Of a DNA stretch of 64,000 bases, positions 1 through 64,000 are shown piece after piece (the stretch's first letter is position 1; each line of letters starts with the position of its first letter). The stretch is taken from contig NZ_CP073748.1 of NCBI RefSeq assembly GCF_024398035.1, forward strand, positions 2,393,520 to 2,457,519, written 5' to 3'. The notes beneath the pieces are model-generated. The model was given only the letters and a program-made list of their open reading frames with translations. It searched no databases and was not told where the DNA came from. Both the position numbers and the translations under genes were made by a program. This stretch comes from Kordiimonas sp. SCSIO 12603. Its GTDB lineage: Bacteria; Pseudomonadota; Alphaproteobacteria; Sphingomonadales; Kordiimonadaceae.

Positions 1-1890
1 TGTGTTCAGACTAAACGAATTGAAGGTATCTCTGATATCCGTGACGAATCTGATCGTACAGGCGTTCGTGTTGTTGTGGAATTGAAGCGCGACAGTGTTC
101 CCGAAGTAATTCTGAATCAGTTGTTCCGCTTTACGCAGGTACAAACAAGTTTCGGCATCAACATGCTGGCACTGAATGGCGGCAAGCCACAGCAGCTTAC
201 ACTCCGCGACGTGCTACGTGCTTTTATCGAATTCCGTGAAGAAGTTATCACACGCCGTACTAAGTTTGATCTTAATAAAGCACGTGACCGTGCGCATATT
301 ATGGTTGGGCTGGTAATTGCGGTAGCAAACATTGATGAAGTAGTAGCTATCATCCGTGGTGCATCATCACCGGCAGCGGCTCGAGAGGCACTAGCATCAC
401 GTAAATGGGACCCAGCAGAAATTCTGCCATACCTCGAACTTATCGGTGAAACTGGCAAGTTGAACGATGACGGTACCTTCCAGCTTTCTGAAATTCAGGT
501 TAAAGCGATCCTTGATCTTCGCTTGCACCGCCTAACAGCACTTGGCCGTGATGAGATTGGCGATGAACTTGAAGCTCTCGCTGAAAAAATTCGTGAATTC
601 CTAGAAATTTTGGGCTCCCGTATACGTTTGTATGAAGTTCTTCGTGGTGAACTGGAGGCTGTTCGCGAGGAATTTGGTAATGACCGCCGTACGGAAATCG
701 ATCTTAGCGCAGCAGGCTCTTTCGAAGACGAAGATCTCATCGCGCGTGAAGATATGGTAGTTACGGTAACTCACACAGGTTACATAAAACGAGTACCGCT
801 CTCGACTTATCGCGCACAGCGCAGAGGCGGAAAAGGTCGCTCTGGTATGCAGACTAAGGATGAGGATTTCCTCTCTACCGTATTTGTCGCCGATACGCAT
901 ACGCCAGTACTCTTTTTCTCAAATACTGGCCAAGTATATAAAATGAAGGTTTGGAAGCTCCCACTTGGCTCACCAACTTCAAAAGGTAAGGCTGTTATTA
1001 ACCTTCTACCACTGAAACAAGGGGAGACTATTGCGACGATTCTGCCGCTTCCAGAGAATGAGGAAACATGGAGCGATCTCCATGTAATGTTCGCTACAGC
1101 ACGCGGTAATGTTCGCCGTAACCGTTTGTCAGATTTCTCTAATGTTATGTCGAACGGTAAGATCGCTATTCGTTTCTCTGATGAAGAAGATAAACTGATC
1201 GGCGTAGATGTTTGTACGGAAGAGGACGATGTAATCCTTGCTGCTCGTGGTGGTCGTGCAATCCGCTTTAAGGCCACAGATGTTCGCTTGTTCGCGGGCC
1301 GTACATCGACCGGTGTTCGCGGTATGAAGTTTGCTGCAGGTGATGAAGTAGTTTCTATGTGTGTGGTTAAGGGGACAGATGCCTCGACCGAAGAGCGTGA
1401 TGCTTATTTGAAAGCTGCAGCATGGAAAAATGAGCCTGGTGAGCAAACTCTATCAGATGAACGGATGGAAGAATTAGCTTCTATTGAACAGTTTGTATTA
1501 ACTGTTACCAATAAAGGCTTTGGTAAACGTACAAGCAGCCATGAATACCGTGTAACAGGTCGTGGTGGTCAAGGTATTTGGAACGTGCCGTCAGATGAGC
1601 GTTTGCGTGAACAAATTGGCGGTGTGATTACAGCTGTACCTATTACAACGGACGAACAAGTACTTATGGTAACAGACCAAGGTAAGCTTATTCGTACACC
1701 AGTTCATGACGTTCGTATTGCATCAAGAAATACAAAAGGGGTTACTCTCTTCAAAGTATCTGATGATGAAGAAATTGTATCTGTAGCCAAGCTTCAGGAA
1801 ACTGACGACGAGGAAGAAGATACAATTGAAGGCAGCGAAACTGCAACAGTTGAAGCAGTAACCGACGCTGAAGAAACATCTGAAGAATAA
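1..1890 (+). CDS. gyrA: DNA gyrase subunit A (3' part, start outside window)
   Basis: The frame is open from base 1, and the first codons already read as GyrA (IEGISDIRDESDRTGVRV), so the start and the catalytic Tyr lie upstream. The visible part covers the end of the cleavage/religation domain, the coiled coil (about residues 100-210 here) and the C-terminal DNA-wrapping beta-pinwheel. The pinwheel shows GyrA-box-like blades such as RRGGKGR and GRGGQG. GyrA pairs with GyrB to introduce negative supercoils using ATP. The protein ends in a strongly acidic tail rich in Glu and Asp, as many GyrA proteins do. ParC is the alternative, but the pinwheel and the downstream coaD favour GyrA. Confidence 0.96.
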   Translation, partial: CVQTKRIEGISDIRDESDRTGVRVVVELKRDSVPEVILNQLFRFTQVQTSFGINMLALNGGKPQQLTLRDVLRAFIEFREEVITRRTKFDLNKARDRAHIMVGLVIAVANIDEVVAIIRGASSPAAAREALASRKWDPAEILPYLELIGETGKLNDDGTFQLSEIQVKAILDLRLHRLTALGRDEIGDELEALAEKIREFLEILGSRIRLYEVLRGELEAVREEFGNDRRTEIDLSAAGSFEDEDLIAREDMVVTVTHTGYIKRVPLSTYRAQRRGGKGRSGMQTKDEDFLSTVFVADTHTPVLFFSNTGQVYKMKVWKLPLGSPTSKGKAVINLLPLKQGETIATILPLPENEETWSDLHVMFATARGNVRRNRLSDFSNVMSNGKIAIRFSDEEDKLIGVDVCTEEDDVILAARGGRAIRFKATDVRLFAGRTSTGVRGMKFAAGDEVVSMCVVKGTDASTEERDAYLKAAAWKNEPGEQTLSDERMEELASIEQFVLTVTNKGFGKRTSSHEYRVTGRGGQGIWNVPSDERLREQIGGVITAVPITTDEQVLMVTDQGKLIRTPVHDVRIASRNTKGVTLFKVSDDEEIVSVAKLQETDDEEEDTIEGSETATVEAVTDAEETSEE

Positions 1891-1910
1891 CCCTCAAGCA
1901 GTCAATTTAG

Positions 1911-1947
1911 ATAAGCCCCTTGAAACTAGATTTCGGGGGCTTATTTC
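1911..1947 (+). terminator. Rho-independent terminator after gyrA
   Basis: The arms ATAAGCCCC (1911-1919) and GGGGCTTAT (1936-1944) pair perfectly, and an inner GAAA/TTTC helix closes the loop. A short T-rich run follows. It sits 20 bp after the gyrA stop and separates gyrA from coaD. Confidence 0.8.
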
Positions 1948-2036
1948 ATGCGCAAACTTCTTTATTTTCTTGTGTTTTGCAGCATATTCGTCAATCTTGC
2001 TGCATAGCAGCATTATTCTTATGACGAGGAGTCATT

Positions 2037-2546
2037 ATGACCGAAAAGCGTGTTGGTATTTACCCGGGAACCTTCGATCCTATTACAAATGGTCATATCG
2101 ATATCTTTAAACGTGGCCTGAGGCTTGTTGATAAACTTGTTATCGGTGTTGCTACCAATCCAAGTAAAAACCCAATGTTTACCCTTGATGAGCGCGTCGC
2201 TATGGTTGACCGTGAATGCCGTCATTATGCAGAAAGCATTGGTGTAGAATTTGAAGTTGTACCGTTTGATGAACTTCTGATGAAGTTTGCTGAAAGAGTT
2301 GGTGCTTCCATTATTATCAGGGGCTTACGAGCCGTTGCTGATTTTGAATATGAATTTCAGATGACGGGTATGAATTATCAAATTAATCCTGAGATTGAGA
2401 CCGTATTTCTCATGGCTGATCCTCGTTATCAAACAATTGCTTCACGTCTGGTTAAGGAAGTTGCGAAGTATGATGGTAATATCTCTTCCTTTGTTCCCAA
2501 AAAAGTGGGATATGAGGTGGTAGAAAAAGTTAACTTAGCCAAATAA
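2037..2546 (+). CDS. coaD: Phosphopantetheine adenylyltransferase
   Basis: CoaD transfers AMP from ATP to 4'-phosphopantetheine, the penultimate step of coenzyme A synthesis in the cytosol. The 169-residue length is normal for the family. The N-terminal nucleotidyltransferase signature YPGTFDPITNGH carries the (T/H)xGH motif, the RGLRAVADFEYE block binds substrate, and ISSFVPK is the C-terminal ISS[TS] motif. A GACGAGG ribosome site lies about 7 nt before the ATG. Its place between gyrA and a cyclophilin gene followed by queA-tgt is a common alphaproteobacterial arrangement. Confidence 0.97.
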   Translation: MTEKRVGIYPGTFDPITNGHIDIFKRGLRLVDKLVIGVATNPSKNPMFTLDERVAMVDRECRHYAESIGVEFEVVPFDELLMKFAERVGASIIIRGLRAVADFEYEFQMTGMNYQINPEIETVFLMADPRYQTIASRLVKEVAKYDGNISSFVPKKVGYEVVEKVNLAK

Positions 2547-2566
2547 CAATAGTGGTATTAAGTGGT

Positions 2567-3109
2567 ATGAAAAAACTACTGATAATATTTGCAGCAATGG
2601 TGGGACTAATGACAGATAATGCTGAAGCTTTACAGCAAGATAAGGAAAATATTCTATATCTTGATCTTGATGTAGCTGAAAATGCAAGGGTGACAATTGC
2701 GATGCGCCCGGATAAAGCTCCAAATCACGTAGCACGCGTTAAGGAACTCGTACGCGAGGGCTTTTATGACGGAACTATTTTTCACCGTGTGATTCCAGGT
2801 TTTATGGCACAAGGCGGAGATCCTAAAGGTACTGGCACAGGTGGTTCTGGCACTAACATTGATGCAGAGTTTAACAGCCTTCCACATTTACGCGGCACAG
2901 TATCTATGGCGCGTGCACAAACAGTGAACAGCGCAGATAGCCAATTCTTTATCTGTCTGGACCGAACTCCATTCCTTGACAACGAGTATACTGTTTGGGG
3001 CCGTGTAATTGGTGGTATGGAGTATGTAGATATGATCCAGAAGGGTGAACCACCAGTAAATCCAAGTAAAATTGTACGTATGCAGGTAGCTGCTGACGTA
3101 AAAGAATAA
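2567..3109 (+). CDS. Exported cyclophilin-type peptidyl-prolyl cis-trans isomerase
   Basis: This is a cyclophilin that catalyses cis-trans isomerisation of Xaa-Pro bonds. Core motifs are visible: FHRVIPGFMAQGGDP (catalytic Arg in FHRV), MARAQTVNSADSQFFIC and LDNEYTVWGRV. The first residues (MKKLLIIFAAMVGLM, then ALQQ) look like a signal peptide, so the protein probably acts in the periplasm on folding envelope proteins. I chose the ATG at 2567 over a GTG at 2552 because it gives a normal signal peptide. The gene starts 20 bp after coaD and is likely co-transcribed with it. Confidence 0.92.
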   Translation: MKKLLIIFAAMVGLMTDNAEALQQDKENILYLDLDVAENARVTIAMRPDKAPNHVARVKELVREGFYDGTIFHRVIPGFMAQGGDPKGTGTGGSGTNIDAEFNSLPHLRGTVSMARAQTVNSADSQFFICLDRTPFLDNEYTVWGRVIGGMEYVDMIQKGEPPVNPSKIVRMQVAADVKE

Positions 3110-3135
3110 TCACTAAATCCAATATTTATGGGAAG

Positions 3136-3160
3136 AGGGCGCTTTATTGCGCCCTTTTTC
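3136..3160 (+). terminator. Rho-independent terminator between the cyclophilin gene and queA
   Basis: The arms AGGGCGC (3136-3142) and GCGCCCT (3149-3155) enclose the six-base loop TTTATT and are followed by TTTTC. It ends the coaD-cyclophilin unit, 26 bp past the cyclophilin stop. Confidence 0.85.
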
Positions 3161-3196
3161 TTGTTTTCAGCCCGCTGTTTCGCTAAAAGGCCCGCC

Positions 3197-5375
<2,179 letters not shown>

Positions 5376-5420
5376 TTAAGCCAACAAAGATTTATTTGTG
5401 AATCACAGGTATTCGTTCTT

Positions 5421-5452
5421 ATAGTTCTCCTTTAACAATGGAGGGGAACTAT
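5421..5452 (+). promoter_or_regulatory. Hairpin covering the ribosome site and start codon of the RidA-like gene
   Basis: ATAGTTCTCCT (5421-5431) pairs with AGGGGAACTAT (5442-5452); the single non-Watson-Crick pair is a G-U. The right arm contains most of the ribosome site GGAGGGG and the first two bases of the ATG at 5451. In RNA this 11-bp stem would hide the initiation site, suggesting translational control. It may instead be just a leader stem. Confidence 0.5.
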
Positions 5453-5981
5453 GAAATTATTTGCGGCTATTGCTTTCACATTATCACTTTCTAATACCCC
5501 TGTTTTCTGCCAAGACACAGCATCCTTAAATGTCGTAGGTAAAAATAAGACAGCTATTATCGCAAACGAACGACAGAAAAAAGGTGGATATGATGGGGTG
5601 TTCAACTATTCACCAGCAGTAAGGGCTGGGGATTATATATATGCTTCCGGAGTAGTTGCTGGTGCTTTTGGTTCAGAAGAACCTTTTGGAAAAGAAGCAT
5701 TTAAAGCATCAGTTCGCCGCGCTTTGAAAGGGCTGGAGCAAACCTTGAAGGCTGGCGGTGCAGACCTGAATGATGTAATTAAAATCAATACTTTCCATGT
5801 TTTTGATAGCCCGCACACCACGCTCAGTAAACATGAACAGGTTCTAGCTGTTGCTGAAGTGAAAAGTGAATTTATTGGTGAACCACATCCTGCCTGGACA
5901 GCGGTTGGCACTACTGCTCTATATCCCGATAAAGGATTAGTGGAAATAGAAGTTGTGGTTTACAGCCCGCAGAAGAAATAG
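5451..5981 (+). CDS. Exported RidA/YjgF-family protein
   Basis: RidA-family enzymes hydrolyse reactive enamine/imine intermediates, but many divergent members have unknown substrates. The 176-residue protein begins with a probable signal peptide (MKLFAAIAFTLSLSNTPVFC, cut before QDTA), unlike cytosolic RidA. The core follows: the segment FNYSPAVRAGDYIYASGVV, a region with LNDVIKINTF, and the C-terminal segment PAWTAVGTTALYPDKGLVEIEV. The canonical RidA Arg that binds the carboxylate falls in 'RPARTAV' in well-known members; here the equivalent segment reads HPAWTAV, so classical imine deaminase activity is doubtful. The gene stands alone between tgt and the tRNA genes. Confidence 0.85.
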   Translation: MKLFAAIAFTLSLSNTPVFCQDTASLNVVGKNKTAIIANERQKKGGYDGVFNYSPAVRAGDYIYASGVVAGAFGSEEPFGKEAFKASVRRALKGLEQTLKAGGADLNDVIKINTFHVFDSPHTTLSKHEQVLAVAEVKSEFIGEPHPAWTAVGTTALYPDKGLVEIEVVVYSPQKK

Positions 5982-6142
5982 AATAAAAATGGTAAATCAC
6001 TGATTTGCCCAGTTTTGTGTGCTGCGGTGATTTATTTAGAGAAATATTAGCTCTTTCTTCATAATTTAACGCTTAAAAAAGAAGCAAGAGGGGCAGTATT
6101 CCTAGGGCTTCAAAAAAAAGTAACAAAAGCTGATACTTTTGC

Positions 6143-6171
6143 TTGACCAATCATAAACTTGCCCCTATGTT
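6143..6171 (+). promoter_or_regulatory. Sigma-70 promoter of the first tRNA-Lys gene
   Basis: A -35 box TTGACC (6143-6148) and a -10 box TATGTT (6166-6171) are separated by 17 bp and followed by the GC-rich CCGCCGC typical of growth-rate-controlled stable RNA promoters. The same boxes with identical spacing occur before the second tRNA copy, which supports the call. Confidence 0.75.
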
Positions 6172-6221
6172 CCGCCGCGTTCCCGAGGCAGCACCAGATG
6201 CTTCGAACTGAACATATATTT

Positions 6222-6297
6222 GGGCCCGTAGCTCAGCTGGTAGAGCAACTGACTTTTAATCAGTAGGTCACAGGTTCGAACCCTGTCGGGCTCACCA
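6222..6297 (+). tRNA. tRNA-Lys (anticodon TTT), copy 1
   Basis: The 76-nt cloverleaf includes an encoded CCA end. The acceptor stem GGGCCCG pairs with CGGGCTC (one G-U), the T-arm is GGTTCGAACCC, and the anticodon loop CTTTTAA in the ACTGA/TCAGT stem gives anticodon TTT. Confidence 0.98.
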
Positions 6298-6303
6298 AAT
6301 ATA

Positions 6304-6334
6304 AAGGCTGATACCTTGAGTATCAGCCTTATTT
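6304..6334 (+). terminator. Terminator of tRNA-Lys copy 1
   Basis: A perfect 11-bp stem AAGGCTGATAC / GTATCAGCCTT encloses the loop CTTGA and begins 6 nt after the tRNA. The T-tract is short (ATTTG), so some read-through into copy 2 is possible. Confidence 0.75.
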
Positions 6335-6382
6335 GTCTCAGTTTTCAGGAATGTAGGTAATTGTTGTTTTTATGACTTTTAC

Positions 6383-6411
6383 TTGACCATGGTTGGACAG
6401 CTTATTATGTT
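6383..6411 (+). promoter_or_regulatory. Sigma-70 promoter of the second tRNA-Lys gene
   Basis: TTGACC (6383-6388) and TATGTT (6406-6411) have a 17-bp spacer and are again followed by CCGCCGC. The boxes match those of the first copy although the spacer sequence differs. Confidence 0.75.
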
Positions 6412-6450
6412 CCGCCGCATTCGAAGGTAACTTTGAATACAAACATATTT

Positions 6451-6526
6451 GGGCCCGTAGCTCAGCTGGTAGAGCAACTGACTTTTAATCAGTAGGTCAC
6501 AGGTTCGAACCCTGTCGGGCTCACCA
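6451..6526 (+). tRNA. tRNA-Lys (anticodon TTT), copy 2
   Basis: The sequence is identical to the copy at 6222 over all 76 nt, including the CCA end, with anticodon TTT in loop CTTTTAA. It lies 153 bp after copy 1 with its own promoter and terminator. Confidence 0.98.
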
Positions 6527-6532
6527 AATATA

Positions 6533-6568
6533 AAGGCTGATACCTTGCGTATCAGCCTTATTTTTTTT
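6533..6568 (+). terminator. Terminator of tRNA-Lys copy 2
   Basis: It has the same 11-bp stem as after copy 1 (loop CTTGC instead of CTTGA), followed by an uninterrupted run of eight T at 6561-6568. It is a stronger terminator than the first. Confidence 0.88.
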
Positions 6569-6699
6569 GAGCTAAAGCTCTATAATTGTTAAATCCCCCA
6601 CAAATAGTTTATTGCCTTGAAAAAGACGGGTTTCTGTCCTTGTCTAAAGCACGCTTGCTGCGTAATGTTAGGCAATTACTATTTCGGGGAGTTGTTGGT

Positions 6700-7773
6700 T
6701 TGTCGTCTTTTCTTAAAGCTGTATCAATAAGTGCAATAATTGCTGTTTCTACTGCTGTGCTACCTATAGCAGCTGCGGCACAAGATTCTGATAATGTAAC
6801 AGAGATTCATCTACGCGATGATCCAGCTTTTATTGAATGGCTAGAAGGCGTTAGAACGGAAGGCCTTGAACGAGGCATTAAAGTCGAAACCTTGGATATG
6901 GTTCTACCTACCATTGCCCCAGTTAAAAAGATTATAAAACGAGACAGAAACCAGCCAGAAGTAAAGCAAACTTATGCTCGCTATTTAAAAAGTCGTGTAA
7001 GCGATTGGCGGAAAGGTAAAGGCAAGGCCATGATGGCTGAACACGAGGCTGCATTAAAGGCTGCAGCTGAACGGTTTGGAGTGCAGCCACGTTTCATTGC
7101 CGCGATATGGGGTATCGAAACGAACTATGGTACAGTACCGCTATCCTACAGCGTTTTTGATGCGGTTGCGACACTCGCTTATGATAAGCGCAGAGCAAAA
7201 CGCTTTCGTAGAGAGTTATTTGCCGCCTTGGAGATAATTGACCAAGGCCATACTACACCTGAGAACATGAAAGGTTCCTGGGCCGGAGCTATGGGCCAGC
7301 CACAATTCATGCCAGAAAATTACCTTAAATATGCTGTTGATATGGATGGTGATAACAAGCGAGACATCTGGAACAGTAAAGCGGATGTCTTTGGTTCTAT
7401 TGCTAACTATCTCAAGTCTTATGGCTGGGCAGATGATCAAACTTGGGGGCGTAAAGTAAAGCTACCCAAGGGCGGCGAAAGGTCATTGCAAGGTAAACAA
7501 GCCGACGGTATTTCGCCAGATCGTTGGTGTAAAGCCTATAAAAGCATGGGAGTTTGGCATGATCTTCAAGACTGGCAAGCTTTAGGTGTACGCCGGCTGG
7601 ACGGCACAGATTTACCAAGCCGCTCATTGCCTGCTGCGCTTATTGTAGGCGATGAAGGAGATGATGAAGGTTATCTGGTGTACCGGAATTTCTGCTCTGT
7701 AATGCGCTATAATCCAAGCTTTAAATATGCGCTGGCGGTTGGGTTGCTATCGGATATTATTGATCAGAAATGA
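6700..7773 (+). CDS. MltB-family lytic murein transglycosylase
   Basis: This enzyme cleaves peptidoglycan glycan strands between MurNAc and GlcNAc to give 1,6-anhydro ends. The SLT_2/MltB fold shows the catalytic Glu in [11 protein letters not shown], then [38 protein letters not shown] and a C-terminal [15 protein letters not shown] motif. I chose a TTG start at 6700 because GGGGAG (6687-6692) lies 7 nt before it and it gives a clean signal peptide ending AAAAQDS. The frame is open upstream to a TTG at 6586, but that part lacks a ribosome site. It overlaps rlpA, another glycan-strand enzyme. Confidence 0.93.
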
Positions 7774-8585
7774 TGCTAACCAAGAAACATATTATTGCTG
7801 GCGCTCTTGTAGCCGCCCTTGGGGCCTGTAGTTCAAATTGGAGCAGCCCAACACCTACATCAGGTGGTGGTGGCGCTCCTTCTGGGCGTTATCCTAACGA
7901 TAACGAGCTACCAAAAGGTGACCAAGGTGTAAAACGTAAAGTTGGTACCCCCTATAAAGTTGCAGGTAAGTGGTATCACCCAAAAGAAGACCCATACTAT
8001 GATGAAGTAGGGTATGCTTCATGGTACGGGAAAGATTTCCACGGCAAAAAAACCGCTAATGGTGAATATTTTAATATGAATGCGTTGACGGCAGCGCATA
8101 AAACGCTTCCGTTACCTACGTTCGTTAAAGTTACCAATCTATCTAATGGCCGTTCCATTATACTGCGCGTTAACGACAGAGGACCTTTTGTAGGCACTCG
8201 TATCATTGATATATCACGTCGAGGGGCGCAGCTGCTTGGTTTCCAAAAGCAAGGCGTTACCAAGGTTCGGGTTCAAGCGGTTGATGAAAATGGCAATCCA
8301 CCAAGAGGTGCACCTCAACCAACACAAACAACGACGTTAGGGGACGAAAGCCACTATATTCAGGTTGGATCTTTCTCTAGCCGTCAAAATGCCAAAAAAC
8401 AGGTGCAAAAGTTAAAAAGAGCAGGGCATAAAGCCCGAGCGGAACAGGCTGATGCCAGTGGGCGCACTTTGTGGCGCGTGAGGCTAGGGCCGTTTATTAA
8501 ACGAATAACCGCTGAAGAGAGACTTGACCGCATAGTAGCGGATGGGTTTTATGAAGCGCGAATTTTCACAGAAACTGTAAAGTAA
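7770..8585 (+). CDS. rlpA: Septal ring lytic transglycosylase RlpA, lipoprotein
   Basis: RlpA cleaves denuded glycan strands at the septum. The N-terminus ends in a lipobox, LGAC, so Cys would be lipidated and the protein held in the outer membrane. The double-psi beta-barrel domain shows [31 protein letters not shown] and [19 protein letters not shown]. After a short linker, a SPOR domain ([19 protein letters not shown]... WRVRLGPF) would bind denuded septal peptidoglycan. Two ATGs, at 7770 and 7773, overlap the previous gene's stop, so the two are translationally coupled. Confidence 0.95.
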
Positions 8586-8609
8586 CGATCGGTAGATCAA
8601 GGGAATAGA

Positions 8610-9791
8610 ATGATTAAGCAGTTTTGGGCAAGGCTCCTACTAATTTCACTAACAGTTATGGGCTTGGCAAGTATTGCTAACGCACAACAAATGGCAACGC
8701 CGGCTCGTCATGCAGTTTTGCTTGATGCTTCGACAGGTAGCATTCTCTTTGAGAAAGATGCCGACACGAGCTTCCCTCCGGCATCAATGAGTAAGCTGAT
8801 GACAGTTTATCTTGCTTTTGAAGCCATTAAAGAAGGTGAGATGCGCCTTGATGATGAGGTGACAGTTTCAGATGAAGCATGGCGCAACTGGAATAACCGC
8901 GGTTCGACTATGTTCCTGAAAGCCCGTGATGTTGTAACTGTTGCCGATCTCCTTCGTGGTATCATTGTACTTTCTGGTAACGATGCTTGTGCAGTACTCG
9001 CTGAACATATGGCAGGCTCAGAAGAGATATTCGTGGAATGGCTTAATGCTAAGGCTATTGAACTTGGTATGAACGGAAGCCAATTCAAGAACGTAAACGG
9101 TTGGCCTGCCGAAGGTCATGTAATGACGGCTCGTGATCTTGCTAATCTATCCCTGCATTTGGTGAACGATTTCCCAAATCTTTACCCAATGTTTGCTGAA
9201 CGTGAGTATCTCTATAAAGACTTCCGCTCTAACCGCTATAACCGCAACCCGCTTTTAGGCCGTTTTGCTGGCGCCGATGGCCTTAAAACAGGGCATACAG
9301 AAGAAAGTGGATATGGTCTTGCAGGATCAGCTGAACGTGAAGGACGCCGCCTTGTAGTGGTTGTTGGCGGCCTTGATAGCTCAGCGGCTCGTAGTCGTGA
9401 AAGCCAGCGTCTCTTGCAGTATGGTTTCCGTAACTTTAGCCACTATCCATTATTCCGTGCTGGCGAAACTGTTGATTATGCTGAAGTATGGCTCGGCGGG
9501 GAAGCAACTGTACCGCTTCTGATCTCAGATGATCTCGCGATTACAATGTCCCGCCGCCAGCGTGCTCAAATGAAGGTATCAATCGAATATACAAACCCGA
9601 TTGCTGCACCAATTCAAAAGGGCGCGAAAGTAGGTACATTAAAAGTTGAAATGCCTGGGCGTGCGACAGTAACCCGCGATCTTGTCGCTGGAGAAACCAT
9701 TGATGAAGTTGGTGGTTTAGGTAAAATTGGCGCAGCCTTCGAATATATGCTGTTTGGTTCTGCTGGCGCGAAGAAGCCGGAGCCTAACTAA
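8610..9791 (+). CDS. dacC: D-alanyl-D-alanine carboxypeptidase (PBP5/6 type)
   Basis: This enzyme removes the terminal D-Ala from peptidoglycan stem peptides and limits cross-linking. A signal peptide ends at IANAQQ. All three serine-hydrolase motifs are present: SMSK (nucleophile Ser), SGN in VLSGNDAC, and KTG in GLKTGHTEE. A PBP5_C beta domain follows, and the end (GKIGAAFEYMLFG) can form the amphipathic helix that anchors such enzymes to the inner membrane. The 393-residue length is typical. It starts 24 bp after rlpA, giving a three-gene wall-remodelling unit that reads on into tmk. The exact paralogue name (dacA, dacC or dacD) is not certain. Confidence 0.94.
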   Translation: MIKQFWARLLLISLTVMGLASIANAQQMATPARHAVLLDASTGSILFEKDADTSFPPASMSKLMTVYLAFEAIKEGEMRLDDEVTVSDEAWRNWNNRGSTMFLKARDVVTVADLLRGIIVLSGNDACAVLAEHMAGSEEIFVEWLNAKAIELGMNGSQFKNVNGWPAEGHVMTARDLANLSLHLVNDFPNLYPMFAEREYLYKDFRSNRYNRNPLLGRFAGADGLKTGHTEESGYGLAGSAEREGRRLVVVVGGLDSSAARSRESQRLLQYGFRNFSHYPLFRAGETVDYAEVWLGGEATVPLLISDDLAITMSRRQRAQMKVSIEYTNPIAAPIQKGAKVGTLKVEMPGRATVTRDLVAGETIDEVGGLGKIGAAFEYMLFGSAGAKKPEPN

Positions 9792-9792
9792 T

Positions 9793-10446
9793 ATGCCAGC
9801 ACAAAATAATGTACCCTTCATCACCTTTGAAGGTGGTGAAGGTGGTGGCAAGTCAACACAGATTAAGCTCCTTGAGGAATGGCTTAAGGAAAAGAGCCTT
9901 AACATTCTTAGAACCCGTGAACCGGGTGGCTGCACCGGCGCAGAGCTTATCCGAGAACTTGTTCTGACCGGAGATGTAGACCGCTGGGAACCAGTAACGG
10001 AAGCGCTCCTTTATGCAGCAGCACGAGCCGAGCATGTTGCTCGCACCATTCGTCCAGCGCTCGCCGACAACAAGTGGGTACTATGTGACCGCTTTGAAGA
10101 TTCGAGCATTGCATATCAGGGCGCCGGGCGAGGGGTTGGTGTTAAAAATGTTGAACAAATGCAAAGACTTGCGTTTGGAAACTTAAAGCCCACATTAACA
10201 TTTCTTCTAGATCTTCCTGTTGAAATTGGCCTTAAACGTGCCATTGGCCGGGAAGGTACTAAAACAGCAAATGTAGAAGACCGCTTTGAGCGAATGGATG
10301 TAAGTATTCATGAAACACTTCGCGCAACATTCCTCAAGCTGGCAGATGCCGAACCGGACCGCTTTATTATTCTTGATGCCACAAAAAGCATTGATGAACT
10401 GCAAGAACAAATTCGTGCAACTGTTGTAGAGAGATTTTTCCTTTAA
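9793..10446 (+). CDS. tmk: Thymidylate kinase
   Basis: Tmk phosphorylates dTMP to dTDP with ATP. The P-loop FEGGEGGGKSTQ, the DRFEDSSIAYQGAGRG segment (DR motif plus substrate binding) and the LID region around GREGTKTANVEDRFE are visible in 217 residues. The ATG at 9793 follows the dacC stop by 1 bp; longer versions of the frame only shadow dacC. The stop overlaps the start of holB by one base. The tmk-holB-metG-tatD-MBL order is widely conserved in proteobacteria. Confidence 0.96.
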   Translation: MPAQNNVPFITFEGGEGGGKSTQIKLLEEWLKEKSLNILRTREPGGCTGAELIRELVLTGDVDRWEPVTEALLYAAARAEHVARTIRPALADNKWVLCDRFEDSSIAYQGAGRGVGVKNVEQMQRLAFGNLKPTLTFLLDLPVEIGLKRAIGREGTKTANVEDRFERMDVSIHETLRATFLKLADAEPDRFIILDATKSIDELQEQIRATVVERFFL

Positions 10447-11552
10447 TGGCTGATACCGAAGAAAGTTTGGAATTAAACCCTAGGCATTCGGAGTTGTTGC
10501 TCGGCCATGAAGCCGCAGAACGCATGTTTCTTGAGGCCTTCAATAGTGACCGACTTCACCATGCCTGGCTTATTTCAGGCCCAAAGGGAGTGGGTAAAGC
10601 CACACTAGCATGGAAGATCGCAAAATTCCTGCTAACCCAAACGGATAAGGATGATGGGCCTGGTTTGTTTGGTGACGATCTACCGAGCGAGGCTTCTTCG
10701 CTAAATATCAGTCCTGATCACCCTGATCTTCACCGCATCGTATCTGGTGGGCACGGCGGGCTTGTTATCGCCGAACGAACAGAGAATGAGAAAACGGGTA
10801 AACTTCGGAACGATATTGTTATTAATGATATTCGCAAACTGATCAGCTTCTATAGCCAGACGAGTGCCGAGGGCGGTTGGCGTGTTGCAATTGTAGATGC
10901 TGCAGACGAGATGAATGTGAATGCCGCCAATGCGCTTCTTAAAATCCTCGAAGAACCACCTGAGAAATCCATTATTCTGCTGCTAGCTCATGCGCCGGGC
11001 AAGTTGTTACCGACTATCAAAAGCCGTTGCCGTGCTTTATCGCTTTCTACACTACCAGAAGATAGCGTGAAAGCCGTGCTTGCGGGTAAATTTCCTGAGT
11101 TATCTATTGATGATCTAACAGCCCTCACACGTTTGTCTGAAGGCGCGCCGGGTAGGGCAATTGAATTGGCTAATAACGATGGTGTAGGCCTATACAGGAA
11201 AGTATCCACCCATTTGAGCCGTTTTCCGCGTTTTAATATCCCCGAAATACATATCCTTGCAGGCGAACTGGCCGCGGTTAAAGCGGATGATAAATATCAT
11301 TTGTTCGTAAATATTTACCTCGGCTGGATTGAACGCATGATCCGTCAGAGCGCCAGTAACATGCCCCTTCCAGAAATATTAGACGGTGAAAATGATCAAA
11401 TGAGGCGTATTTCTGCATCAGCTGGGGTTGATCGCTGGCTGGACCTGTGGGAAAAGATGGGTCAAATGGTGGCACGCGCTGATGCGGTAAACCTTGACCG
11501 TAAGCAGGTGATCGTAAATTTATTTACATCCCTCAGCGCAGTCGCCCGATAG
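10446..11552 (+). CDS. holB: DNA polymerase III subunit delta'
   Basis: This is part of the clamp loader that opens the beta ring onto primed DNA. The AAA+ domain begins with HAWLISGPKGVGKATLAWKI (a Walker-A variant), has the Walker-B-like region VAIVDAADEMN and sensor segment NALLKILEEPP, and carries the SRCR arginine finger in TIKSRCRALSL. Domain III is C-terminal. The ATG overlaps the tmk TAA. The 368-residue length is normal for alphaproteobacterial HolB. Confidence 0.93.
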   Translation: MADTEESLELNPRHSELLLGHEAAERMFLEAFNSDRLHHAWLISGPKGVGKATLAWKIAKFLLTQTDKDDGPGLFGDDLPSEASSLNISPDHPDLHRIVSGGHGGLVIAERTENEKTGKLRNDIVINDIRKLISFYSQTSAEGGWRVAIVDAADEMNVNAANALLKILEEPPEKSIILLLAHAPGKLLPTIKSRCRALSLSTLPEDSVKAVLAGKFPELSIDDLTALTRLSEGAPGRAIELANNDGVGLYRKVSTHLSRFPRFNIPEIHILAGELAAVKADDKYHLFVNIYLGWIERMIRQSASNMPLPEILDGENDQMRRISASAGVDRWLDLWEKMGQMVARADAVNLDRKQVIVNLFTSLSAVAR

Positions 11553-11577
11553 TATCTTTAAAAGTTTGAGAGAAACA

Positions 11578-13128
11578 ATGACTGATAAGTCGTCTTTTTA
11601 CATTACGACGCCAATCTATTATGTGAACGATGTTCCACATATTGGCCATGCTTATACGACCCTTGCATGTGATGTTCTGGCCCGCTTCAAGCGGCTGGAC
11701 GGTTATGATGTCATGTTTCTTACAGGCACAGATGAGCACGGACAAAAGGTTGAGAAATCAGCTGAGAAAGCTGGTGTAGCACCGCTTGAATTTTGTGACC
11801 GTGTTTCAGCGCGCTTCCAGGATCTGGCGAAGGCAATGAATTTCTCTAACGACCAATTCATTCGCACAACCGAGGAACGTCATAAGAAATCAGTACAGCA
11901 CCTTTGGGAACGCCTAGTTGAAAAAGGGTTCATTTACGAAGATAAATATGCCGGCTGGTACAGCGTGCGTGATGAAGCCTTTTATGCTGAATCTGAACTG
12001 ATTGACGGCGAGGGCGGAGAGAAGCTTGCCCCAACGGGCGCGCCGGTTGAATGGGTTGAAGAACCAAGCTATTTCTTCAAACTTTCTGCCTTCGAGGACA
12101 AGTTGCTTGAACTTTATGATGGTCAGGACGATTTCGTAATGCCGAAATCCCGCCTCAATGAAGTTCGCAGCTTTGTAAAAGGCGGTCTGGAAGATTTATC
12201 TATTTCCCGTACAACATTTAACTGGGGCGTACCTGTACCAAATGCCGATGGCCACATTATGTATGTGTGGATTGATGCTCTTACCAATTATCTAACAGCA
12301 GTTGGATATCCTGATGTTGATGGTATTGATTACCAAAAATTTTGGCCAGCAAATGTCCATATGGTAGGTAAAGATATTCTGCGTTTCCACGCGGTTTATT
12401 GGCCTGCTTTCCTTATGGCAGCTGATTTGCCGTTGCCAAACCGCGTATTTGCGCACGGCTGGTGGACAAACGAAGGCCAGAAGATCTCTAAATCTCTCGG
12501 CAATGTCATTGATCCATTCGAACTTATTGAAACCTTCGGCCTTGATGAAACTCGTTTCTTCCTGATGCGGGAAGTACCATTTGGTAATGACGGTGATTTC
12601 TCTCGTCAGTCTTTCGTTCACCGGGCGAATGCTGATCTTGCGAATGGCCTTGGCAACCTGAGCCAACGCACACTTTCAATGATCCATAAGAACTGTGAAG
12701 CGAAACTACCAGCACCAGGTGAACTTGCTGCGGAAGATACAGAACTTCTTTCGGGTATAGAAGCTGTACTGGAAACTGTACGCGGCCATATGGATAAACA
12801 AGCCTTCCATCTGGCTCTTGAAGCTATCTTTGCACAAGCAGCTGCCGCTGATCGCTATATCACCACGCAGGAACCTTGGAAGCTCCGTAAAACAGATACA
12901 GCACGCATGGAAACCGTGCTTTATGTCCTCGCGGAAGCTATTCGTATGCTCGGTATTCTTATTCAACCGATTATGCCCGAAGCAGCAGACAAACTTTTAA
13001 GCCAGATCAGCGTTACAAACCGTGGGTTTGACCAGTTGAATGAGGCAGGGCGCCTTCAACCGGGCATTGATATACCGAAGCCAAAAGGCGTGTTCCCTCG
13101 CCTTGAATTGCCAGAGGCCGCTGAATAA
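11578..13128 (+). CDS. metG: Methionine--tRNA ligase
   Basis: This is a class I synthetase charging tRNA-Met. The HIGH motif appears as PHIGHAYTT near residue 22, and KMSKS as GQKISKSLGN near residue 305. At 516 residues it is the short form without a C-terminal tRNA-binding (EMAP-like) domain. The knuckle region (KYAGWYSVRDEAFYAESEL) lacks the zinc cysteines, as in that subgroup. The ATG at 11578 follows a GAGAG ribosome site. The stop overlaps the next ATG by one base. Confidence 0.96.
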   Translation: MTDKSSFYITTPIYYVNDVPHIGHAYTTLACDVLARFKRLDGYDVMFLTGTDEHGQKVEKSAEKAGVAPLEFCDRVSARFQDLAKAMNFSNDQFIRTTEERHKKSVQHLWERLVEKGFIYEDKYAGWYSVRDEAFYAESELIDGEGGEKLAPTGAPVEWVEEPSYFFKLSAFEDKLLELYDGQDDFVMPKSRLNEVRSFVKGGLEDLSISRTTFNWGVPVPNADGHIMYVWIDALTNYLTAVGYPDVDGIDYQKFWPANVHMVGKDILRFHAVYWPAFLMAADLPLPNRVFAHGWWTNEGQKISKSLGNVIDPFELIETFGLDETRFFLMREVPFGNDGDFSRQSFVHRANADLANGLGNLSQRTLSMIHKNCEAKLPAPGELAAEDTELLSGIEAVLETVRGHMDKQAFHLALEAIFAQAAAADRYITTQEPWKLRKTDTARMETVLYVLAEAIRMLGILIQPIMPEAADKLLSQISVTNRGFDQLNEAGRLQPGIDIPKPKGVFPRLELPEAAE

Positions 13129-13937
13129 TGAGCAAATACGGGTATATTGTTGATAGCCACTGCCACCTGAACTACGAAGGCATTATTGAACAGCAAGATG
13201 ATGTTGTTCAGCGTGCTCGTGCCGCTGGCGTAGGCTGTATGCTCAGCATAAACACTAAGTTGAGACAATACCCAGAAATCATTGAGATCATTGAGAAATA
13301 TGATGATATATTTGGCACCGTGGGCATTCATCCTCACGAGGCGGAAAACGAACCTGATGTAGCCGTTCAAGCACTTCTAGAACGCGCTGTGCACCCAAAA
13401 ATCGTGGGTATTGGTGAAACTGGGCTGGATTATTATTATGATAATGCACCACGGGATATGCAGGCCGTGAATTTCCGCAGCCATATCACAGCATCACGTG
13501 AGCTTGGTTTACCTGTTATCGTACACACACGCGATGCAGATGATGATTGCATCAATATCCTTACCGAAGAAATGAAAAAGGGCTTTTTCCCGGGCGTTAT
13601 TCACTGCTTTACAGCAAGCCAGCGCCTCGCAGATGCCTGCCTAGAGATGGGGCTTTATATCTCTATTTCCGGGATTGTAACCTTCAGAAGTGCAAAAGAG
13701 CTGCAATCCAGCGCGAAAACCATTCCACTAAACCGCTTGCTCATTGAAACTGACTCGCCGTTTCTAGCGCCAGTACCGCACAGAGGTAAAAAGTGTGAAC
13801 CTGCGTTTGTTGCAAATACGGCGGAATTCCTTGCAGATTTGCGCGGAGAGAGCCTTGAGGATCTCAGCGAAGCAACCACACAGAATTTCTTCGATCTTTT
13901 CTCTAAGATCACACCACCTGTAAAGGCCGCGGCATGA
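13128..13937 (+). CDS. TatD-family metal-dependent hydrolase
   Basis: This is a TIM-barrel amidohydrolase-type enzyme; family members act as 3'-5' exonucleases or D-aminoacyl-tRNA deacylases. Metal-binding motifs are present in order: DSHCHLNY, GIGETGLDYYYD, the His in VIVHTRDAD, GVIHCFTAS and IETDSPFLAPVPHRGK. The 269-residue length fits. It starts on the last base of metG and ends in an ATGA overlap with the next gene. The exact substrate cannot be told from sequence. Confidence 0.94.
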   Translation: MSKYGYIVDSHCHLNYEGIIEQQDDVVQRARAAGVGCMLSINTKLRQYPEIIEIIEKYDDIFGTVGIHPHEAENEPDVAVQALLERAVHPKIVGIGETGLDYYYDNAPRDMQAVNFRSHITASRELGLPVIVHTRDADDDCINILTEEMKKGFFPGVIHCFTASQRLADACLEMGLYISISGIVTFRSAKELQSSAKTIPLNRLLIETDSPFLAPVPHRGKKCEPAFVANTAEFLADLRGESLEDLSEATTQNFFDLFSKITPPVKAAA

Positions 13938-14686
13938 AGCTTACGGTCCTAGGCTGCGGCACTTCTGGCGGCGTGCCTAAGATCCCGGAATATTGGGGCG
14001 CGTGTGACCCTAAAAATCCAAAAAACCGTCGGCGTAGGGCAAGTGTGCTGGTGGAAGAGGGGGATACAACCCTCGTTATTGATACCACACCGGATTTTCG
14101 CGAACAGATGCTAATGGCACGCACAGAAAATCTGGATGCCGTTTTTTATACCCACGATCATGCTGACCATGTGCACGGCATTGATGACCTTCGTGGTTTC
14201 TTCCATGCAAGCCGGGAGAAAATCCCGGTTTATGCCGATGAAGAAACCTTGCAGGTTATTAAACATCGGTTTGACTATATCTTTCGTTCTCAGGCTGGGT
14301 ATCCGGCAATGTGTAAAGGCCATGTTTTAAGCGGCCCAAAAACTATTGGTGCGATTAAAATGACACCATTTGAACAGGGCCACGGTAACGGCATTAGTCT
14401 CGGTTACAGGTTTGGGGATATGGCTTATTCAACAGATTTGAACCGCTTACCAGAAACAGCCATTCAAGCATTACAAGGCGTGAAGGTTTGGGTGGTAGAT
14501 GCACTTCGCTATGATCCGCATCCAACACATTCTCATTTGGAACAAACTCTCAAGTGGATTGAACTGATTAAACCCGAACGCGCCATTCTCACCCATATGA
14601 CATGGGATATGGATTATGAAACGCTTAAGCGCGAATTACCTGACGGCGTTGAACCTGCTTATGACGGTATGGAAATCACTCTCTAA
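13934..14686 (+). CDS. MBL-fold metallo-hydrolase (PhnP/lactamase_B_2 type)
   Basis: This cytosolic metallo-beta-lactamase-fold phosphodiesterase-like enzyme has the HxHxDH motif in FYTHDHADHVHGIDDL, the earlier GCGTSGGVPKIP typical of PhnP-like members, a further Asp in MAYSTDLNRL, and the closing His region LTHMTWDMDYE. The partner of tatD in this conserved cluster is usually annotated only as an MBL-fold hydrolase. PhnP members cleave cyclic phosphodiesters, but no phn genes are nearby. It overlaps tatD by 4 bp. Confidence 0.9.
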   Translation: MKLTVLGCGTSGGVPKIPEYWGACDPKNPKNRRRRASVLVEEGDTTLVIDTTPDFREQMLMARTENLDAVFYTHDHADHVHGIDDLRGFFHASREKIPVYADEETLQVIKHRFDYIFRSQAGYPAMCKGHVLSGPKTIGAIKMTPFEQGHGNGISLGYRFGDMAYSTDLNRLPETAIQALQGVKVWVVDALRYDPHPTHSHLEQTLKWIELIKPERAILTHMTWDMDYETLKRELPDGVEPAYDGMEITL

Positions 14687-14748
14687 ACCATTGAACATTT
14701 GAGCAAACCTTACTGATGCGGTACACTGTATCCTTGGAGGAAAGCACG

Positions 14749-15486
14749 ATGGGTCATGATCCGTGGCAAGTACCTGACCACAAAGATAAAAATCACAATC
14801 GTTACAGAACGGTGGAGCAACCAAAGGTTCTCCGCCTTGTGTTGTTTCTCCTTGGTCTCGCGATGCTTGTTTTTGGCCTGTCCCTTGTTTTTCCAAGTAC
14901 CACAATGAATGATCCTTATTTGGTGCGCAGCTTGGTTATTCTGGGTATTTTCGGCGGTGTGGCGGCTTTTTGGAGCCGAACGTCTATTATAAAGCTCATC
15001 AAATATGCGGGCATTTGGCTTTTGTTCATTGTCGGCACGTCGCTTTTTTACCTGTACCAATCTGATGTAGGAACGAGGTTTATGGCGGCGCTTGATCCTT
15101 CAGGCGTTACCAGTTCTGACCACGGGCTTCTGGTGCACAGGGCAAAAGATGGCCATTTCTGGCTGCGAGCCCAAATTAATGATGTGCCAGTGAAATTTAT
15201 GGTGGATACAGGCGCCAGTAATGTGGTGCTAAGCCCGGAAGATGCAGCTCTTGTTGGCATTAATATGGATGATCTGGTGTTTACGGGCAGGGCGGAAACA
15301 GCGAACGGCTCCGTTCAGTTTGCTAAAACCCGCGTAAACAGCATAGAGATTGGCACAGAAGCATTTTACGACGTTACCGTTACGGTAAACGGCGCAGACA
15401 TGCGAGGTTCACTCCTTGGTCTCAATATCCTTAACCGTTTCTCAAGCGTTGAAATGCGTGGTGATACGTTAATTCTAAGGCCATAG
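14749..15486 (+). CDS. TIGR02281-type membrane-anchored retropepsin-like aspartic protease
   Basis: The C-terminal half is a single-lobe aspartic protease domain with the active-site triad in KFMVDTGASNVVLS and a later hydrophobic-hydrophobic-Gly segment MRGSLLGLNILNRFSSVEM; one lobe implies a homodimer. Three N-terminal hydrophobic segments (about residues 25-45, 57-72 and 82-100) anchor it to the inner membrane with the protease in the periplasm. GGAGG at 14736-14740 lies 8 nt before the ATG at 14749, so I prefer it to an upstream ATG at 14716. The natural substrate of the family is not known to me. Confidence 0.86.
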   Translation: MGHDPWQVPDHKDKNHNRYRTVEQPKVLRLVLFLLGLAMLVFGLSLVFPSTTMNDPYLVRSLVILGIFGGVAAFWSRTSIIKLIKYAGIWLLFIVGTSLFYLYQSDVGTRFMAALDPSGVTSSDHGLLVHRAKDGHFWLRAQINDVPVKFMVDTGASNVVLSPEDAALVGINMDDLVFTGRAETANGSVQFAKTRVNSIEIGTEAFYDVTVTVNGADMRGSLLGLNILNRFSSVEMRGDTLILRP

Positions 15487-15488
15487 CC

Positions 15489-15911
15489 TCAGAAAAAACG
15501 TGCAAACAGTATACCTATTGTTAGTGTGAAGGTAGCAATTCCAAAGCATGCGGTACTTAGATAATTTAAAAATGGTAAATAACTGAGCCAATTAGTTTTT
15601 TCATCTGCTTTTTGTATCATAAACTGTTGAGATAAAAACAAACAAACTCCAGCTGAAATTGCTCCAAATATATAAAGGTAAACAGCGGCTACGCCATAAT
15701 TGAACCAGACAGGTAATTTTTCCTTACCCAATATAAGAACTACCACCGATGCAAGGGCGATAAGATTAGATAAGAAATATATAGAAGTGTAATTTTGAAA
15801 ACTTTTAGCATCCAATTCAGTGCGTTTAGCTTTCGAATTCCCTTTAATTTTATCAACTATGGAATAAGTTCCGTAAGGAAGAATCCATAAAAAGTCTTTT
15901 GCCAGGACCAT
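15489..15911 (-). CDS. Unknown four-helix membrane protein
   Basis: I do not recognise this 140-residue protein. About four hydrophobic segments are visible (around residues 47-61, 70-91, 108-122 and 125-138), joined by short charged loops including KIKGNSKAKR near residue 25. It is a single gene on the opposite strand to its neighbours and ends 2 bp from the aspartic protease gene, with which it converges. Its DNA looks more AT-rich than the flanking housekeeping genes, and the region upstream is gene-poor, which could mean a later acquisition. The uninterrupted frame and membrane-like pattern support a real gene, but no function can be assigned. Confidence 0.6.
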   Translation of the reverse strand: MVLAKDFLWILPYGTYSIVDKIKGNSKAKRTELDAKSFQNYTSIYFLSNLIALASVVVLILGKEKLPVWFNYGVAAVYLYIFGAISAGVCLFLSQQFMIQKADEKTNWLSYLPFLNYLSTACFGIATFTLTIGILFARFF

Positions 15912-16290
15912 GCTTTACCCCAAGAATAAATTAATTCGCTCATTATGTTGCTATGATAAACTTTACAACGCAATTATAAAGTTTATTTCAATAGTAAAGG
16001 TGATATATGTGAGCACTAGGTGGTTTTATAACTCATTTGAAATTACATCGCATAATTTCCCATAATATAAATTATGCGATGTTTCAGTATGTATAAACCT
16101 ATACCTCTTTTCTTTGGTTAGCGCATTCTTCCCCTCTATTTATGCAAGCCTCGCTCCTTAAAAAATTTTTAAAACAACCGTTACCGCCTGAAAGACCCTC
16201 CTATTTCAAATGAATGAATTATATTAATTGTAAAAAACTGCCAAATATAAGATAGGTAATAACATTAACTATAAAAACAGTGAGGAAAAT
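15912..16290. other. 379-bp AT-rich non-coding stretch
   Basis: No convincing gene is seen here. The stretch lies between two outward-pointing genes (15489-15911 on minus and 16291-16809 on plus), so it should hold both promoters. The only clear structure is the inverted repeat at 16045-16082. Confidence 0.6.
16045..16082. repeat. Perfect 14-bp inverted repeat in a divergent intergenic region
   Basis: ACATCGCATAATTT (16045-16058) and its exact reverse complement (16069-16082) flank a 10-base loop. No T-run follows on either side, so it is not a standard terminator. It may be a regulator site or a cruciform/hairpin element. Confidence 0.65.
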
Positions 16291-16809
16291 ATGAACTTTC
16301 ATAGTCCAAGGAAAAAGAACCTGCTCCATAAATGGCAATCAAAAGCCGCTGCTACGGCTTTAGCGATGGCGCTTAATGTGGTTCCAGCTATCGGTACAGA
16401 TACAGATGCTGAAATTATTGCTCAGGAAGCTCTGGAGCAGAAAAACCTGGAAAAAGCCGTCTATTGCATGAAGGTACTTGAAGTGGATTTAGACGTTGAC
16501 CGTTTTGGCAGAGAGTGCGTTGCCGATGTTCATATTGAACATGCTCCTCATGTACCTGATGGAAAAGAAGGTCTGCTACAGTATTTTGCACGTGCGTTGG
16601 AAAGAATGCCACAAATGCACGGTGATATTAAACGGGCTGGTGCAGATGGTGATCTGGTTTGGATGCATATACACTTTAAACCAACTCCCTCTTCCACAGG
16701 AAATGCTGGCATGCATATATTCCGTATGGAAGATGGGAAATTCGCAGAACATTGGGGTGTTAGCCGCCCAGTGGTGAAATCTGAGCTTCATGATAACTCG
16801 CCGTTTTAG
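16291..16809 (+). CDS. Exported SnoaL-like / NTF2-fold protein
   Basis: The 172-residue protein starts with a basic stretch and a hydrophobic segment (KAAATALAMALNVVPAI), a probable signal peptide. The rest resembles the SnoaL-like NTF2 fold: an initial helix (EIIAQEALEQKNLEKAVYCM), a middle segment with HIEHAPHVPDGKEGLLQYF, and the closing strand motif MHIFRMEDGKFAEHWGVSRP seen in SnoaL-like proteins of unknown substrate. GAGGAAAAT precedes the ATG. It is the last plus-strand gene before the cobalamin cluster, and the 165-bp gap argues against joint transcription. Confidence 0.82.
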   Translation: MNFHSPRKKNLLHKWQSKAAATALAMALNVVPAIGTDTDAEIIAQEALEQKNLEKAVYCMKVLEVDLDVDRFGRECVADVHIEHAPHVPDGKEGLLQYFARALERMPQMHGDIKRAGADGDLVWMHIHFKPTPSSTGNAGMHIFRMEDGKFAEHWGVSRPVVKSELHDNSPF

Positions 16810-16974
16810 AAGTTTTTTTGTCCCAAATAACAGCTAAATTTAAGGGTTTCGCGCTTCTCCTGTATTTCTCATCACACTGCCAAACAGCTACGCGTGATAG
16901 TCTTGCTTGCGGAGCCCTCTACGCTGATGTAAGCCTTTAAATAAGAAAGAAACTTTTAGCATAGGTGAAAGCTC

Positions 16975-17535
16975 GTGCATTCACAGTCAGCGTTGATATT
17001 GGGCGGTGCACGTTCAGGCAAAAGCAGCTTTGGGGAAAAGCTGGCGCTGGCAACTGAGCTCACACCCATTTACATCGCTACTGCTGAAGCGCACGACAAT
17101 GAAATGCAAGAACGCATTGCACATCACCAACAGCTGCGAGAGGCATTCGGCTGGAAAACCATTGAAGAGCCAACCAATATTGTTGATGTTATTAACGCCG
17201 AAGCCCATGAAAATACTGTCATATTTATTGATTGCCTTACCTTATGGCTTAGCAATATCACATTCGCTGAGCAAGATATCGACGCTGAAATTACCGCCCT
17301 CATAACTTCTATAAAAAAGGCCCCTTGTCCAGTCATAAGCATCAGTAACGAGGTAGGTATGGGGATTGTGCCCGCGAATAAGCTTGCTCGTGATTTCCGT
17401 GATGAAGCAGGAAGACTTAATCAACGCTTGGCCGCCGCCCTGCCCAACTGCTTTTTCATTATCGCTGGCTTACCTATGCCTTTGAAAAAAGATGGTCGTA
17501 CCATGTTAGAAAGTTTACCTAGTGACCAACCTTAA
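16975..17535 (+). CDS. cobU: Adenosylcobinamide kinase / adenosylcobinamide-phosphate guanylyltransferase
   Basis: This bifunctional enzyme (CobU, also called CobP) phosphorylates adenosylcobinamide and then adds GMP to give AdoCbi-GDP for lower-ligand attachment. The P-loop LILGGARSGKSSFGEKLA, the YIATAEAHDNEMQERIAHH segment with the guanylylated His, IDCLTLWLSN and SNEVGMGIVP are all hallmark motifs, in 186 residues. The start is GTG at 16975 with AGGTGA upstream. It opens the plus-strand cobalamin run and overlaps cobT by 14 bp. Confidence 0.95.
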   Translation: MHSQSALILGGARSGKSSFGEKLALATELTPIYIATAEAHDNEMQERIAHHQQLREAFGWKTIEEPTNIVDVINAEAHENTVIFIDCLTLWLSNITFAEQDIDAEITALITSIKKAPCPVISISNEVGMGIVPANKLARDFRDEAGRLNQRLAAALPNCFFIIAGLPMPLKKDGRTMLESLPSDQP

Positions 17536-18544
17536 AATCACCAATCACAGCAGTTTCTCTGCGCTCTTGGAAGCGTTACCTGCGCCTCAGAAAAACTTCA
17601 TAGATGAAGCTACCCAGCGTCAATCCATGCTTACTAAGCCGCCTGGTTCCCTTGGCAGGTTGGAAGAAATTGCTATTTTCCTTGCTGGTTGGCAGGGTAA
17701 GTTAAAGCCAACTACCGATAACGTACATTGCCTGGTATTCGCGGGTAATCACGGGGTCACTCGCAAGGGAGTATCTGCATTCCCTTCAGAAGTTACAGAG
17801 CAGATGGTTGCGAACTTTGCAGCTGGTGGAGCTGCTATTAATCAGCTATGCGCAGCCGCAGGTGCAACCCTCGATGTGATAGCTCTTGATCTAAATCAGC
17901 CAGTGGCAGACTTCACTTCAGGACCCGCGATGAACGATGAAGAATGCTGTGCAGCTATTCAAGCAGGTATTGATGCCGTTCCAGACGATGCTGACATAAT
18001 CCTTCTCGGGGAAATGGGTATAGGAAACACCACATCAGCAGCCGCAGTTGCCCAGGCGACGTTTGGCTGTTTTCCCTCTGATTGGGTTGGTCGCGGCACT
18101 GGTGTTGATGACAAAGGTTTTAAGGCCAAACTTAAAGCCGTAGAAGATGCTCACCTGCTCCATCTTTCAAGCCAAATATCTTCTTTTGATATATTAAGGA
18201 CAGTAGGCGGTCGGGAATTAGCCGCAATCGCCGGAGCCACATTGGCGGCCAGGCATAAGCGTATCCCCGTAATACTGGATGGTCTCATCTCTACCGCAGC
18301 TGCATCGGCTCTTGTAAAATCAAACCCCGATGCTCTTGATCACTGTTTGCTTTCTCACCTTTCTGTGGAGCCTGGCCATAAACTGATAGCAGAGAAAGTG
18401 CATAAAAAGCCACTTCTGGATCTTGGCATGAGACTGGGGGAAGCCAGTGGTGCTGCCGTGGCTCTAATGATCATTAAATCAGCCCTTGCTGCTCATAACG
18501 GTATGGCGACGTTTGAAGAAGCTGGAGTAACCAGTGGTGACTGA
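17522..18544 (+). CDS. cobT: Nicotinate-nucleotide--dimethylbenzimidazole phosphoribosyltransferase
   Basis: CobT activates 5,6-dimethylbenzimidazole to alpha-ribazole phosphate, which becomes the lower ligand of B12. Recognisable blocks are LTKPPGSLGRLEEIA, FAGNHGVTRKGVSAFP, the region GEMGIGNTTSAAAV, and GGRELAAIAGATLAARH; the catalytic Glu sits near the end in a family-typical region. It starts at a GTG inside the end of cobU and overlaps cobS by 11 bp. BluB (27493-28140) would supply its DMB substrate. Confidence 0.96.
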   Translation: MTNLKITNHSSFSALLEALPAPQKNFIDEATQRQSMLTKPPGSLGRLEEIAIFLAGWQGKLKPTTDNVHCLVFAGNHGVTRKGVSAFPSEVTEQMVANFAAGGAAINQLCAAAGATLDVIALDLNQPVADFTSGPAMNDEECCAAIQAGIDAVPDDADIILLGEMGIGNTTSAAAVAQATFGCFPSDWVGRGTGVDDKGFKAKLKAVEDAHLLHLSSQISSFDILRTVGGRELAAIAGATLAARHKRIPVILDGLISTAAASALVKSNPDALDHCLLSHLSVEPGHKLIAEKVHKKPLLDLGMRLGEASGAAVALMIIKSALAAHNGMATFEEAGVTSGD

Positions 18545-19331
18545 CGAGAGCAATAAAAAAGGCTTAGTTCGAAAATGGCGCGAAGATATCGCCGCAGCCT
18601 TTATGTTGCTCACGCGCATTCCCATAAATTGGACGAAAATTTCGGATGCACCTCCTAACTTAGGCCGTGCTATGTGGGCTTACCCAGTTGTGGGCTTTTT
18701 CATAGGTGGTCTGATGAGTTTGGCTTTTCTCGCAAGCACTCACATTGGGATTTCCAAAGAGCTCGCAATCCTGATAGCTATATCTACCGCAGTTTTCACC
18801 ACAGGCTCCTTTCATGAAGATGGCCTCGCTGATGTGGCTGATGGATTTGGTGGCGGATACGGTAAGGATAAAAAACTCGAAATCATGCGCGACAGCAGGA
18901 TTGGTACATATGGTGGTCTTGCTTTAATTATTGCCTTCTCTTTCAAATTCTTCAGCCTTCAATCCATGACAGAGATGGATATTGTGCGTGCAATGATAAT
19001 TGTCGCAGTTATATCTCGTTCGGTGATACTTATTCCGCCACTGATACTCTCCCCTGCCCGTAGCAACAGCCTGGCTACCGAGGCTGGTAAACCCTCTTTT
19101 CCGACGGTAACAACGGCCTTTATCCTCTCACTTGGCAGCAGCTTTTTCATTGCTAGCATGGCCGCAACAATATTTCTTACGGTAAGTGCACTATTAACGA
19201 CGCTTGTTTTCTGCCGACTGGCTTACAAACAAGTAGGTGGCTATAGCGGAGATATTCTGGGCGCAACACAGCAGCTTTCCGAGATCGCTATGCTCATAAC
19301 TCTCGCAACTTTATGGCAGGCACCTTCATGA
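18534..19331 (+). CDS. cobS: Adenosylcobinamide-GDP ribazoletransferase (cobalamin synthase)
   Basis: CobS is the inner-membrane enzyme that joins AdoCbi-GDP and alpha-ribazole (phosphate). The N-terminal AFMLLTRIP, the FHEDGLADVADGFGGGYGKDKKLEIMRDSRIGTYG block (metal-binding Asp residues) and several hydrophobic helices are typical. Starts are GTG at 18534 or the adjacent GTG at 18537. It ends in an ATGA overlap with the next gene. Confidence 0.95.
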   Translation: MVTDESNKKGLVRKWREDIAAAFMLLTRIPINWTKISDAPPNLGRAMWAYPVVGFFIGGLMSLAFLASTHIGISKELAILIAISTAVFTTGSFHEDGLADVADGFGGGYGKDKKLEIMRDSRIGTYGGLALIIAFSFKFFSLQSMTEMDIVRAMIIVAVISRSVILIPPLILSPARSNSLATEAGKPSFPTVTTAFILSLGSSFFIASMAATIFLTVSALLTTLVFCRLAYKQVGGYSGDILGATQQLSEIAMLITLATLWQAPS

Positions 19332-19960
19332 CCAGTGATATACAACTAACAGAATGGTATCTGATCCGCCACGCGCCGGTTAAAAACAGCCGTAAGGGCA
19401 TTTATAAAGATGCAAACGCAGAAGCTGTATTACCTGCGAAGGAAACAATCTCAGCACTAGCTGCTGAACTCCCTAAGAACGCTGAATGGTACGTAAGCCC
19501 CATGGAACGCACCCAAAGTACAGCTAATGCACTGATTAAAGAAGGAAGTCTAAGCCCTAAAATAATAAATACTTCTTCAGAAATTACCGAACAGGATTTT
19601 GGTAAATGGCAAGGGTTCAGCTTTGAAGAAATATGGGAGGAAATGAAAGATCTGGAACCGCATAACTGGTCCCTGTTAGCAGCTGAAACAGCACCTCCTG
19701 AGGGTGAGAGTTTTTCCGCTGTTAGCAACAGAGTGTCAGGCTTTATTAAAAACCTTATCAAAGAAGGAAATTCAATTCCCAAGGTCTTGGTAACTCATGC
19801 AGGTGTGATCCGCGCCTTTACAGGCATAGCTCTCGGCTTGGACGCTAATCAAGCGCTGGCAATAAATGCAGAGCCCTTCTCTCTCACCCGCTTGCTGCAT
19901 CAAACCGGGCAAGGAAAAGGCGGCCAGTGGCAACTTCAGTGCCTAAACCGCCTCTATTAA
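19328..19960 (+). CDS. cobC: Histidine phosphatase, probably alpha-ribazole phosphatase CobC
   Basis: The protein begins with WYLIRHAPV, the RHG/RHA phosphohistidine motif, and carries PMERTQSTANAL, the EQDFGKWQGFSFEEIWEE segment with a catalytic acid and the second His in VLVTHAGVIRAF. In this context it would dephosphorylate alpha-ribazole-5'-phosphate or adenosylcobalamin-5'-phosphate, the last step of assembly. The ATG at 19328 overlaps the cobS stop, so coupling is expected. The stop lies only 4 bp from the convergent cobO stop. The alternative is a generic phosphoglycerate-mutase-like enzyme, but the context is strong. Confidence 0.88.
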   Translation: MTSDIQLTEWYLIRHAPVKNSRKGIYKDANAEAVLPAKETISALAAELPKNAEWYVSPMERTQSTANALIKEGSLSPKIINTSSEITEQDFGKWQGFSFEEIWEEMKDLEPHNWSLLAAETAPPEGESFSAVSNRVSGFIKNLIKEGNSIPKVLVTHAGVIRAFTGIALGLDANQALAINAEPFSLTRLLHQTGQGKGGQWQLQCLNRLY

Positions 19961-19964
19961 CAGC

Positions 19965-20573
19965 CTAAAAATCAATACCGCGCGCGGCTTTAATCCCGTT
20001 TTCAAATGGATGGCGGACCATTTCCATACTGGTCACCAGATCAGCCACATCCATGATTTCCTGTTTGGCATTACGGCCAGTTACAATCACTGTTGTACGT
20101 GGATGGCGGGCAAGCAGGCCTTCTTTTACTTCTTTAACATCCAGATAATCATTTCTGAGCACGATATTCAGCTCATCAAGGACAACAAGATCATAGTCAC
20201 CGCTGTTCAGCATCTCTTTGCTTACTTCCCAGGCTTTTCTTGCAGCTTCAATATCCCGCTCACGGTCCTGGGTTTCCCATGTAAACCCTTCGCCCATCAC
20301 CTCTAGACGAACAAGTTCAGGAAACCGTTTGAAAAACTCTTTCTCACCGGTTTTCCAATTGCCTTTAACATATTGAAGAACAGCAACATCATGCCCCCAG
20401 CCCAGCGCCCGCAACAACGTCCCGTAGGCTGCGGTTGATTTTCCTTTTCCGTCACCAGTATGCACCATCAAAAGCCCGCGCTCAGCTTTCTTTTTTTCTT
20501 TCACCTTGGCGCGTTGCTCTTCTTTGAGCTTCACCATCTTCTTACGGTGTTCTTCATTAATATCATCTGACAT
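19965..20573 (-). CDS. cobO: Cob(I)yrinic acid a,c-diamide adenosyltransferase
   Basis: This CobO/BtuR/CobA-type ATP:corrinoid adenosyltransferase puts the adenosyl upper ligand on reduced corrinoids. The P-loop LMVHTGDGKGKSTAAYG, the AVLQYVKGNWKTGE segment, VVLDELNIVLR and VIVTGRNAKQEIMDVADLVT define the family. The 202-residue protein has a highly charged Lys/Glu-rich N-terminal helix. It is the last gene of the minus-strand btu/cob operon and overlaps the aminotransferase-like gene by 11 bp. Confidence 0.96.
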   Translation of the reverse strand: MSDDINEEHRKKMVKLKEEQRAKVKEKKKAERGLLMVHTGDGKGKSTAAYGTLLRALGWGHDVAVLQYVKGNWKTGEKEFFKRFPELVRLEVMGEGFTWETQDRERDIEAARKAWEVSKEMLNSGDYDLVVLDELNIVLRNDYLDVKEVKEGLLARHPRTTVIVTGRNAKQEIMDVADLVTSMEMVRHPFENGIKAARGIDF

Positions 20574-21585
20574 ATAAAGCCTCCCTCAGGCGGTTAAATT
20601 CTTCTTCACTAGCCGGTATGCCAAAGCGTATCCAATTGGGGTATTCTTCAAAGCGCCGAACATGGATAGCGCTACCATTCAACTGTTCTGTCAGTCGGTT
20701 TGTATCTTTATGGTAACCGAGACAAAACAGATCAGTTCCCCCTATAATTTCAAAACCGGAAGCCTTCAGAATGGTTTTCAGCTTCACCGCACCTTTCGAC
20801 AGTGCCGTTCGTGTATCCTCAATCCATCTATCATCCCGAAGGGCCTTGAAAGCAATAAGGGCAGCCAGCCCATTTACAGACCAGGGGCCCAGAATAGCTT
20901 GCGCCTTACCCTTCAAGCCAGCTGGCAATTTTGCATAACCAAGCCTTACCCCTGCCAGACCAAAAAACTTACCAAAGGAACGCAGAAGGATCATATTATC
21001 CGGTATGTTTTCAGCGGCTATACTGTGAGAGAAGGCAACATCGGCAAACGCTTCATCCAGCAGCAGATACCCTCTCTTTTCTTTCAGCTGTTCAGCCATC
21101 TTCCATATGGTCTCTTTCGACCAAATATACCCGTCAGGGTTATTTGGAGACGTCAGAAAAACAACCTGTTGGTCACCATATTCAAAAGATTTTAATACCT
21201 CACGCTCCAGCATGATGGCAGGCCGAGCGGATCGGCTCCACACTCTGGCATGCTCACCGTAATTTGGTACTGGAATAACCGCCTGATATTCAGGCAGAAG
21301 CCGCGGCAGGATATTAATGATGGCCTGTGACCCGGCCGTAAGGAGCCAGTCAGTCCTATCCTTTATTCCCAAATACAGTGCCCATGCCTCACCGCAAGCA
21401 TCAATAAGAGAGGTTTGCGGCAGTTTTGAAGACGCTTCATAGAGATCAACCGCCGCTATTTTCTCTTGCCACGGATAAACAAACGGGCTCAAACCCGTGG
21501 ACAGGTCCAACCATTCTTCTTGCACATGAGGATATTGCGCTTTTACCGCTTGCATATCACCGCCATGATGAATGGAAGGGATCAC
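20563..21585 (-). CDS. cobD: Threonine-phosphate decarboxylase-like PLP enzyme
   Basis: This fold-type I PLP enzyme of the HisC/CobD group (called CobC in the Pseudomonas naming) should decarboxylate L-threonine phosphate to (R)-1-amino-2-propanol phosphate, the linker for the nucleotide loop. Visible motifs are HHGGD near the N-terminus, DLSTGLSPFVYPW, TAGSQAIINILPRLLP, TSPNNPDGYIW, LLLDEAFADV and the PLP-Lys block LLRSFGKFFGLAGVRLGY. GGGAGG lies 6 nt before a GTG at 21585 that forms a GTGA overlap with the cbiB stop, so I place the start there. The next gene upstream, cbiB, uses its product. Confidence 0.92.
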   Translation of the reverse strand: MIPSIHHGGDMQAVKAQYPHVQEEWLDLSTGLSPFVYPWQEKIAAVDLYEASSKLPQTSLIDACGEAWALYLGIKDRTDWLLTAGSQAIINILPRLLPEYQAVIPVPNYGEHARVWSRSARPAIMLEREVLKSFEYGDQQVVFLTSPNNPDGYIWSKETIWKMAEQLKEKRGYLLLDEAFADVAFSHSIAAENIPDNMILLRSFGKFFGLAGVRLGYAKLPAGLKGKAQAILGPWSVNGLAALIAFKALRDDRWIEDTRTALSKGAVKLKTILKASGFEIIGGTDLFCLGYHKDTNRLTEQLNGSAIHVRRFEEYPNWIRFGIPASEEEFNRLREALYVR

Positions 21586-22541
21586 CACACACCTCCCACC
21601 AGTAATAAGACAAATAGAGCCAACCAAGATGCCTTTACGATACACAGCGCCAATCCAAGATCAGGCTGATTGGTTTCAGGGAAATCAGCGCCGAGCCACG
21701 CATACTCTTCCCTTTGCCCTGCCCCATAAGTTCTAGGGCCACCAAGGCGCGCTTTGAGAAGACCAGCGATTGTTGCTTCTGGCCAGCCTGCATTTGGGCT
21801 CGTGTGTAGATTTGCATCCTTGAAGGCCACTTTTAAGCCCTGAAAAGCTGAAGGTATTCTCAGCCCAAAAGCTCCCGACGCCAGTAAAAGCGCTGTCATC
21901 CGTGCCGGTAATAAGTTCATCGCATCATCAAGTTTGGCACTTGCCCAGCCAAAATCACGAAAGCGCTCTGTTTTGTGTCCAATCATGCTGTCAGCGGTAT
22001 TGACCATCTTATAGATAACCAGCCCGGGAAGCCCTCCTGTCAGCAACCAAAACAGCGGGGCAATAACACCATCAGAAAAATTTTCCGCCAAACTTTCCGT
22101 CGCAGCGCGGGAAACAGCCAGTTCGTCAAGGTCAACGGTTTCTCTTCCTACGACCATCCCTACTGCACATCTGGCATCTTCAAGGCTCTGCCGATCAAGT
22201 GCATTCTTCACCAAATTAATATGTTCAAAGAGGCTTCTTGCAGCAATAAAGACACTGGCGATCAATGCAACAAACAGCAGACTATACGGCGCCACCACAT
22301 AACCCTTGATAGCGTTTTCAGCAGCCCACGCAGCAGTTCCCCACAGCAGTATCAACACGAGAATGGAAGCCGTTCCTAAAAACTTGCGAACACTTCTCTT
22401 TCTGGATGGTTTATTAAAACGGCGCTCTAAAAACATAAGGATGGCCGCCATCCAGCTAACCGGGTGCTTTATTCGGCTGTAAAGCCATTTAGGCTCCCCA
22501 GTCAAAGCATCCACCAGCATGGCCAGACACGCCAGCAGCAT
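21582..22541 (-). CDS. cbiB: Adenosylcobinamide-phosphate synthase
   Basis: CbiB (CobD in Pseudomonas naming) is an inner-membrane enzyme attaching aminopropanol (phosphate) to adenosylcobyric acid. The start LLACLAMLVDALTGEPKW, the KHPVSWM segment, VGRETVDLDELAVSRAATES, SLAENFSDGVIAPLFW and YKMVNTADSMIGHKTERF are strong family motifs. Hydrophobic segments occur at about residues 54-70 and 81-97 and at the C-terminus (WLALFVLLLVGG). The ATG overlaps the btuD stop by one base. Confidence 0.95.
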   Translation of the reverse strand: MLLACLAMLVDALTGEPKWLYSRIKHPVSWMAAILMFLERRFNKPSRKRSVRKFLGTASILVLILLWGTAAWAAENAIKGYVVAPYSLLFVALIASVFIAARSLFEHINLVKNALDRQSLEDARCAVGMVVGRETVDLDELAVSRAATESLAENFSDGVIAPLFWLLTGGLPGLVIYKMVNTADSMIGHKTERFRDFGWASAKLDDAMNLLPARMTALLLASGAFGLRIPSAFQGLKVAFKDANLHTSPNAGWPEATIAGLLKARLGGPRTYGAGQREEYAWLGADFPETNQPDLGLALCIVKASWLALFVLLLVGGVW

Positions 22542-23326
22542 CAGGCAGCCCCTTTGTCCAGATTATGAACGATCAAAAAATCTCGCCCCTTATTTTTCCA
22601 ACGCTCGGCCTGAACACCAAAAACCTGACCTAAATTTTCATCACTTAAAATTTCTTCCGCACTTCCTTGGCCAATCGTTTTGCCTTCATGCAATAAAATC
22701 AAACGATCACAATAACGAAGCGCCAATCCAAGATCATGAAGAACAACCATTACGCCCTTCCCTGCATCAGCTTCATTTTTCAAGATATCCATCACCTGAA
22801 GCTGATGAGCTGGATCAAGAGACGCCACTGGTTCATCGGCAAACAGATATGGTGTGTCAGAAGCAAGCGCACGAGCAAGTAACACGCGCGCTTTTTCTCC
22901 ACCCGACAATGTCATCACAGACTGCTCTTTCAGGTGCGCGCAATCCGTTTTTCTAAGTGCTTCCTCGACAATTTCCTGATCTCTTACACCCATTCTTTGC
23001 CACGGGTTTAGATGAGGCGCGCGCCCAAGGCCGACAATATATTCTGCCGTTAAAGGCCAGTGAACCGGCGCCCCTTGCGCCGCATAGGCGAACAGCTTCG
23101 AACGTTCTTTGATGGAAAGACTGTTTAAATCCTGCCCTTCAAGCATCACCTCACCTTGGACACAATCTTGAAGCCCAAGAATGGCTTTGAGCAAACTACT
23201 TTTACCTGCACCATTTGGACCAATAAGTCCCACCAGCTCGCCGCGTTTCATCTCAGCAGAAACATCTTTCAGAATTTCTTTCGCCCTGACCTCCAGAGAG
23301 AGATTGGCTACCTTTAAATCGCTCAT
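22541..23326 (-). CDS. btuD: Vitamin B12 ABC transporter ATP-binding protein
   Basis: This is a FecE/BtuD-type ATPase driving corrinoid import. It has Walker A GLIGPNGAGKSSLLKAI, Q-loop region AYAAQGAPVHW, signature LSGGEKARVLLARAL, Walker B YLFADEPVASLD and switch His VVLHDLGLALRYCD, in 261 residues. It overlaps the permease by 4 bp. Siderophore importers look alike, but the genes on both sides and the riboswitch upstream point to B12. Confidence 0.92.
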   Translation of the reverse strand: MSDLKVANLSLEVRAKEILKDVSAEMKRGELVGLIGPNGAGKSSLLKAILGLQDCVQGEVMLEGQDLNSLSIKERSKLFAYAAQGAPVHWPLTAEYIVGLGRAPHLNPWQRMGVRDQEIVEEALRKTDCAHLKEQSVMTLSGGEKARVLLARALASDTPYLFADEPVASLDPAHQLQVMDILKNEADAGKGVMVVLHDLGLALRYCDRLILLHEGKTIGQGSAEEILSDENLGQVFGVQAERWKNKGRDFLIVHNLDKGAA

Positions 23327-24315
23327 CTCATGTTCTCCCGGGTTTTATAAACGATAAACAGGAATGCTGGTGCCCCAACAAGCGCCATAACCACGCCGAT
23401 ATGAAGCGGGGCGCCGGGTGTTGGTACTCTTGTTAAAATATCCGCAAAGGTAAGCAGCAGCGCGCCCATTAAAGCGCTTGGCAGCAATAAAGGCCCCGGT
23501 TCATTGCATATAAGGCCACGCACCATGTGCGGCACAATAAGCCCTACGAACCCGATACTGCCGCATACGGCAACTGCCGCCCCCACACTGATAGCCGAGC
23601 CAACAACGATACGGAGTTTAAGCTGCTTTATATTCACCCCCATAGTCTTCGCCGTGTCTTCACCGACACTGAGAGCATTCAGCCCTTGTCCTACATTCAA
23701 CATCAACAGCCAACCAAAACCGATAAACGGCAGCGCAAACCAGAGATCAGATACTGTTCTGTTTTCAAGTGAACCAAGCATCCACATAATCATATCTCTA
23801 ACACTGATCGGACTTTCTGAAAGGTTCATCACAAGTGAGATAAGAGCCGTCGCAAGCGAGCTAATACCAAGCCCTACAAGAATGAGCATAAGAACACTGG
23901 CATCTCGCGCTGATATGAAAAGTAGGATTGCTGTTGCAACAAGTGCGCCCGCCATAGCGAAGAATGAGATCATAAGCGGAAAGCTGATGATAAAACCCAA
24001 GTGAATAGCAAGCACAGCGCCAAAAGCTGCACTGGCCGTTACTCCAATAACACCGGGATCAGCGAGAGGGTTTCGCAGCATTCCCTGAAGGGCTGCACCT
24101 GAAAGGCCAAGGGCAGCGCCAACGACAGCCCCCAAAATCACACGCGGCAACCGAAGTTCACGCACAATAATGGAAACAGGATTGTCTTTACCACCGGTAA
24201 GCCCCTGCCACACATCCGCAAGGGACATATCAACCCGTCCGAATATAAGCGAGAACAGCATTACCCCAAGTAACAGCAGCCCAAGAAAAACATTATCTCT
24301 CAGATATCTATTCAT
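23323..24315 (-). CDS. btuC: Vitamin B12 ABC transporter permease
   Basis: This FecCD-family permease has about ten hydrophobic segments in 330 residues. Family landmarks are RLPRVILGAVVGAALGLSGAALQGMLRNPLADPGVIGV near the N-terminus, GEDTAKTMGVN (the loop touching the ATPase) and GFVGLIVPHMVR, with the late TRVPTPGAPLHIGVVMALVGAPAFL. It would form the BtuC dimer in the inner membrane. It overlaps btuF by 8 bp and btuD by 4 bp. Confidence 0.93.
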   Translation of the reverse strand: MNRYLRDNVFLGLLLLGVMLFSLIFGRVDMSLADVWQGLTGGKDNPVSIIVRELRLPRVILGAVVGAALGLSGAALQGMLRNPLADPGVIGVTASAAFGAVLAIHLGFIISFPLMISFFAMAGALVATAILLFISARDASVLMLILVGLGISSLATALISLVMNLSESPISVRDMIMWMLGSLENRTVSDLWFALPFIGFGWLLMLNVGQGLNALSVGEDTAKTMGVNIKQLKLRIVVGSAISVGAAVAVCGSIGFVGLIVPHMVRGLICNEPGPLLLPSALMGALLLTFADILTRVPTPGAPLHIGVVMALVGAPAFLFIVYKTRENMR

Positions 24316-25195
24316 CGGCCGTATCTTTCTTTTTCAGGATACCAAATTCACCGGCTTTGGCGCGGATAGCCTCCGCGGCATCAGCGAGAAACAAGCCATT
24401 GCAAGCCAGATAACTTCCGGGCAGGTGAACGGTTGGGATCTGGTCCATCATCTCAAGCAACCTATCATGCCGGCTGAGGCTCCAATTGCTTTGATTGTCC
24501 ATATTGGTATCGAAGAAGCTGGTCACAAACATATCTGGCGGGTCCATAATCAGGTCTTCAAGCGGAAGTAACAACCAACCCTGATACCCTTTTGAAGCAG
24601 CATAAGAACGAAAGCCTGCCAGTTCGATGATGCCGTCCACAAACGTACCAACACCTGAAGTGAACCCGCTTGGAGTGACATAGGCAATCTTGAGAGAGGA
24701 TTTCATTTCCAACTTCAAAGCCTGTAACCGGGCTTCGAACGTCTGTGCCATTATTTCAGACTGCGCTTCACGGCCTATGGCTTTTCCAATGGTACGAACA
24801 TTCTGAAGTACAATTTCAGGTGCACTGCCAAATCGCGTTTTAAGAAGCTCAAATCCTGTACGTTCCGCCATTTCAGGCATACGCGCCGCGACTGTATAGC
24901 TTTGAATGGCAATATCTGGCTGGAGAGCAATAACTTCAGCAATCGAGCTTTCTGTATAGGGTAACCCCGCAGCCCGTGCCCGGTAGAAAGAATATTTTTC
25001 CCGAGCCCCTTTTGATACCGCTTTAATCTGCGAACGATCAGCGAGAGCAAGAATATATTGATCCGCACAGTAATCGAGCGAAACCACTGATGGCAGCGGT
25101 TGAGTTTCAGCATCATCCGCTGCTTGAGACGGTGCTGCCACCATCTCAAATAGTGTTGCTAGCAAAAGACCAGATAATAACTTTCTTAGAGCCAT
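24308..25195 (-). CDS. btuF: Vitamin B12-binding periplasmic protein
   Basis: This class III substrate-binding protein delivers corrinoid to BtuCD. The signal peptide ends near PSQAADDA. It then shows VVSLDYCADQYILALADRSQI, the helical-hinge architecture and the TESSIAEVIALQPDIAIQ segment typical of the PBP_2 helical-backbone class. The 295-residue length is slightly longer than E. coli BtuF. It begins 18 bp after btuB, so outer-membrane and periplasmic steps share a transcript. A siderophore-binding role is the alternative. Confidence 0.9.
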   Translation of the reverse strand: MALRKLLSGLLLATLFEMVAAPSQAADDAETQPLPSVVSLDYCADQYILALADRSQIKAVSKGAREKYSFYRARAAGLPYTESSIAEVIALQPDIAIQSYTVAARMPEMAERTGFELLKTRFGSAPEIVLQNVRTIGKAIGREAQSEIMAQTFEARLQALKLEMKSSLKIAYVTPSGFTSGVGTFVDGIIELAGFRSYAASKGYQGWLLLPLEDLIMDPPDMFVTSFFDTNMDNQSNWSLSRHDRLLEMMDQIPTVHLPGSYLACNGLFLADAAEAIRAKAGEFGILKKKDTADE

Positions 25196-25212
25196 TACCT
25201 TGCTCCCGTTTG

Positions 25213-27075
25213 CTAGAGATTAACCCTTAGGCCAACATAGGCTGAACGATCAGGTGTACCGTATCCAATGATAGACTGATATTCTTCGTCAAACAGGTTA
25301 TCGATACGGCCGTATACACTCACACGGTCATTGATCTGGAAGCTTGCGCGCAGATCAAGGCGTGTCCAGGCTTCTAGCGTTTCAGCACCAAATGACTGTT
25401 CTTCTTCACCGTTATGAACAAGTGTTGCCCGCAGATTAACCGCCTCAACAGGTGCCCAGTTTACTGTGGCAGAGAACTGGTTTTCCGGTTGACGCTCAAT
25501 TGCAATATCAGTCGCCGTATCAACTGCATCTGTATATGTGTAATTAGCACTTACATCCAGCGTATCGCTTAGGATTGCCTGCAGACCTAGCTCAAGGCCT
25601 TCTGAACGACGAGAATCCACATTGGCGTAACCATTTGTGAAAGTGAAATCGATTGCATCACGGGTTTTCAGGTTAAACCATGTTGCAGAAAGAAGGAGAT
25701 CACCTTCAAGGAAAGTTTGCTCAACGCCAAATTCATAACCTTTAGCGCGCTCTGGGCGGAGATCTGAACTTGGCTCTGTAAGGCCACAGAAAGTACAAAC
25801 AAATGTCAGCTGGAACACACTTGGTGCTTTAAAGCCTTCACCCCAGTTTGCAATAAGGCGTGTTGTATCTGTTACCTGATATGACCCTGTAAAACGTGTT
25901 GTTGTGGCACCACCGAATGTCTCGTGATCATCCTGACGAATACCGGCTGTCAGAACCAGTCCATCCACAGGTGTCCAGCCCAATTCACCAAACACGCTAT
26001 CAATGGAAATACCATCACCTTCAAGGTTTGTAGCTTTAGCAACTTCATGCTGAGCACCGAAGGTTACTGTCCAGTCTTCTGTTGCTTCAAATACACCAAG
26101 ATAGTCAAAATTAGTACGGTTACCTTGCGCTTCGAAGCTGGAAGCGCCATTTGTAAAATTCTCTCGCTCAATTGAAGAAAACTCTGCAGATACAGTATTC
26201 TGTAAGCGTCCATCGAACAGGTTAAAGTGCGCACGACCGGCAATCAAAAACTCATCTGTATGAGCAACTTCATCACCATCAATTGGTCCAAAACTATCAA
26301 ATTCACTGGCATTATCAGAATAACGCGAGATCACTTCAAAACGAAGGTCCTCGGAAATTTCGCTGGTTACCTTACCTGAGATATTATAGCTGCGCAGGCC
26401 ATCACGCTCGGTGTTACCGTCATTTTCATCAGCTGCAGAAATACCATCTGTATCTGTGAAGCTGGCTGCCAGATTAAAACCAAGTTTCTTCGTGCCGCCG
26501 TGCAGCGTGCCGCCAGTACGGAATGTGTTATAAGAGCCGTATTCAGCATACGCGTTGCCACCAAGGCCGTCACCACCAGTTTTCGTGATGATATTCACTA
26601 CACCACCGATAGCGTCTGAACCATATAGTACAGATTGTGGGCCGCGCAGTACTTCGATACGTTCGATATTATTTGTATCAAGATGAGCGAAATTATAGCC
26701 GTTGCCCGTAGATGAAGCATCATTCAACTGCACACCATCAATAAGTACAGCCGTACTATCACCACCAGCACCGCGCAAAGAAAGGGATGCCAGGCCACCA
26801 AAAGAACCATTTTGGGCGATATTTACGCTCGGTAGCACCTCAAGGGCATCCACAACAAAAATGTTCTGGCCCTTTTGCAGGTCGATATCGGTCAGAACGG
26901 AAACACTGCTACCAATTTGTGAAAGTGGCTGCTCGCGGCGGTTTACAGTTACATAAATTGTTTCAATGTCATCTGCTGCTTCGTCTTGTGCAAGGGTTGG
27001 TGCAGAATAAAAACCACCAGCAAGAAGCGCTGTGATGCATACAGAATTTTTAAGATGTTGCATGGCAAAATCCAT
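25213..27075 (-). CDS. btuB: TonB-dependent vitamin B12 receptor
   Basis: This is an outer-membrane gated beta-barrel. A signal peptide ends at APTLAQDE; the TonB-box-like segment ETIYVTV follows. The plug domain has SVLTDIDLQKG, LSLRGAGGDSTAVLIDGVQLND and IERIEVLRGPQSVLYGSDAIGGVVNIIT. The barrel ends with the usual aromatic/hydrophobic strand AYVGLRVNL. A CxxC pair (CTFC) sits in one predicted surface loop near residue 430. Start: the ATG at 27075 lies 8 nt after GGAGG, while the in-frame ATG at 27063 has no ribosome site. The riboswitch directly upstream supports cobalamin as the ligand. Confidence 0.94.
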   Translation of the reverse strand: MDFAMQHLKNSVCITALLAGGFYSAPTLAQDEAADDIETIYVTVNRREQPLSQIGSSVSVLTDIDLQKGQNIFVVDALEVLPSVNIAQNGSFGGLASLSLRGAGGDSTAVLIDGVQLNDASSTGNGYNFAHLDTNNIERIEVLRGPQSVLYGSDAIGGVVNIITKTGGDGLGGNAYAEYGSYNTFRTGGTLHGGTKKLGFNLAASFTDTDGISAADENDGNTERDGLRSYNISGKVTSEISEDLRFEVISRYSDNASEFDSFGPIDGDEVAHTDEFLIAGRAHFNLFDGRLQNTVSAEFSSIERENFTNGASSFEAQGNRTNFDYLGVFEATEDWTVTFGAQHEVAKATNLEGDGISIDSVFGELGWTPVDGLVLTAGIRQDDHETFGGATTTRFTGSYQVTDTTRLIANWGEGFKAPSVFQLTFVCTFCGLTEPSSDLRPERAKGYEFGVEQTFLEGDLLLSATWFNLKTRDAIDFTFTNGYANVDSRRSEGLELGLQAILSDTLDVSANYTYTDAVDTATDIAIERQPENQFSATVNWAPVEAVNLRATLVHNGEEEQSFGAETLEAWTRLDLRASFQINDRVSVYGRIDNLFDEEYQSIIGYGTPDRSAYVGLRVNL

Positions 27076-27082
27076 CAAGCTT

Positions 27083-27096
27083 GCCTCCGTAGAGGC
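27083..27096 (-). promoter_or_regulatory. Hairpin hiding the btuB ribosome-binding site
   Basis: In the minus-strand RNA GCCTC and GAGGC pair around a 4-nt loop; the 3' arm contains most of the GGAGG ribosome site used by btuB. It lies about 120 nt downstream of the riboswitch B12 box and could be its expression platform, blocking translation when cobalamin is bound. The platform role is inference. Confidence 0.5.
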
Positions 27097-27216
27097 GGAT
27101 TAATCTTAACAGGGAGCTTGTCGGATGAATAAAGAGACAACCTCCGTGCAAACGGTTTTATCGCCTACACGGGTTTCCGTTCTAACTGGTTGCTCCGACC
27201 GCTAGAGAGGGCGATG

Positions 27217-27402
27217 CGATGGCAGGTCTCCTGGCTTGTAAATCAAACATGAAACACCCACCTTCCCGTCTGCCAAACATCAGCATTCAGTGGTATTCGG
27301 GGTTCACTCTTTACCTACAGTTACGGGCATAGCAACGGACTAAATCAATTTTTTGATCGCACCGTTTTCCCTTTTCACTCTGATTTCTCAGAGCACCATC
27401 TG
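27217..27402 (-). ncRNA. Cobalamin riboswitch
   Basis: Read on the minus strand, the stretch holds the conserved cobalamin aptamer core in order: GGTGCTCTGA, AAAAGGGAAAACGGTG, TTGCTATGCCCGTAACTG, CCACTGAATGCTGATG, GACGGGAAGGTGGG and the B12 box AGCCAGGAGACCTGCC (27236 down to 27221). It lies upstream of btuB and should repress the seven-gene uptake/assembly operon when adenosylcobalamin is plentiful. The outer ends are approximate. Confidence 0.95.
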
Positions 27403-27492
27403 GCACTCGGATACTTTAAGGGATGTTTTTTTTCAATGATTATGTGCCTTGAAACCGAAAATTGAACAGCAGGATGTGCTTTTCCTACCATA

Positions 27493-28140
27493 TCATCGGT
27501 GTAAAATCAGCTTTTCTGTAGGTACTCGTTCTTGCCATTTTTCCCGAACAAGCTCTGGCGTTTGGCTTTCTTCTTCAGGATATCCCATACAGAGATACGC
27601 TATAAACTGCCATTCTGCCGGACATTCCAGTATCTCATTCATTTTATCAGCCCTCAGAATTGAAACCCATCCAAGCCCAATACCCTCTGCTCTTGCTTTT
27701 AACCATAAAGTGTGAATCGCCATGATAGTTGACCACACTAAAGTTTCAGGCATGGTTTGCCGCCCTAACCCTTTGCCTTCTTGTGGATCCTTTACGGAGA
27801 AAATCGCTAACTGCTCAGGCGCTGTATCTAAGCCGTGCAGCTTTAATCGATTATAATGTTTAACAGCATCTCCACCGTAAATTTTTGCAGATTGTTGGTG
27901 TTCAACCTCTACATGAGCTCGAACTTTTTTCCTTATTTCAGAAGTTTTTAACCTTATCGCACGCCAAGGCTGTGAGTTACCTACAGATGGTGATTGTTTA
28001 AGCGCTTGTATTAATAGTTTCTCAAACTTTTCTTCATCCAGCGGGTTCTTTTTAAAAGAACGCACATCTCTTCGCCAACTTAGGAGTTGATCAAATTCAG
28101 TAAGAAACTGATCAGAAAATTCAGGAGGAAGATCATTCAT
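27493..28140 (-). CDS. bluB: 5,6-dimethylbenzimidazole synthase
   Basis: BluB is an FMN-dependent, nitroreductase-fold enzyme that breaks down FMNH2 with O2 to make DMB, the B12 lower ligand. The RRDVRSF start motif, PSVGNSQPWR and the ARAEGIGLGWVSIL block distinguish BluB from other nitroreductases. The 215-residue length fits. It lies upstream of the cobalamin riboswitch in the same orientation, so it is probably transcribed separately from the btuB operon. It feeds CobT on the other strand. The oxygen need implies aerobic DMB synthesis. Confidence 0.92.
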   Translation of the reverse strand: MNDLPPEFSDQFLTEFDQLLSWRRDVRSFKKNPLDEEKFEKLLIQALKQSPSVGNSQPWRAIRLKTSEIRKKVRAHVEVEHQQSAKIYGGDAVKHYNRLKLHGLDTAPEQLAIFSVKDPQEGKGLGRQTMPETLVWSTIMAIHTLWLKARAEGIGLGWVSILRADKMNEILECPAEWQFIAYLCMGYPEEESQTPELVREKWQERVPTEKLILHR

Positions 28141-28198
28141 AGGTCGCTCACGGCATCATCAGGTAAGTTTAAGGCTGATTTAAGTGCCTTATAACTGA

Positions 28199-28230
28199 GA
28201 CAAAGGTAAGTCTTTAAACCTACCTTTGTC
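28199..28230 (-). terminator. Inverted repeat after the export operon, possible terminator
   Basis: GACAAAGGTA (28199-28208) and TACCTTTGTC (28221-28230) pair perfectly around a 12-nt loop just past the ABC permease stop. There is no T-run after it on the minus strand, so efficient intrinsic termination is uncertain; it may protect the 3' end or halt transcription before bluB. Confidence 0.45.
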
Positions 28231-28246
28231 CATAGCCTATGAAAAG

Positions 28247-30748
28247 CTATTCATATCTTAGGGCCTTCACAGGGTTGGCTCTAGCAACCTTAGCTGCATT
28301 GCCGCCCACTGTTCCCCATGCAATGAGAGTTGCAATCGCCCCTGCCCCCAAACAAATGGGAAAAAGTATCCATGTATCCATTCGATATGGGAATGTCTCA
28401 AGCCAGTTAAGCATTGCAAAAATCGCTACCGGCCAAGCCACTATACAAGCAAGCAATACAGGTTTGGAAAACTGCCATACCAGAAGCTGGACGATATCAT
28501 ATACACTTGCCCCTAAAACTTTGCGGACGCCAATTTCTTTTGTTCTTTGCTCCGCGGTGAATGCCGCTAAACCGTATAGCCCCATACAAGCAACAATGAT
28601 GGCGAGCAGAGAAAATACTACGAATAGGATTGCGAGTTGCTTTTCAGCCGAAAAAGCTTGCTGAATAACATCTTCTACAAATTCATACTGGAACGGAACC
28701 GTTGGGATAAGGTTTTGCCAAATCCCTCTAACGCCTTCAACCAACTCAGCACGTTCACCTGCATAACGTATAGTTAAACCGCCCATTGGATAATTTGGTT
28801 CAAGATAGTATGCTTCTCCCCATCCTTCATTCCTTGGCCGGTGGTAGACCGTATCTTTCACAACACCAATTACGCTTAAATCTGCATAAACCTCCTGCCC
28901 TTCAACCATGGCTATAACAATACGAATGGCCTTGCCAAGCGCCTGATCGGGCGTACCAAATCCTAAACGTGTTACTGCTTTTTCGTTTATCATCACTGTG
29001 CCTTGCAATACTTCACCAGGTTTTGCTCCATCAGCCCTTGGAGTCCCGTCAGTTGAACGGGCACGGTCAAAACTTCGGCCAGTGATAAGTGGAATGTTGA
29101 AGGTTTCAAGAAATTCATGGTCAACAGCCTGAATAGCTAAAGAAAGGCCGCCGATAGATTGCCCTGGCAACTGAAGGGCTCGACTGTTTCTTCCGCCTCC
29201 AGCAGGTCTTGAACTCGTAACTGCAACACTGGTCACTCCCGGTAGTCTTAGGATTTGATCTCGTATAGCTTTTTGATGTGCGGCAGCCTGAGTTGTACCG
29301 AAGTTACGAATACTCAGAAGGTTTTTCGTGTTATAGCCGACGTCTTTCGCAATCGAATACTGGGTTTGGGCATAAATTACACCAGTCGCTACAATCAATC
29401 CTATAGAAATAGCAAACTGAAACACTACCAATATTTGCCGCAATAAGGCAGATTGGCCTTGCCCTGAAGATTTATTAGCCTTCAGTACAGTTGCTGGAAC
29501 TACATTTGACAGTGCGAGCGCTGGATAAGCTCCGGCTAGCAAACCTATTACAATAACAAAGGAAGCTAACTGCAATAAAATGATTGGATTAGTTAAATCC
29601 AATATCAGGTGTTTATTTAAGAACGAGGAAAAAAACGGTAGGAGTAACTCAACCAGCACTAATCCTATAAGTAAAGCTACTCCCACCAACAGTGAGGATT
29701 CCCCTAGATGTTGGCGAATAAGCTGGCCACGTTTCGCCCCAAGCACCTTGCGGATAGCAATTTCTCGAGCTCGTTTTGTAGATTTAGCTGTTGCAAGATT
29801 GACAAAATTCACACACGCCACAGCCAAAATAAGCATTGCTACAATACTGAAAGAAACAACTTTTGTGAGGGCACCCAGTTCTTTCATCTGGTCATCATTA
29901 CTGATTGCGTTTAGCTGTACATCAACGAGTTTTTGAAAAGAATAATTCCAAAAATCAGTGGGCTGAGCATCTTTATCTGTTGACACATAAGATGGAATAA
30001 CAACGTTTGAGTTTACAAAATCCTTAAGCTGGCTACTCACTTTTACTTCATCACTATCGCTCTTCAGCTTAAAATAAAGCCAACCGTTTGCACTATCCCA
30101 ACCATCAAACTCCCATGGTGCGCTTAAGAAAGCACTTTCATCAATCAACGCAAGTACCTGAAAAGACAGCGTTGTATTATGAGGGAGATCTTCGAAAACC
30201 GCCGCTACTGTATAAACCCTATCCAAGTCATAGACAGCAACCTCTAGTGTCTGGCCAATCGGGTTAGTATTTCCGAAATACTTCTGTGCAAAAGAAGCAT
30301 TGATTGCAATGTTGCTGGTATTTGAAAGCGCAACGCTCATATCGCCGTTTATCACATCTAGCTGGAATAATTCTGTGAATTCCGCGTCAACAAATTGTAT
30401 GGCTTCTTTGAAGGCACTTCCACCAATACGAACTGTTGAATTCATAGAATTTAATCGAGTAGCCGCTTCGATATCGTCTTTAAAATAAAGACGCATGGCC
30501 TCTTTCATTCTACCTGTTACTCGAGAAGTGGTATTAGCAGGACTGCCAGGATAATTATATGTGGTATTAACTTGGTAAAGTCGTTCTGAATCTTCCCATA
30601 TACGGTCATATGATAACTCATCCTGTACAAACAGCAGGATAAGAATACAACTCATTAAACCTATAGACAGACCTATTATATTAATTGCAGTAAAGAGCCT
30701 ATTTTTTAGCAAATGTCGCCATGCTGTCAGAAAGTAATTTTTAAACAT
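28247..30748 (-). CDS. FtsX-family (MacB-type) ABC transporter permease
   Basis: This large permease of 833 residues has two MacB_PCD/FtsX units. Each is a membrane helix, a long periplasmic domain, then three helices. The N-terminus FKNYFLTAWRHLLKNRLFTAINIIGLSIGL is the family start, TKRAREIAIRKVLGAKRGQLIRQHL is the mid coupling segment, and KEIGVRKVLGASVYDIVQLL is its C-terminal counterpart. Such mechanotransmission transporters move peptides, lipids or antibiotics from the inner membrane or periplasm outward with an HlyD-like adaptor. It is the last gene of the sigma-54 operon, 34 bp after the ATPase. The substrate is unknown; no outer-membrane TolC is nearby. Confidence 0.9.
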   Translation of the reverse strand: MFKNYFLTAWRHLLKNRLFTAINIIGLSIGLMSCILILLFVQDELSYDRIWEDSERLYQVNTTYNYPGSPANTTSRVTGRMKEAMRLYFKDDIEAATRLNSMNSTVRIGGSAFKEAIQFVDAEFTELFQLDVINGDMSVALSNTSNIAINASFAQKYFGNTNPIGQTLEVAVYDLDRVYTVAAVFEDLPHNTTLSFQVLALIDESAFLSAPWEFDGWDSANGWLYFKLKSDSDEVKVSSQLKDFVNSNVVIPSYVSTDKDAQPTDFWNYSFQKLVDVQLNAISNDDQMKELGALTKVVSFSIVAMLILAVACVNFVNLATAKSTKRAREIAIRKVLGAKRGQLIRQHLGESSLLVGVALLIGLVLVELLLPFFSSFLNKHLILDLTNPIILLQLASFVIVIGLLAGAYPALALSNVVPATVLKANKSSGQGQSALLRQILVVFQFAISIGLIVATGVIYAQTQYSIAKDVGYNTKNLLSIRNFGTTQAAAHQKAIRDQILRLPGVTSVAVTSSRPAGGGRNSRALQLPGQSIGGLSLAIQAVDHEFLETFNIPLITGRSFDRARSTDGTPRADGAKPGEVLQGTVMINEKAVTRLGFGTPDQALGKAIRIVIAMVEGQEVYADLSVIGVVKDTVYHRPRNEGWGEAYYLEPNYPMGGLTIRYAGERAELVEGVRGIWQNLIPTVPFQYEFVEDVIQQAFSAEKQLAILFVVFSLLAIIVACMGLYGLAAFTAEQRTKEIGVRKVLGASVYDIVQLLVWQFSKPVLLACIVAWPVAIFAMLNWLETFPYRMDTWILFPICLGAGAIATLIAWGTVGGNAAKVARANPVKALRYE

Positions 30749-30782
30749 TGGTTTCTCGCCGTTTTGTTATTTTATGAAATGC

Positions 30783-31463
30783 TTATGCAGCGCGAATATT
30801 TTCAGCTACTACCTGCCCATCAAATAAATTGATGGTACGGCGGGCAAAATCGGCATGCGAAGGGCTGTGTGTAACCATAACAATTGTTGTCCCCTCTTCA
30901 TTTAAAGCCTGTAGCATTTCCATAACCTCCTGACCATGTGAACTATCCAGATTTCCTGTCGGTTCATCAGCCAGAATCATCGCTTGATCACCCACGACTG
31001 CGCGGGCAACAGCCACGCGCTGTTGCTGCCCACCTGAAAGCTGCGACGGCATATGCCCTGCACGGTGAGCTATACCCACCTTATCCATCACGGTCGCAAC
31101 CCGGTCACGCCGTTCGCTAATGGGAATACTGTGATACAAAAGAGCCAGTTCTATGTTTTCGGAAACAGTTAATTCATCAATCAAATTAAATGACTGGAAG
31201 ATAAATCCGATATTACGTTTACGGATATTGCTCAGTAATGCTTCTGAATACCCAGCTATGTTTTCGCCCATAAAGAGATACTCTCCCGAGCTTGGTGTAT
31301 CTAACATTCCTATGATATTAAGTAGTGTAGATTTACCGCAACCTGACGGCCCCATAATAGCGGCAAATTCCCCTGATGATATTTCGATATTTACGTTATC
31401 GAGAGCCGTAGTTTCAACCTCAGATGTTCTATAAATCTTTGACAAATTATTAAGCTGCAACAT
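30783..31463 (-). CDS. ABC transporter ATP-binding protein (MacB/LolD type)
   Basis: This 226-residue ATPase has Walker A IMGPSGCGKSTLLNIIG, signature QLSGGQQQRVAVARAV, Walker B MILADEPTGNLDS and switch His VMVTHSPSHADF. The NIGFIFQSFNLIDELTVSENIE Q-loop region is typical of the MacB/LolD group that works with FtsX-type permeases. It sits between the adaptor and the permease; the three form one export complex. LolD itself is an alternative by sequence alone but is unlikely next to HlyD and a two-unit permease. Confidence 0.93.
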   Translation of the reverse strand: MLQLNNLSKIYRTSEVETTALDNVNIEISSGEFAAIMGPSGCGKSTLLNIIGMLDTPSSGEYLFMGENIAGYSEALLSNIRKRNIGFIFQSFNLIDELTVSENIELALLYHSIPISERRDRVATVMDKVGIAHRAGHMPSQLSGGQQQRVAVARAVVGDQAMILADEPTGNLDSSHGQEVMEMLQALNEEGTTIVMVTHSPSHADFARRTINLFDGQVVAENIRAA

Positions 31464-31504
31464 GATGCATATCCTCTTTAGTTAGCTGTCGGTATCTGGT
31501 TTAT

Positions 31505-32863
31505 TCAGTTTAATTTCAGGCGGTCCATGTCGGTGTAATTCGTATATGGTGATGTAACCACGCGCTCACCTTCCTCAAGACCCTCAAGAACTTCTATAAA
31601 TCGGCTGTTGCGCCGTCCAAGCTTCACAGATCTTTTCACAGCCACTGCACCATCACTGGTAACGACGAACACCCAATTTCCACCTGTATCCTGATAAAAA
31701 GCCCCGTTCGGTATCAACAAGCCTATAGTTGCCTCGCCCAGCATTAGACGGGTTTGCAGGCTTTGCCCGCGGCGAATACCTTCGGCTTGTTCATCAGCGA
31801 AGGTCATATCAACTTCAAACTGACCATTATTTACCTGGGGATATATTTTCGAAATCTGTAGGTTATAAGATACCCCATCTCGGTCAAATTCTACTCTTTG
31901 ACCGATATCCACACGGCCCAAGTAAAATTCATCAATATGTGCAACTAGTTTGTATCTAGACGGATCATCGATTTGTCCGAGACGTCCACCACGACTGATG
32001 CTTTGGCCAACTTCAATATCAAAGCCGGAAATTTTGCCCGAAACCGGTGCTTTTATACTTAAAGCTTCAAGGTTTTGATGCGCAAACTTCAGGTTTCTTT
32101 CAAGTTGTTCTGCTCTTGATTTTAAGTAACTCAACTGCTGTTCCTGAATACGTGCATCTGTGGCTTGACTTTCAAGGGTCAGCTTTCTTCTTTCAATATT
32201 GTAAGCCAACTCATCTTGCGTATTTTCCAACTGACTTGATGAAACGGCACTGGTTTTAATTAGCTTTCCCTCTCGCACCGCCTGACGTGTTAATTTGAGT
32301 ATTTGGTAGTCAAACTCAGCGAGATTTCTTTTGTGGGACAGTCTGTTTTGTGCAAGCTGGAGTTCGATGGTTCTCAAGTTATTGAGCTGTTCTGTTACCA
32401 ATGCTTCATTACCCATTACCTGCAGCTGTAAACTAGTATTAGATAATTCAGCTATCAGGGCGCCTTTTTCAACAACTGCGCCATCTTCAACAAGAACACG
32501 TTCCACCCTGCCGCCTTCTATAGCATCTAGAAAAACTGTCTTTAACGGAGTTACACGAGCACGAACGGGTATAACGTCTTCAAATACACCTTGCTTTACT
32601 TCCGAAATTATTACCTGATGTCGCTCAAGTTTTATTGATTTACCTGAGGTGATACTTTCCTGTGCCACCCAATAACCGCCCAGCAATAAAACAGCGCCTA
32701 AAACGGCATAAGTATATCGGTTTGATTTCTTTTTTTCGCTTACGGCCCGATCCATCCCCTGACCGGAAACAGAGGTATTGGGCGCCTTATTTACTATAGT
32801 CTCGCTGTCGTTCTCGAGCCCGGTTGCCATATTTTCTATTCTCATTATTTTTGGTCTCGCCAT
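31505..32863 (-). CDS. HlyD/RND-type periplasmic adaptor subunit
   Basis: This is a membrane-fusion protein. A membrane anchor (YAVLGAVLLLGGYWVA) is followed by a half barrel-sandwich domain (VRARVTPLKTVFLDAIEGGRVERVLVEDG), a long coiled-coil hairpin (about residues 120-230) rich in Gln and Leu, the second half (LEALSIKAPVSGKISGFDIEVGQ) and a beta-barrel with membrane-proximal domain. It would link the ABC permease to an outer-membrane channel. The start is uncertain: ATGs at 32863, 32845 and 32830 all lie downstream of the predicted sigma-54 transcription start near 32875, which rules out longer versions. None has a strong ribosome site. Confidence 0.88.
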   Translation of the reverse strand: MARPKIMRIENMATGLENDSETIVNKAPNTSVSGQGMDRAVSEKKKSNRYTYAVLGAVLLLGGYWVAQESITSGKSIKLERHQVIISEVKQGVFEDVIPVRARVTPLKTVFLDAIEGGRVERVLVEDGAVVEKGALIAELSNTSLQLQVMGNEALVTEQLNNLRTIELQLAQNRLSHKRNLAEFDYQILKLTRQAVREGKLIKTSAVSSSQLENTQDELAYNIERRKLTLESQATDARIQEQQLSYLKSRAEQLERNLKFAHQNLEALSIKAPVSGKISGFDIEVGQSISRGGRLGQIDDPSRYKLVAHIDEFYLGRVDIGQRVEFDRDGVSYNLQISKIYPQVNNGQFEVDMTFADEQAEGIRRGQSLQTRLMLGEATIGLLIPNGAFYQDTGGNWVFVVTSDGAVAVKRSVKLGRRNSRFIEVLEGLEEGERVVTSPYTNYTDMDRLKLN

Positions 32864-32885
32864 TTGATTTTGCACTAGATAATCA

Positions 32886-32900
32886 GCAAAGCGCGTGCCA
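32886..32900 (-). promoter_or_regulatory. Sigma-54 promoter of the export operon
   Basis: On the minus strand the sequence reads TGGCACGCGCTTTGC, an exact match to the -24/-12 consensus (TGGCAC, five bases, TTGC). Transcription would start about 12 nt on, near 32875, just before the adaptor gene. The nearby NtrC-family activator supports it. Confidence 0.88.
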
Positions 32901-32962
32901 GAAATTAACTCCTTGATTTTAATGGGCTTTATAGTTTTTCCTTGCAAAAAACAACATTTAAC

Positions 32963-33000
32963 TGTTCGATATCGTACACCTAAGTGTTCGATATCGGGCA
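32963..33000. promoter_or_regulatory. Twin palindromic activator sites
   Basis: TGTTCGATATCGTACA (32963-32978) and TGTTCGATATCGGGCA (32985-33000) are two copies of an imperfect palindrome with the shared core TGTTCGATATCG. They are spaced 22 bp apart (two helical turns), 63-100 bp upstream of the sigma-54 -24 box and 27-64 bp before the activator gene. They probably bind the activator at 33027 cooperatively and may also govern its own expression. Confidence 0.75.
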
Positions 33001-33026
33001 TCAATTCAAAAACATGTGGAACGGCT

Positions 33027-34415
33027 ATGAGCAGTAAAATACTAATTGTTGATGATGATGAAGATATTCTGATAGCTGGTAGGCTGCTGTTGAAAAGACA
33101 TTTTGATAAAGTAGTTACCACTAACGTTCCAAGCCAGATACCAACGTTGCTGGCCAGCCAAACTTTTGATGCCATTCTTCTTGATATGAATTTTAGCCCG
33201 GGCTTATCAGATGGAAATCAGGGCTTTCATTGCTTGGAAGAAATACTGAATATCGACCCAGATGCAGTGGTTATATTAATAACCGCACACGGCGACGTAG
33301 ATATGGCAGTTGAAGCCATGAAACGTGGTGCCACCGATTTCATCACTAAGCCCTGGCAAAACCAAAAGGTAATTGCAACTCTATCAGCTGCCGTAAAGCT
33401 AAAAAAAAGCCGCAATGAAACCAGCCACCTGAAACAAGTGAATGCAGCTCTTAATAACGTCAAAAATAAAAGCGATAGTCCTATACTAGGTGACAGTGCA
33501 ACAACTCAAAATATGTTGTCACTTATCGCCCGCGCGGCCCCTACAGATGCGAATGTACTAATTCTCGGGGAAAACGGTACAGGTAAAGAGTTAGCTGCCC
33601 AGAAAATTCATAGCAGTTCACTTAGAAACGATAAGGTTTTCATATCAGTAGATATGGGTACAATCCCCGAGAACTTGTTTGAATCAGAACTCTTCGGGCA
33701 TAAAAAGGGCGCTTTCACTGGCGCAAACGAAAACAAGATAGGTTTTTTTGAAGCCGCAAATGGAGGCACGATTTTTCTTGATGAAATAGGTAATGTTCCA
33801 TTGCACCTTCAGTCAAAGTTATTAACTGCGCTGGAAAAACGTGTGATTACTCCAGTGGGGGGCACCAAAGAAAAAGATATAGATGTTCGGGTTATAGCAG
33901 CAACAAACCTTCCCAAGATGGAACTTCTTGACGAAAGAAAATTTCGGCAAGACCTCCTATTTCGTCTAAATACAGTGGAAATTATTGTCCCACCCTTAAG
34001 AGAAAGACCAAGCGATATACCCGCTATTGCAGCGTTTTATGCTGATTTTTACGCGAAAAAATATAACTTCCAGCCGAAGTCTTTTTCAGAAAAAGCTTTA
34101 AAAGCTATTAAAGCAGCGCCTTGGCCCGGAAATGTTAGGGCTTTGCGGCATTCAATCGAACGGGCTGTTATTCTTTCCGATAGTACAGAGTTTCAAGCAA
34201 CTGACTTTCAATTGAGTACTGAAGGGCAAGTTTTTGAGCATGCGCATGCTGTAGAAAATAATCAGCAGAGAGAAACTCTAAACCTCGAAGAATTGGAAAA
34301 GAAGGCAATTACTCTAGCTTTGAAAAGACAGCGCTACAATATAAGCCATGCAGCGAAAGAGCTAGGTCTTACGCGTGCGGCGCTATATAGAAGGATGGAA
34401 AAACATGGCCTATAG
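33027..34415 (+). CDS. NtrC-family sigma-54-dependent response regulator
   Basis: This 462-residue activator has a receiver domain (DDDED at residues 9-13, phospho-acceptor Asp about 53 in AILLDMNF, Lys in FITKPW), an AAA+ domain with Walker A LGENGTGKELAA, the sigma-54 contact loop GAFTGA and GGTIFLDEIGNVP, and a Fis-type helix-turn-helix (YNISHAAKELGLTRAALYRRM). After LLDMNF it has an insert (SPGLSDGNQGFHCL) that I associate with regulators of ABC exporters. The ATG at 33027 excludes the upstream operator region that the frame also covers. It should activate the divergent export operon. It overlaps the kinase gene by 11 bp. Confidence 0.94.
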   Translation: MSSKILIVDDDEDILIAGRLLLKRHFDKVVTTNVPSQIPTLLASQTFDAILLDMNFSPGLSDGNQGFHCLEEILNIDPDAVVILITAHGDVDMAVEAMKRGATDFITKPWQNQKVIATLSAAVKLKKSRNETSHLKQVNAALNNVKNKSDSPILGDSATTQNMLSLIARAAPTDANVLILGENGTGKELAAQKIHSSSLRNDKVFISVDMGTIPENLFESELFGHKKGAFTGANENKIGFFEAANGGTIFLDEIGNVPLHLQSKLLTALEKRVITPVGGTKEKDIDVRVIAATNLPKMELLDERKFRQDLLFRLNTVEIIVPPLRERPSDIPAIAAFYADFYAKKYNFQPKSFSEKALKAIKAAPWPGNVRALRHSIERAVILSDSTEFQATDFQLSTEGQVFEHAHAVENNQQRETLNLEELEKKAITLALKRQRYNISHAAKELGLTRAALYRRMEKHGL

Positions 34416-35757
34416 TAATTTCACTATACATCTTGGCATAAGATTAACGCTTGTTTTTATTTCTTTCTCTGTATTCGCTTTTCTAATTCACACCCCAGGC
34501 TATCACGCAACGACACTCCTTTTACTGCTCATATCAATAGGACTTACATATAATCTTTGGCATCTTATTACGCTTACGAACCGTGAACTCGCTCGTTTCC
34601 TAACGGCGATACATCATCAAGATTTCAACCAACGTTTCGATTTAAAGGGATATCGAAGTAGCTTTGATGATCTAACAAAGTCATTTTCCATAATACTCAA
34701 CAAATTTAAAGAGTTACAGTCAAATCAAGAGGCAACACTTAAACATCATAAAGCTCTCATTGAACATGTTCCCTTCCCTCTAATTTCGCTCCATGAAAAT
34801 GATAGAGTGACATTTTGGAACCTTGCTGCGAGGAAGCTTTTCAGAAATATCCATCTATCAAGCATTTCCGACCTCAAACAGTTTGGGCAGGATGTTTATA
34901 CGGAAATACTCTCTTTAAAAACGGGGCAGAAAAAGCTCATTCGTTTCAATATAGACGGGACAGATCAGCATTTTATGATTGCCGCTACCAAAATCATAAT
35001 TGGAGGCAACAGCGAACGACTTCTAAGCCTTCAGAATATTCAGAATGAACTTGAAACAGCTCAATTACAAGCTTGGCAGGATTTAGTCCGCGTCCTGACC
35101 CACGAGATTATGAACTCCATTACTCCTGTAGCGTCTCTCGCTAATACCGCCAATGATTTGATGGAAGACCTCAAAGGAAAACCTGGATTACCGAATGAAT
35201 TTACAGAAAGCCTAACAGATATCGGAGATGCTGTACAAACTGTTGCGAGGCGGTCCGAAGGACTAACAGAATTCGTTGGCAGCTACAGACAGCTTACCCG
35301 CTTACCTCCACCACAGAAAACCAAGTTCTCTGTAACAGAATTATTCCAGTCTATTGAGAAACTCGCAGTTCAATCTTGGAACAATAAAGATATCCGGTTT
35401 GAATCTCACGTTAGCCAGCAAAATCTTGAACTATTTGCAGACAGGAAAATGATTGAACAAACATTGCTTAATATGATGCAGAACTCCGAACATGCAGTTG
35501 CCGGGAGAAAAAAAGGCCATATCAGTTTGAAAGCCTATATCAACTCAAGGAATAGTATCGTTATAGAACTCGCAGATAATGGCACGGGAATAGATGCAGA
35601 GACAGCACCCAAAATATTTATACCCTTTTATACCACCAAACGGACAGGTAGCGGCGTTGGCCTTGCTTTAGCACGACAAATTATGATCGCCCATCGCGGC
35701 TCTATATCACACTCAGATGCCGAAAATGGGGGCAGTGTTTTTACACTTACATTCTAA
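34405..35757 (+). CDS. NtrY-like sensor histidine kinase
   Basis: The 450-residue protein has two N-terminal membrane helices (about residues 9-27 and 30-50) with almost no periplasmic loop, so it probably senses a signal in or near the membrane. A HAMP-like linker, a PAS-like region (LIEHVPFPLISLHENDRVTFWN) and a HisKA region follow, with the phospho-His in VLTHEIMNSITPVASLANT. The HATPase domain shows NMMQNSEHA (N box), ELADNGTGID (G1) and RTGSGVGLALARQIM (G2). It is translated from an ATG inside the regulator's 3' end and is the obvious partner of that regulator. Confidence 0.93.
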   Translation: MAYSNFTIHLGIRLTLVFISFSVFAFLIHTPGYHATTLLLLLISIGLTYNLWHLITLTNRELARFLTAIHHQDFNQRFDLKGYRSSFDDLTKSFSIILNKFKELQSNQEATLKHHKALIEHVPFPLISLHENDRVTFWNLAARKLFRNIHLSSISDLKQFGQDVYTEILSLKTGQKKLIRFNIDGTDQHFMIAATKIIIGGNSERLLSLQNIQNELETAQLQAWQDLVRVLTHEIMNSITPVASLANTANDLMEDLKGKPGLPNEFTESLTDIGDAVQTVARRSEGLTEFVGSYRQLTRLPPPQKTKFSVTELFQSIEKLAVQSWNNKDIRFESHVSQQNLELFADRKMIEQTLLNMMQNSEHAVAGRKKGHISLKAYINSRNSIVIELADNGTGIDAETAPKIFIPFYTTKRTGSGVGLALARQIMIAHRGSISHSDAENGGSVFTLTF

Positions 35758-35762
35758 CTAGA

Positions 35763-35791
35763 AAGCCGACCATTATGAAATGGGTCGGCTT
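35763..35791. terminator. Stem-loop between the convergent kinase and cNMP/FHA genes
   Basis: AAGCCGACC (35763-35771) pairs with GGTCGGCTT (35783-35791) around an 11-nt loop, 5 bp after the kinase stop. No T-run follows on the plus strand, so it is a plausible but weak shared terminator. Confidence 0.45.
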
Positions 35792-35801
35792 ACATATTGG
35801 G

Positions 35802-36578
35802 TTAGAGGGTAATTAGAAACGTCACTTTACTGTTCATACCACCTGTACCAACAATATTTTCCCCAGGCGTGAGTTTAATCTCTACTTGTTTCCCAAATTT
35901 GCTGGCAATTTCACCATTAACCACGGTGCCGTGTTTCGTTCCTAAGTCTCGAACCCAAACTTCCTTGCCGTGTTTCACAAACTCAAAATGTTGAGGTTCG
36001 AGGTCTGGCGCACTGGGTAATGGAAACATCAGGCTTTGAGCAGATTCTCTTGCCATTTCACCTGGTGCTCGAGAATTTCCGATAAAAAACGGAAAGTTTA
36101 GTATGCGAACAGGCGCAACCAACTTTTCCAAGACCAGCGGTGTCACACCTTCTACAACAGGGTCACCTGTTTGCATGGCTGTTTTAGGCTTCTTCTTGTA
36201 AACAGCTTTAATCTCGGAGTTTTGTATCAACTCACGTTCAGGTACATACCTATCCCGAAGTCTTTTAGCCATCGCTGTTACAACATGCTTCGCAAGAGGA
36301 TCTGAGAATGTGCGTCTGAAAGTATCACCTGGGATAATCAGCAGTCTGGCATCGGTATGCGCTCTAACAGTAGTGGAACGAACATCATTCTGAAGCACCC
36401 CAGCTTCACCAAACAACGATCCAGCTTCAAGGGTACCTAATTCATAAAAGGCGCCGTCTTTTGATCGCAATATATCAATTTTACCTTCAAGGATAAGATA
36501 AGCGCAGTCACTTTCTGCGCCCTCTTCATAGATGGTTTCGCCCGCTTTAAAGAGCTGTTCTTCACCATTATTTTCCAT
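35802..36578 (-). CDS. Cyclic nucleotide-binding domain plus FHA domain protein
   Basis: The N-terminal half is a cNMP-binding (CRP-like) beta-roll: LFKAGETIYEEGAESDCAYLILEG, then LFGEAGVLQNDVRSTTVRA, the phosphate-binding-cassette region. The C-terminal quarter is an FHA-like fold (HFEFVKHGKEVWVRDLGTKHGTVVNGE) that would bind phosphothreonine or an equivalent. There is no DNA-binding domain, so it is an adaptor and not a CRP regulator. The ATG at 36578 has AAAGG about 7 nt upstream; an ATG at 36611 has none. The TerB-like gene lies 65 bp upstream in the same direction. Function unknown beyond signal integration. Confidence 0.85.
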   Translation of the reverse strand: MENNGEEQLFKAGETIYEEGAESDCAYLILEGKIDILRSKDGAFYELGTLEAGSLFGEAGVLQNDVRSTTVRAHTDARLLIIPGDTFRRTFSDPLAKHVVTAMAKRLRDRYVPERELIQNSEIKAVYKKKPKTAMQTGDPVVEGVTPLVLEKLVAPVRILNFPFFIGNSRAPGEMARESAQSLMFPLPSAPDLEPQHFEFVKHGKEVWVRDLGTKHGTVVNGEIASKFGKQVEIKLTPGENIVGTGGMNSKVTFLITL

Positions 36579-36643
36579 TTGCCGACCTTTAACTGAAAAC
36601 TTTAGCAGCATCCTAATATATTAGATGACAAGGTATAAACAAA

Positions 36644-37099
36644 TCATTGAGAGCAATGCGTTATCTGCTCAACTTCATGCTTAATTCGTATTCGTTCTTG
36701 GGCGGAAACCCCAAGTAATCCAGCAATTTTAGCAATAATGTTTAATTCAAAGTTATCAAGATGCCCATCCGCAAAAGCTACTTGCCAAAGAAGTCTGATA
36801 ATTTCCTGTCTTTCCTCATTATCAAGTTCTTTACTCACAGCTCTGGTAAATTGGTATAGGCTAGGCGCATCACTTTCATCTTCCAGAGCTAAGTCGGCGA
36901 TATAAACGGCACTGTCTTTGGTTAATGAGAAATGATTCTGCAGATTTTTGATTAAAACTTCCCGTTCTTCGTCAGTGTAATTTTCATCACTTTTAGACAC
37001 GCTTACCATTAAAGCTGCTGTGGCCAAATGAAGTTCTGAAACCTCTTTTGAAGCTGTATCTGGCTTCAGCCCTAAAACTTGGGAAATTTTATCAAACAT
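36644..37099 (-). CDS. TerB-like domain protein
   Basis: This 151-residue, all-helical acidic protein resembles the TerB/DUF533-type fold (COG4103-like). It has a core helix HLATAALMVSVSKSDENYTDEERE, where the Asp/Glu cluster can bind metal, and a second repeat WQVAFADGHLDNFELNIIAKIAGLLGV. Members occur with tellurite-resistance or stress modules but also alone. GGAG lies ahead of the ATG at 37099. It is followed by the cNMP/FHA gene; both may work in one signalling pathway. No other ter genes are present, so tellurite resistance is not implied. Confidence 0.8.
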   Translation of the reverse strand: MFDKISQVLGLKPDTASKEVSELHLATAALMVSVSKSDENYTDEEREVLIKNLQNHFSLTKDSAVYIADLALEDESDAPSLYQFTRAVSKELDNEERQEIIRLLWQVAFADGHLDNFELNIIAKIAGLLGVSAQERIRIKHEVEQITHCSQ

Positions 37100-37241
37100 A
37101 TTATTCTCCAAACTAATCAAGTACATATCTAAGAGAAATTATAGCAAAATAAAGCACTATAAGACGTGTTGATATATTCTAGTGGACAAACTGTTATCGC
37201 TAGCTTCGACCAGAGCTTATCTGCCGGCATAAAGTGCTCAT

Positions 37242-37272
37242 AAAAAAAGCCCCACCAAATGCAGGGCTTTTT
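37242..37272 (-). terminator. Terminator of the chemoreceptor gene
   Basis: On the minus strand AAAGCCC pairs with GGGCTTT around a 13-nt interval, and the run continues as a T-tract of seven (plus-strand A at 37242-37248). It begins 17 bp after the chemoreceptor stop. Confidence 0.8.
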
Positions 37273-37288
37273 CGTTTTATAATCTCAA

Positions 37289-39079
37289 TTATTCTGAACG
37301 AATAGAGCTTAGGAAGTTTTGTACATTTTCACGCACTTCTTCTGATTTAACAGAAAGGCTCTGCGCTGCCTGCAGCACCATCTGAGCACTATTCCCTGTA
37401 TCTTCCGCACTCATTCTTACTTCTGAAATCTTCTCAGTAACATTTGAAGTAACAGCGGATACCTCATTGATATTTCTGGCAATTTCCTGCGTAGAAGCAT
37501 CCTGCTCTTCAACAGCACTCGCAATTGAAATAGCTGTATCACCAATACCTCGGATTTTTGACTGGATCTGCCCAATCGCTTTAACAGCTTTACCAGTAGC
37601 ATTCTGCATTTCTGAAACCTGCGTACTGATTTCTTGAGTGGCTGTGGCGGTTTGGTTTGCAAGTGATTTCACTTCACTGGCTACAACTGCGAAGCCTTTA
37701 CCGGCATCCCCTGCTCTCGCTGCTTCAATTGTTGCATTAAGAGCTAGAAGATTGGTTTGCTCCGCAATATCATTGATTAACTTGATAACGTCACCAATTT
37801 TCTGAGCTGCTTGCTCAAGGTTCGTAACATCACTTCCAGCCATTTCAGTCATATTAACAGCTTCACCAGCCCCTGATGATGACTGGTTCGTCTGCTGAGC
37901 AATTTCCCTTACACTAGAAGAAAGTTCACTAGCTGCACTAGCAACACCTTGTGCACTATTGTTTGCCTCATTAGATGCCTGAAGTACTTCAGATGAAATG
38001 CTCGTCGAAAGCTCTACAGAAGATGTCATTGAATTGGCGGAAGCTTCCATTTCCTTTGCGGAAAGAGCAACTTCCTCAACCAATTTCATAACTGATCCTT
38101 CAAAACTGTCAGCTAGTGCAAGCATTGCGGAACGGCGTTGTTGGCGAGCCTCTTCTTCTTCTCTCTCTTTAGTCAAGCGTCGTTCTTCTTTTGCAGTAGC
38201 TTCCCGTTCTTGACGTTCACGTTCACGCTCACGCTCTTGCTCTTCCTGAAGTTCAGCTTGCTTACGGAGTTCTTCAGCCGCAATTGCATTTTCTTGGAAC
38301 ACCTTCGTTGCTCCAGTAATCATGCCAACTTCATCACCTGATTTAGAATCCGGAATAGTTACATCTAAATTACCCTCAGAGAGTTGAAGGATGCTATCTG
38401 TTAGGTTTTTAAGAGGCCGTATGCTTACAATTGTCCAGCCAGCAACCAGCACACCAAATACTACAGCAGCAAGCGTGAGCAGCGTCATTTGTAGCTGGAA
38501 GCTCTCCGTAACACCTCTTGCCTGGTCTGTGACGACTTTGTTCTTTTCTTCTTGAAGATCAATGAACTCATTAATGATTTTCAACCAGGTAACAAAAGCC
38601 GGACGGGCTTCATAAACTACCATACTGGTAGCTTCATCAATTTCACCAGCATCTCTGGCTTTCAAAACACTATCAATAATTGGAAGTGTTTTTGCTTCAA
38701 TATCTTTGATTCTTGCTAGAATTGCTCGTTCATCAGAAGTGATATCATCACGCTCTCTGAATAATTTATCCATTGCGACTGCAGATACACTGTAGTCCTC
38801 GGTAAGTTTTTCAATTTCATTGAGAGTTTCATCAAGCTCATCGAGGTCAGTTAGAAGTGTAACATCACGAAGTGCAATAGCTCGATCGTGTACGCTTCCT
38901 CGGAAGTTAATTGCGTACCGCTGTTTAACACTGTTTACGTCATTAATAATGGTAAGCATATTATTCACCCTGCTTACATCATTACTACCAACCACGGTTA
39001 ATGAGACCATCAGGACGATTAGAATACCGAATCCCCAAAACAGCCTCGTATTAATTTTTGCGTTCTTTATGAAGTTCAT
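37289..39079 (-). CDS. Methyl-accepting chemotaxis protein
   Basis: This transmembrane chemoreceptor has TM1 at about residues 12-34, a four-helix-bundle periplasmic sensor, TM2 near 185-210 ([19 protein letters not shown]), a HAMP domain ([21 protein letters not shown]) and a long signalling coiled coil with the conserved tip [26 protein letters not shown]. Between HAMP and the signalling domain sits an unusually charged Glu/Arg/Gln-rich helix, including [19 protein letters not shown] lies 6 nt before the ATG at 39079. No che genes and no C-terminal pentapeptide are visible, so adaptation partners must be elsewhere. Confidence 0.93.
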
Positions 39080-39176
39080 CAACAGCCCCTTCATTACAGA
39101 TTTGATCCGGACTGTATAAAACCTTATTCGTTTTTTTTGTATTAAAACCAATCTAAACTATATGTGATCAAAAGAG

Positions 39177-39209
39177 AAAAACCACGTAAGATTCATCACC
39201 TTACGTGGT
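39177..39209 (-). terminator. Terminator of the NTP-transferase gene
   Basis: ACCACGTAAG (39181-39190) pairs exactly with CTTACGTGGT (39200-39209). On the minus strand the stem runs into TTTTTCTCTTTT. It lies about 31 bp after the NTP-transferase stop. Confidence 0.8.
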
Positions 39210-39240
39210 ATTATTTTCGAAAAAGTAGATTTAACTAGCG

Positions 39241-40107
39241 TTAGATAGCTAAAGAGCGACTTTGTAAAATTTCTGATACTTGCGCGTAATCTTTGGGCGA
39301 ATCCACATCAATTGCAGCTTCAGCATTAGGTAGCCTAACCGCCTTCACCTGCACGCCAAGTGTGCCAGACGCGCGCATAAAGGCTTCATCAACGGTGAAG
39401 CGTTTCATTACAAGACCGACAACATTCTTCCAACCAAAGGCCGCAAATAATTTCCATGGCTTCTTTCGCTGTTTTTCTATCGTTTTCCAGAAACTAAGCG
39501 CTGATTCTGCGTTTGGGTTAACAAAAGCAAATAAATTAGCTCCAGATAGCTTAGTTTCTTTGAAAGGCAGGTATGTACGCTTTGAATTCGGATGCTGCGC
39601 ATCGAGATATTTCTTTTCAACTAGTCCAACTGCTAAATCACAATTGTAACTGGCGCCATCGCAGAAACGGTCAACAATCTCAGATGTAAGCAAAGCGTGA
39701 TCCGCTGTTGTTACGAGATATGGCCATTCCGTCTTTGTGCTATCTATAGCTTTGCGAACGCTATCACAAATGGAAGTACCGCATGACACAACTGAAATTT
39801 CAATTTCCGTGTTATCAGCATGAAATTCAGGACACGTAGAATATAGTGATGTCTCACAATCAAAAACGATAATCACTTTTTTTACGGACCTGGAATCTGC
39901 AAGAGCTTCCACAACACGAGAAATCATTGGCTTCCCACATATAGGCACAAGTGCCTTATATTGTTCACCAAACACTGAGGCAACTGGGCAATCTCCCCTG
40001 CTTCCAGCAAGTACGATTGCGGTAAAATCACCCTTTGTCTCATTTTGTACAGAAATGGTCTTTTCCGCACGGTTTTTTACTATAGCCGTAATATTACTGG
40101 CCTTCAT
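39241..40107 (-). CDS. MobA-like NTP transferase domain protein
   Basis: This 289-residue protein has a nucleotidyltransferase (GT-A-like) fold: the phosphate-binding loop reads IVLAGSRGDCP, not the usual LAGGxGxRM, followed by YKALVPICGKPMISRVVEAL. A YLVTTADHALL strand carries the metal-binding Asp, and the end AAIDVDSPKDYAQ is a classic MobA/GlmU-like closing motif. It probably activates a sugar, alcohol or cofactor with a nucleotide; the substrate is not evident. The ATG at 40107 follows GGAAGGACAG; a longer frame from 40134 would read through that ribosome site. Confidence 0.82.
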   Translation of the reverse strand: MKASNITAIVKNRAEKTISVQNETKGDFTAIVLAGSRGDCPVASVFGEQYKALVPICGKPMISRVVEALADSRSVKKVIIVFDCETSLYSTCPEFHADNTEIEISVVSCGTSICDSVRKAIDSTKTEWPYLVTTADHALLTSEIVDRFCDGASYNCDLAVGLVEKKYLDAQHPNSKRTYLPFKETKLSGANLFAFVNPNAESALSFWKTIEKQRKKPWKLFAAFGWKNVVGLVMKRFTVDEAFMRASGTLGVQVKAVRLPNAEAAIDVDSPKDYAQVSEILQSRSLAI

Positions 40108-40345
40108 CTGTCCTTCCCCCCTATGGAAACACATTTTCGGCTAAACCGAGTTTTACAGGCTGCGAAACTCTTTCAATGCTTGATCCCTCTTCCCAACAAG
40201 CAACAAAAGTCTTTAGCAGCAAGATTCCTGCATACCTTAGTTTATAAATAGAAGCAAACATTCCCTCAAGAAAACCGCAAGAATCCTAAAGCAAAAGCAT
40301 TAAGTGCTATACATAAATTACAGGTAAATCTAAGCAGTCATTGAT

Positions 40346-40379
40346 AAAAATAGACCAGCCCTGTTGTGCAGAGCTGATC
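40346..40379 (-). terminator. Terminator of the glycerophosphodiesterase gene
   Basis: On the minus strand an 11-bp stem GATCAGCTCTG / CAGGGCTGGTC (two G-U pairs) has a 5-nt loop and is followed by TATTTTT. It begins 27 bp after the stop. The rest of the roughly 300-bp gap from 40108 shows no gene. Confidence 0.8.
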
Positions 40380-40405
40380 AAAATTTTCGGCTATCAATAA
40401 CTCGA

Positions 40406-41356
40406 TTATTGGTTCGTGACCTGCTTCTTTACAAAGAAAAAAAAGTTAGGGTTTTGAATTTGTTGCTTCACAGCCCAAAATCGATCAGTCGCAATTACAT
40501 CGGCGCCCTTCTGGAATATTTCCAGATAACGCTGATCATTGTCATTGGCTGCGATTTGGCCATCAATAGAGCGATCAGGCCGACCGAGAGTTCCCATAAT
40601 CACTCGCCAACCTTTACCGTGTATTTCCCGGTAAAACTCTGCAGACTTCTCGCGTGTACCTGTCCAGGCAATAACTCTATCTGACGGTATACCGCTTTCT
40701 TCAACGGCCGTTATATCATCGGCATCCATCATCCCAACCGTAATCGGCATATCAGGTGCCATTTTATTGAAGGCTACGGCTTGCTTAAGTGTGTAAGCAA
40801 TTGCAGCAGTGTAATCCTCAGCACCGGTTTCTTGAACCAATTCAACAACCTTTTTAAAATCGGTGCCACGCTTAATATCGAGCGTTAATATTGCTCTACC
40901 TTTTGCCCATTTAAGCACATCTCTTAACAAGGGTACCCCATATTCGGTGACCGTGCCGTCATTGTCTTTTAACTTTAATTTTTTAACGTAATCCCATGTT
41001 ATATCTTTAAATTTACCAGTTCCTGTTGTGGTGCGGTCGATAGTATAATCGTGCATTAGAATAAGCGTACCATCTTTCAACTGCGCTACATCTACTTCCA
41101 TCAAACCCGGGCCATATTTAAGAGCATGATCCATGGTTTCAATTGCATTTTCCGGATATCCGGGCACAGGCCCACCACGGTGATGACTAACCATTGGAAC
41201 TCGCATTGGTGTATATTTGAAGAAATCCAACAAACCGCCTTTAGGTATTTCAATATAGTAGCGGGCATTTTCATCGACTGGTGCTGGAACGTCTTCTGCA
41301 AATACTGCGATACTCGCGAAAACATATAGCAACAAAGTTGATAGTAATTTATGCAT
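40406..41356 (-). CDS. Exported glycerophosphodiester phosphodiesterase family protein
   Basis: This GDPD-fold enzyme cleaves glycerophosphodiesters to glycerol-3-phosphate and alcohol. The protein has a signal peptide (HKLLSTLLLYVFASIAVFA), so it is periplasmic or secreted. The catalytic HR is in VSHHRGGPVPGYPENA, metal residues in LMEVDVAQLKDGTLILMHD, a typical TIDRTTTGTGKF loop and ILTLDIKRG follow. AAGAGAA lies about 7 nt before the ATG at 41356; an ATG at 41374 (AAGG very close) is the alternative. It diverges from mazG with an 80-bp gap. Likely role: recovering phosphate or glycerol-phosphate from phospholipid head groups. Confidence 0.9.
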   Translation of the reverse strand: MHKLLSTLLLYVFASIAVFAEDVPAPVDENARYYIEIPKGGLLDFFKYTPMRVPMVSHHRGGPVPGYPENAIETMDHALKYGPGLMEVDVAQLKDGTLILMHDYTIDRTTTGTGKFKDITWDYVKKLKLKDNDGTVTEYGVPLLRDVLKWAKGRAILTLDIKRGTDFKKVVELVQETGAEDYTAAIAYTLKQAVAFNKMAPDMPITVGMMDADDITAVEESGIPSDRVIAWTGTREKSAEFYREIHGKGWRVIMGTLGRPDRSIDGQIAANDNDQRYLEIFQKGADVIATDRFWAVKQQIQNPNFFFFVKKQVTNQ

Positions 41357-41435
41357 GGGTAATTCTCTTTTCATTGACCTTACCTTTAAAAGCCAAGTTA
41401 GGCCTTTAAAGTCAATCAGATAATTGCAGGCGATT

Positions 41436-42251
41436 ATGTCAGAAAAATATACCATGAATGATTTGCTGGATATCATGGCAAAATTAAGGGACAGAGAGCA
41501 CGGTTGCCCTTGGGATATAGAGCAAAATTTCAAAACCATTGCACCCTACACTATCGAAGAAGCATATGAAGTTGATGAAGCTATAAGAAACAACGACATG
41601 CCTGCGCTGAAAGATGAGCTAGGTGACCTCTTGTTTCAAACAGTATTTCACACACAAATGGCTTCAGAGGCAGAGCTTTTCACCTTTGAAGATGTAGTAC
41701 AAAATGTTAGTGAAAAAATGGTTCGCAGACATCCACATGTCTTTGGTGACGGTACAGTTGAAGATGCTGATGCGCAAACGAAAGCGTGGGAAGAACACAA
41801 AGCTGCCGAACGCAAAAGAAAAGCCCAGGAAACAGGACATACGCCATCAGCACTTGATGGTGTCTCATTAAGCCTCCCATCACTACAACGCGCCCTGAAA
41901 TTACAAAATCGAGCTGCCCGTGTAGGCTTTGATTGGCCGGAGACCGGACAAGTAATTGATAAAATACAAGAAGAGTGCAACGAACTTTTATACGAAGTTC
42001 AAAATGGTGGTCCGGAAGATAAGGTTAAAGAGGAATTTGGCGATTTATTATTTGTTATTAGTAACTTAGCTCGACATTTCAAAATTGATCCAGAGGAGTG
42101 CCTGAGATCAGCCAACGCTAAGTTCGATCGCAGATTCCGTAATATAGAAAAAAAGCTAGCAGAGATCGGTAAATCGCCAGAAACCTCCAACCTCGAAGAA
42201 ATGGATGCATTTTGGGACGAAGTTAAAAAAGAGGAAAGGCGTGCCGATTAA
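41436..42251 (+). CDS. mazG: Nucleoside triphosphate pyrophosphohydrolase
   Basis: MazG hydrolyses NTPs/dNTPs to NMP and PPi, cleaning non-canonical nucleotides and dampening ppGpp stress. There are two MazG domains: the first with LRDREHGCPWDIEQ and EEAYEVDEAI... DELGDLLFQTVFH, the second with QEECNELLYEVQ... KEEFGDLLFVISNLARH, each bearing the EExxE...ExxD metal motif. The 271-residue length is usual. The ATG at 41436 has AGGCG upstream. Its TAA overlaps the convergent hflX stop. Confidence 0.95.
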   Translation: MSEKYTMNDLLDIMAKLRDREHGCPWDIEQNFKTIAPYTIEEAYEVDEAIRNNDMPALKDELGDLLFQTVFHTQMASEAELFTFEDVVQNVSEKMVRRHPHVFGDGTVEDADAQTKAWEEHKAAERKRKAQETGHTPSALDGVSLSLPSLQRALKLQNRAARVGFDWPETGQVIDKIQEECNELLYEVQNGGPEDKVKEEFGDLLFVISNLARHFKIDPEECLRSANAKFDRRFRNIEKKLAEIGKSPETSNLEEMDAFWDEVKKEERRAD

Positions 42252-42264
42252 CCGGCACGCTTTT
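42239..42264 (+). terminator. Terminator spanning the mazG and hflX stop codons
   Basis: GCGTGCCG (42239-42246) pairs exactly with CGGCACGC (42253-42260), followed by TTTT. The 6-nt loop ATTAAC contains parts of both stop codons. On the minus strand the bases after the stem are CCTTTCCTC, so termination there would be weaker. Confidence 0.75.
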
Positions 42265-43621
42265 GGAATTTAGCCCAGAGAATTGGGTCCACAATAAAAT
42301 GAAAGCGAACCCCCTCTTCTTCATGCTTTTCGGACAGGATTTTTGTATTTGCATGCACCCAGCTTTGAGTGGCACCATCGCTGTAGGGTACTAATTGCTC
42401 AATCTCATGGTCTCTGGTTCCAAGAATATCATCGATAGCTTGAATTAAGTCTTCGCAGCCATATCCTGTAAGACCCGAAAGAGGAATACATGCGTCGTGA
42501 CGTTCGGCATGTGCTTCAATACTGCTTCTAGCCTCATCATCCATTAGATCTGCTTTATTAAGCGCCTCTAAGATTGGTGTACCATCAGTTTCGCTTTCAA
42601 AATCAACACCTAATTCATCAAGCACGTTTAATACATCATGCTTCTGAACGTCAGTATCTGCGTGAGACGCATCCCTGACATGTACGATGATATCTGCTTC
42701 GAGAACCTCTTCCAGCGTCGCTCTGAACGCGGAAACAAGCATCGTAGGTAGTTCAGAGATAAAACCTACCGTATCTGAGATGATCACCTTACGACCACTT
42801 GGCATATCAATTGACCGCAACGTTGGGTCAAGTGTTGCAAAGAGCATATCCTCCGCCATTACATCGGCCTCTGTAAGCCGATTAAACAGCGTTGATTTCC
42901 CGGCGTTCGTATAACCAACGAGTGCTATAATGGGGTATGGTGTCTTCTGCCTCTGGGCACGGTGTAGTGTACGTGTACGTGTTACTGCCTCAAGCTGCTT
43001 TTTAATACGCACGATGCGATCGGCAATAATTCTTCGGTCAGCTTCAATTTGAGTTTCACCAGGACCACCCATAAAGCCAGAGCCACCACGCTGGCGCTCC
43101 AAGTGTGTCCATGAACGAACGAGACGAGACCGCTGATACACAAGGTGCGCAAGTTCCACTTGGAGCTCACCTTCCTTCGTGCTGGCTCGATCGCCGAATA
43201 TTTCGAGAATAAGCGCGGTTCGGTCAATCACCTTAACCTTGAGTTCACGCTCCAGGTTTCGTTGTTGGATAGGCGATAGTTCGCAGTCGAAGACCAGAAC
43301 ATCAATTTCCTGTTCCTCAATAATCTGAGAAACTTCATTCAGTTTACCCTGCCCCATATATGTTGAGGGCTTAATATTACGTAGAGGAATTAATTCGCCG
43401 CCAATTAAATCGATATTTATGGCAATAGCTAAACCCATTGCTTCATCAAGGCGAGCTTCCGGGCTACGCTCAACGCTGGAGGTAGGTTTGTCTCTAAGAT
43501 AAGGATGAACAACAAATACACGTTGGCGGGCTACCTGTTTTTGAAGATAGCCTAACCCTTCCGTAGACCAACCGCCGCCCGGCTGATTGTCCGGACGATC
43601 GCGGTCTTTTTTTTCAGCCAA
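42248..43621 (-). CDS. hflX: Ribosome-associated GTPase HflX
   Basis: HflX is a ribosome-splitting/rescue GTPase for stress. It has an N-terminal HflX domain (VFDCELSPIQQRNLER), a linker coiled coil with the RRGGSGFMGGPGETQIEADRR segment (glycine-rich, family-specific), and a G domain with G1 GYTNAGKSTLF, G3 DTVGFI and NKAD (G4). The C-terminal domain follows. The 457-residue length is normal. It begins 2 bp after hfq, the common hfq-hflX pair. Confidence 0.96.
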   Translation of the reverse strand: MAEKKDRDRPDNQPGGGWSTEGLGYLQKQVARQRVFVVHPYLRDKPTSSVERSPEARLDEAMGLAIAINIDLIGGELIPLRNIKPSTYMGQGKLNEVSQIIEEQEIDVLVFDCELSPIQQRNLERELKVKVIDRTALILEIFGDRASTKEGELQVELAHLVYQRSRLVRSWTHLERQRGGSGFMGGPGETQIEADRRIIADRIVRIKKQLEAVTRTRTLHRAQRQKTPYPIIALVGYTNAGKSTLFNRLTEADVMAEDMLFATLDPTLRSIDMPSGRKVIISDTVGFISELPTMLVSAFRATLEEVLEADIIVHVRDASHADTDVQKHDVLNVLDELGVDFESETDGTPILEALNKADLMDDEARSSIEAHAERHDACIPLSGLTGYGCEDLIQAIDDILGTRDHEIEQLVPYSDGATQSWVHANTKILSEKHEEEGVRFHFIVDPILWAKFQKRAG

Positions 43622-43623
43622 GA

Positions 43624-43872
43624 TTAGTCCTCAATACCTTCTTTTTCAGGTTCAAACAGAGAAATCTGAGTAGCTGGCATTATAGTTGAAATAGCGTGTT
43701 TGTACACGAGTTGTGACTGCCCGTCCCGGCGTAACAACACACAAAAATTATCGAACCAAGTAATAACGCCCTGAAGTTTAACACCATTTACCAGGAATAC
43801 GGTTACGGATGCTTTTTCTTTACGAACGCGATTTAAAAAGACGTCCTGAAGGTTTTGGTTTTTATCTGACAT
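43624..43872 (-). CDS. hfq: RNA chaperone Hfq
   Basis: Hfq is a hexameric Sm-like protein that pairs small RNAs with mRNAs. At 82 residues it has Sm1 ([37 protein letters not shown]) and Sm2 ([14 protein letters not shown]) motifs, including the KHAIST segment used for U-rich RNA binding. The ATG at 43872 gives the usual N-terminus [10 protein letters not shown]; the frame continues upstream but no start there matches the family. The C-terminal tail is short, as in other alphaproteobacteria. The 163-bp gap upstream to trkH probably holds its promoter. Confidence 0.97.
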
Positions 43873-44035
43873 GGACTGTCCGTGCTTTTCTTTTCTATTA
43901 TGTTCATTATTTAGTGGCCCGTTCGGGCATTGCAAGAAGCCAGCAGATCACCTTTTAGAAAATTTGCAATTTGTTGAATTCATGCCACAACTTTATGTCA
44001 GACCTTTCAGCCTTAGGTCAACTGCTTTTACGAAT

Positions 44036-45481
44036 TTATCCTCGCCAAAGTGCTTTTGAAAATAAAGCAAAGAACAGAGACACCTCTATTCGACCAATCA
44101 TCATAAGAAAAGTAAGAATGAAATAATCAGCATCCTGAAGACCAGTAAAGCCACCGAAATCCGGGTCTACGATATCAATAATCGGCCCGGAAAGTGTGAG
44201 AGCACTGAAAGACATAGAAAGTGCGTCCTGAAAATGAATACCAAGTATCCCAAGAAGAATTGTTCCCATCGCGAGAATAAAGACAAAACCTCCTAAAAAC
44301 AGCCATACAGCCTCAATATCTGATCGCTGCACATCATCTTTTTGATAAATAATGCCTTTAACACTATGCGGGTGCGCAAGGCGTTCAACCTCAGCTTTCC
44401 CTGCAAAAAATACAACTATGGCCCTTAGCTGTTTCAAGCCACCACTAGTACCGACAACAGCACCCCCTATTCCTGCACCTACCAGCAAGATAATACTTAC
44501 ATCCACGCTATTGCTGACGGTTTTTGTATAGGCTTCAGGGTACAAACCAAAAGTTGCGACCGAGGATATGACCGCAAAGGCATGGTCAATAAAAGTTCTA
44601 AATGTTTCAACGGGCATCACATAAATTAGGAGTAAGAGAAGCATCCCGCTCATCAACAAGCTCGTACGCAGCTCACTATGCATGCTATGGTCCAGCTTCT
44701 TCCTGCGCCAAAATGCATATTGAACATCCCAATTACTAATGCTCACTATCAGAAAAATAATAGTGAATATCTGGGTTCCAATATTATTGAAATTATATGA
44801 GAGTTCAGGGCTAAAACCAGATGTGCTGATAATACCGAATGCTAGCAGGACAGCATCTGCAAAGGTCACTCCACTCAACAGTAAGAAAAACATACAACAG
44901 GCCGTGACCGTAAGATACAGAGGTAGAAGTGTATGCGCAGTTGCTTTCATACGCGGATACCCTGCCTCGCTATCACCAAATGCCAAAGGAGAGCGGTGAA
45001 GCTGCAAACCACCAATATTCATGGCTGTCAGGAAGGAGAGAATAATAGAAAGCCCCAAAAAGCCGCCAATCCAACTCGCCAACCCACGCCATAGTTCAAT
45101 TGAATAGCCACCTTCCCTTATCAAACCTTCATAGGCACTTGTGCCATTGGTTGTGATCAAGGACATACCTTCATATAGAGCTGGAACCATACCTTCATCT
45201 GGGAATAGAAAAAAGAATGGTAAGCCTGCTCCCCAGGCAAGGATGAAGGCCCCAGCAACTGGCAGAATAATCGTAAGCTTGGGTATCCGAATCTTTTCGG
45301 TAGACCGAAAACCTAAGAAAAGAGCGCCACCAATTAAAACAGTAAGAATAAATGCTGAAAACAGCGCCTGAAAAGCTGCAAATTCGCTCAGTATAGCTGC
45401 CGTAAAAAGCGGAATTAACTCAAGACCAGATAAGATTAAAAGCCAGCACCCTAGCAAAAAATATAACCTGCTCTTCCACAT
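44036..45481 (-). CDS. trkH: TrkH-family potassium uptake protein
   Basis: TrkH is the inner-membrane K+ (or Na+/K+) uptake channel with four M1-P-M2 repeats. The selectivity-loop Gly residues appear in LITTNGTSAYEG, IISTSGFSPEL, SSVATFGLYPEAY and FSALTLSGPIIDIV; about ten hydrophobic helices are visible in 481 residues. It starts 11 bp after trkA and forms the Trk system with it. Its place between ntrYX and hfq suggests linkage of K+ balance to the nitrogen-regulation block. Confidence 0.95.
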   Translation of the reverse strand: MWKSRLYFLLGCWLLILSGLELIPLFTAAILSEFAAFQALFSAFILTVLIGGALFLGFRSTEKIRIPKLTIILPVAGAFILAWGAGLPFFFLFPDEGMVPALYEGMSLITTNGTSAYEGLIREGGYSIELWRGLASWIGGFLGLSIILSFLTAMNIGGLQLHRSPLAFGDSEAGYPRMKATAHTLLPLYLTVTACCMFFLLLSGVTFADAVLLAFGIISTSGFSPELSYNFNNIGTQIFTIIFLIVSISNWDVQYAFWRRKKLDHSMHSELRTSLLMSGMLLLLLIYVMPVETFRTFIDHAFAVISSVATFGLYPEAYTKTVSNSVDVSIILLVGAGIGGAVVGTSGGLKQLRAIVVFFAGKAEVERLAHPHSVKGIIYQKDDVQRSDIEAVWLFLGGFVFILAMGTILLGILGIHFQDALSMSFSALTLSGPIIDIVDPDFGGFTGLQDADYFILTFLMMIGRIEVSLFFALFSKALWRG

Positions 45482-45492
45482 CAGATTATCTC

Positions 45493-46869
45493 TTAAAAAA
45501 TCTCTGCACGAGCAGAAAACAGCTGTTCGATCTTCCGTACCGCATCGCTCATGGCAAGAATAACAACCGTATCACCAGCTTGAAGAACTGTATCGGACTG
45601 AGGAACAATCGTTTCATCATTACGTACGATCATTCCAAATTTTACATCTCCATGAAGACGTAATTCACCTATAGTCTGTCCAACAACGCCAGAGCCCTCA
45701 ATTACTTCAGCTTCAATAATCTCAGCTTGTCCCTCAAAAATACTGTAAAGGTCTCTAATCCGGCCTCGACGAATATGTCTCACAATAGACGATACCGTAG
45801 TTTCTCTAGGATCAAGAGCGACATCAATACCAATTGACCCTACCAAGCCACCATAAATTGGGTTATTCATAAGAGTAATAGCTCTTGGGCAATCCTGCTG
45901 CTTTGCGAGTAATGATGAAAGAATGTTCACTTCATCGTCATCAGCGACAGACACGATTGTATCGGTTTGTTCAATATTCGCTTCTGTCAGGATTTCTCTA
46001 TCAAGGGCATCACCATTGATAACAATAGTCTTCGAGAGTTTCTCGGCCAGCCATTCCGCACGCTTACGGTCTACTTCAATGATCTTTACGTTAGCAGAAC
46101 TCGATCTCTCCTCCAATTGCTGCGCAAGAAAATAACCAATATTACCGCCACCAACAATCGCAATACGGTTAGCTGCTTTTTCTTCATGTCCAAAGACAGA
46201 CATAGCCCGGTCCGTCATCTCGCGGTCTACCGCAATATATATCAGATCACCAATTTGAAGTTGATCATCACTGCGTGGAACAAACAGTCGTCCGCTACGG
46301 TATACGGCAGCAACGATAGTGTTCAGATTTGGAAACAGCTCCGTTAACTGCCTGAGAGGTGTATCAACTACAGGACAGTCATCCTCAAGCTTCAAGCTAA
46401 TCAGACGAACCTTACCTTCGGCGAATGGCACCATATTGAGTGCACCAGGCACCTCTAAGCGGCGCAACAATGCTTGTGCAATCTCTAATTCGGGAGAAAT
46501 AATCACATCAATTGGAATATGATCACGAGAAAACAGATCAGCATACGTATCAGAAAGATAGGCTTGATTACGAATACGCGCCACCTTCGTCGGTACGCTG
46601 AACATAGAATGCGCCACTTGGCACGCTATCATGTTCACTTCATCCGATTGTGTAACAGCAATAATAAGTTCTGCATCAGCAGCACCTGCATTATTCAGCA
46701 TAGAAGGATCAGACGCATGTCCGACAAGCGCCTGAACATCCAACGATTCACTAATCTTACGAATAAGGGCTCGTGATGTATCAATCACTGTTACATCGTT
46801 ATTTTGGTTTGCAAGGTGCTTGGCGATATTAAACCCAACCTGCCCTGCGCCGCAGACAATAACTTTCAT
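45493..46869 (-). CDS. trkA: Trk system potassium transporter regulatory subunit
   Basis: TrkA is a peripheral RCK protein that gates TrkH with NAD(H)/ATP. There are two RCK_N Rossmann domains (first MKVIVCGAGQVGFNIAKHLA, second IAIVGGGNIGYFLAQQLEE) and two RCK_C domains, giving 458 residues. The Asp-ending strands VTVIDTS and VKIIEVD bind the ribose. It sits 19 bp after ntrX, a common alphaproteobacterial order. Confidence 0.96.
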   Translation of the reverse strand: MKVIVCGAGQVGFNIAKHLANQNNDVTVIDTSRALIRKISESLDVQALVGHASDPSMLNNAGAADAELIIAVTQSDEVNMIACQVAHSMFSVPTKVARIRNQAYLSDTYADLFSRDHIPIDVIISPELEIAQALLRRLEVPGALNMVPFAEGKVRLISLKLEDDCPVVDTPLRQLTELFPNLNTIVAAVYRSGRLFVPRSDDQLQIGDLIYIAVDREMTDRAMSVFGHEEKAANRIAIVGGGNIGYFLAQQLEERSSSANVKIIEVDRKRAEWLAEKLSKTIVINGDALDREILTEANIEQTDTIVSVADDDEVNILSSLLAKQQDCPRAITLMNNPIYGGLVGSIGIDVALDPRETTVSSIVRHIRRGRIRDLYSIFEGQAEIIEAEVIEGSGVVGQTIGELRLHGDVKFGMIVRNDETIVPQSDTVLQAGDTVVILAMSDAVRKIEQLFSARAEIF

Positions 46870-46888
46870 AGACTTATCAAGCCTCTAT

Positions 46889-48277
46889 CTATTCACCAGC
46901 ATTTCGGCCGTTACTCGTCAGGCCAAGTGACTTCAATTTTCTATGGAGCGCTGAACGTTCCATCCCGATGAATTCTGCTGTCTTAGAAATATTCCCACTG
47001 AAACGATTAATTTGAATTTTGAGATATTCCCTTTCAAAACTCTCTCTCGCTTCCCTAAGAGGTGTGGTCATAATGGCGTTGTCGGTACTAGAGTGCAATA
47101 AATCATTTGAATTAGTACGAATTTCCGGTGGCAGGTCTTTGCTACAGATTTCGGAACCGCCGTCTTCTGGGCCCATAATCAGTACGCGTTCAATAATGTT
47201 TTTGAGCTGCCGCACATTTCCCGGCCAATCATAATTCTGCAAAGAAGCAAGCGCATCATCAGACAACGTGACAGAGGCTCGACCTGTTGCAGCGGCCAGC
47301 GTTTCAAGGAAATTCTGTGCGAGCATGGGAATATCTTCACGCCGCTCAGCCAAAGACGCCATTGAAAGCGGCACAACATTCAAACGGTGATAAAGATCTT
47401 CTCGAAAACGCCCTTCTTCGATCTCAACCAGCAGGTTTTTACTGGTAGCAGAAATAACACGAACATCGACCTTTACACGTGAGTTACCGCCAACGCGTTC
47501 AAAAGCCTGATCTGTTAATACACGTAATATCTTGGCCTGTGTCGGGAGCGGCATATCTCCCACTTCATCTATAAAGAGCGTACCACCATGGGCACGTTCA
47601 AATAGACCTGTTTTCACAACACCACCATTTTGCTCAACACCGAAAAGCTCTTGTTCCATCCGGTGAGGTTCCATAGATGCAGCACTTACTACTACAAAGG
47701 ATGAACGTGAGCGATGCGACCTTTCATGAATTTGTCGTGCAGCTACCTCTTTACCAGCGCCTGATGGCCCCTGAATCAAAATACGGCTATTCGTTGCTGC
47801 TACTTTCTCAATGTTTTGACGTAAACTGTTGATGGCCTGCGAACGACCAATGATATCTACTGAAAAGCCTGTTTTCTTCTTTAGTTCTTCATTTTCACGG
47901 CGAAGACGTTCTGCCTCAGTCGCGCGAGCAACCGTTAGCAATAAATGCTCAGATTCAAAGGGCTTTTCAATAAAATCATAAGCTCCCTTCTTAATCGCAG
48001 CTACGGCCGTTTCAATATTACCATGCCCTGAGATTACAATGATCGGAAGATCACGGTGCCGACTTTTAACAAGTTCAAGAATTTCAAGCCCATCGAGCTT
48101 ACTGCCCTGAAGCCAAATATCCAAAATTAACAATGAAGGTAAACGCGCCTCTATCTGTGTAAGCGCACTGTCACTATCGTGTGCGGTACGGGCTGCATAG
48201 CCCTCATCCTCAAGAATGCCCGCGATTAGCTCACGAATATCAGCTTCATCATCAACGATTAGAATATCAAGGGCCAT
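46889..48277 (-). CDS. ntrX: Nitrogen assimilation response regulator NtrX
   Basis: NtrX is the partner of NtrY. It has a receiver domain ([10 protein letters not shown], phospho-acceptor Asp in [19 protein letters not shown]), an AAA+ domain with Walker [16 protein letters not shown] and FIDEVGDMP, and a Fis-type helix-turn-helix ([21 protein letters not shown]). Where sigma-54 activators carry GAFTGA, it reads [20 protein letters not shown]. The contact loop is missing, as in known alphaproteobacterial NtrX, so it most likely works with sigma-70 promoters. It is 28 bp from ntrY. Confidence 0.95.
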
Positions 48278-48305
48278 TTAGGCTCCCTCCCAACTTTACT
48301 ATTCA

Positions 48306-50615
48306 TCAAACAGCCGTAGCCGCCTTCTCTAATTGCTCAACGCGCTTTTCCAAAGCCTTATGCGAGAAGTACAAAGTTACGCTTGCCCCTCCCTCACCGC
48401 GATCAGCGATCCTCACGTTACCGCCATGCTCTTCCATGATCCTACGCACAATTGCCAGACCAAGGCCTGTTCCTTTTGCTCTGGTTGTCACATAGGGTTC
48501 CATTAAGCGATCTTTCTGCTCAACTGGAAGCCCCAGACCATTATCCTGCACGGTAATAACAGTTCGTTCATCATCCTGTTGTAATTCCAAAGATACTTTA
48601 CCGGGAATAACTTCTTCTCCTGAGGCAGCTTGTTTATCCATGCGTGCTTCTACAGATTCAGATGCATTTTTCAAAATATTAGTAAGAGCTTGACCAACCA
48701 AACGGCCATCACAAATAAGCTCATTAAGCTCTTCATTGAGATTGTGGTGAAAGTTAATATCAACGTTCGCTACATCCTGTAGGAAAACAGCATGTTTTAT
48801 AACGTCCCTAATATTAGTCTCTTTGAGAAGCGGTGCTGGCATTCTAGCGAAGGAACTGAATTCATCCACCATGCGGCGCAGATCACCTACCTGCCTGATA
48901 ATCGTATCTGTACACTGACTAAAAACAGCCGTATCGGAAGCAATTTCCTTCAAGTACTTACGCTTTAGACGTTCTGCTGACAGTTGAATAGGCGTGAGCG
49001 GGTTTTTAATCTCATGGGCAATACGTCTCGCCACATCAGCCCAGGCGGCTGTTCTTTGGTTTGCCAGCTGCTCCGTCACATCGTCAAAAGTGGTGACAAA
49101 ACCACTAATTTCACCATCATCTGAACGTTCAGCGGAGACACGGGTAAGAAGAGTACATATCTCTCCATTTCTTTCTAGCTGAATTTCGCCCTTGGCTTCA
49201 TTCCCGTTCGCATCCTTTGCTTGTTCAAGAATATCTTTAAATTCAGGGATAATAACTTCCAGTTTTTGACCGATCATTTCTTCAACGGTAGATCCAAGAA
49301 GTCCCGCAGCTGATCGGTTAGGTAGAAACACTGTGTGATCCTTCTGAAGCCCGATAACCCCGGCAGATACGCCCTCCAGTACTTCTTCAAGAAAACGCCT
49401 GCGCTCATCAAGTTCTGAGTTAGCTGCGATAAGGTCTTTTTGGTTCTTAGCTAATTGATCTGTCATCCGGTTAAATGCACGGCTCAGCATACCAACTTCA
49501 TCACTTGTTGGAACACTGGGCACACGCGCCGCAAAATCACCTTTACCAACTCGTTCCGACGCATCCACCAAATTGGAGAGTGGCGTTACAAGGCGGCTGG
49601 AGAACCAAAGACCAATCCAGATAGCGGCCAACAAAATAAGAAGCGCTATAATAATAAAAACCAAATTGAACTGTAACTGGAAGTCACTTCGTTGGTTTTC
49701 CAGTGTTTCATAGTCATTTACTGCGCTCTGCGTGGCTTCCAAATATGTCAAGACATTAGGACTTAGATCGCGCGATACATATAGATAAGTGGGCCGAAAG
49801 AAAGATGATAGCCGGATTAATCCTATCACTCGGTTATTCTCAACATCCGTAACCACAATAGCGCCGCCGTCACGAGCATGCTCAATTACCGCAGTGTCCA
49901 AAAAATCATCTGATAACCCTAGGCCAGCAGTTGCTCGTGCTAACACGTTAGCTTCACCATCAAACACGATTAGCTCGCTAAGCAATCGAGTATTAAGGGC
50001 ATCATCTGCCACCCTTTGCAGCCCTATGAGATCCTGCTTCTGTAAGGGAGAGATATTATTGTAAGCTCGGGCAATTTGGAGCATGTCTTTTTCAACATCA
50101 GCCCTGTGCTCAATCATATACGTTTGTGCAACTTCAAGGGAATTGGTGAGAGTATTTCTAATTTTGTCGCTAAACCAAGACTGCAGTCCAAACTCCAGAA
50201 ATAATGCTGAGAAAACCGTCATAATGATTGGTGGAACGACGGCGATACCAATAAAGAAACCCGTAAGTTTGTTATGAAGCCTCGAGCCGGCAGCCATTCC
50301 CTTGCGAGACCACCATATCCTGATAACCCAACGGCTTATTGATACAGCCAGCGCTAGCAACAGCGCCAAATTAACGCCGAGTAACACCCGCATGGTACGT
50401 CCGGTAGCCACTTCAAACGGAGCGCCCTTTTGGGACATTGCGATGTATGTTGCTATTGCTGAAGTAACCGCAAGGAAAGCGATAACAATCTCAATCCTTC
50501 CAGCTAATTTTAGACGTCTTGCCCAAAGAACGAACTTTGCCCAATTTCGGTTAGGCAATTTAGGATGCGTAGCAATGATGCCATCAACATTATCTGGTTT
50601 GGTTGTTTCCGTCAT
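48306..50615 (-). CDS. ntrY: Sensor histidine kinase NtrY
   Basis: The 769-residue kinase has three to four N-terminal membrane helices, a periplasmic region (about residues 150-310), another helix (FIIIALLILLAAIWIGLWF), HAMP, a PAS domain (LEGVSAGVIGLQKDHTVFLPN), HisKA with the phospho-His in RRIAHEIKNPLTPIQLSAERL, and HATPase with N box ILKNASESV and G2 TRAKGTGLGLAIVRRIM. It responds to nitrogen or redox state in related bacteria and phosphorylates NtrX. The 66-bp gap after ntrC has no clear terminator, so one long ntr operon is possible. Confidence 0.95.
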   Translation of the reverse strand: MTETTKPDNVDGIIATHPKLPNRNWAKFVLWARRLKLAGRIEIVIAFLAVTSAIATYIAMSQKGAPFEVATGRTMRVLLGVNLALLLALAVSISRWVIRIWWSRKGMAAGSRLHNKLTGFFIGIAVVPPIIMTVFSALFLEFGLQSWFSDKIRNTLTNSLEVAQTYMIEHRADVEKDMLQIARAYNNISPLQKQDLIGLQRVADDALNTRLLSELIVFDGEANVLARATAGLGLSDDFLDTAVIEHARDGGAIVVTDVENNRVIGLIRLSSFFRPTYLYVSRDLSPNVLTYLEATQSAVNDYETLENQRSDFQLQFNLVFIIIALLILLAAIWIGLWFSSRLVTPLSNLVDASERVGKGDFAARVPSVPTSDEVGMLSRAFNRMTDQLAKNQKDLIAANSELDERRRFLEEVLEGVSAGVIGLQKDHTVFLPNRSAAGLLGSTVEEMIGQKLEVIIPEFKDILEQAKDANGNEAKGEIQLERNGEICTLLTRVSAERSDDGEISGFVTTFDDVTEQLANQRTAAWADVARRIAHEIKNPLTPIQLSAERLKRKYLKEIASDTAVFSQCTDTIIRQVGDLRRMVDEFSSFARMPAPLLKETNIRDVIKHAVFLQDVANVDINFHHNLNEELNELICDGRLVGQALTNILKNASESVEARMDKQAASGEEVIPGKVSLELQQDDERTVITVQDNGLGLPVEQKDRLMEPYVTTRAKGTGLGLAIVRRIMEEHGGNVRIADRGEGGASVTLYFSHKALEKRVEQLEKAATAV

Positions 50616-50681
50616 AACTAGCCATGATGCATATTTGTCACGGTTGTACCAGAGATATCACATATTATTTTAATGTTTTTT

Positions 50682-52139
50682 TTAACGTTGGCTTTTTGGA
50701 GAGATGACAATATCCAACTCTTTGATTTTTTTACGTAGAGTATTTCGGTTCAAACCCAATAAATCTGCGGCTTTCAATTGGTTACCATTGGTAACAGACA
50801 ACACCTTTTGAATAAGAGGTCGTTCTACTTCTCTAAGGATGCGCTGGTAAATTCCTGGGGACGGCAAGCCATCATCATGATAATCAAAATACTGATCTAG
50901 GTGTAGGCGAACCGTTTGAGATAGATTCCCTCCAGTTACATCCGCCATGATACTTATTGGTCCGCCGGATAAATCAGAGACTGATCTGTCAAACTCCTCT
51001 TTCACCATATTTCCAGTGATTTCATTCCCAGGATATAGTGCACAAACCCTATTAACCATGTTCTCTAATTCTCGAACATTCCCAGGCCAATCAAAGGATT
51101 GTAGTATTTTTTTAGCCCCGGAAGATAAAGCCTTTTTGGGAAGGCCATTCTCTACGGCTTTTTTTAAGAAATGTTCCGCGAGATCGGGGATATCGTCAGT
51201 TCTTTCACGTAAAGAAGGGATATTTAACGGCACAACATTCAGCCGGAAGTATAAATCCTCTCGAAAATCACCAGATCGCACCATTTCTCGAAGGTTTTTG
51301 TTGGTTGCCGCAATAATACGAACATTAGTTTTAATCGTGGAAGTTCCTCCAACTGTCCTGTATTCGCCTTCTTGAAGCACCCTTAAAAGCCGTGTTTGTG
51401 CTTCGAGAGGCATATCACCTATTTCATCTAGAAATAAGGTTCCGCCTTTAGCTTGCCCAAATCGGCCTAAGGTTCTCGTTTCGGCACCCGTGAATGCACC
51501 ACGTTCATGTCCGAAAAGTTCACTCTCAATGAGTTCTTTCGGAATAGCTGCCATATTCACAGCAACAAAAGGATTTTCTTTTCGCTTACTGTGCGTATGA
51601 ATAGCCCTTGCAACCAATTCTTTACCGGTTCCGCTTTCTCCAATAATCAGTACAGTGAGTTCAGTCTGAACAACACGTGCCATAGCACGGTAAATTTCCT
51701 GCATAGCCGCAGAACGGCCAATTAGCAGACTTTCTTCTTGCTCATAATCAGCTTCACTTAAATTAATATTGTTTTTAAGTGCTTTCTTAGCAATAGAGAC
51801 TAACTCATCGATATCAAAGGGCTTTGGTAGATAATCAAAAGCTCCTTTATCAGATGCAGCCATAGCTGTAGATAGTGTATTTTGGGCACTCATAATAACA
51901 AACGGTAGCTCAGGTCGGACTTCGTTAAGCTCCGCCATACATTCAATGCCATTACCACCTGGCATCATCACATCGGACAGAACCAGATCACCCATTCCGC
52001 TTCTAACTAATCTATCAAGTTCCGCAACATCTTCGGCTTCAACCACAAGCCAACCTTCTTGGCGCAGCGCCTCCCCCACTACAAGGCGTATAGTCAGGTC
52101 GTCATCAGCAACGATGATAGTTGGTTTATTCCGTGTCAT
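50682..52139 (-). CDS. ntrC: Nitrogen regulation response regulator NtrC
   Basis: NtrC is the sigma-54 activator of nitrogen-assimilation genes. It has a receiver domain (VADDDLTIR, Asp in [24 protein letters not shown]), AAA+ with Walker [17 protein letters not shown], intact GAFTGA in [14 protein letters not shown], and Walker [10 protein letters not shown]. It ends in a Fis-type helix-turn-helix ([22 protein letters not shown]) that is nearly diagnostic for NtrC. The 485 residues fit. The start overlaps ntrB by 4 bp. Confidence 0.97.
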
Positions 52140-53245
52140 ACTTTTTTATCCTCATCGAGTGCTAATTGCACCTTAAAGACCGCACCGCCCTTGGGGTGGT
52201 TATCGAAGGTGACTGTCCCTCCCATTTCGCTGATGTAGCGTGCTACTAATGCAAGTCCCAAGCCTGAACCACCCTCTTTACCGCTTACAAACGGATCAAA
52301 CAGATAATTCTTTAGATTCTCCGGAATACCCGGGCCATTGTCATGGATAGATATCTCTATAGGTAATCTCTTTCGAGAGCCGTCAGCTTCTCTAATCCAG
52401 ATTCCATGTTGATAACGTGTAGTTACTGTGATCTTCGCTGTGTCTCCCGCTGCTTCCACAGCATTTTTTACTAGATTTAAAAACACCTGAATCAAACGAT
52501 CATAATTGCCATAAACATCTGGGAGTGAAGGGTCAAATTTCGGTTCAAACTCAGCTTTCTCGCCAAAACCAGCAGCAGCTACATTAAGTACATGATCCAG
52601 TACTTCATGAATATTTACTGCTTCATTTTCCTGCGCGGTTGGCGTGCTAAAGGTCTCTAACTCGTCAACGAGCGACTTTATCCGATCAACCTCTTTAACA
52701 ATCAATTCAGGAAGTCTGTCATCTCCTTCTTTGGAAGAACGAGCGATTAATTGGGCGGCCCCTCGAATACCGGATAAGGGGTTTTTAATTTCATGAGCTA
52801 ACATGGACGCTAAACCGCTAACAGAACGAGCCGCAGCTTCCATTTCCTCACGTTTTTCAAGATATGCTGTAATCCGCCGAGGCTGGGCTGTTATGAGTAT
52901 CTCGCCCTCTTCCCCATAGGGTGAGGCATGAAGATCCATAAGCTCTATGTCACCGATTGGTGGTCCGCAAGCCACATCATAACTATTCAGAGGTGTCACT
53001 TCTTGTCGGGATCTATCTACAAGTTCTTCCACCTGAAGACCAATACTACGAAGTGCCCGGATAGATTGGCCGATTAACACTTCTTCACTCTGCTGAAAAA
53101 TAGCTTCGGTGTGCGAATATATTTGTGTAATTATATTATCAGCTGAAATGAGCAATGTTGCCTGATGTAGGCTGTTCAGAACGGCTTCTGGTGCACCAAG
53201 TTCACCAGAAGGTACTGTTTCCAAACTTCCCCCACCTGATTTCAT
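52136..53245 (-). CDS. ntrB: Nitrogen regulation histidine kinase NtrB
   Basis: This soluble kinase/phosphatase (GlnL) controls NtrC and is itself governed by PII. There is a PAS domain (about residues 25-140) and the phospho-His in SMLAHEIKNPLSGIRGAAQLI. HATPase motifs include NLVKNAVEAAG (N box) and SGKEGGSGLGLALVARYIS (G2). No membrane helix is present, as expected. The start overlaps the dusB stop by one base, the widely conserved dusB(nifR3)-ntrB-ntrC arrangement. Confidence 0.96.
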   Translation of the reverse strand: MKSGGGSLETVPSGELGAPEAVLNSLHQATLLISADNIITQIYSHTEAIFQQSEEVLIGQSIRALRSIGLQVEELVDRSRQEVTPLNSYDVACGPPIGDIELMDLHASPYGEEGEILITAQPRRITAYLEKREEMEAAARSVSGLASMLAHEIKNPLSGIRGAAQLIARSSKEGDDRLPELIVKEVDRIKSLVDELETFSTPTAQENEAVNIHEVLDHVLNVAAAGFGEKAEFEPKFDPSLPDVYGNYDRLIQVFLNLVKNAVEAAGDTAKITVTTRYQHGIWIREADGSRKRLPIEISIHDNGPGIPENLKNYLFDPFVSGKEGGSGLGLALVARYISEMGGTVTFDNHPKGGAVFKVQLALDEDKKV

Positions 53246-54231
53246 TAAGCAGCCATTTGTTCACACAGTGGTAGGAAATATTCCTTAAGAGACTTTTTAA
53301 CTTCTTCCGGATCGTCTACACGGTTTATGTAGTGTCGGAATTCTGCCGAGCCTGTAAGCCCTTTTGTATACCAGCCGAGGTGCTTACGCGCCATACGAAC
53401 AGCTGTAACAGTGCCGTAGTGATGAAGCATTTCTTCATAGTGGCTTAAAATTGCCTCTAGTTGCTCAGCTAGTGTTGGTTCCGCAATACGCTCACCAGTC
53501 TTAAGGTAATGAATTACCTGTGACGGGAACCAAGGTTTACCATATGTCCCGCGACCAATCATAACGCCATCTGCGCCTGATTGCTCAAGAGCATTATCTA
53601 CATCATCAAAGGTATTGATATCGCCGTTTACCACAAGAGGAATATCAACGGCGTCTTTAACAATTCCTACCTTCTTCCAGTCGGCATGCCCCTTATACAT
53701 TTGGCAGCGTGTCCTACCGTGTACAACGAGCATCTTGATCCCTGCTTCCTGAGCAATTTTTGCCAATTGGGGAGCATTAAAGCTATCATCATCCCAACCA
53801 AGTCGCATCTTGAGGGTTACTGGTAGTGATACTGCATTCACCGTAGCGTGAATAAGTTCACCTGCGTGATCAAGGTCGCGCATAAGCGCTGAACCAGAGT
53901 GGCCATTCACCACTTTTTTAACCGGGCAACCCATATTGATATCAATAAAAGCAGCGCCGCGGTCTTCATTAAGCTTGGCAGCTTCAGCCATTTTTGAAGC
54001 TTCACAACCCGCTAGCTGAACAGACATCGGGAATTCTTCAGCGCAGTTTGTTGCCATCTTCTGGCACTTCTCGCTTGCACGGATCATTGCCTCAGAAGCA
54101 ATCATTTCAGATACAACAAGACCAACGCCGTAACTTTTTACAAGTTTACGAAACGGCATATCTGATACACCACACATAGGTGCTAAAAATACTGGGTCTT
54201 TGATTTCTACTGGACCAATGTTAATAGCCAT
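53245..54231 (-). CDS. dusB: tRNA-dihydrouridine synthase
   Basis: This FMN enzyme (NifR3/DusB) reduces uridines in the tRNA D-loop. It has a TIM barrel with [12 protein letters not shown], the catalytic Cys in [36 protein letters not shown] and [13 protein letters not shown] in 328 residues. It is first in the ntr operon and diverges from ispDF with an 82-bp gap that should hold both promoters. Confidence 0.96.
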
Positions 54232-54313
54232 AACAAGAACCTATACTACGCTGCCTAAATATTGGGCACTGCTTATGCCAGAAAATGATAGAAAAAGCCA
54301 GAGCAAGATTTGC

Positions 54314-55483
54314 ATGACAGATACTAAGAAAATAGCGGTGATAATTGTAGCGGCTGGTCGTGGCACCCGCGCAGGTACAGACGGGCCAAAGCAATATGAA
54401 AAAATTTGTGGTAAAGCAATTATAGATCATACACTTAAATCTATTTCTTCATCTATTAAAGAAGCTACTATAGTTCCCGTTATTCATAAAGATGATCATC
54501 AACGATATGAACAACTCACTCATAAAAATTGTGCTTTACCGCCTGTTATAGGTGGTGAAACCCGTCAAGAGAGCGTTCTGAATGGGCTATTAGCGCTTCA
54601 AGATTATGATCCTGATTATGTGCTGATCCATGATGCAGCACGGCCTTTTATAGTTAAAGAAACAATTGAGAAATTGATCTCAGGCCTCAATAACAGCAAG
54701 CGCGCTCTTCTCCCTGCGGTACCAATAGTAGATACTTTAAAACATGTTACTGAAGACATAATTGAAAAAACTGTGGACCGAACTTCTCTATATGCCGTTC
54801 AAACACCGCAGGCTTTTCGCTATGGGGAAATCCTTGAGGCACATAAAAATGCGCCACATAAGAATTTCACCGATGATGCGGCTGTATTTGAACACTTTGG
54901 CGGTAAAGTTACAATTGTGGACGGACTTGAAACTAATTTTAAAATTACTCGCCCCGAGGATTTTCTAAAGGCAACAAACCTGATGATGATGCAATTAGCA
55001 GATATAAGAGTTGGCTCCGGCTATGATGTACACCGATTTGACAAAGGCGATCATGTTTGGCTTGGCGGCATAAAAATTCCACACACACACAAGCTTAAAG
55101 GCCACTCAGATGCAGATGTTGCCCTACATGCTCTTACAGATGCTATTCTTGCCGCTATTTCAGAAGGCGATATAGGAACCCATTTCCCACCAAGCGATGA
55201 ACAATGGCGCGGTGCCCCAAGCCATATATTCTTGGAAAAAGCGCAGAAGTTAGTAGCTGAAAAAGACGGTATCATCGCACATGTAGGTATTTGTATTATT
55301 TGTGAGAAACCTAAAATTGGTCCACATAAAGATACGATACGGCAAAAAATTGCTGATTTATTAGATATAGAGATAAGTCGAGTAAGTGTTCAGGCTACCA
55401 CAACAGAAAAGCTTGGTTTCACAGGGCGCGAAGAAGGTATCGCCTGCCAGGCAACGGCAACCATAAGACTACCTCTGGACTAA
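54314..55483 (+). CDS. ispDF: Bifunctional IspD/IspF isoprenoid enzyme
   Basis: The 389-residue fusion has an N-terminal IspD (CDP-ME synthase): VAAGRGTRAGTDGPKQY, IHDAARPF and TPQAFRYGEI. The C-terminal IspF (MECDP synthase) has VGSGYDVHRFDKGDHVWLGG with zinc Asp/His, GHSDADVALHALTDAIL and the EKLGFTGREEGIACQA ending. It carries steps 3 and 5 of the MEP pathway. The IspE step is not in this window. I chose the ATG at 54314 as a typical IspD N-terminus; an in-frame ATG at 54275 is possible. Confidence 0.95.
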   Translation: MTDTKKIAVIIVAAGRGTRAGTDGPKQYEKICGKAIIDHTLKSISSSIKEATIVPVIHKDDHQRYEQLTHKNCALPPVIGGETRQESVLNGLLALQDYDPDYVLIHDAARPFIVKETIEKLISGLNNSKRALLPAVPIVDTLKHVTEDIIEKTVDRTSLYAVQTPQAFRYGEILEAHKNAPHKNFTDDAAVFEHFGGKVTIVDGLETNFKITRPEDFLKATNLMMMQLADIRVGSGYDVHRFDKGDHVWLGGIKIPHTHKLKGHSDADVALHALTDAILAAISEGDIGTHFPPSDEQWRGAPSHIFLEKAQKLVAEKDGIIAHVGICIICEKPKIGPHKDTIRQKIADLLDIEISRVSVQATTTEKLGFTGREEGIACQATATIRLPLD

Positions 55484-55486
55484 TTC

Positions 55487-55990
55487 ATGGCAAAGCAGAC
55501 CCTTTCAAATTGGCAAGAACGGTATAAAAGCGCTGCATATTGGTGGAGCGTTGGATTTGGCTCAGGCCTTATAAAACCTGCCCCCGGAACATGGGGTTCT
55601 TTGGCAGGCCTCCTTATTGGATACGGCATTCTTAAGCTACCTCAATCTTTTTGGATATTACTCATATTTATAGCTGCTACCACACTACTTTCTGTGTTCG
55701 CTATTAACCAAATTGAACGTAAAACAGGTATTCATGATGCACCAGAGATCGTGATAGATGAATTCGCAGGCATGTGGGTCTCCTTGTTACCCCTAACCTT
55801 CGCTAGCTTTGGGTATATAGAGCTAGCTAGTGCATTCATATTGTTCCGTTTTTATGATATCATCAAGCCGTGGCCGATTGAGTGGCTGGATAAAAAGGTC
55901 TCAGGTGGTTTCGGTGTAATGGTAGACGATCTAGCTGCAGGTATATTTGCTGCAGCTACCTTTTATGTTGTTAAAATGTTCATCCTATAA
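55487..55990 (+). CDS. pgpA: Phosphatidylglycerophosphatase A
   Basis: PgpA removes the phosphate from phosphatidylglycerol-3-phosphate. It is an inner-membrane protein of 167 residues with hydrophobic segments and the signatures GFGSGLIKPAPGTWGSLAGL, IVIDEFAGMWVSLL and FRFYDIIKPWPIEWLD; Asp/Glu in DEFAGM probably bind metal. It starts 3 bp after ispDF, so both are co-transcribed. Confidence 0.94.
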   Translation: MAKQTLSNWQERYKSAAYWWSVGFGSGLIKPAPGTWGSLAGLLIGYGILKLPQSFWILLIFIAATTLLSVFAINQIERKTGIHDAPEIVIDEFAGMWVSLLPLTFASFGYIELASAFILFRFYDIIKPWPIEWLDKKVSGGFGVMVDDLAAGIFAAATFYVVKMFIL

Positions 55991-56053
55991 GGGTAATCAT
56001 TCTGTATTCTCATGAATGCAAATACATAAACATCTATTTTCAAGGGGCACGTT

Positions 56054-56548
56054 TTGTTTAACGAAGATATTCAAACACTAGCAGAAAGCTTGCTTGAAGC
56101 CGCGAGACAGCGAGGGTTGACAATCACCGCCGCAGAATCCTGCACAGGCGGCTTAGTCATGGGTGCCCTAACCGCCATTGCAGGTTCCTCAGATGTAGTA
56201 GATCGGGGTTTCGTTACATATACCAATGAAGCAAAACAGCAGATGCTTGGTGTGAATATTGAAAACCTTGAGAGATTTGGTGCAGTATCAAACGCCGTAG
56301 CGAAAGAAATGGCGTATGGAGCTCTTGCGAACTCAATGGCTGATATCGCGGTCTCAATCACCGGCATAGCGGGCCCTGGTGGTGGCAGCGATGAAAAACC
56401 AGTTGGTACAGTTTGGTTTGCCATTGCTCAGTTAGGAGAAGCGCCACATGCGGAGGAACGACACTTTAACGATTTAGACCGTGATGGCGTTCGCAATGAA
56501 GCCGTGAAAGTTGCCTTATCTCTTCTTCTTGAGGCTATAGCATCTTAA
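56054..56548 (+). CDS. CinA-family nicotinamide-nucleotide amidohydrolase
   Basis: This 164-residue protein is the CinA C-terminal domain on its own (PncC/YgaD type), which deamidates nicotinamide mononucleotide for NAD recycling. Signatures are ITAAESCTGGLVMGALT (active-site Ser/Thr region), GFVTYTNEAKQQMLGV and VSITGIAGPGGGSDEKPVGTVWF. The start is TTG at 56054: GGGG at 56044-56047 lies 6 nt before it. The gene follows pgpA by 63 bp. Confidence 0.93.
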   Translation: MFNEDIQTLAESLLEAARQRGLTITAAESCTGGLVMGALTAIAGSSDVVDRGFVTYTNEAKQQMLGVNIENLERFGAVSNAVAKEMAYGALANSMADIAVSITGIAGPGGGSDEKPVGTVWFAIAQLGEAPHAEERHFNDLDRDGVRNEAVKVALSLLLEAIAS

Positions 56549-56550
56549 AA

Positions 56551-56573
56551 AAGGCCGAAGAAACGGCCTTTTC
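56551..56573 (+). terminator. Terminator after the cinA-like gene
   Basis: AAGGCCG (56551-56557) pairs exactly with CGGCCTT (56564-56570), loop AAGAAA, followed by TTCT. A run of A before the stem lets it also work toward the convergent dioxygenase gene. Confidence 0.82.
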
Positions 56574-56582
56574 TCTGAGTAA

Positions 56583-57458
56583 TTAGACAGTTTTTAAAAG
56601 ACGTTTGGGGTGCATACCATCTACATACCCTTTAAACGGAGGATAAATATCATACCCTATCAACTCCTGAACTCTTTCTGGGCATTGAGCTGCTGTTTCT
56701 CTTGAAATAGAAAGGGAAAAGTTCTCCAGCGATCTAACCCATCCTGCGCAATATTGGGGCGTGATGATAAATCTAGTACCGTCTGATTTATTCGCTCCAC
56801 CACGGTGCCACAAAGTCCCTTTAGCAACCATAAACGAACCAGCCTTCATTGTAGCTTTTATTGCATCAACACGAGCACCAGGGTCTTCATCTACATCCTT
56901 CATACGTTTATCAGAAAATGTATTTTCAAGAATAGCGCCATTCATTTCCTCTTCACCCCAAAGGTGACTACGAGGAATAATTTCCGTAGCTCCGTTAACA
57001 TCAGTTGTGTCTTCAATAGCCCAGAAGGTACTAACGCTCCAATTCTTACGAGGTAACGCTACATCACAGTGACTATCATCATAATGCCATGGCTGTACGC
57101 TTTCTCCCGGATGAAGGTTAATAGCTAGATAGGCATATAGCAGGCAGTGGCGCCCCAAATCAGCTTCAGCAAAGCCGAGAGCTAGTGGATGCATAGCCAA
57201 TTCAGCAAACACTGGGGCTTTTTCAACGAGCGCATAAAGCCTATTAGATTTGAGCCCTTCAAAATCGTTCCGGCCAGCTACATTTTCATCAAGATATGGC
57301 TTAGCCGCAGATTTAATACGTTCCAGCATCTCTTCGGACAATACATTTTCAAAGATCATATAACCTTCGCGATCATATTCGTCCTTCGCTTGCTCGAAGC
57401 TTCGACCGCCTAAATACTTCTCAACTTCATCTCTCTTCATAGATAAATTTTCAAACAT
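56583..57458 (-). CDS. Phytanoyl-CoA dioxygenase (PhyH) family protein
   Basis: This is an Fe(II)/2-oxoglutarate-dependent oxygenase fold of 291 residues. The metal triad would be His and Asp in WHYDDSHCD and a distal His in LWHRGGANKSDGTRFIITPQYC, with the Arg in TRFI expected to bind 2-oxoglutarate. The ATFEIIPRSHLW-like segment (here TEIIPRSHLWGEEE) is typical of the family. It would hydroxylate an unidentified small molecule. GGAGGGG precedes the ATG at 57458. It diverges from a TetR gene with a palindrome between, so the pair is probably one inducible unit. Confidence 0.88.
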   Translation of the reverse strand: MFENLSMKRDEVEKYLGGRSFEQAKDEYDREGYMIFENVLSEEMLERIKSAAKPYLDENVAGRNDFEGLKSNRLYALVEKAPVFAELAMHPLALGFAEADLGRHCLLYAYLAINLHPGESVQPWHYDDSHCDVALPRKNWSVSTFWAIEDTTDVNGATEIIPRSHLWGEEEMNGAILENTFSDKRMKDVDEDPGARVDAIKATMKAGSFMVAKGTLWHRGGANKSDGTRFIITPQYCAGWVRSLENFSLSISRETAAQCPERVQELIGYDIYPPFKGYVDGMHPKRLLKTV

Positions 57459-57513
57459 TGGCCCCTCCATGATCACACTATAAAACAGACATTGAAATGA
57501 TATATAGGATATT

Positions 57514-57533
57514 TTGAATTGAATTCAATTCAA
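57514..57533. promoter_or_regulatory. Perfect 20-bp palindrome, probable TetR operator
   Basis: TTGAATTGAATTCAATTCAA is a perfect inverted repeat without a spacer, placed 56 bp before the dioxygenase start and 55 bp before the TetR start. Its size and place fit a TetR-family dimer controlling both genes. Confidence 0.72.
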
Positions 57534-57587
57534 TATATAGAAGATATTGATATTGCCGCCAATTACACAGATTGCTATAGAACTTTA

Positions 57588-58166
57588 ATGAAGAAAAAAA
57601 TACCAGCAAAAACAAAGATATTAACAGCAGCCATTGATGCTCTTATCGAAGGCTTAGGTGACATTGAAATGAATGATGTCGCGAAACGAGCTGGTGTCTC
57701 CGTTGGCCTTGCCTATCACTACTTTGGATCAAAAGCTGGTCTAGTTTCTGCTGTCGTAGAAAGATTCTACGATGACTATGATGCTATCATGAATGAACGA
57801 TACGACGCAGAGATTCCATGGCAAAAACGTGAGTATAAACGCCTTTGTGCTGTAGTAGATTTTCTCTATACCAGCCCCCTAGCCCCGATCATGCTTGCAA
57901 ATTTGGGCTCAAGCCCAGAAGTGCTCGCGGTAGAGGCCAAGAGAACCAGAGCAACGGTTGAGCTTGCAAAAGCCAATATTGCTGATGGTCAGCGCAAAGG
58001 TTATTTGCGTGAAGATATTAACAGAGAGGTAGCAGCTGGTGCTATTATCGGCGGTATTACACTCGCTACCGCTCAGGCTCTCTCAAACCCCACTTTATTA
58101 GACAAAGAAACCCTAACAGACCAGTTATGGGATTTCATCTATTCGCCGCTAGCCAAGCGCAACTAA
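57588..58166 (+). CDS. TetR/AcrR-family transcriptional regulator
   Basis: The N-terminal helix-turn-helix reads ILTAAIDALIEGLGDIEMNDVAKRAGVSVGLAYHYFGSKAGL, the family signature. The C-terminal ligand domain is helical, with a TetR_C-like MLANLGSSPEVLAVEAKRTRATVELAKANI segment. I placed the start at the ATG 57588: a longer frame from 57519 would start within the palindrome. No strong ribosome site is seen. The dioxygenase is its likely target, and the dioxygenase's substrate or product may be its effector. Confidence 0.9.
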   Translation: MKKKIPAKTKILTAAIDALIEGLGDIEMNDVAKRAGVSVGLAYHYFGSKAGLVSAVVERFYDDYDAIMNERYDAEIPWQKREYKRLCAVVDFLYTSPLAPIMLANLGSSPEVLAVEAKRTRATVELAKANIADGQRKGYLREDINREVAAGAIIGGITLATAQALSNPTLLDKETLTDQLWDFIYSPLAKRN

Positions 58167-58603
58167 GCAGCATTCTCATATAGTTCAGCTGCACGTTTTT
58201 CAAACGCAGCCACCATTTTTTCACAGGCCTTACCAAATAAACCGCCGATAAGATCATTCAGCAATTTGCTGTTAAATTCAAAATCCACTTCAAAATCAAC
58301 GAGACAGCTGCCATCTTCTTGCTCGATAAAACGCCAGTGATTATAAAGCCTGTTCATAGGACCTTTAATATAATCTACATCTACTTTGGTATTTTCTTCG
58401 AGTGTGACGCGGCTTGTGAAACGTTCACGGAACATCTTGAAGCCGATAATCACATCCGCATCAAATTGATTTGGTTTCTTGCCGTATACGCGCGCACCCA
58501 CACACCACGGTAAGAAATCCGGGTATCTTGCTACATCTGAAACAATATCAAATACCTGCTGAGGCGAATAAGGCAGTATCTTTTTCTCTGTAAACTTAGG
58601 CAT
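58163..58603 (-). CDS. ratA: RatA/COQ10-family START-like protein
   Basis: This 146-residue START/polyketide-cyclase-fold protein is annotated as a RatA toxin family member; related mitochondrial COQ10 binds ubiquinone. Signatures are PYSPQQVFDIVSDVARYPDFLPWC at the start, a core with YIKGPMNRLYNHWRF, and the C-terminal helix FGKACEKMVAAFEKRAAELY. Its neighbour lipA upstream on the same strand matches the usual alphaproteobacterial lipA-ratA order, here interrupted by a DUF3667 gene. A quinone-chaperone role is more likely than a toxin role; that is inference. Confidence 0.88.
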   Translation of the reverse strand: MPKFTEKKILPYSPQQVFDIVSDVARYPDFLPWCVGARVYGKKPNQFDADVIIGFKMFRERFTSRVTLEENTKVDVDYIKGPMNRLYNHWRFIEQEDGSCLVDFEVDFEFNSKLLNDLIGGLFGKACEKMVAAFEKRAAELYENAA

Positions 58604-58663
58604 AAAAATCTCTATTACTTAGCCGTTGAATACAAGGAAGGGCCCTATTCGTAAAGCATAATA

Positions 58664-59461
58664 TCAGGCAATATATAAGTTAATCAAAACCAGAGAAGCG
58701 CCTACCACCAACACCGAAATAACTGTCAAAAGTAGTGTCGCTATCGTTCCCAGAAACGATATAATCCACCCCATTTTGAAAAACACTCTGGCGCCAAAAA
58801 AGAATAATGCCAGCATTAGTAAAGTACGTATGTCCTTTTGATATGCATCAAACAGCCACATCAGAATAACCAAAAATATGGATAGAAAATAGCTGTGCCC
58901 AACAATGAAGCATAAAAAGCTCAGCACTTCTGGGTAATTGTGTTTTGCTCGGAAATATTGCCAACGTAGAAAAAAAGCTGTCAGAGGTATGCTCATAAAA
59001 ACCAACAGATTTAACTGGTTACGTAACATATCCCGAATAGCTTCGGCCGAGACTTGTACCTGAACATTATCTTCTTTTACTTCAATACTATTTACCTCTT
59101 CTTGGGTTACCTGTGATCCTTCACCTTCATTTACTGCTTCCTGTACATATATCTCATGAAAGCCAGTTATAACTGTAAGAGAGAAATAGATGGCAAAACA
59201 TACAAACAGGTACTTAACAGGGTTAATATAGCTGGCACGGTTTCCATTGATGTAATTGAGAGCAACTCTTCCGGGGTTTAACGTCAACTCACGTAGAGTA
59301 CGCCAAAACTTAGAATCCACCTCCGTTAAGGCCTCAAGCATCTGGCTGATAAAGACCTTTATTGTGAGACGAGTTCCAATATCTTTTTGCCCGCAAGCAT
59401 AACAATAACTGCCATGCATAGGTTCATAGCAGTTAGCACATGTCGTTTTAGCTTCAGCCAT
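58664..59461 (-). CDS. DUF3667 domain membrane protein
   Basis: The 265-residue protein has an N-terminal zinc-ribbon-like CxxC pair (CANCYEPMHGSYCYACGQ), then the segment VDSKFWRTLRELTLNPGRVALNYINGNRASYINPVKYLF typical of DUF3667. Hydrophobic segments follow near residues 88-100, 155-170, 185-208, 216-228 and 238-262. Function unknown. Its ribosome site lies inside the 3' arm of the lipA terminator hairpin, so it depends on read-through or on a promoter near lipA's end. It interrupts the lipA-ratA pair. Confidence 0.86.
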   Translation of the reverse strand: MAEAKTTCANCYEPMHGSYCYACGQKDIGTRLTIKVFISQMLEALTEVDSKFWRTLRELTLNPGRVALNYINGNRASYINPVKYLFVCFAIYFSLTVITGFHEIYVQEAVNEGEGSQVTQEEVNSIEVKEDNVQVQVSAEAIRDMLRNQLNLLVFMSIPLTAFFLRWQYFRAKHNYPEVLSFLCFIVGHSYFLSIFLVILMWLFDAYQKDIRTLLMLALFFFGARVFFKMGWIISFLGTIATLLLTVISVLVVGASLVLINLYIA

Positions 59462-59506
59462 AAAAAAAGCCCTCCCGAATTCGCGTAGAATTCATCGGAA
59501 AGGCTT
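59462..59506 (-). terminator. Terminator of lipA overlapping the DUF3667 ribosome site
   Basis: On the minus strand AAGCC ... GAATTC pairs with GAATTC ... GGCTT around a 5-nt loop, with a short internal loop and bulge, then seven T. GGGAGGG in the 3' arm (plus 59470-59476) is the best ribosome site for the gene starting at 59461. Confidence 0.78.
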
Positions 59507-59529
59507 GTTTCGTCAAGTAAAATAGAAAC

Positions 59530-60444
59530 TTACTTCTTTGCGGCCAGCTTCTTTTCGCGTGCCTCACGAAGACGGGCAAAATCATCGCCGGCATGATAGC
59601 TTGAACGAGTTAGAGGTGTTGAGGATATCTGTAAGAAGCCTTTACCTTTACCCATACGTTCATAAGCCTTGAATTCATCAGGCGTTACAAAACGTTCTAC
59701 CTTAGCATGGCGCGGCGTTGGCTGCAGATATTGGCCAATGGTCATGAAATCAATATCCGCCATGCGCATATCATCCATTACCTGGCTAACTTCAAGGCGT
59801 TCTTCACCTAGGCCAACCATAATACCCGATTTTGTGAATATATTCGGGTCCACCTGCTTCACTGTTTCAAGAAGGCGGAGCGAGTGATAATAACGCGCAC
59901 CTGGGCGGATTTTCGGATAATTCCGCGGCACTGTCTCCAGATTATGGTTAAACACATCCGGACGAGCTTCCGCTACAGTTTCTATAGCACCAAGCTTATT
60001 ACGGAAATCTGGGGTTAAAATCTCGATCGTGGTTTTAGGGCTTGTATCTCGGATCGCCTTGATCACCTCAACAAATTGGTTAGCACCACCATCATCCAAG
60101 TCATCACGGTCAACAGATGTAATCACGATGTGCTCAAGCTCCATGGTTTTACAGGCTATTGCCGTATTCATGGGCTCCATCGGATCAACAGCCATTGGGC
60201 GACCGGTTTTAATATTACAGAATGCGCAGGCACGCGTGCATGTATCACCAAGGATCATTACTGTTGCATGCTTCTTTGACCAGCATTCACCAATGTTTGG
60301 GCATGCGGCTTCTTCACATACAGTGTGCAGGTTTTTACCGCGCATCAGCTTTCGAGTTTCGTGATACTCCTTGCTTACAGGAGCTTTCACACGAATCCAG
60401 CTTGGTTTACGCTGAAACTGCTTTTGATCTTCTTGCTTATTCAT
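59530..60444 (-). CDS. lipA: Lipoyl synthase
   Basis: This radical-SAM enzyme inserts two sulfurs into protein-bound octanoyl groups on E2 subunits and GcvH. The auxiliary cluster motif [12 protein letters not shown] lies ahead of the radical-SAM CTRACAFC (CxxxCxxC), and the C-terminal SS motif is in [20 protein letters not shown]. The 304 residues fit. The lipoate it makes is attached to PdhC at 62834-64000. It starts 3 bp after the DUF4287 gene. Confidence 0.97.
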
Positions 60445-60447
60445 GGG

Positions 60448-61053
60448 CTATGCGTCCAATTCATACGCTGACTTGATCCACGAGATCAGGTCATCATCAA
60501 CATCATCGGCGCTAGATACCTCAATTCGGTGGGTAATTCTATCACCTTTTGCCAAACCGCCTGTATCAATCAAGCGTTCTGGTAGCTCCCCATCATAGTC
60601 TTTCAATGCCAATCCGAGGTCTATGCGTTTCTGCGTAGCTGCTTTGACCTGCGCGAATACATGGTTTCGGTAAAAAGGCACATATGTTTTGCAAGGGCTT
60701 GCCCCCACATCATTGCCCTGCTCTTCAATGATAGTATAAAGCCTATCGGCAAAAGCGCGGAGATGTTCTTTTTTCCCTAAAAACTGTGCATCAACAACTG
60801 TTGGTGCCTTTTCAAGGTAAGCATCGGCATCAAAATCTTCATGCATACCAAGCGCGTCGCTCGCGATTACCATACATGTGGGCCTACCTAAGCTGTATTC
60901 AGCTTTAAGGAAAGCAATAATATCTTTTGAAACAGAAAGCCCAGCCTTCGTTACAATCGCTGACCATTCTTCAAGAGACTTTCCAGTTTTTGCCGGAATA
61001 TTCTCCCGAATAGCAATCATATGATTAACCGCAGGATGGACTTTCAGTTTCAT
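60448..61053 (-). CDS. DUF4287/DUF5655-domain protein
   Basis: I recognise the N-terminal MIAIRENIPAKTGKSLEEW segment of DUF4287 and the C-terminal YRNHVFAQVKAATQKRIDLGLAL segment typical of DUF5655; no catalytic residue is evident. At 201 residues it is soluble, with no signal peptide. It sits between lpdA (8 bp) and lipA (3 bp), so it is co-transcribed with them. The function is unknown; a link to lipoate or the dehydrogenase complex is only suggested by position. Confidence 0.82.
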   Translation of the reverse strand: MKLKVHPAVNHMIAIRENIPAKTGKSLEEWSAIVTKAGLSVSKDIIAFLKAEYSLGRPTCMVIASDALGMHEDFDADAYLEKAPTVVDAQFLGKKEHLRAFADRLYTIIEEQGNDVGASPCKTYVPFYRNHVFAQVKAATQKRIDLGLALKDYDGELPERLIDTGGLAKGDRITHRIEVSSADDVDDDLISWIKSAYELDA

Positions 61054-61061
61054 ATCATTTC

Positions 61062-62459
61062 CTAAATATGGATTGGGCGTCCATAAGCAGCCAGCACACT
61101 TTCATGCATCATTTCAGAAAGCGTTGGATGCGGGAACACGGTATGCATCAACTCGGCTTCCGTTGTCTCAAGCGTACGACCAACAACATAACCTTGGATC
61201 ATCTCTGTTACTTCAGCGCCAACCATATGGGCACCCAAGAGCTCACCTGTTTTCTTATCAAAGATTGTTTTCACAAGGCCTTCAGGTTCACCAAGAGCAA
61301 CAGCTTTACCGTTACCGATGAACGGGAATGAACCAACATTGATTTCGTATCCAGCATCGATGGCTTTCGCCTCGGTAAGGCCAACAGATGCTACCTGCGG
61401 GCGGCAATATGTACAGCCAGGGATATTACCCTTGTCCATCGGGTGAACATCTTTAACGCCACCAATTTTTTCGGCAGCGATAACACCCTCATGCGATGCT
61501 TTGTGTGCAAGCCACGGCGCACCAGTTACATCACCAATCGCCCAGAAACCATCTACACCCGTGAAGCCATATTCATCTGTTACGATATGGCCGCGATCAG
61601 TTTTAATACCAACGCTTTCAAGGCCGATATTTTCAGTATTACCCTGAATACCAATTGCAATAATCACGCGGTCTACGGTGATTTCTTCCTTCTTGCCCTT
61701 TTGTTCAACAACGCATGTTACGTTATCTTTGCCAGGCTTAAGTTCTGTAACAGAGGCATTTGTTTTAATGGTCATGCCCTGCTTCTTGAAAGATTTCTCT
61801 GCGAACTTTGAGATGTCAGCGTCTTCCACTGGAAGAACGCGGTCCATCATCTCAACAACTGTCACGTCAGAACCCAGCTCATTAAAGAAGCTGGCAAACT
61901 CGATACCGATCGCACCTGAACCAATCACTAAAAGCTTCTTCGGCATCGTGTTTGGTGCAAGCGCGTGCTTGTATGTCCAAACAAGTTTACCGTCAGCTTT
62001 CAGATGCGGTAGTTCACGAGCACGTGCACCAGTTGCGATAATTGTATCCTTCGCAGAAAGCTCAGTTACTTTACCGTCTTTGCCAGTTACAGCCAGTTTA
62101 CCTTTCGCAAGGATCTTTGCTTCACCTTCGATATGGGCAACTTTGTTTTTCTTCAGCAGCATACCAATACCGCTGTTCATCTGCGCAGATACACCGCGAG
62201 AGCGTTTCACGATGGCATCAAGATCGAACTGAACATTATCAACCTTCAGGCCGAACTGTTCAGCATTCTTTGCCAAATGATACACTTCGGCGGAGCGAAG
62301 TAACGCTTTTGTAGGGATGCAGCCCCAGTTCAAACAAATACCGCCAAGGTGCTCGCGTTCAACACACGCTACATTCATACCAAGTTGTGCTGCACGGATT
62401 GCGGCAACATAGCCACCAGGGCCGCCGCCGATAACAACAAGATCAAAAGCATTCGCCAT
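61062..62459 (-). CDS. lpdA: Dihydrolipoyl dehydrogenase (E3)
   Basis: This FAD-dependent E3 reoxidises dihydrolipoamide and reduces NAD+. The FAD site VIGGGPGGYVAAIRAAQLG, the redox disulfide GGICLNWGCIPTKALL, the NAD-binding Rossmann LLVIGSGAIGIEFASFF and the C-terminal His-Glu in HPHPTLSEMMHE (here VFPHPTLSE) are all present. The 465-residue length is normal. It stands between pdhC with a cupin (upstream) and lipA (downstream). Confidence 0.97.
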   Translation of the reverse strand: MANAFDLVVIGGGPGGYVAAIRAAQLGMNVACVEREHLGGICLNWGCIPTKALLRSAEVYHLAKNAEQFGLKVDNVQFDLDAIVKRSRGVSAQMNSGIGMLLKKNKVAHIEGEAKILAKGKLAVTGKDGKVTELSAKDTIIATGARARELPHLKADGKLVWTYKHALAPNTMPKKLLVIGSGAIGIEFASFFNELGSDVTVVEMMDRVLPVEDADISKFAEKSFKKQGMTIKTNASVTELKPGKDNVTCVVEQKGKKEEITVDRVIIAIGIQGNTENIGLESVGIKTDRGHIVTDEYGFTGVDGFWAIGDVTGAPWLAHKASHEGVIAAEKIGGVKDVHPMDKGNIPGCTYCRPQVASVGLTEAKAIDAGYEINVGSFPFIGNGKAVALGEPEGLVKTIFDKKTGELLGAHMVGAEVTEMIQGYVVGRTLETTEAELMHTVFPHPTLSEMMHESVLAAYGRPIHI

Positions 62460-62461
62460 TT

Positions 62462-62821
62462 TTAAATCCTTTCGGGATTTTCAACACGTCTTGGATCGTC
62501 AACACCACCGGTATGGTCCGTGGTTGCCTTTTCGATCAACAAGATACTGCATTCTTCAGGGGCGAATGGTTTGTGTTCCACGCCTTTTGGCACCACAACC
62601 ATATCACCCTCTTCAATCCAAACCTGCTTATCCCGGTAATCCATGCGAAAGCGACCATTCACGACAAGGAAAAACTCATCTTCTTCCTCATGTGCGTGCC
62701 AAACGAAGTCACCTTCAATTTTCGCAAGCTTTACATGATAACCGTCAAGGTCTCCAATATGTTTTGGAGACCAATGGTCGCTGAAGTCTTTAAGTTTTTC
62801 GGCAAGATTAACCGGGTTCAT
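62462..62821 (-). CDS. Cupin domain protein
   Basis: This single-domain cupin of 119 residues has the first motif FVWHAHEEEDEFFLVVNGRFRMDY (His/His/Glu metal ligands) and second motif GDMVVVPKGVEHKPF (His ligand). It probably binds a divalent metal; the reaction is unknown. It lies 12 bp after pdhC and 2 bp before lpdA, an insertion between E2 and E3 genes. Confidence 0.9.
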   Translation of the reverse strand: MNPVNLAEKLKDFSDHWSPKHIGDLDGYHVKLAKIEGDFVWHAHEEEDEFFLVVNGRFRMDYRDKQVWIEEGDMVVVPKGVEHKPFAPEECSILLIEKATTDHTGGVDDPRRVENPERI

Positions 62822-62833
62822 CGCAAGGTTCTC

Positions 62834-64000
62834 CTAGAGAAGCATTGTGATTGGGTCTTCGATGTAGCCTTTAAAGGCCGCAAGGAATTCCGCACCAACT
62901 GCGCCGTCAATTGCACGGTGGTCACAGGAAAGTGTACAGCTCATCACCGTTGCTACTGCAAGAGCACCATCTTTCACAACCGGACGCTGTTCACCAGCAC
63001 CTACTGCCATGATTGCGCCCTGTGGCGGATTAATTACAGCACCAAATTCCTTGATGCCGTACATGCCGAGGTTAGAGATAGAGAATGTGCCACCAGCATA
63101 ATCTTCAGGCATTAATTTGCCGTCACGTGCTTTTGTGGCTAGCTCTTTCACATCACGGGAAATATCAGCGAGACCTTTATTATCTGCGCCCCGAACAACT
63201 GGTGTTACAAGGCCACCGTCAACAGCAACAGCAACGGAAATATCAGCGCGCTCATACCAGTACATCTTGTCGCCAGCATACTGAACATTTGCCGCAGGCA
63301 CTTTCTTAAGCGCAAGTGCTGTAGCGCGAATAATGAAATCATTCACAGAAAGTTTCACACCTTCATCAGCTAAACGATTATTTAGCTCTTTACGCTGCGC
63401 CATCAGCTTATCCATCTCACATTCGATTGTAAGATAGAAGTGAGGCACCGTTGTTTTAGATTCTGTAAGACGTTTGGCAATCGTTTTACGCATACCAGAC
63501 AGACGCTCTTCCCGGAATGGAATATCGTCGTGCGGGCCATATGTTGGCGCTTCAACGGCAGCAGTTGGCGTGGCTGTAGCTGTAGTAGCTACCGCAGTAG
63601 GAGCTGCAGTTTGAGGTGCAGCCATTGCAGCTTCAACATCACGCTTGATGATGCGGCCATGCGGGCCTGTGCCTGCAACAGTCGCAATATCAAGACCAGC
63701 CTGCTTCGCAATGCGTTTTGCAAGTGGTGATGCTTTCACGCGACCATCCGTTGATGGTGCCGGAGCCACGGCTGGAGCAGCAACCGATGCAACAGGCGCA
63801 GGGGCTGCTTCTGCTTTTGGAGCTTCAGCCACAGGTGCTGGCGCTGCTGGTGTAGCCGACACATCAACATCACCAATTTCTTCACCATCTTCAGCGAGAA
63901 CAGCAATAATCTGACCTACAGGTACATCGTCTGTGCCTTCAGCTACCAGTATTTTAGCTACAGTTCCATCGTCGATGCTTTCAACTTCCATCGTCGCCTT
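62834..64000 (-). CDS. pdhC: Pyruvate dehydrogenase E2 (dihydrolipoamide acetyltransferase), 5' part outside window
   Basis: The frame is open to the window edge; its first visible residues KATMEVESIDDG are the lipoyl-Lys motif DKATMEVE, so the start of the lipoyl domain is cut off. An Ala/Pro-rich flexible linker (about residues 50-80 here), the E3/E1-binding domain (VKASPLAKRIAKQAGLDIATVAGTG... GRIIKRDVEAAM) and the catalytic CAT domain with HRAIDGAVGAEFLAAFKGYIEDP (active His and Asp) follow. It transfers acetyl groups to CoA; lpdA and lipA nearby serve it. Confidence 0.96.
   Translation of the reverse strand, partial: KATMEVESIDDGTVAKILVAEGTDDVPVGQIIAVLAEDGEEIGDVDVSATPAAPAPVAEAPKAEAAPAPVASVAAPAVAPAPSTDGRVKASPLAKRIAKQAGLDIATVAGTGPHGRIIKRDVEAAMAAPQTAAPTAVATTATATPTAAVEAPTYGPHDDIPFREERLSGMRKTIAKRLTESKTTVPHFYLTIECEMDKLMAQRKELNNRLADEGVKLSVNDFIIRATALALKKVPAANVQYAGDKMYWYERADISVAVAVDGGLVTPVVRGADNKGLADISRDVKELATKARDGKLMPEDYAGGTFSISNLGMYGIKEFGAVINPPQGAIMAVGAGEQRPVVKDGALAVATVMSCTLSCDHRAIDGAVGAEFLAAFKGYIEDPITMLL

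Follow-up and report, generated by a model that had tools for sequence, protein, structure and literature searches.

A predicted sigma-54 promoter with tandem activator sites before a MacB-like export operon of Kordiimonas, and its recurrence before unlinked permeases and a small peptide gene in relatives

In Kordiimonas sp. SCSIO 12603 (GCF_024398035.1), genes for an ABC-type export system lie divergent from genes for an NtrC-family activator and a sensor kinase, which raises the question of whether a single regulatory switch governs this operon alone or a wider set of transport genes, and what such a system might carry. The window that we analysed is a 64,000-nucleotide stretch of contig NZ_CP073748.1 (2,393,520–2,457,519, forward strand). 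Judging from sequence and its conservation, we consider it probable that the regulator, acting through tandem dyads with sigma-54, drives the export operon, and that the operon provides a shared engine for peptide-like export.

The gene calls of an initial sequence-only reading were borne out: a HlyD-type adaptor, an ABC ATPase and a MacB_PCD/FtsX permease are encoded on the minus strand and an NtrC-type regulator and a kinase on the plus strand (Table 1), and the intact GAFTGA reported for the regulator is present in its translated sequence. The operon extends to 28247, so that the span assigned to the system, 31505 to 35757, leaves out the ATPase and the permease. The adaptor start codon is our choice, another in-frame ATG being found at 32863, and the stop codon of the regulator is overlapped by the kinase start. 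A receiver, a sigma-54 AAA+ domain with a GAFTGA-type loop and a Fis-type HTH place the regulator in the NtrC family; against the PEP-CTERM response regulator model TIGR02915 it scores 372.2, below the curated cut-off of 502.6. Nine of the genome's regulator matches, the window's own among them, cover the sigma-54 activator domain, which only suggests that rpoN is present.

Table 1 Features of the export locus, in window coordinates.
Feature	Position	Strand	Basis
Permease, 833 aa, duplicated type (2 MacB_PCD + 2 FtsX stretches)	28247..30748	-	domain models; PDB matches to MacB
ABC ATPase, 226 aa	30783..31463	-	best models DarD, MacB, FtsE, LolD
HlyD/MacA-type periplasmic adaptor, 446 aa	31505..32845	-	domain and family models
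-24/-12 element TGGCACGCGCTTTGC	32886..32900	-	pattern search; box conserved in relatives
Activator dyad 1, TGTTCGATATCGTACA, candidate site	32963..32978	.	motif search and conservation
Activator dyad 2, TGTTCGATATCGGGCA, candidate site, one half-site degenerate	32985..33000	.	motif search and conservation
NtrC-family response regulator, 462 aa (receiver, sigma-54 activation domain with GAFTGA, Fis-type HTH)	33027..34415	+	
Sensor kinase, 450 aa (HATPase_c, weak PAS match; two TM segments with a very short loop between them)	34405..35757	+	

An exact -24/-12 element, TGGCACGCGCTTTGC, had been claimed at 32886–32900 on the minus strand and is found there; with GG at -24, GC at -12, fixed spacing and conservation in orthologues, it has the character of a putative sigma-54 promoter. 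The twin palindromes described upstream of it were likewise recovered, with copies of TGTTCGATATCG starting at 32963 and 32985, 22 bp apart and 63–100 bp from the end of the -24 box; no further exact copy occurs in the window. As operator, the paired sites stand, but the palindromic core CGATATCG proposed for them does not: it was rejected because its four central bases differ among relatives, and the conserved operator is instead TGTnCr-n4-ygnACA.

Taken singly, these motifs carry little weight. The -24/-12 pattern with up to 1 mismatch occurs 6 times in the window against 5.4 expected, and the exact pattern 12 times across the genome against 11 in the reversed control, which is not significant alone; a single loose dyad, TGTNCRNNNNYGNACA, gives 14 matches against 10 in the control in the window's genome, again not significant, and is rarer than the control in 4 of 24 genomes. 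We therefore accepted neither the exact box alone nor one loose dyad alone as evidence, given that both counts are at or near chance, and these same counts are what would favour reading box and palindromes as a coincidence. The combination argues otherwise: a correctly spaced pair of box and dyad is present at a single place in the window's genome and absent from the reversed control, no second exact match to the 16-bp dyad TGTNCGATATCGNNCA exists in the 3.85 Mb, and, as described below, the combination is conserved at near-fixed spacing with zero matches in controls. Coincidence is thus exceedingly improbable.

We looked for the same arrangement in 99 genomes of the order. In all 30 of the best regulator loci, the training loci, a box of the form TGG[CT]A[CT]-N5-TTGC and two or three dyads conforming to TGTnCr-n4-ygnACA precede the divergent HlyD gene. 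The window itself (L098) was among the loci used to train the position matrices; among held-out loci, 16 of 20 pass the strict promoter test, the exceptions being two without the promoter (L143, L146), one with a single dyad (L136) and one whose second dyad falls just below threshold (L128). Dyad pairs are mostly 20–24 bp apart, about two helical turns, and start about 55–121 bp upstream of the box. Adaptor and regulator are divergent in 49 of 50 regulator matches, the window's included, and regulator and permease occur together in 48 genomes and are both absent from 48, with the regulator alone in 1 and the permease alone in 2 (counts not corrected for kinship). These comparisons strongly support a predicted sigma-54-type promoter with tandem predicted activator sites before the export operon, and they equally strongly support activator, kinase, sites and operon as one conserved, if computationally defined, module. 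In two Bacteroidota relatives we found dyad-like sites, yet no clean -24/-12 box by the filter used. The GAFTGA loop of the regulator is not diagnostic: in a set of 35 loci, in which two genomes are counted twice (once per search), 20 have GAFTDA, 6 have GAFTGA and 9 have no match to the search string. Family f8 has an additional ABC ATPase gene after that for the kinase.

Pattern searches also led beyond the main operon. The strict promoter pattern gave 40 matches, corresponding to 31 distinct promoters in 18 genomes; of these, 18 precede the main operon, 9 a permease and 4 a peptide gene, and the reversed control gave 0 matches in each genome. A paired-dyad search gave 51 matches, which fall on 29 distinct places: 15 main operons, 12 permeases and 2 peptide genes. 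They come from 16 of 20 genomes, and the control gave 0. The strict two-dyad pattern had no match in the other 4 of 20, among them the window's own genome, where it is defeated by the degenerate half of the second site, TGTTCGATATCGGGCA.

Among the matches listed, the same promoter lies before 41 of 61 unlinked permease genes in relatives; five of these permeases had themselves been found by motif (L147–L151), and we therefore also give the count without them, 36 of 56. Shuffled sequences (0/1220) and other ORFs (0/165) never pass, and 1 of the 61 listed upstream regions also passes on the reverse strand. With up to 10 candidates scored per genome, the 61 take in most listed unlinked places, and omit permeases that follow another permease as well as leaders with <300 bp upstream or <700 aa. 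Up to 1.5 kb from the 41 promoter-bearing permeases, a phmmer search with the window's proteins (E 1e-15) found neither ATPase nor adaptor genes, full flanks being covered for 34. The remaining 20 of the 61 listed have no dyads, so not all such permeases belong to the regulon. On a FastTree phylogeny of the permeases, promoter state changes 11 times, compared with 16.9 for shuffled labels; it is clustered, though repeatedly gained or lost. The switch had been described as self-contained, and this fits the window's genome, in which the strict pattern yields one target promoter and no further one; it does not extend to relatives, in which the promoter also precedes unlinked permeases and a peptide gene. 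Another permease of the window's genome, in region L153, is flanked by an ABC exporter gene and a HlyD-type gene; it was rejected as a regulon member, its region having no dyad and no fitting box.

The peptide gene, found under this promoter in 5 of 27 genomes of the family, encodes 31–39 aa with an arginine-rich tail that typically ends RR-x-RRYK. The tail pattern matches 5 of the 99 genomes; three matches are the peptide genes of G061, G076 and G079, and those in G066 and G009 failed a protein-level scan of the loci. Short basic ORFs in G018, G064 and G090 lack dyads and, judged by eye, are not related to these peptides. Scanned against PHROGs and Pfam, the five peptides matched no family, and in the window's genome there is neither a gene at the syntenic place nor a match to the tail pattern. 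The predicted promoter, as read from the sequences, is thus attached to the operon and, in relatives, to ATPase-less unlinked permeases and to this peptide gene, and we infer that the peptide is a candidate cargo in some species.

These observations fit a mechanism in which the kinase would phosphorylate the NtrC-type regulator, which would bind the tandem dyads and, with sigma-54 polymerase, switch on the adaptor-ATPase-permease operon; both regulator binding and sigma-54 dependence are predictions from the promoter's anatomy. Since the dyads sit 27–64 bp before its start codon, the regulator may also control its own gene. A single ATPase and adaptor would power several interchangeable permeases, and the system would export small peptides or similar amphiphiles out of the inner membrane. 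The near-absence of a periplasmic loop, noted earlier, was confirmed: only a very short loop lies between the two transmembrane segments of the kinase, and it is conserved among relatives. A weak PAS match in 18 of 19 kinases (Pfam scan, E up to 0.1) makes a cytoplasmic signal just as possible as a membrane-borne one. More tentatively, and with rather low confidence, one ATPase-adaptor pair may serve a variable complement of duplicated, unlinked permeases under one sigma-54 activator and operator, with short arginine-tailed peptides as cargo in some species and the kinase reading the peptide or its passage in an autoinducing loop.

Several known systems resemble parts of the locus. The darobactin exporter DarB-DarC-DarD supplies the best curated NCBIfam models for adaptor and ATPase, and the permease matches DarB after ADOP, with scores below the curated cut-offs (DarC 236.6 vs 450, DarD 263.2 vs 375, DarB 126 vs 700). 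Like ADOP (TIGR03434), the permease is a duplicated MacB_PCD/FtsX protein, and many of its relatives stand without an ATPase; it scores 312.4, and five unlinked relatives 253.8–307.5, against a cut-off of 622.3. ADOP is defined by the lack of an adjoining ABC ATPase gene, whereas the window permease adjoins its own. As in MacAB-TolC, the adaptor is MacA-type and the permease domains MacB-type; in MacAB, however, the ATPase is fused to the permease, and the MacB NCBIfam model spans both, whereas here the ATPase is a separate ORF and the permease is duplicated. Bce modules of Firmicutes share a kinase with almost no extracellular loop and a MacB-like ABC transporter, but they use an OmpR-type regulator in place of the NtrC-type sigma-54 activator found here, where the kinase also has its weak PAS match, the permease is duplicated and the adaptor is HlyD-type. 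We know of no partner for duplicated MacB/FtsX-type permeases that lack their own ATPase; the shared regulatory code, which ties 41 of 61 unlinked copies among the matches listed to one ATPase-adaptor operon, makes this question directly testable and points to a concrete candidate cargo.

Sigma-54 promoters have been predicted before FtsX-type ABC permeases (COG0577) in gamma-Proteobacteria, Opitutia and Bacteroidia (PLoS One 2025, PMC12316311). The window lineage is alphaproteobacterial, and the part of that survey cited here does not name a dedicated activator, an operator, a trans regulon of unlinked permeases or a peptide gene; our predictions would thus add a dedicated activator and operator to this recently predicted link. 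In a term search, Francke 2011 (PMC3162934) showed no terms starting with ABC, MacB, permease or efflux.

One may postulate that the system is instead a Bce- or MacAB-like pump for defence against antimicrobial peptides or envelope stress, in which the short-loop kinase senses damage, the orphan permeases widen the range of substrates and the peptide is not cargo. The same survey, in the part cited, places such permeases under defence (PMC12316311), the conserved short-loop kinase beside a MacB-type transporter recalls the Bce arrangement, and permease and ATPase both match MacB; the regulator, however, is not of the Bce type, and the peptide gene under the same promoter would more naturally be cargo or signal. 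We regard this reading as quite possible, if short of probable.

Envelope maintenance, in which permease, ATPase and adaptor, like LolCDE or YbbAP, take a hydrophobic compound, a lipid or a lipoprotein out of the inner membrane and the promoter answers the state of the envelope, appears unlikely. Type VII relatives work in this way, according to the cited part of PMC12646458, and LolD and YbbA are among the models that the ATPase matches below cut-off, but patchy presence (the permease occurs in 50 of the 99 genomes) speaks against essential housekeeping, and a HlyD-type adaptor speaks for export via a channel in the outer membrane. We are also doubtful, though less so, that the orphan permeases share nothing but the promoter and each pair with another ATPase such as LolD or FtsE. 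The shared complex is indeed deduced from sequence, and family f8 does have its extra ATPase gene; yet the permeases bear the same promoter, regulator and permease co-occur almost perfectly, and in some main operons several permeases, six in L273, follow one adaptor and one ATPase.

The -24/-12 box and the two palindromes that the sequence-only reading had placed between an HlyD-ATPase-permease operon and a divergent NtrC-type regulator and kinase were all located, and their coordinates are listed in the table. The regulator of this alphaproteobacterium shares 97% identity with that of Kordiimonas laminariae. Within the window's genome, neither the exact box alone (12 occurrences vs 11 for the reversed pattern) nor a single loose copy of the palindromic site (hereafter the dyad, conserved in relatives as TGTnCr-n4-ygnACA; 14 vs 10 in the control) rises above chance; of the tighter dyad TGTNCGATATCGNNCA, no second exact copy occurs there. 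The decisive case for more than chance occurrence comes from comparison between genomes, at the level of sequence.

Features of the putative sigma-54-controlled export locus (window coordinates)
Feature	Position	Strand	Remark
Permease, duplicated MacB_PCD/FtsX	28247-30748	minus	
ABC ATPase	30783-31463	minus	
HlyD-type adaptor	31505-32845	minus	
-24/-12 box	32886-32900		between adaptor and regulator genes
Dyad 1	32963-32978		between adaptor and regulator genes
Dyad 2	32985-33000		between adaptor and regulator genes; degenerate
NtrC-type regulator	33027-34415	plus	
Kinase	34405-35757	plus	start overlaps regulator stop

A profile search with the regulator recovered 50 hits in 49 of 99 genomes of the order; the 30 best loci, including that of the window, formed the training set, and the 20 lower hits were held out. 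All 30 training loci have a divergent adaptor gene, a kinase behind the regulator, and a box matching TGG[CT]A[CT]-N5-TTGC; dyads number two in 8 loci and three in 22, with starts mostly about 100, 79, and 55 bp upstream of it. The earlier reading had proposed to seek its palindrome beside homologous operons; what recurs there is the dyad, with the box and at least two dyads in 30/30 of the best loci and, under a strict test (box plus two dyads), in 16/20 of those held out. Among the held-out failures, the second dyad of region L128 fell just under the cut, L136 has one dyad, and L143 and L146 have none. The adaptor gene is divergent in 49/50 regulator loci, the exception being L146, a weak second copy in genome G027, where a divergent second regulator-kinase pair lies near a permease-ATPase-HlyD set, with every gene on the same strand and the promoter absent. 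A Pseudomonadales MAG retains the same promoter; Marivirga and Sphingobacterium retain dyad-like sites and gene order, with other genes interposed in Sphingobacterium, and our filter found no clean -24/-12 box in either. One gene between the Sphingobacterium adaptor and regulator genes (L021:4571-5932) encodes an outer-membrane efflux protein (TolC-type, OEP) and is preceded by dyad-like sites. Family f8 (L127 and L242) has an additional ABC ATPase gene behind that of the kinase.

In two relatives, five tandem-dyad pairs occur elsewhere, each followed by a box and by a permease gene without an adjacent ATPase. We then tested unlinked permeases found by protein search, limited to leading genes for which 300 bp or more of upstream sequence was available (n = 61). 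The box and two dyads precede 41/61 of these, or 36/56 once the five found by motif are set aside, vs 0/1220 dinucleotide shuffles, 0/165 other ORFs in the same regions, and 1/61 on the reverse strand. The two best dyads are spaced 19-24 bp in 35 positives and 31-33 bp in 6, and no ATPase or adaptor gene was found within 1.5 kb of any positive (both flanks being covered to that distance for 34 of the 41). Dyads are wholly absent from the other 20 (L170, L184, L185, L187, L195, and 15 more), whose best score is 2.0 vs a training minimum of 16.2, which separates the two groups cleanly. G082, which has the permease and lacks the regulator, contributes two of these 20. The window's genome yielded only one more duplicated permease (L153, G000:C1:145137-147407; 24% identity, E cut 1e-10), which has no dyads and is flanked by genes for an ABC exporter and an HlyD-type protein.

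Motif-first searches agree with this test. Paired dyads marked 29 distinct places in 16/20 genomes (15 main operons, 12 permeases, 2 peptide genes), and the strict box-plus-dyad pattern marked 31 distinct promoters, spread over 18 genomes and lying before 18 main operons, 9 permeases, and 4 peptide genes; both controls were zero, and distinct places were tallied by hand from match tables. The window's genome is among the 4/20 without a paired match because its second dyad is degenerate; it holds exactly one strict promoter, before its own operon.

The peptide gene occupies a single syntenic place, upstream of an acyltransferase gene, where 5/27 family genomes have a short ORF together with the box and two dyads; the other 22, including the window's, have neither dyads (best score 3.6) nor such an ORF there. 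The five ORFs encode 31-39 aa with a net charge of +6 to +8, preceded by a purine-rich ribosome-binding stretch and followed by a terminator-like hairpin and T run. Along their shared tail the arginine codons vary between species and the residues stay constant; four of the five C-termini read RR-x-RRY[KR], and the G046 peptide has RRRQRRNKTRR. None matches Pfam or PHROGs. We infer that the peptide is a candidate cargo of the exporter; it may instead act as a signal, or be unrelated to the exporter and merely co-regulated with it.

The promoter anatomy and target genes are established by these sequence comparisons. In NtrC-family proteins, the phosphorylated regulator forms an oligomer on tandem sites and activates sigma-54 polymerase; by analogy, phosphorylation would here lead to an oligomer on the tandem dyads and to activation of the polymerase. 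One ATPase and adaptor would probably serve several permeases, a shared engine in keeping with main operons that combine a single adaptor and a single ATPase with as many as six permeases (region L273). It also fits the co-occurrence of regulator and permease across 99 genomes (48 with both, 1 regulator only, 2 permease only, 48 neither; Fisher p 1e-24, treating genomes as independent and uncorrected for kinship); the sole regulator-only genome, G042, is 71% complete. The short kinase loop, in which the earlier reading saw a hint of a membrane-borne signal, is indeed conserved, often with PGYHA; given a weak PAS match in 18/19 kinase family members, sensing could equally take place at the membrane or in the cytoplasm.

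Among curated models, the window's export proteins come closest to the darobactin exporter and ADOP permeases, with every match under the cut-off; by sequence, MacB is a solved relative of the permease, and MexJ and MacA of the adaptor. A sigma-54 link to FtsX-like permeases is already predicted for other classes in a 2025 survey, which terms it first evidence (PMC12316311). As far as our searches show, within a literature short of most subscription journals, what is new is an activator and operator dedicated to the system, the extension of the promoter to unlinked permeases, and the peptide gene.

Directly behind the kinase, on the opposite strand, a cyclic-nucleotide-binding and FHA domain protein is encoded next to a TerB-like protein (35802-37126). 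Downstream of the export operon, beyond a nitroreductase gene, lies an uptake locus with a TonB-dependent receptor and adjacent periplasmic binding protein (24308-27078). Two more sigma-54 response regulators, an NtrY-type kinase, a second PAS-bearing kinase, and a Dus protein are encoded on the minus strand at 46889-54231, a cluster that we take to be ntrX-ntrY-ntrC-ntrB-dus.
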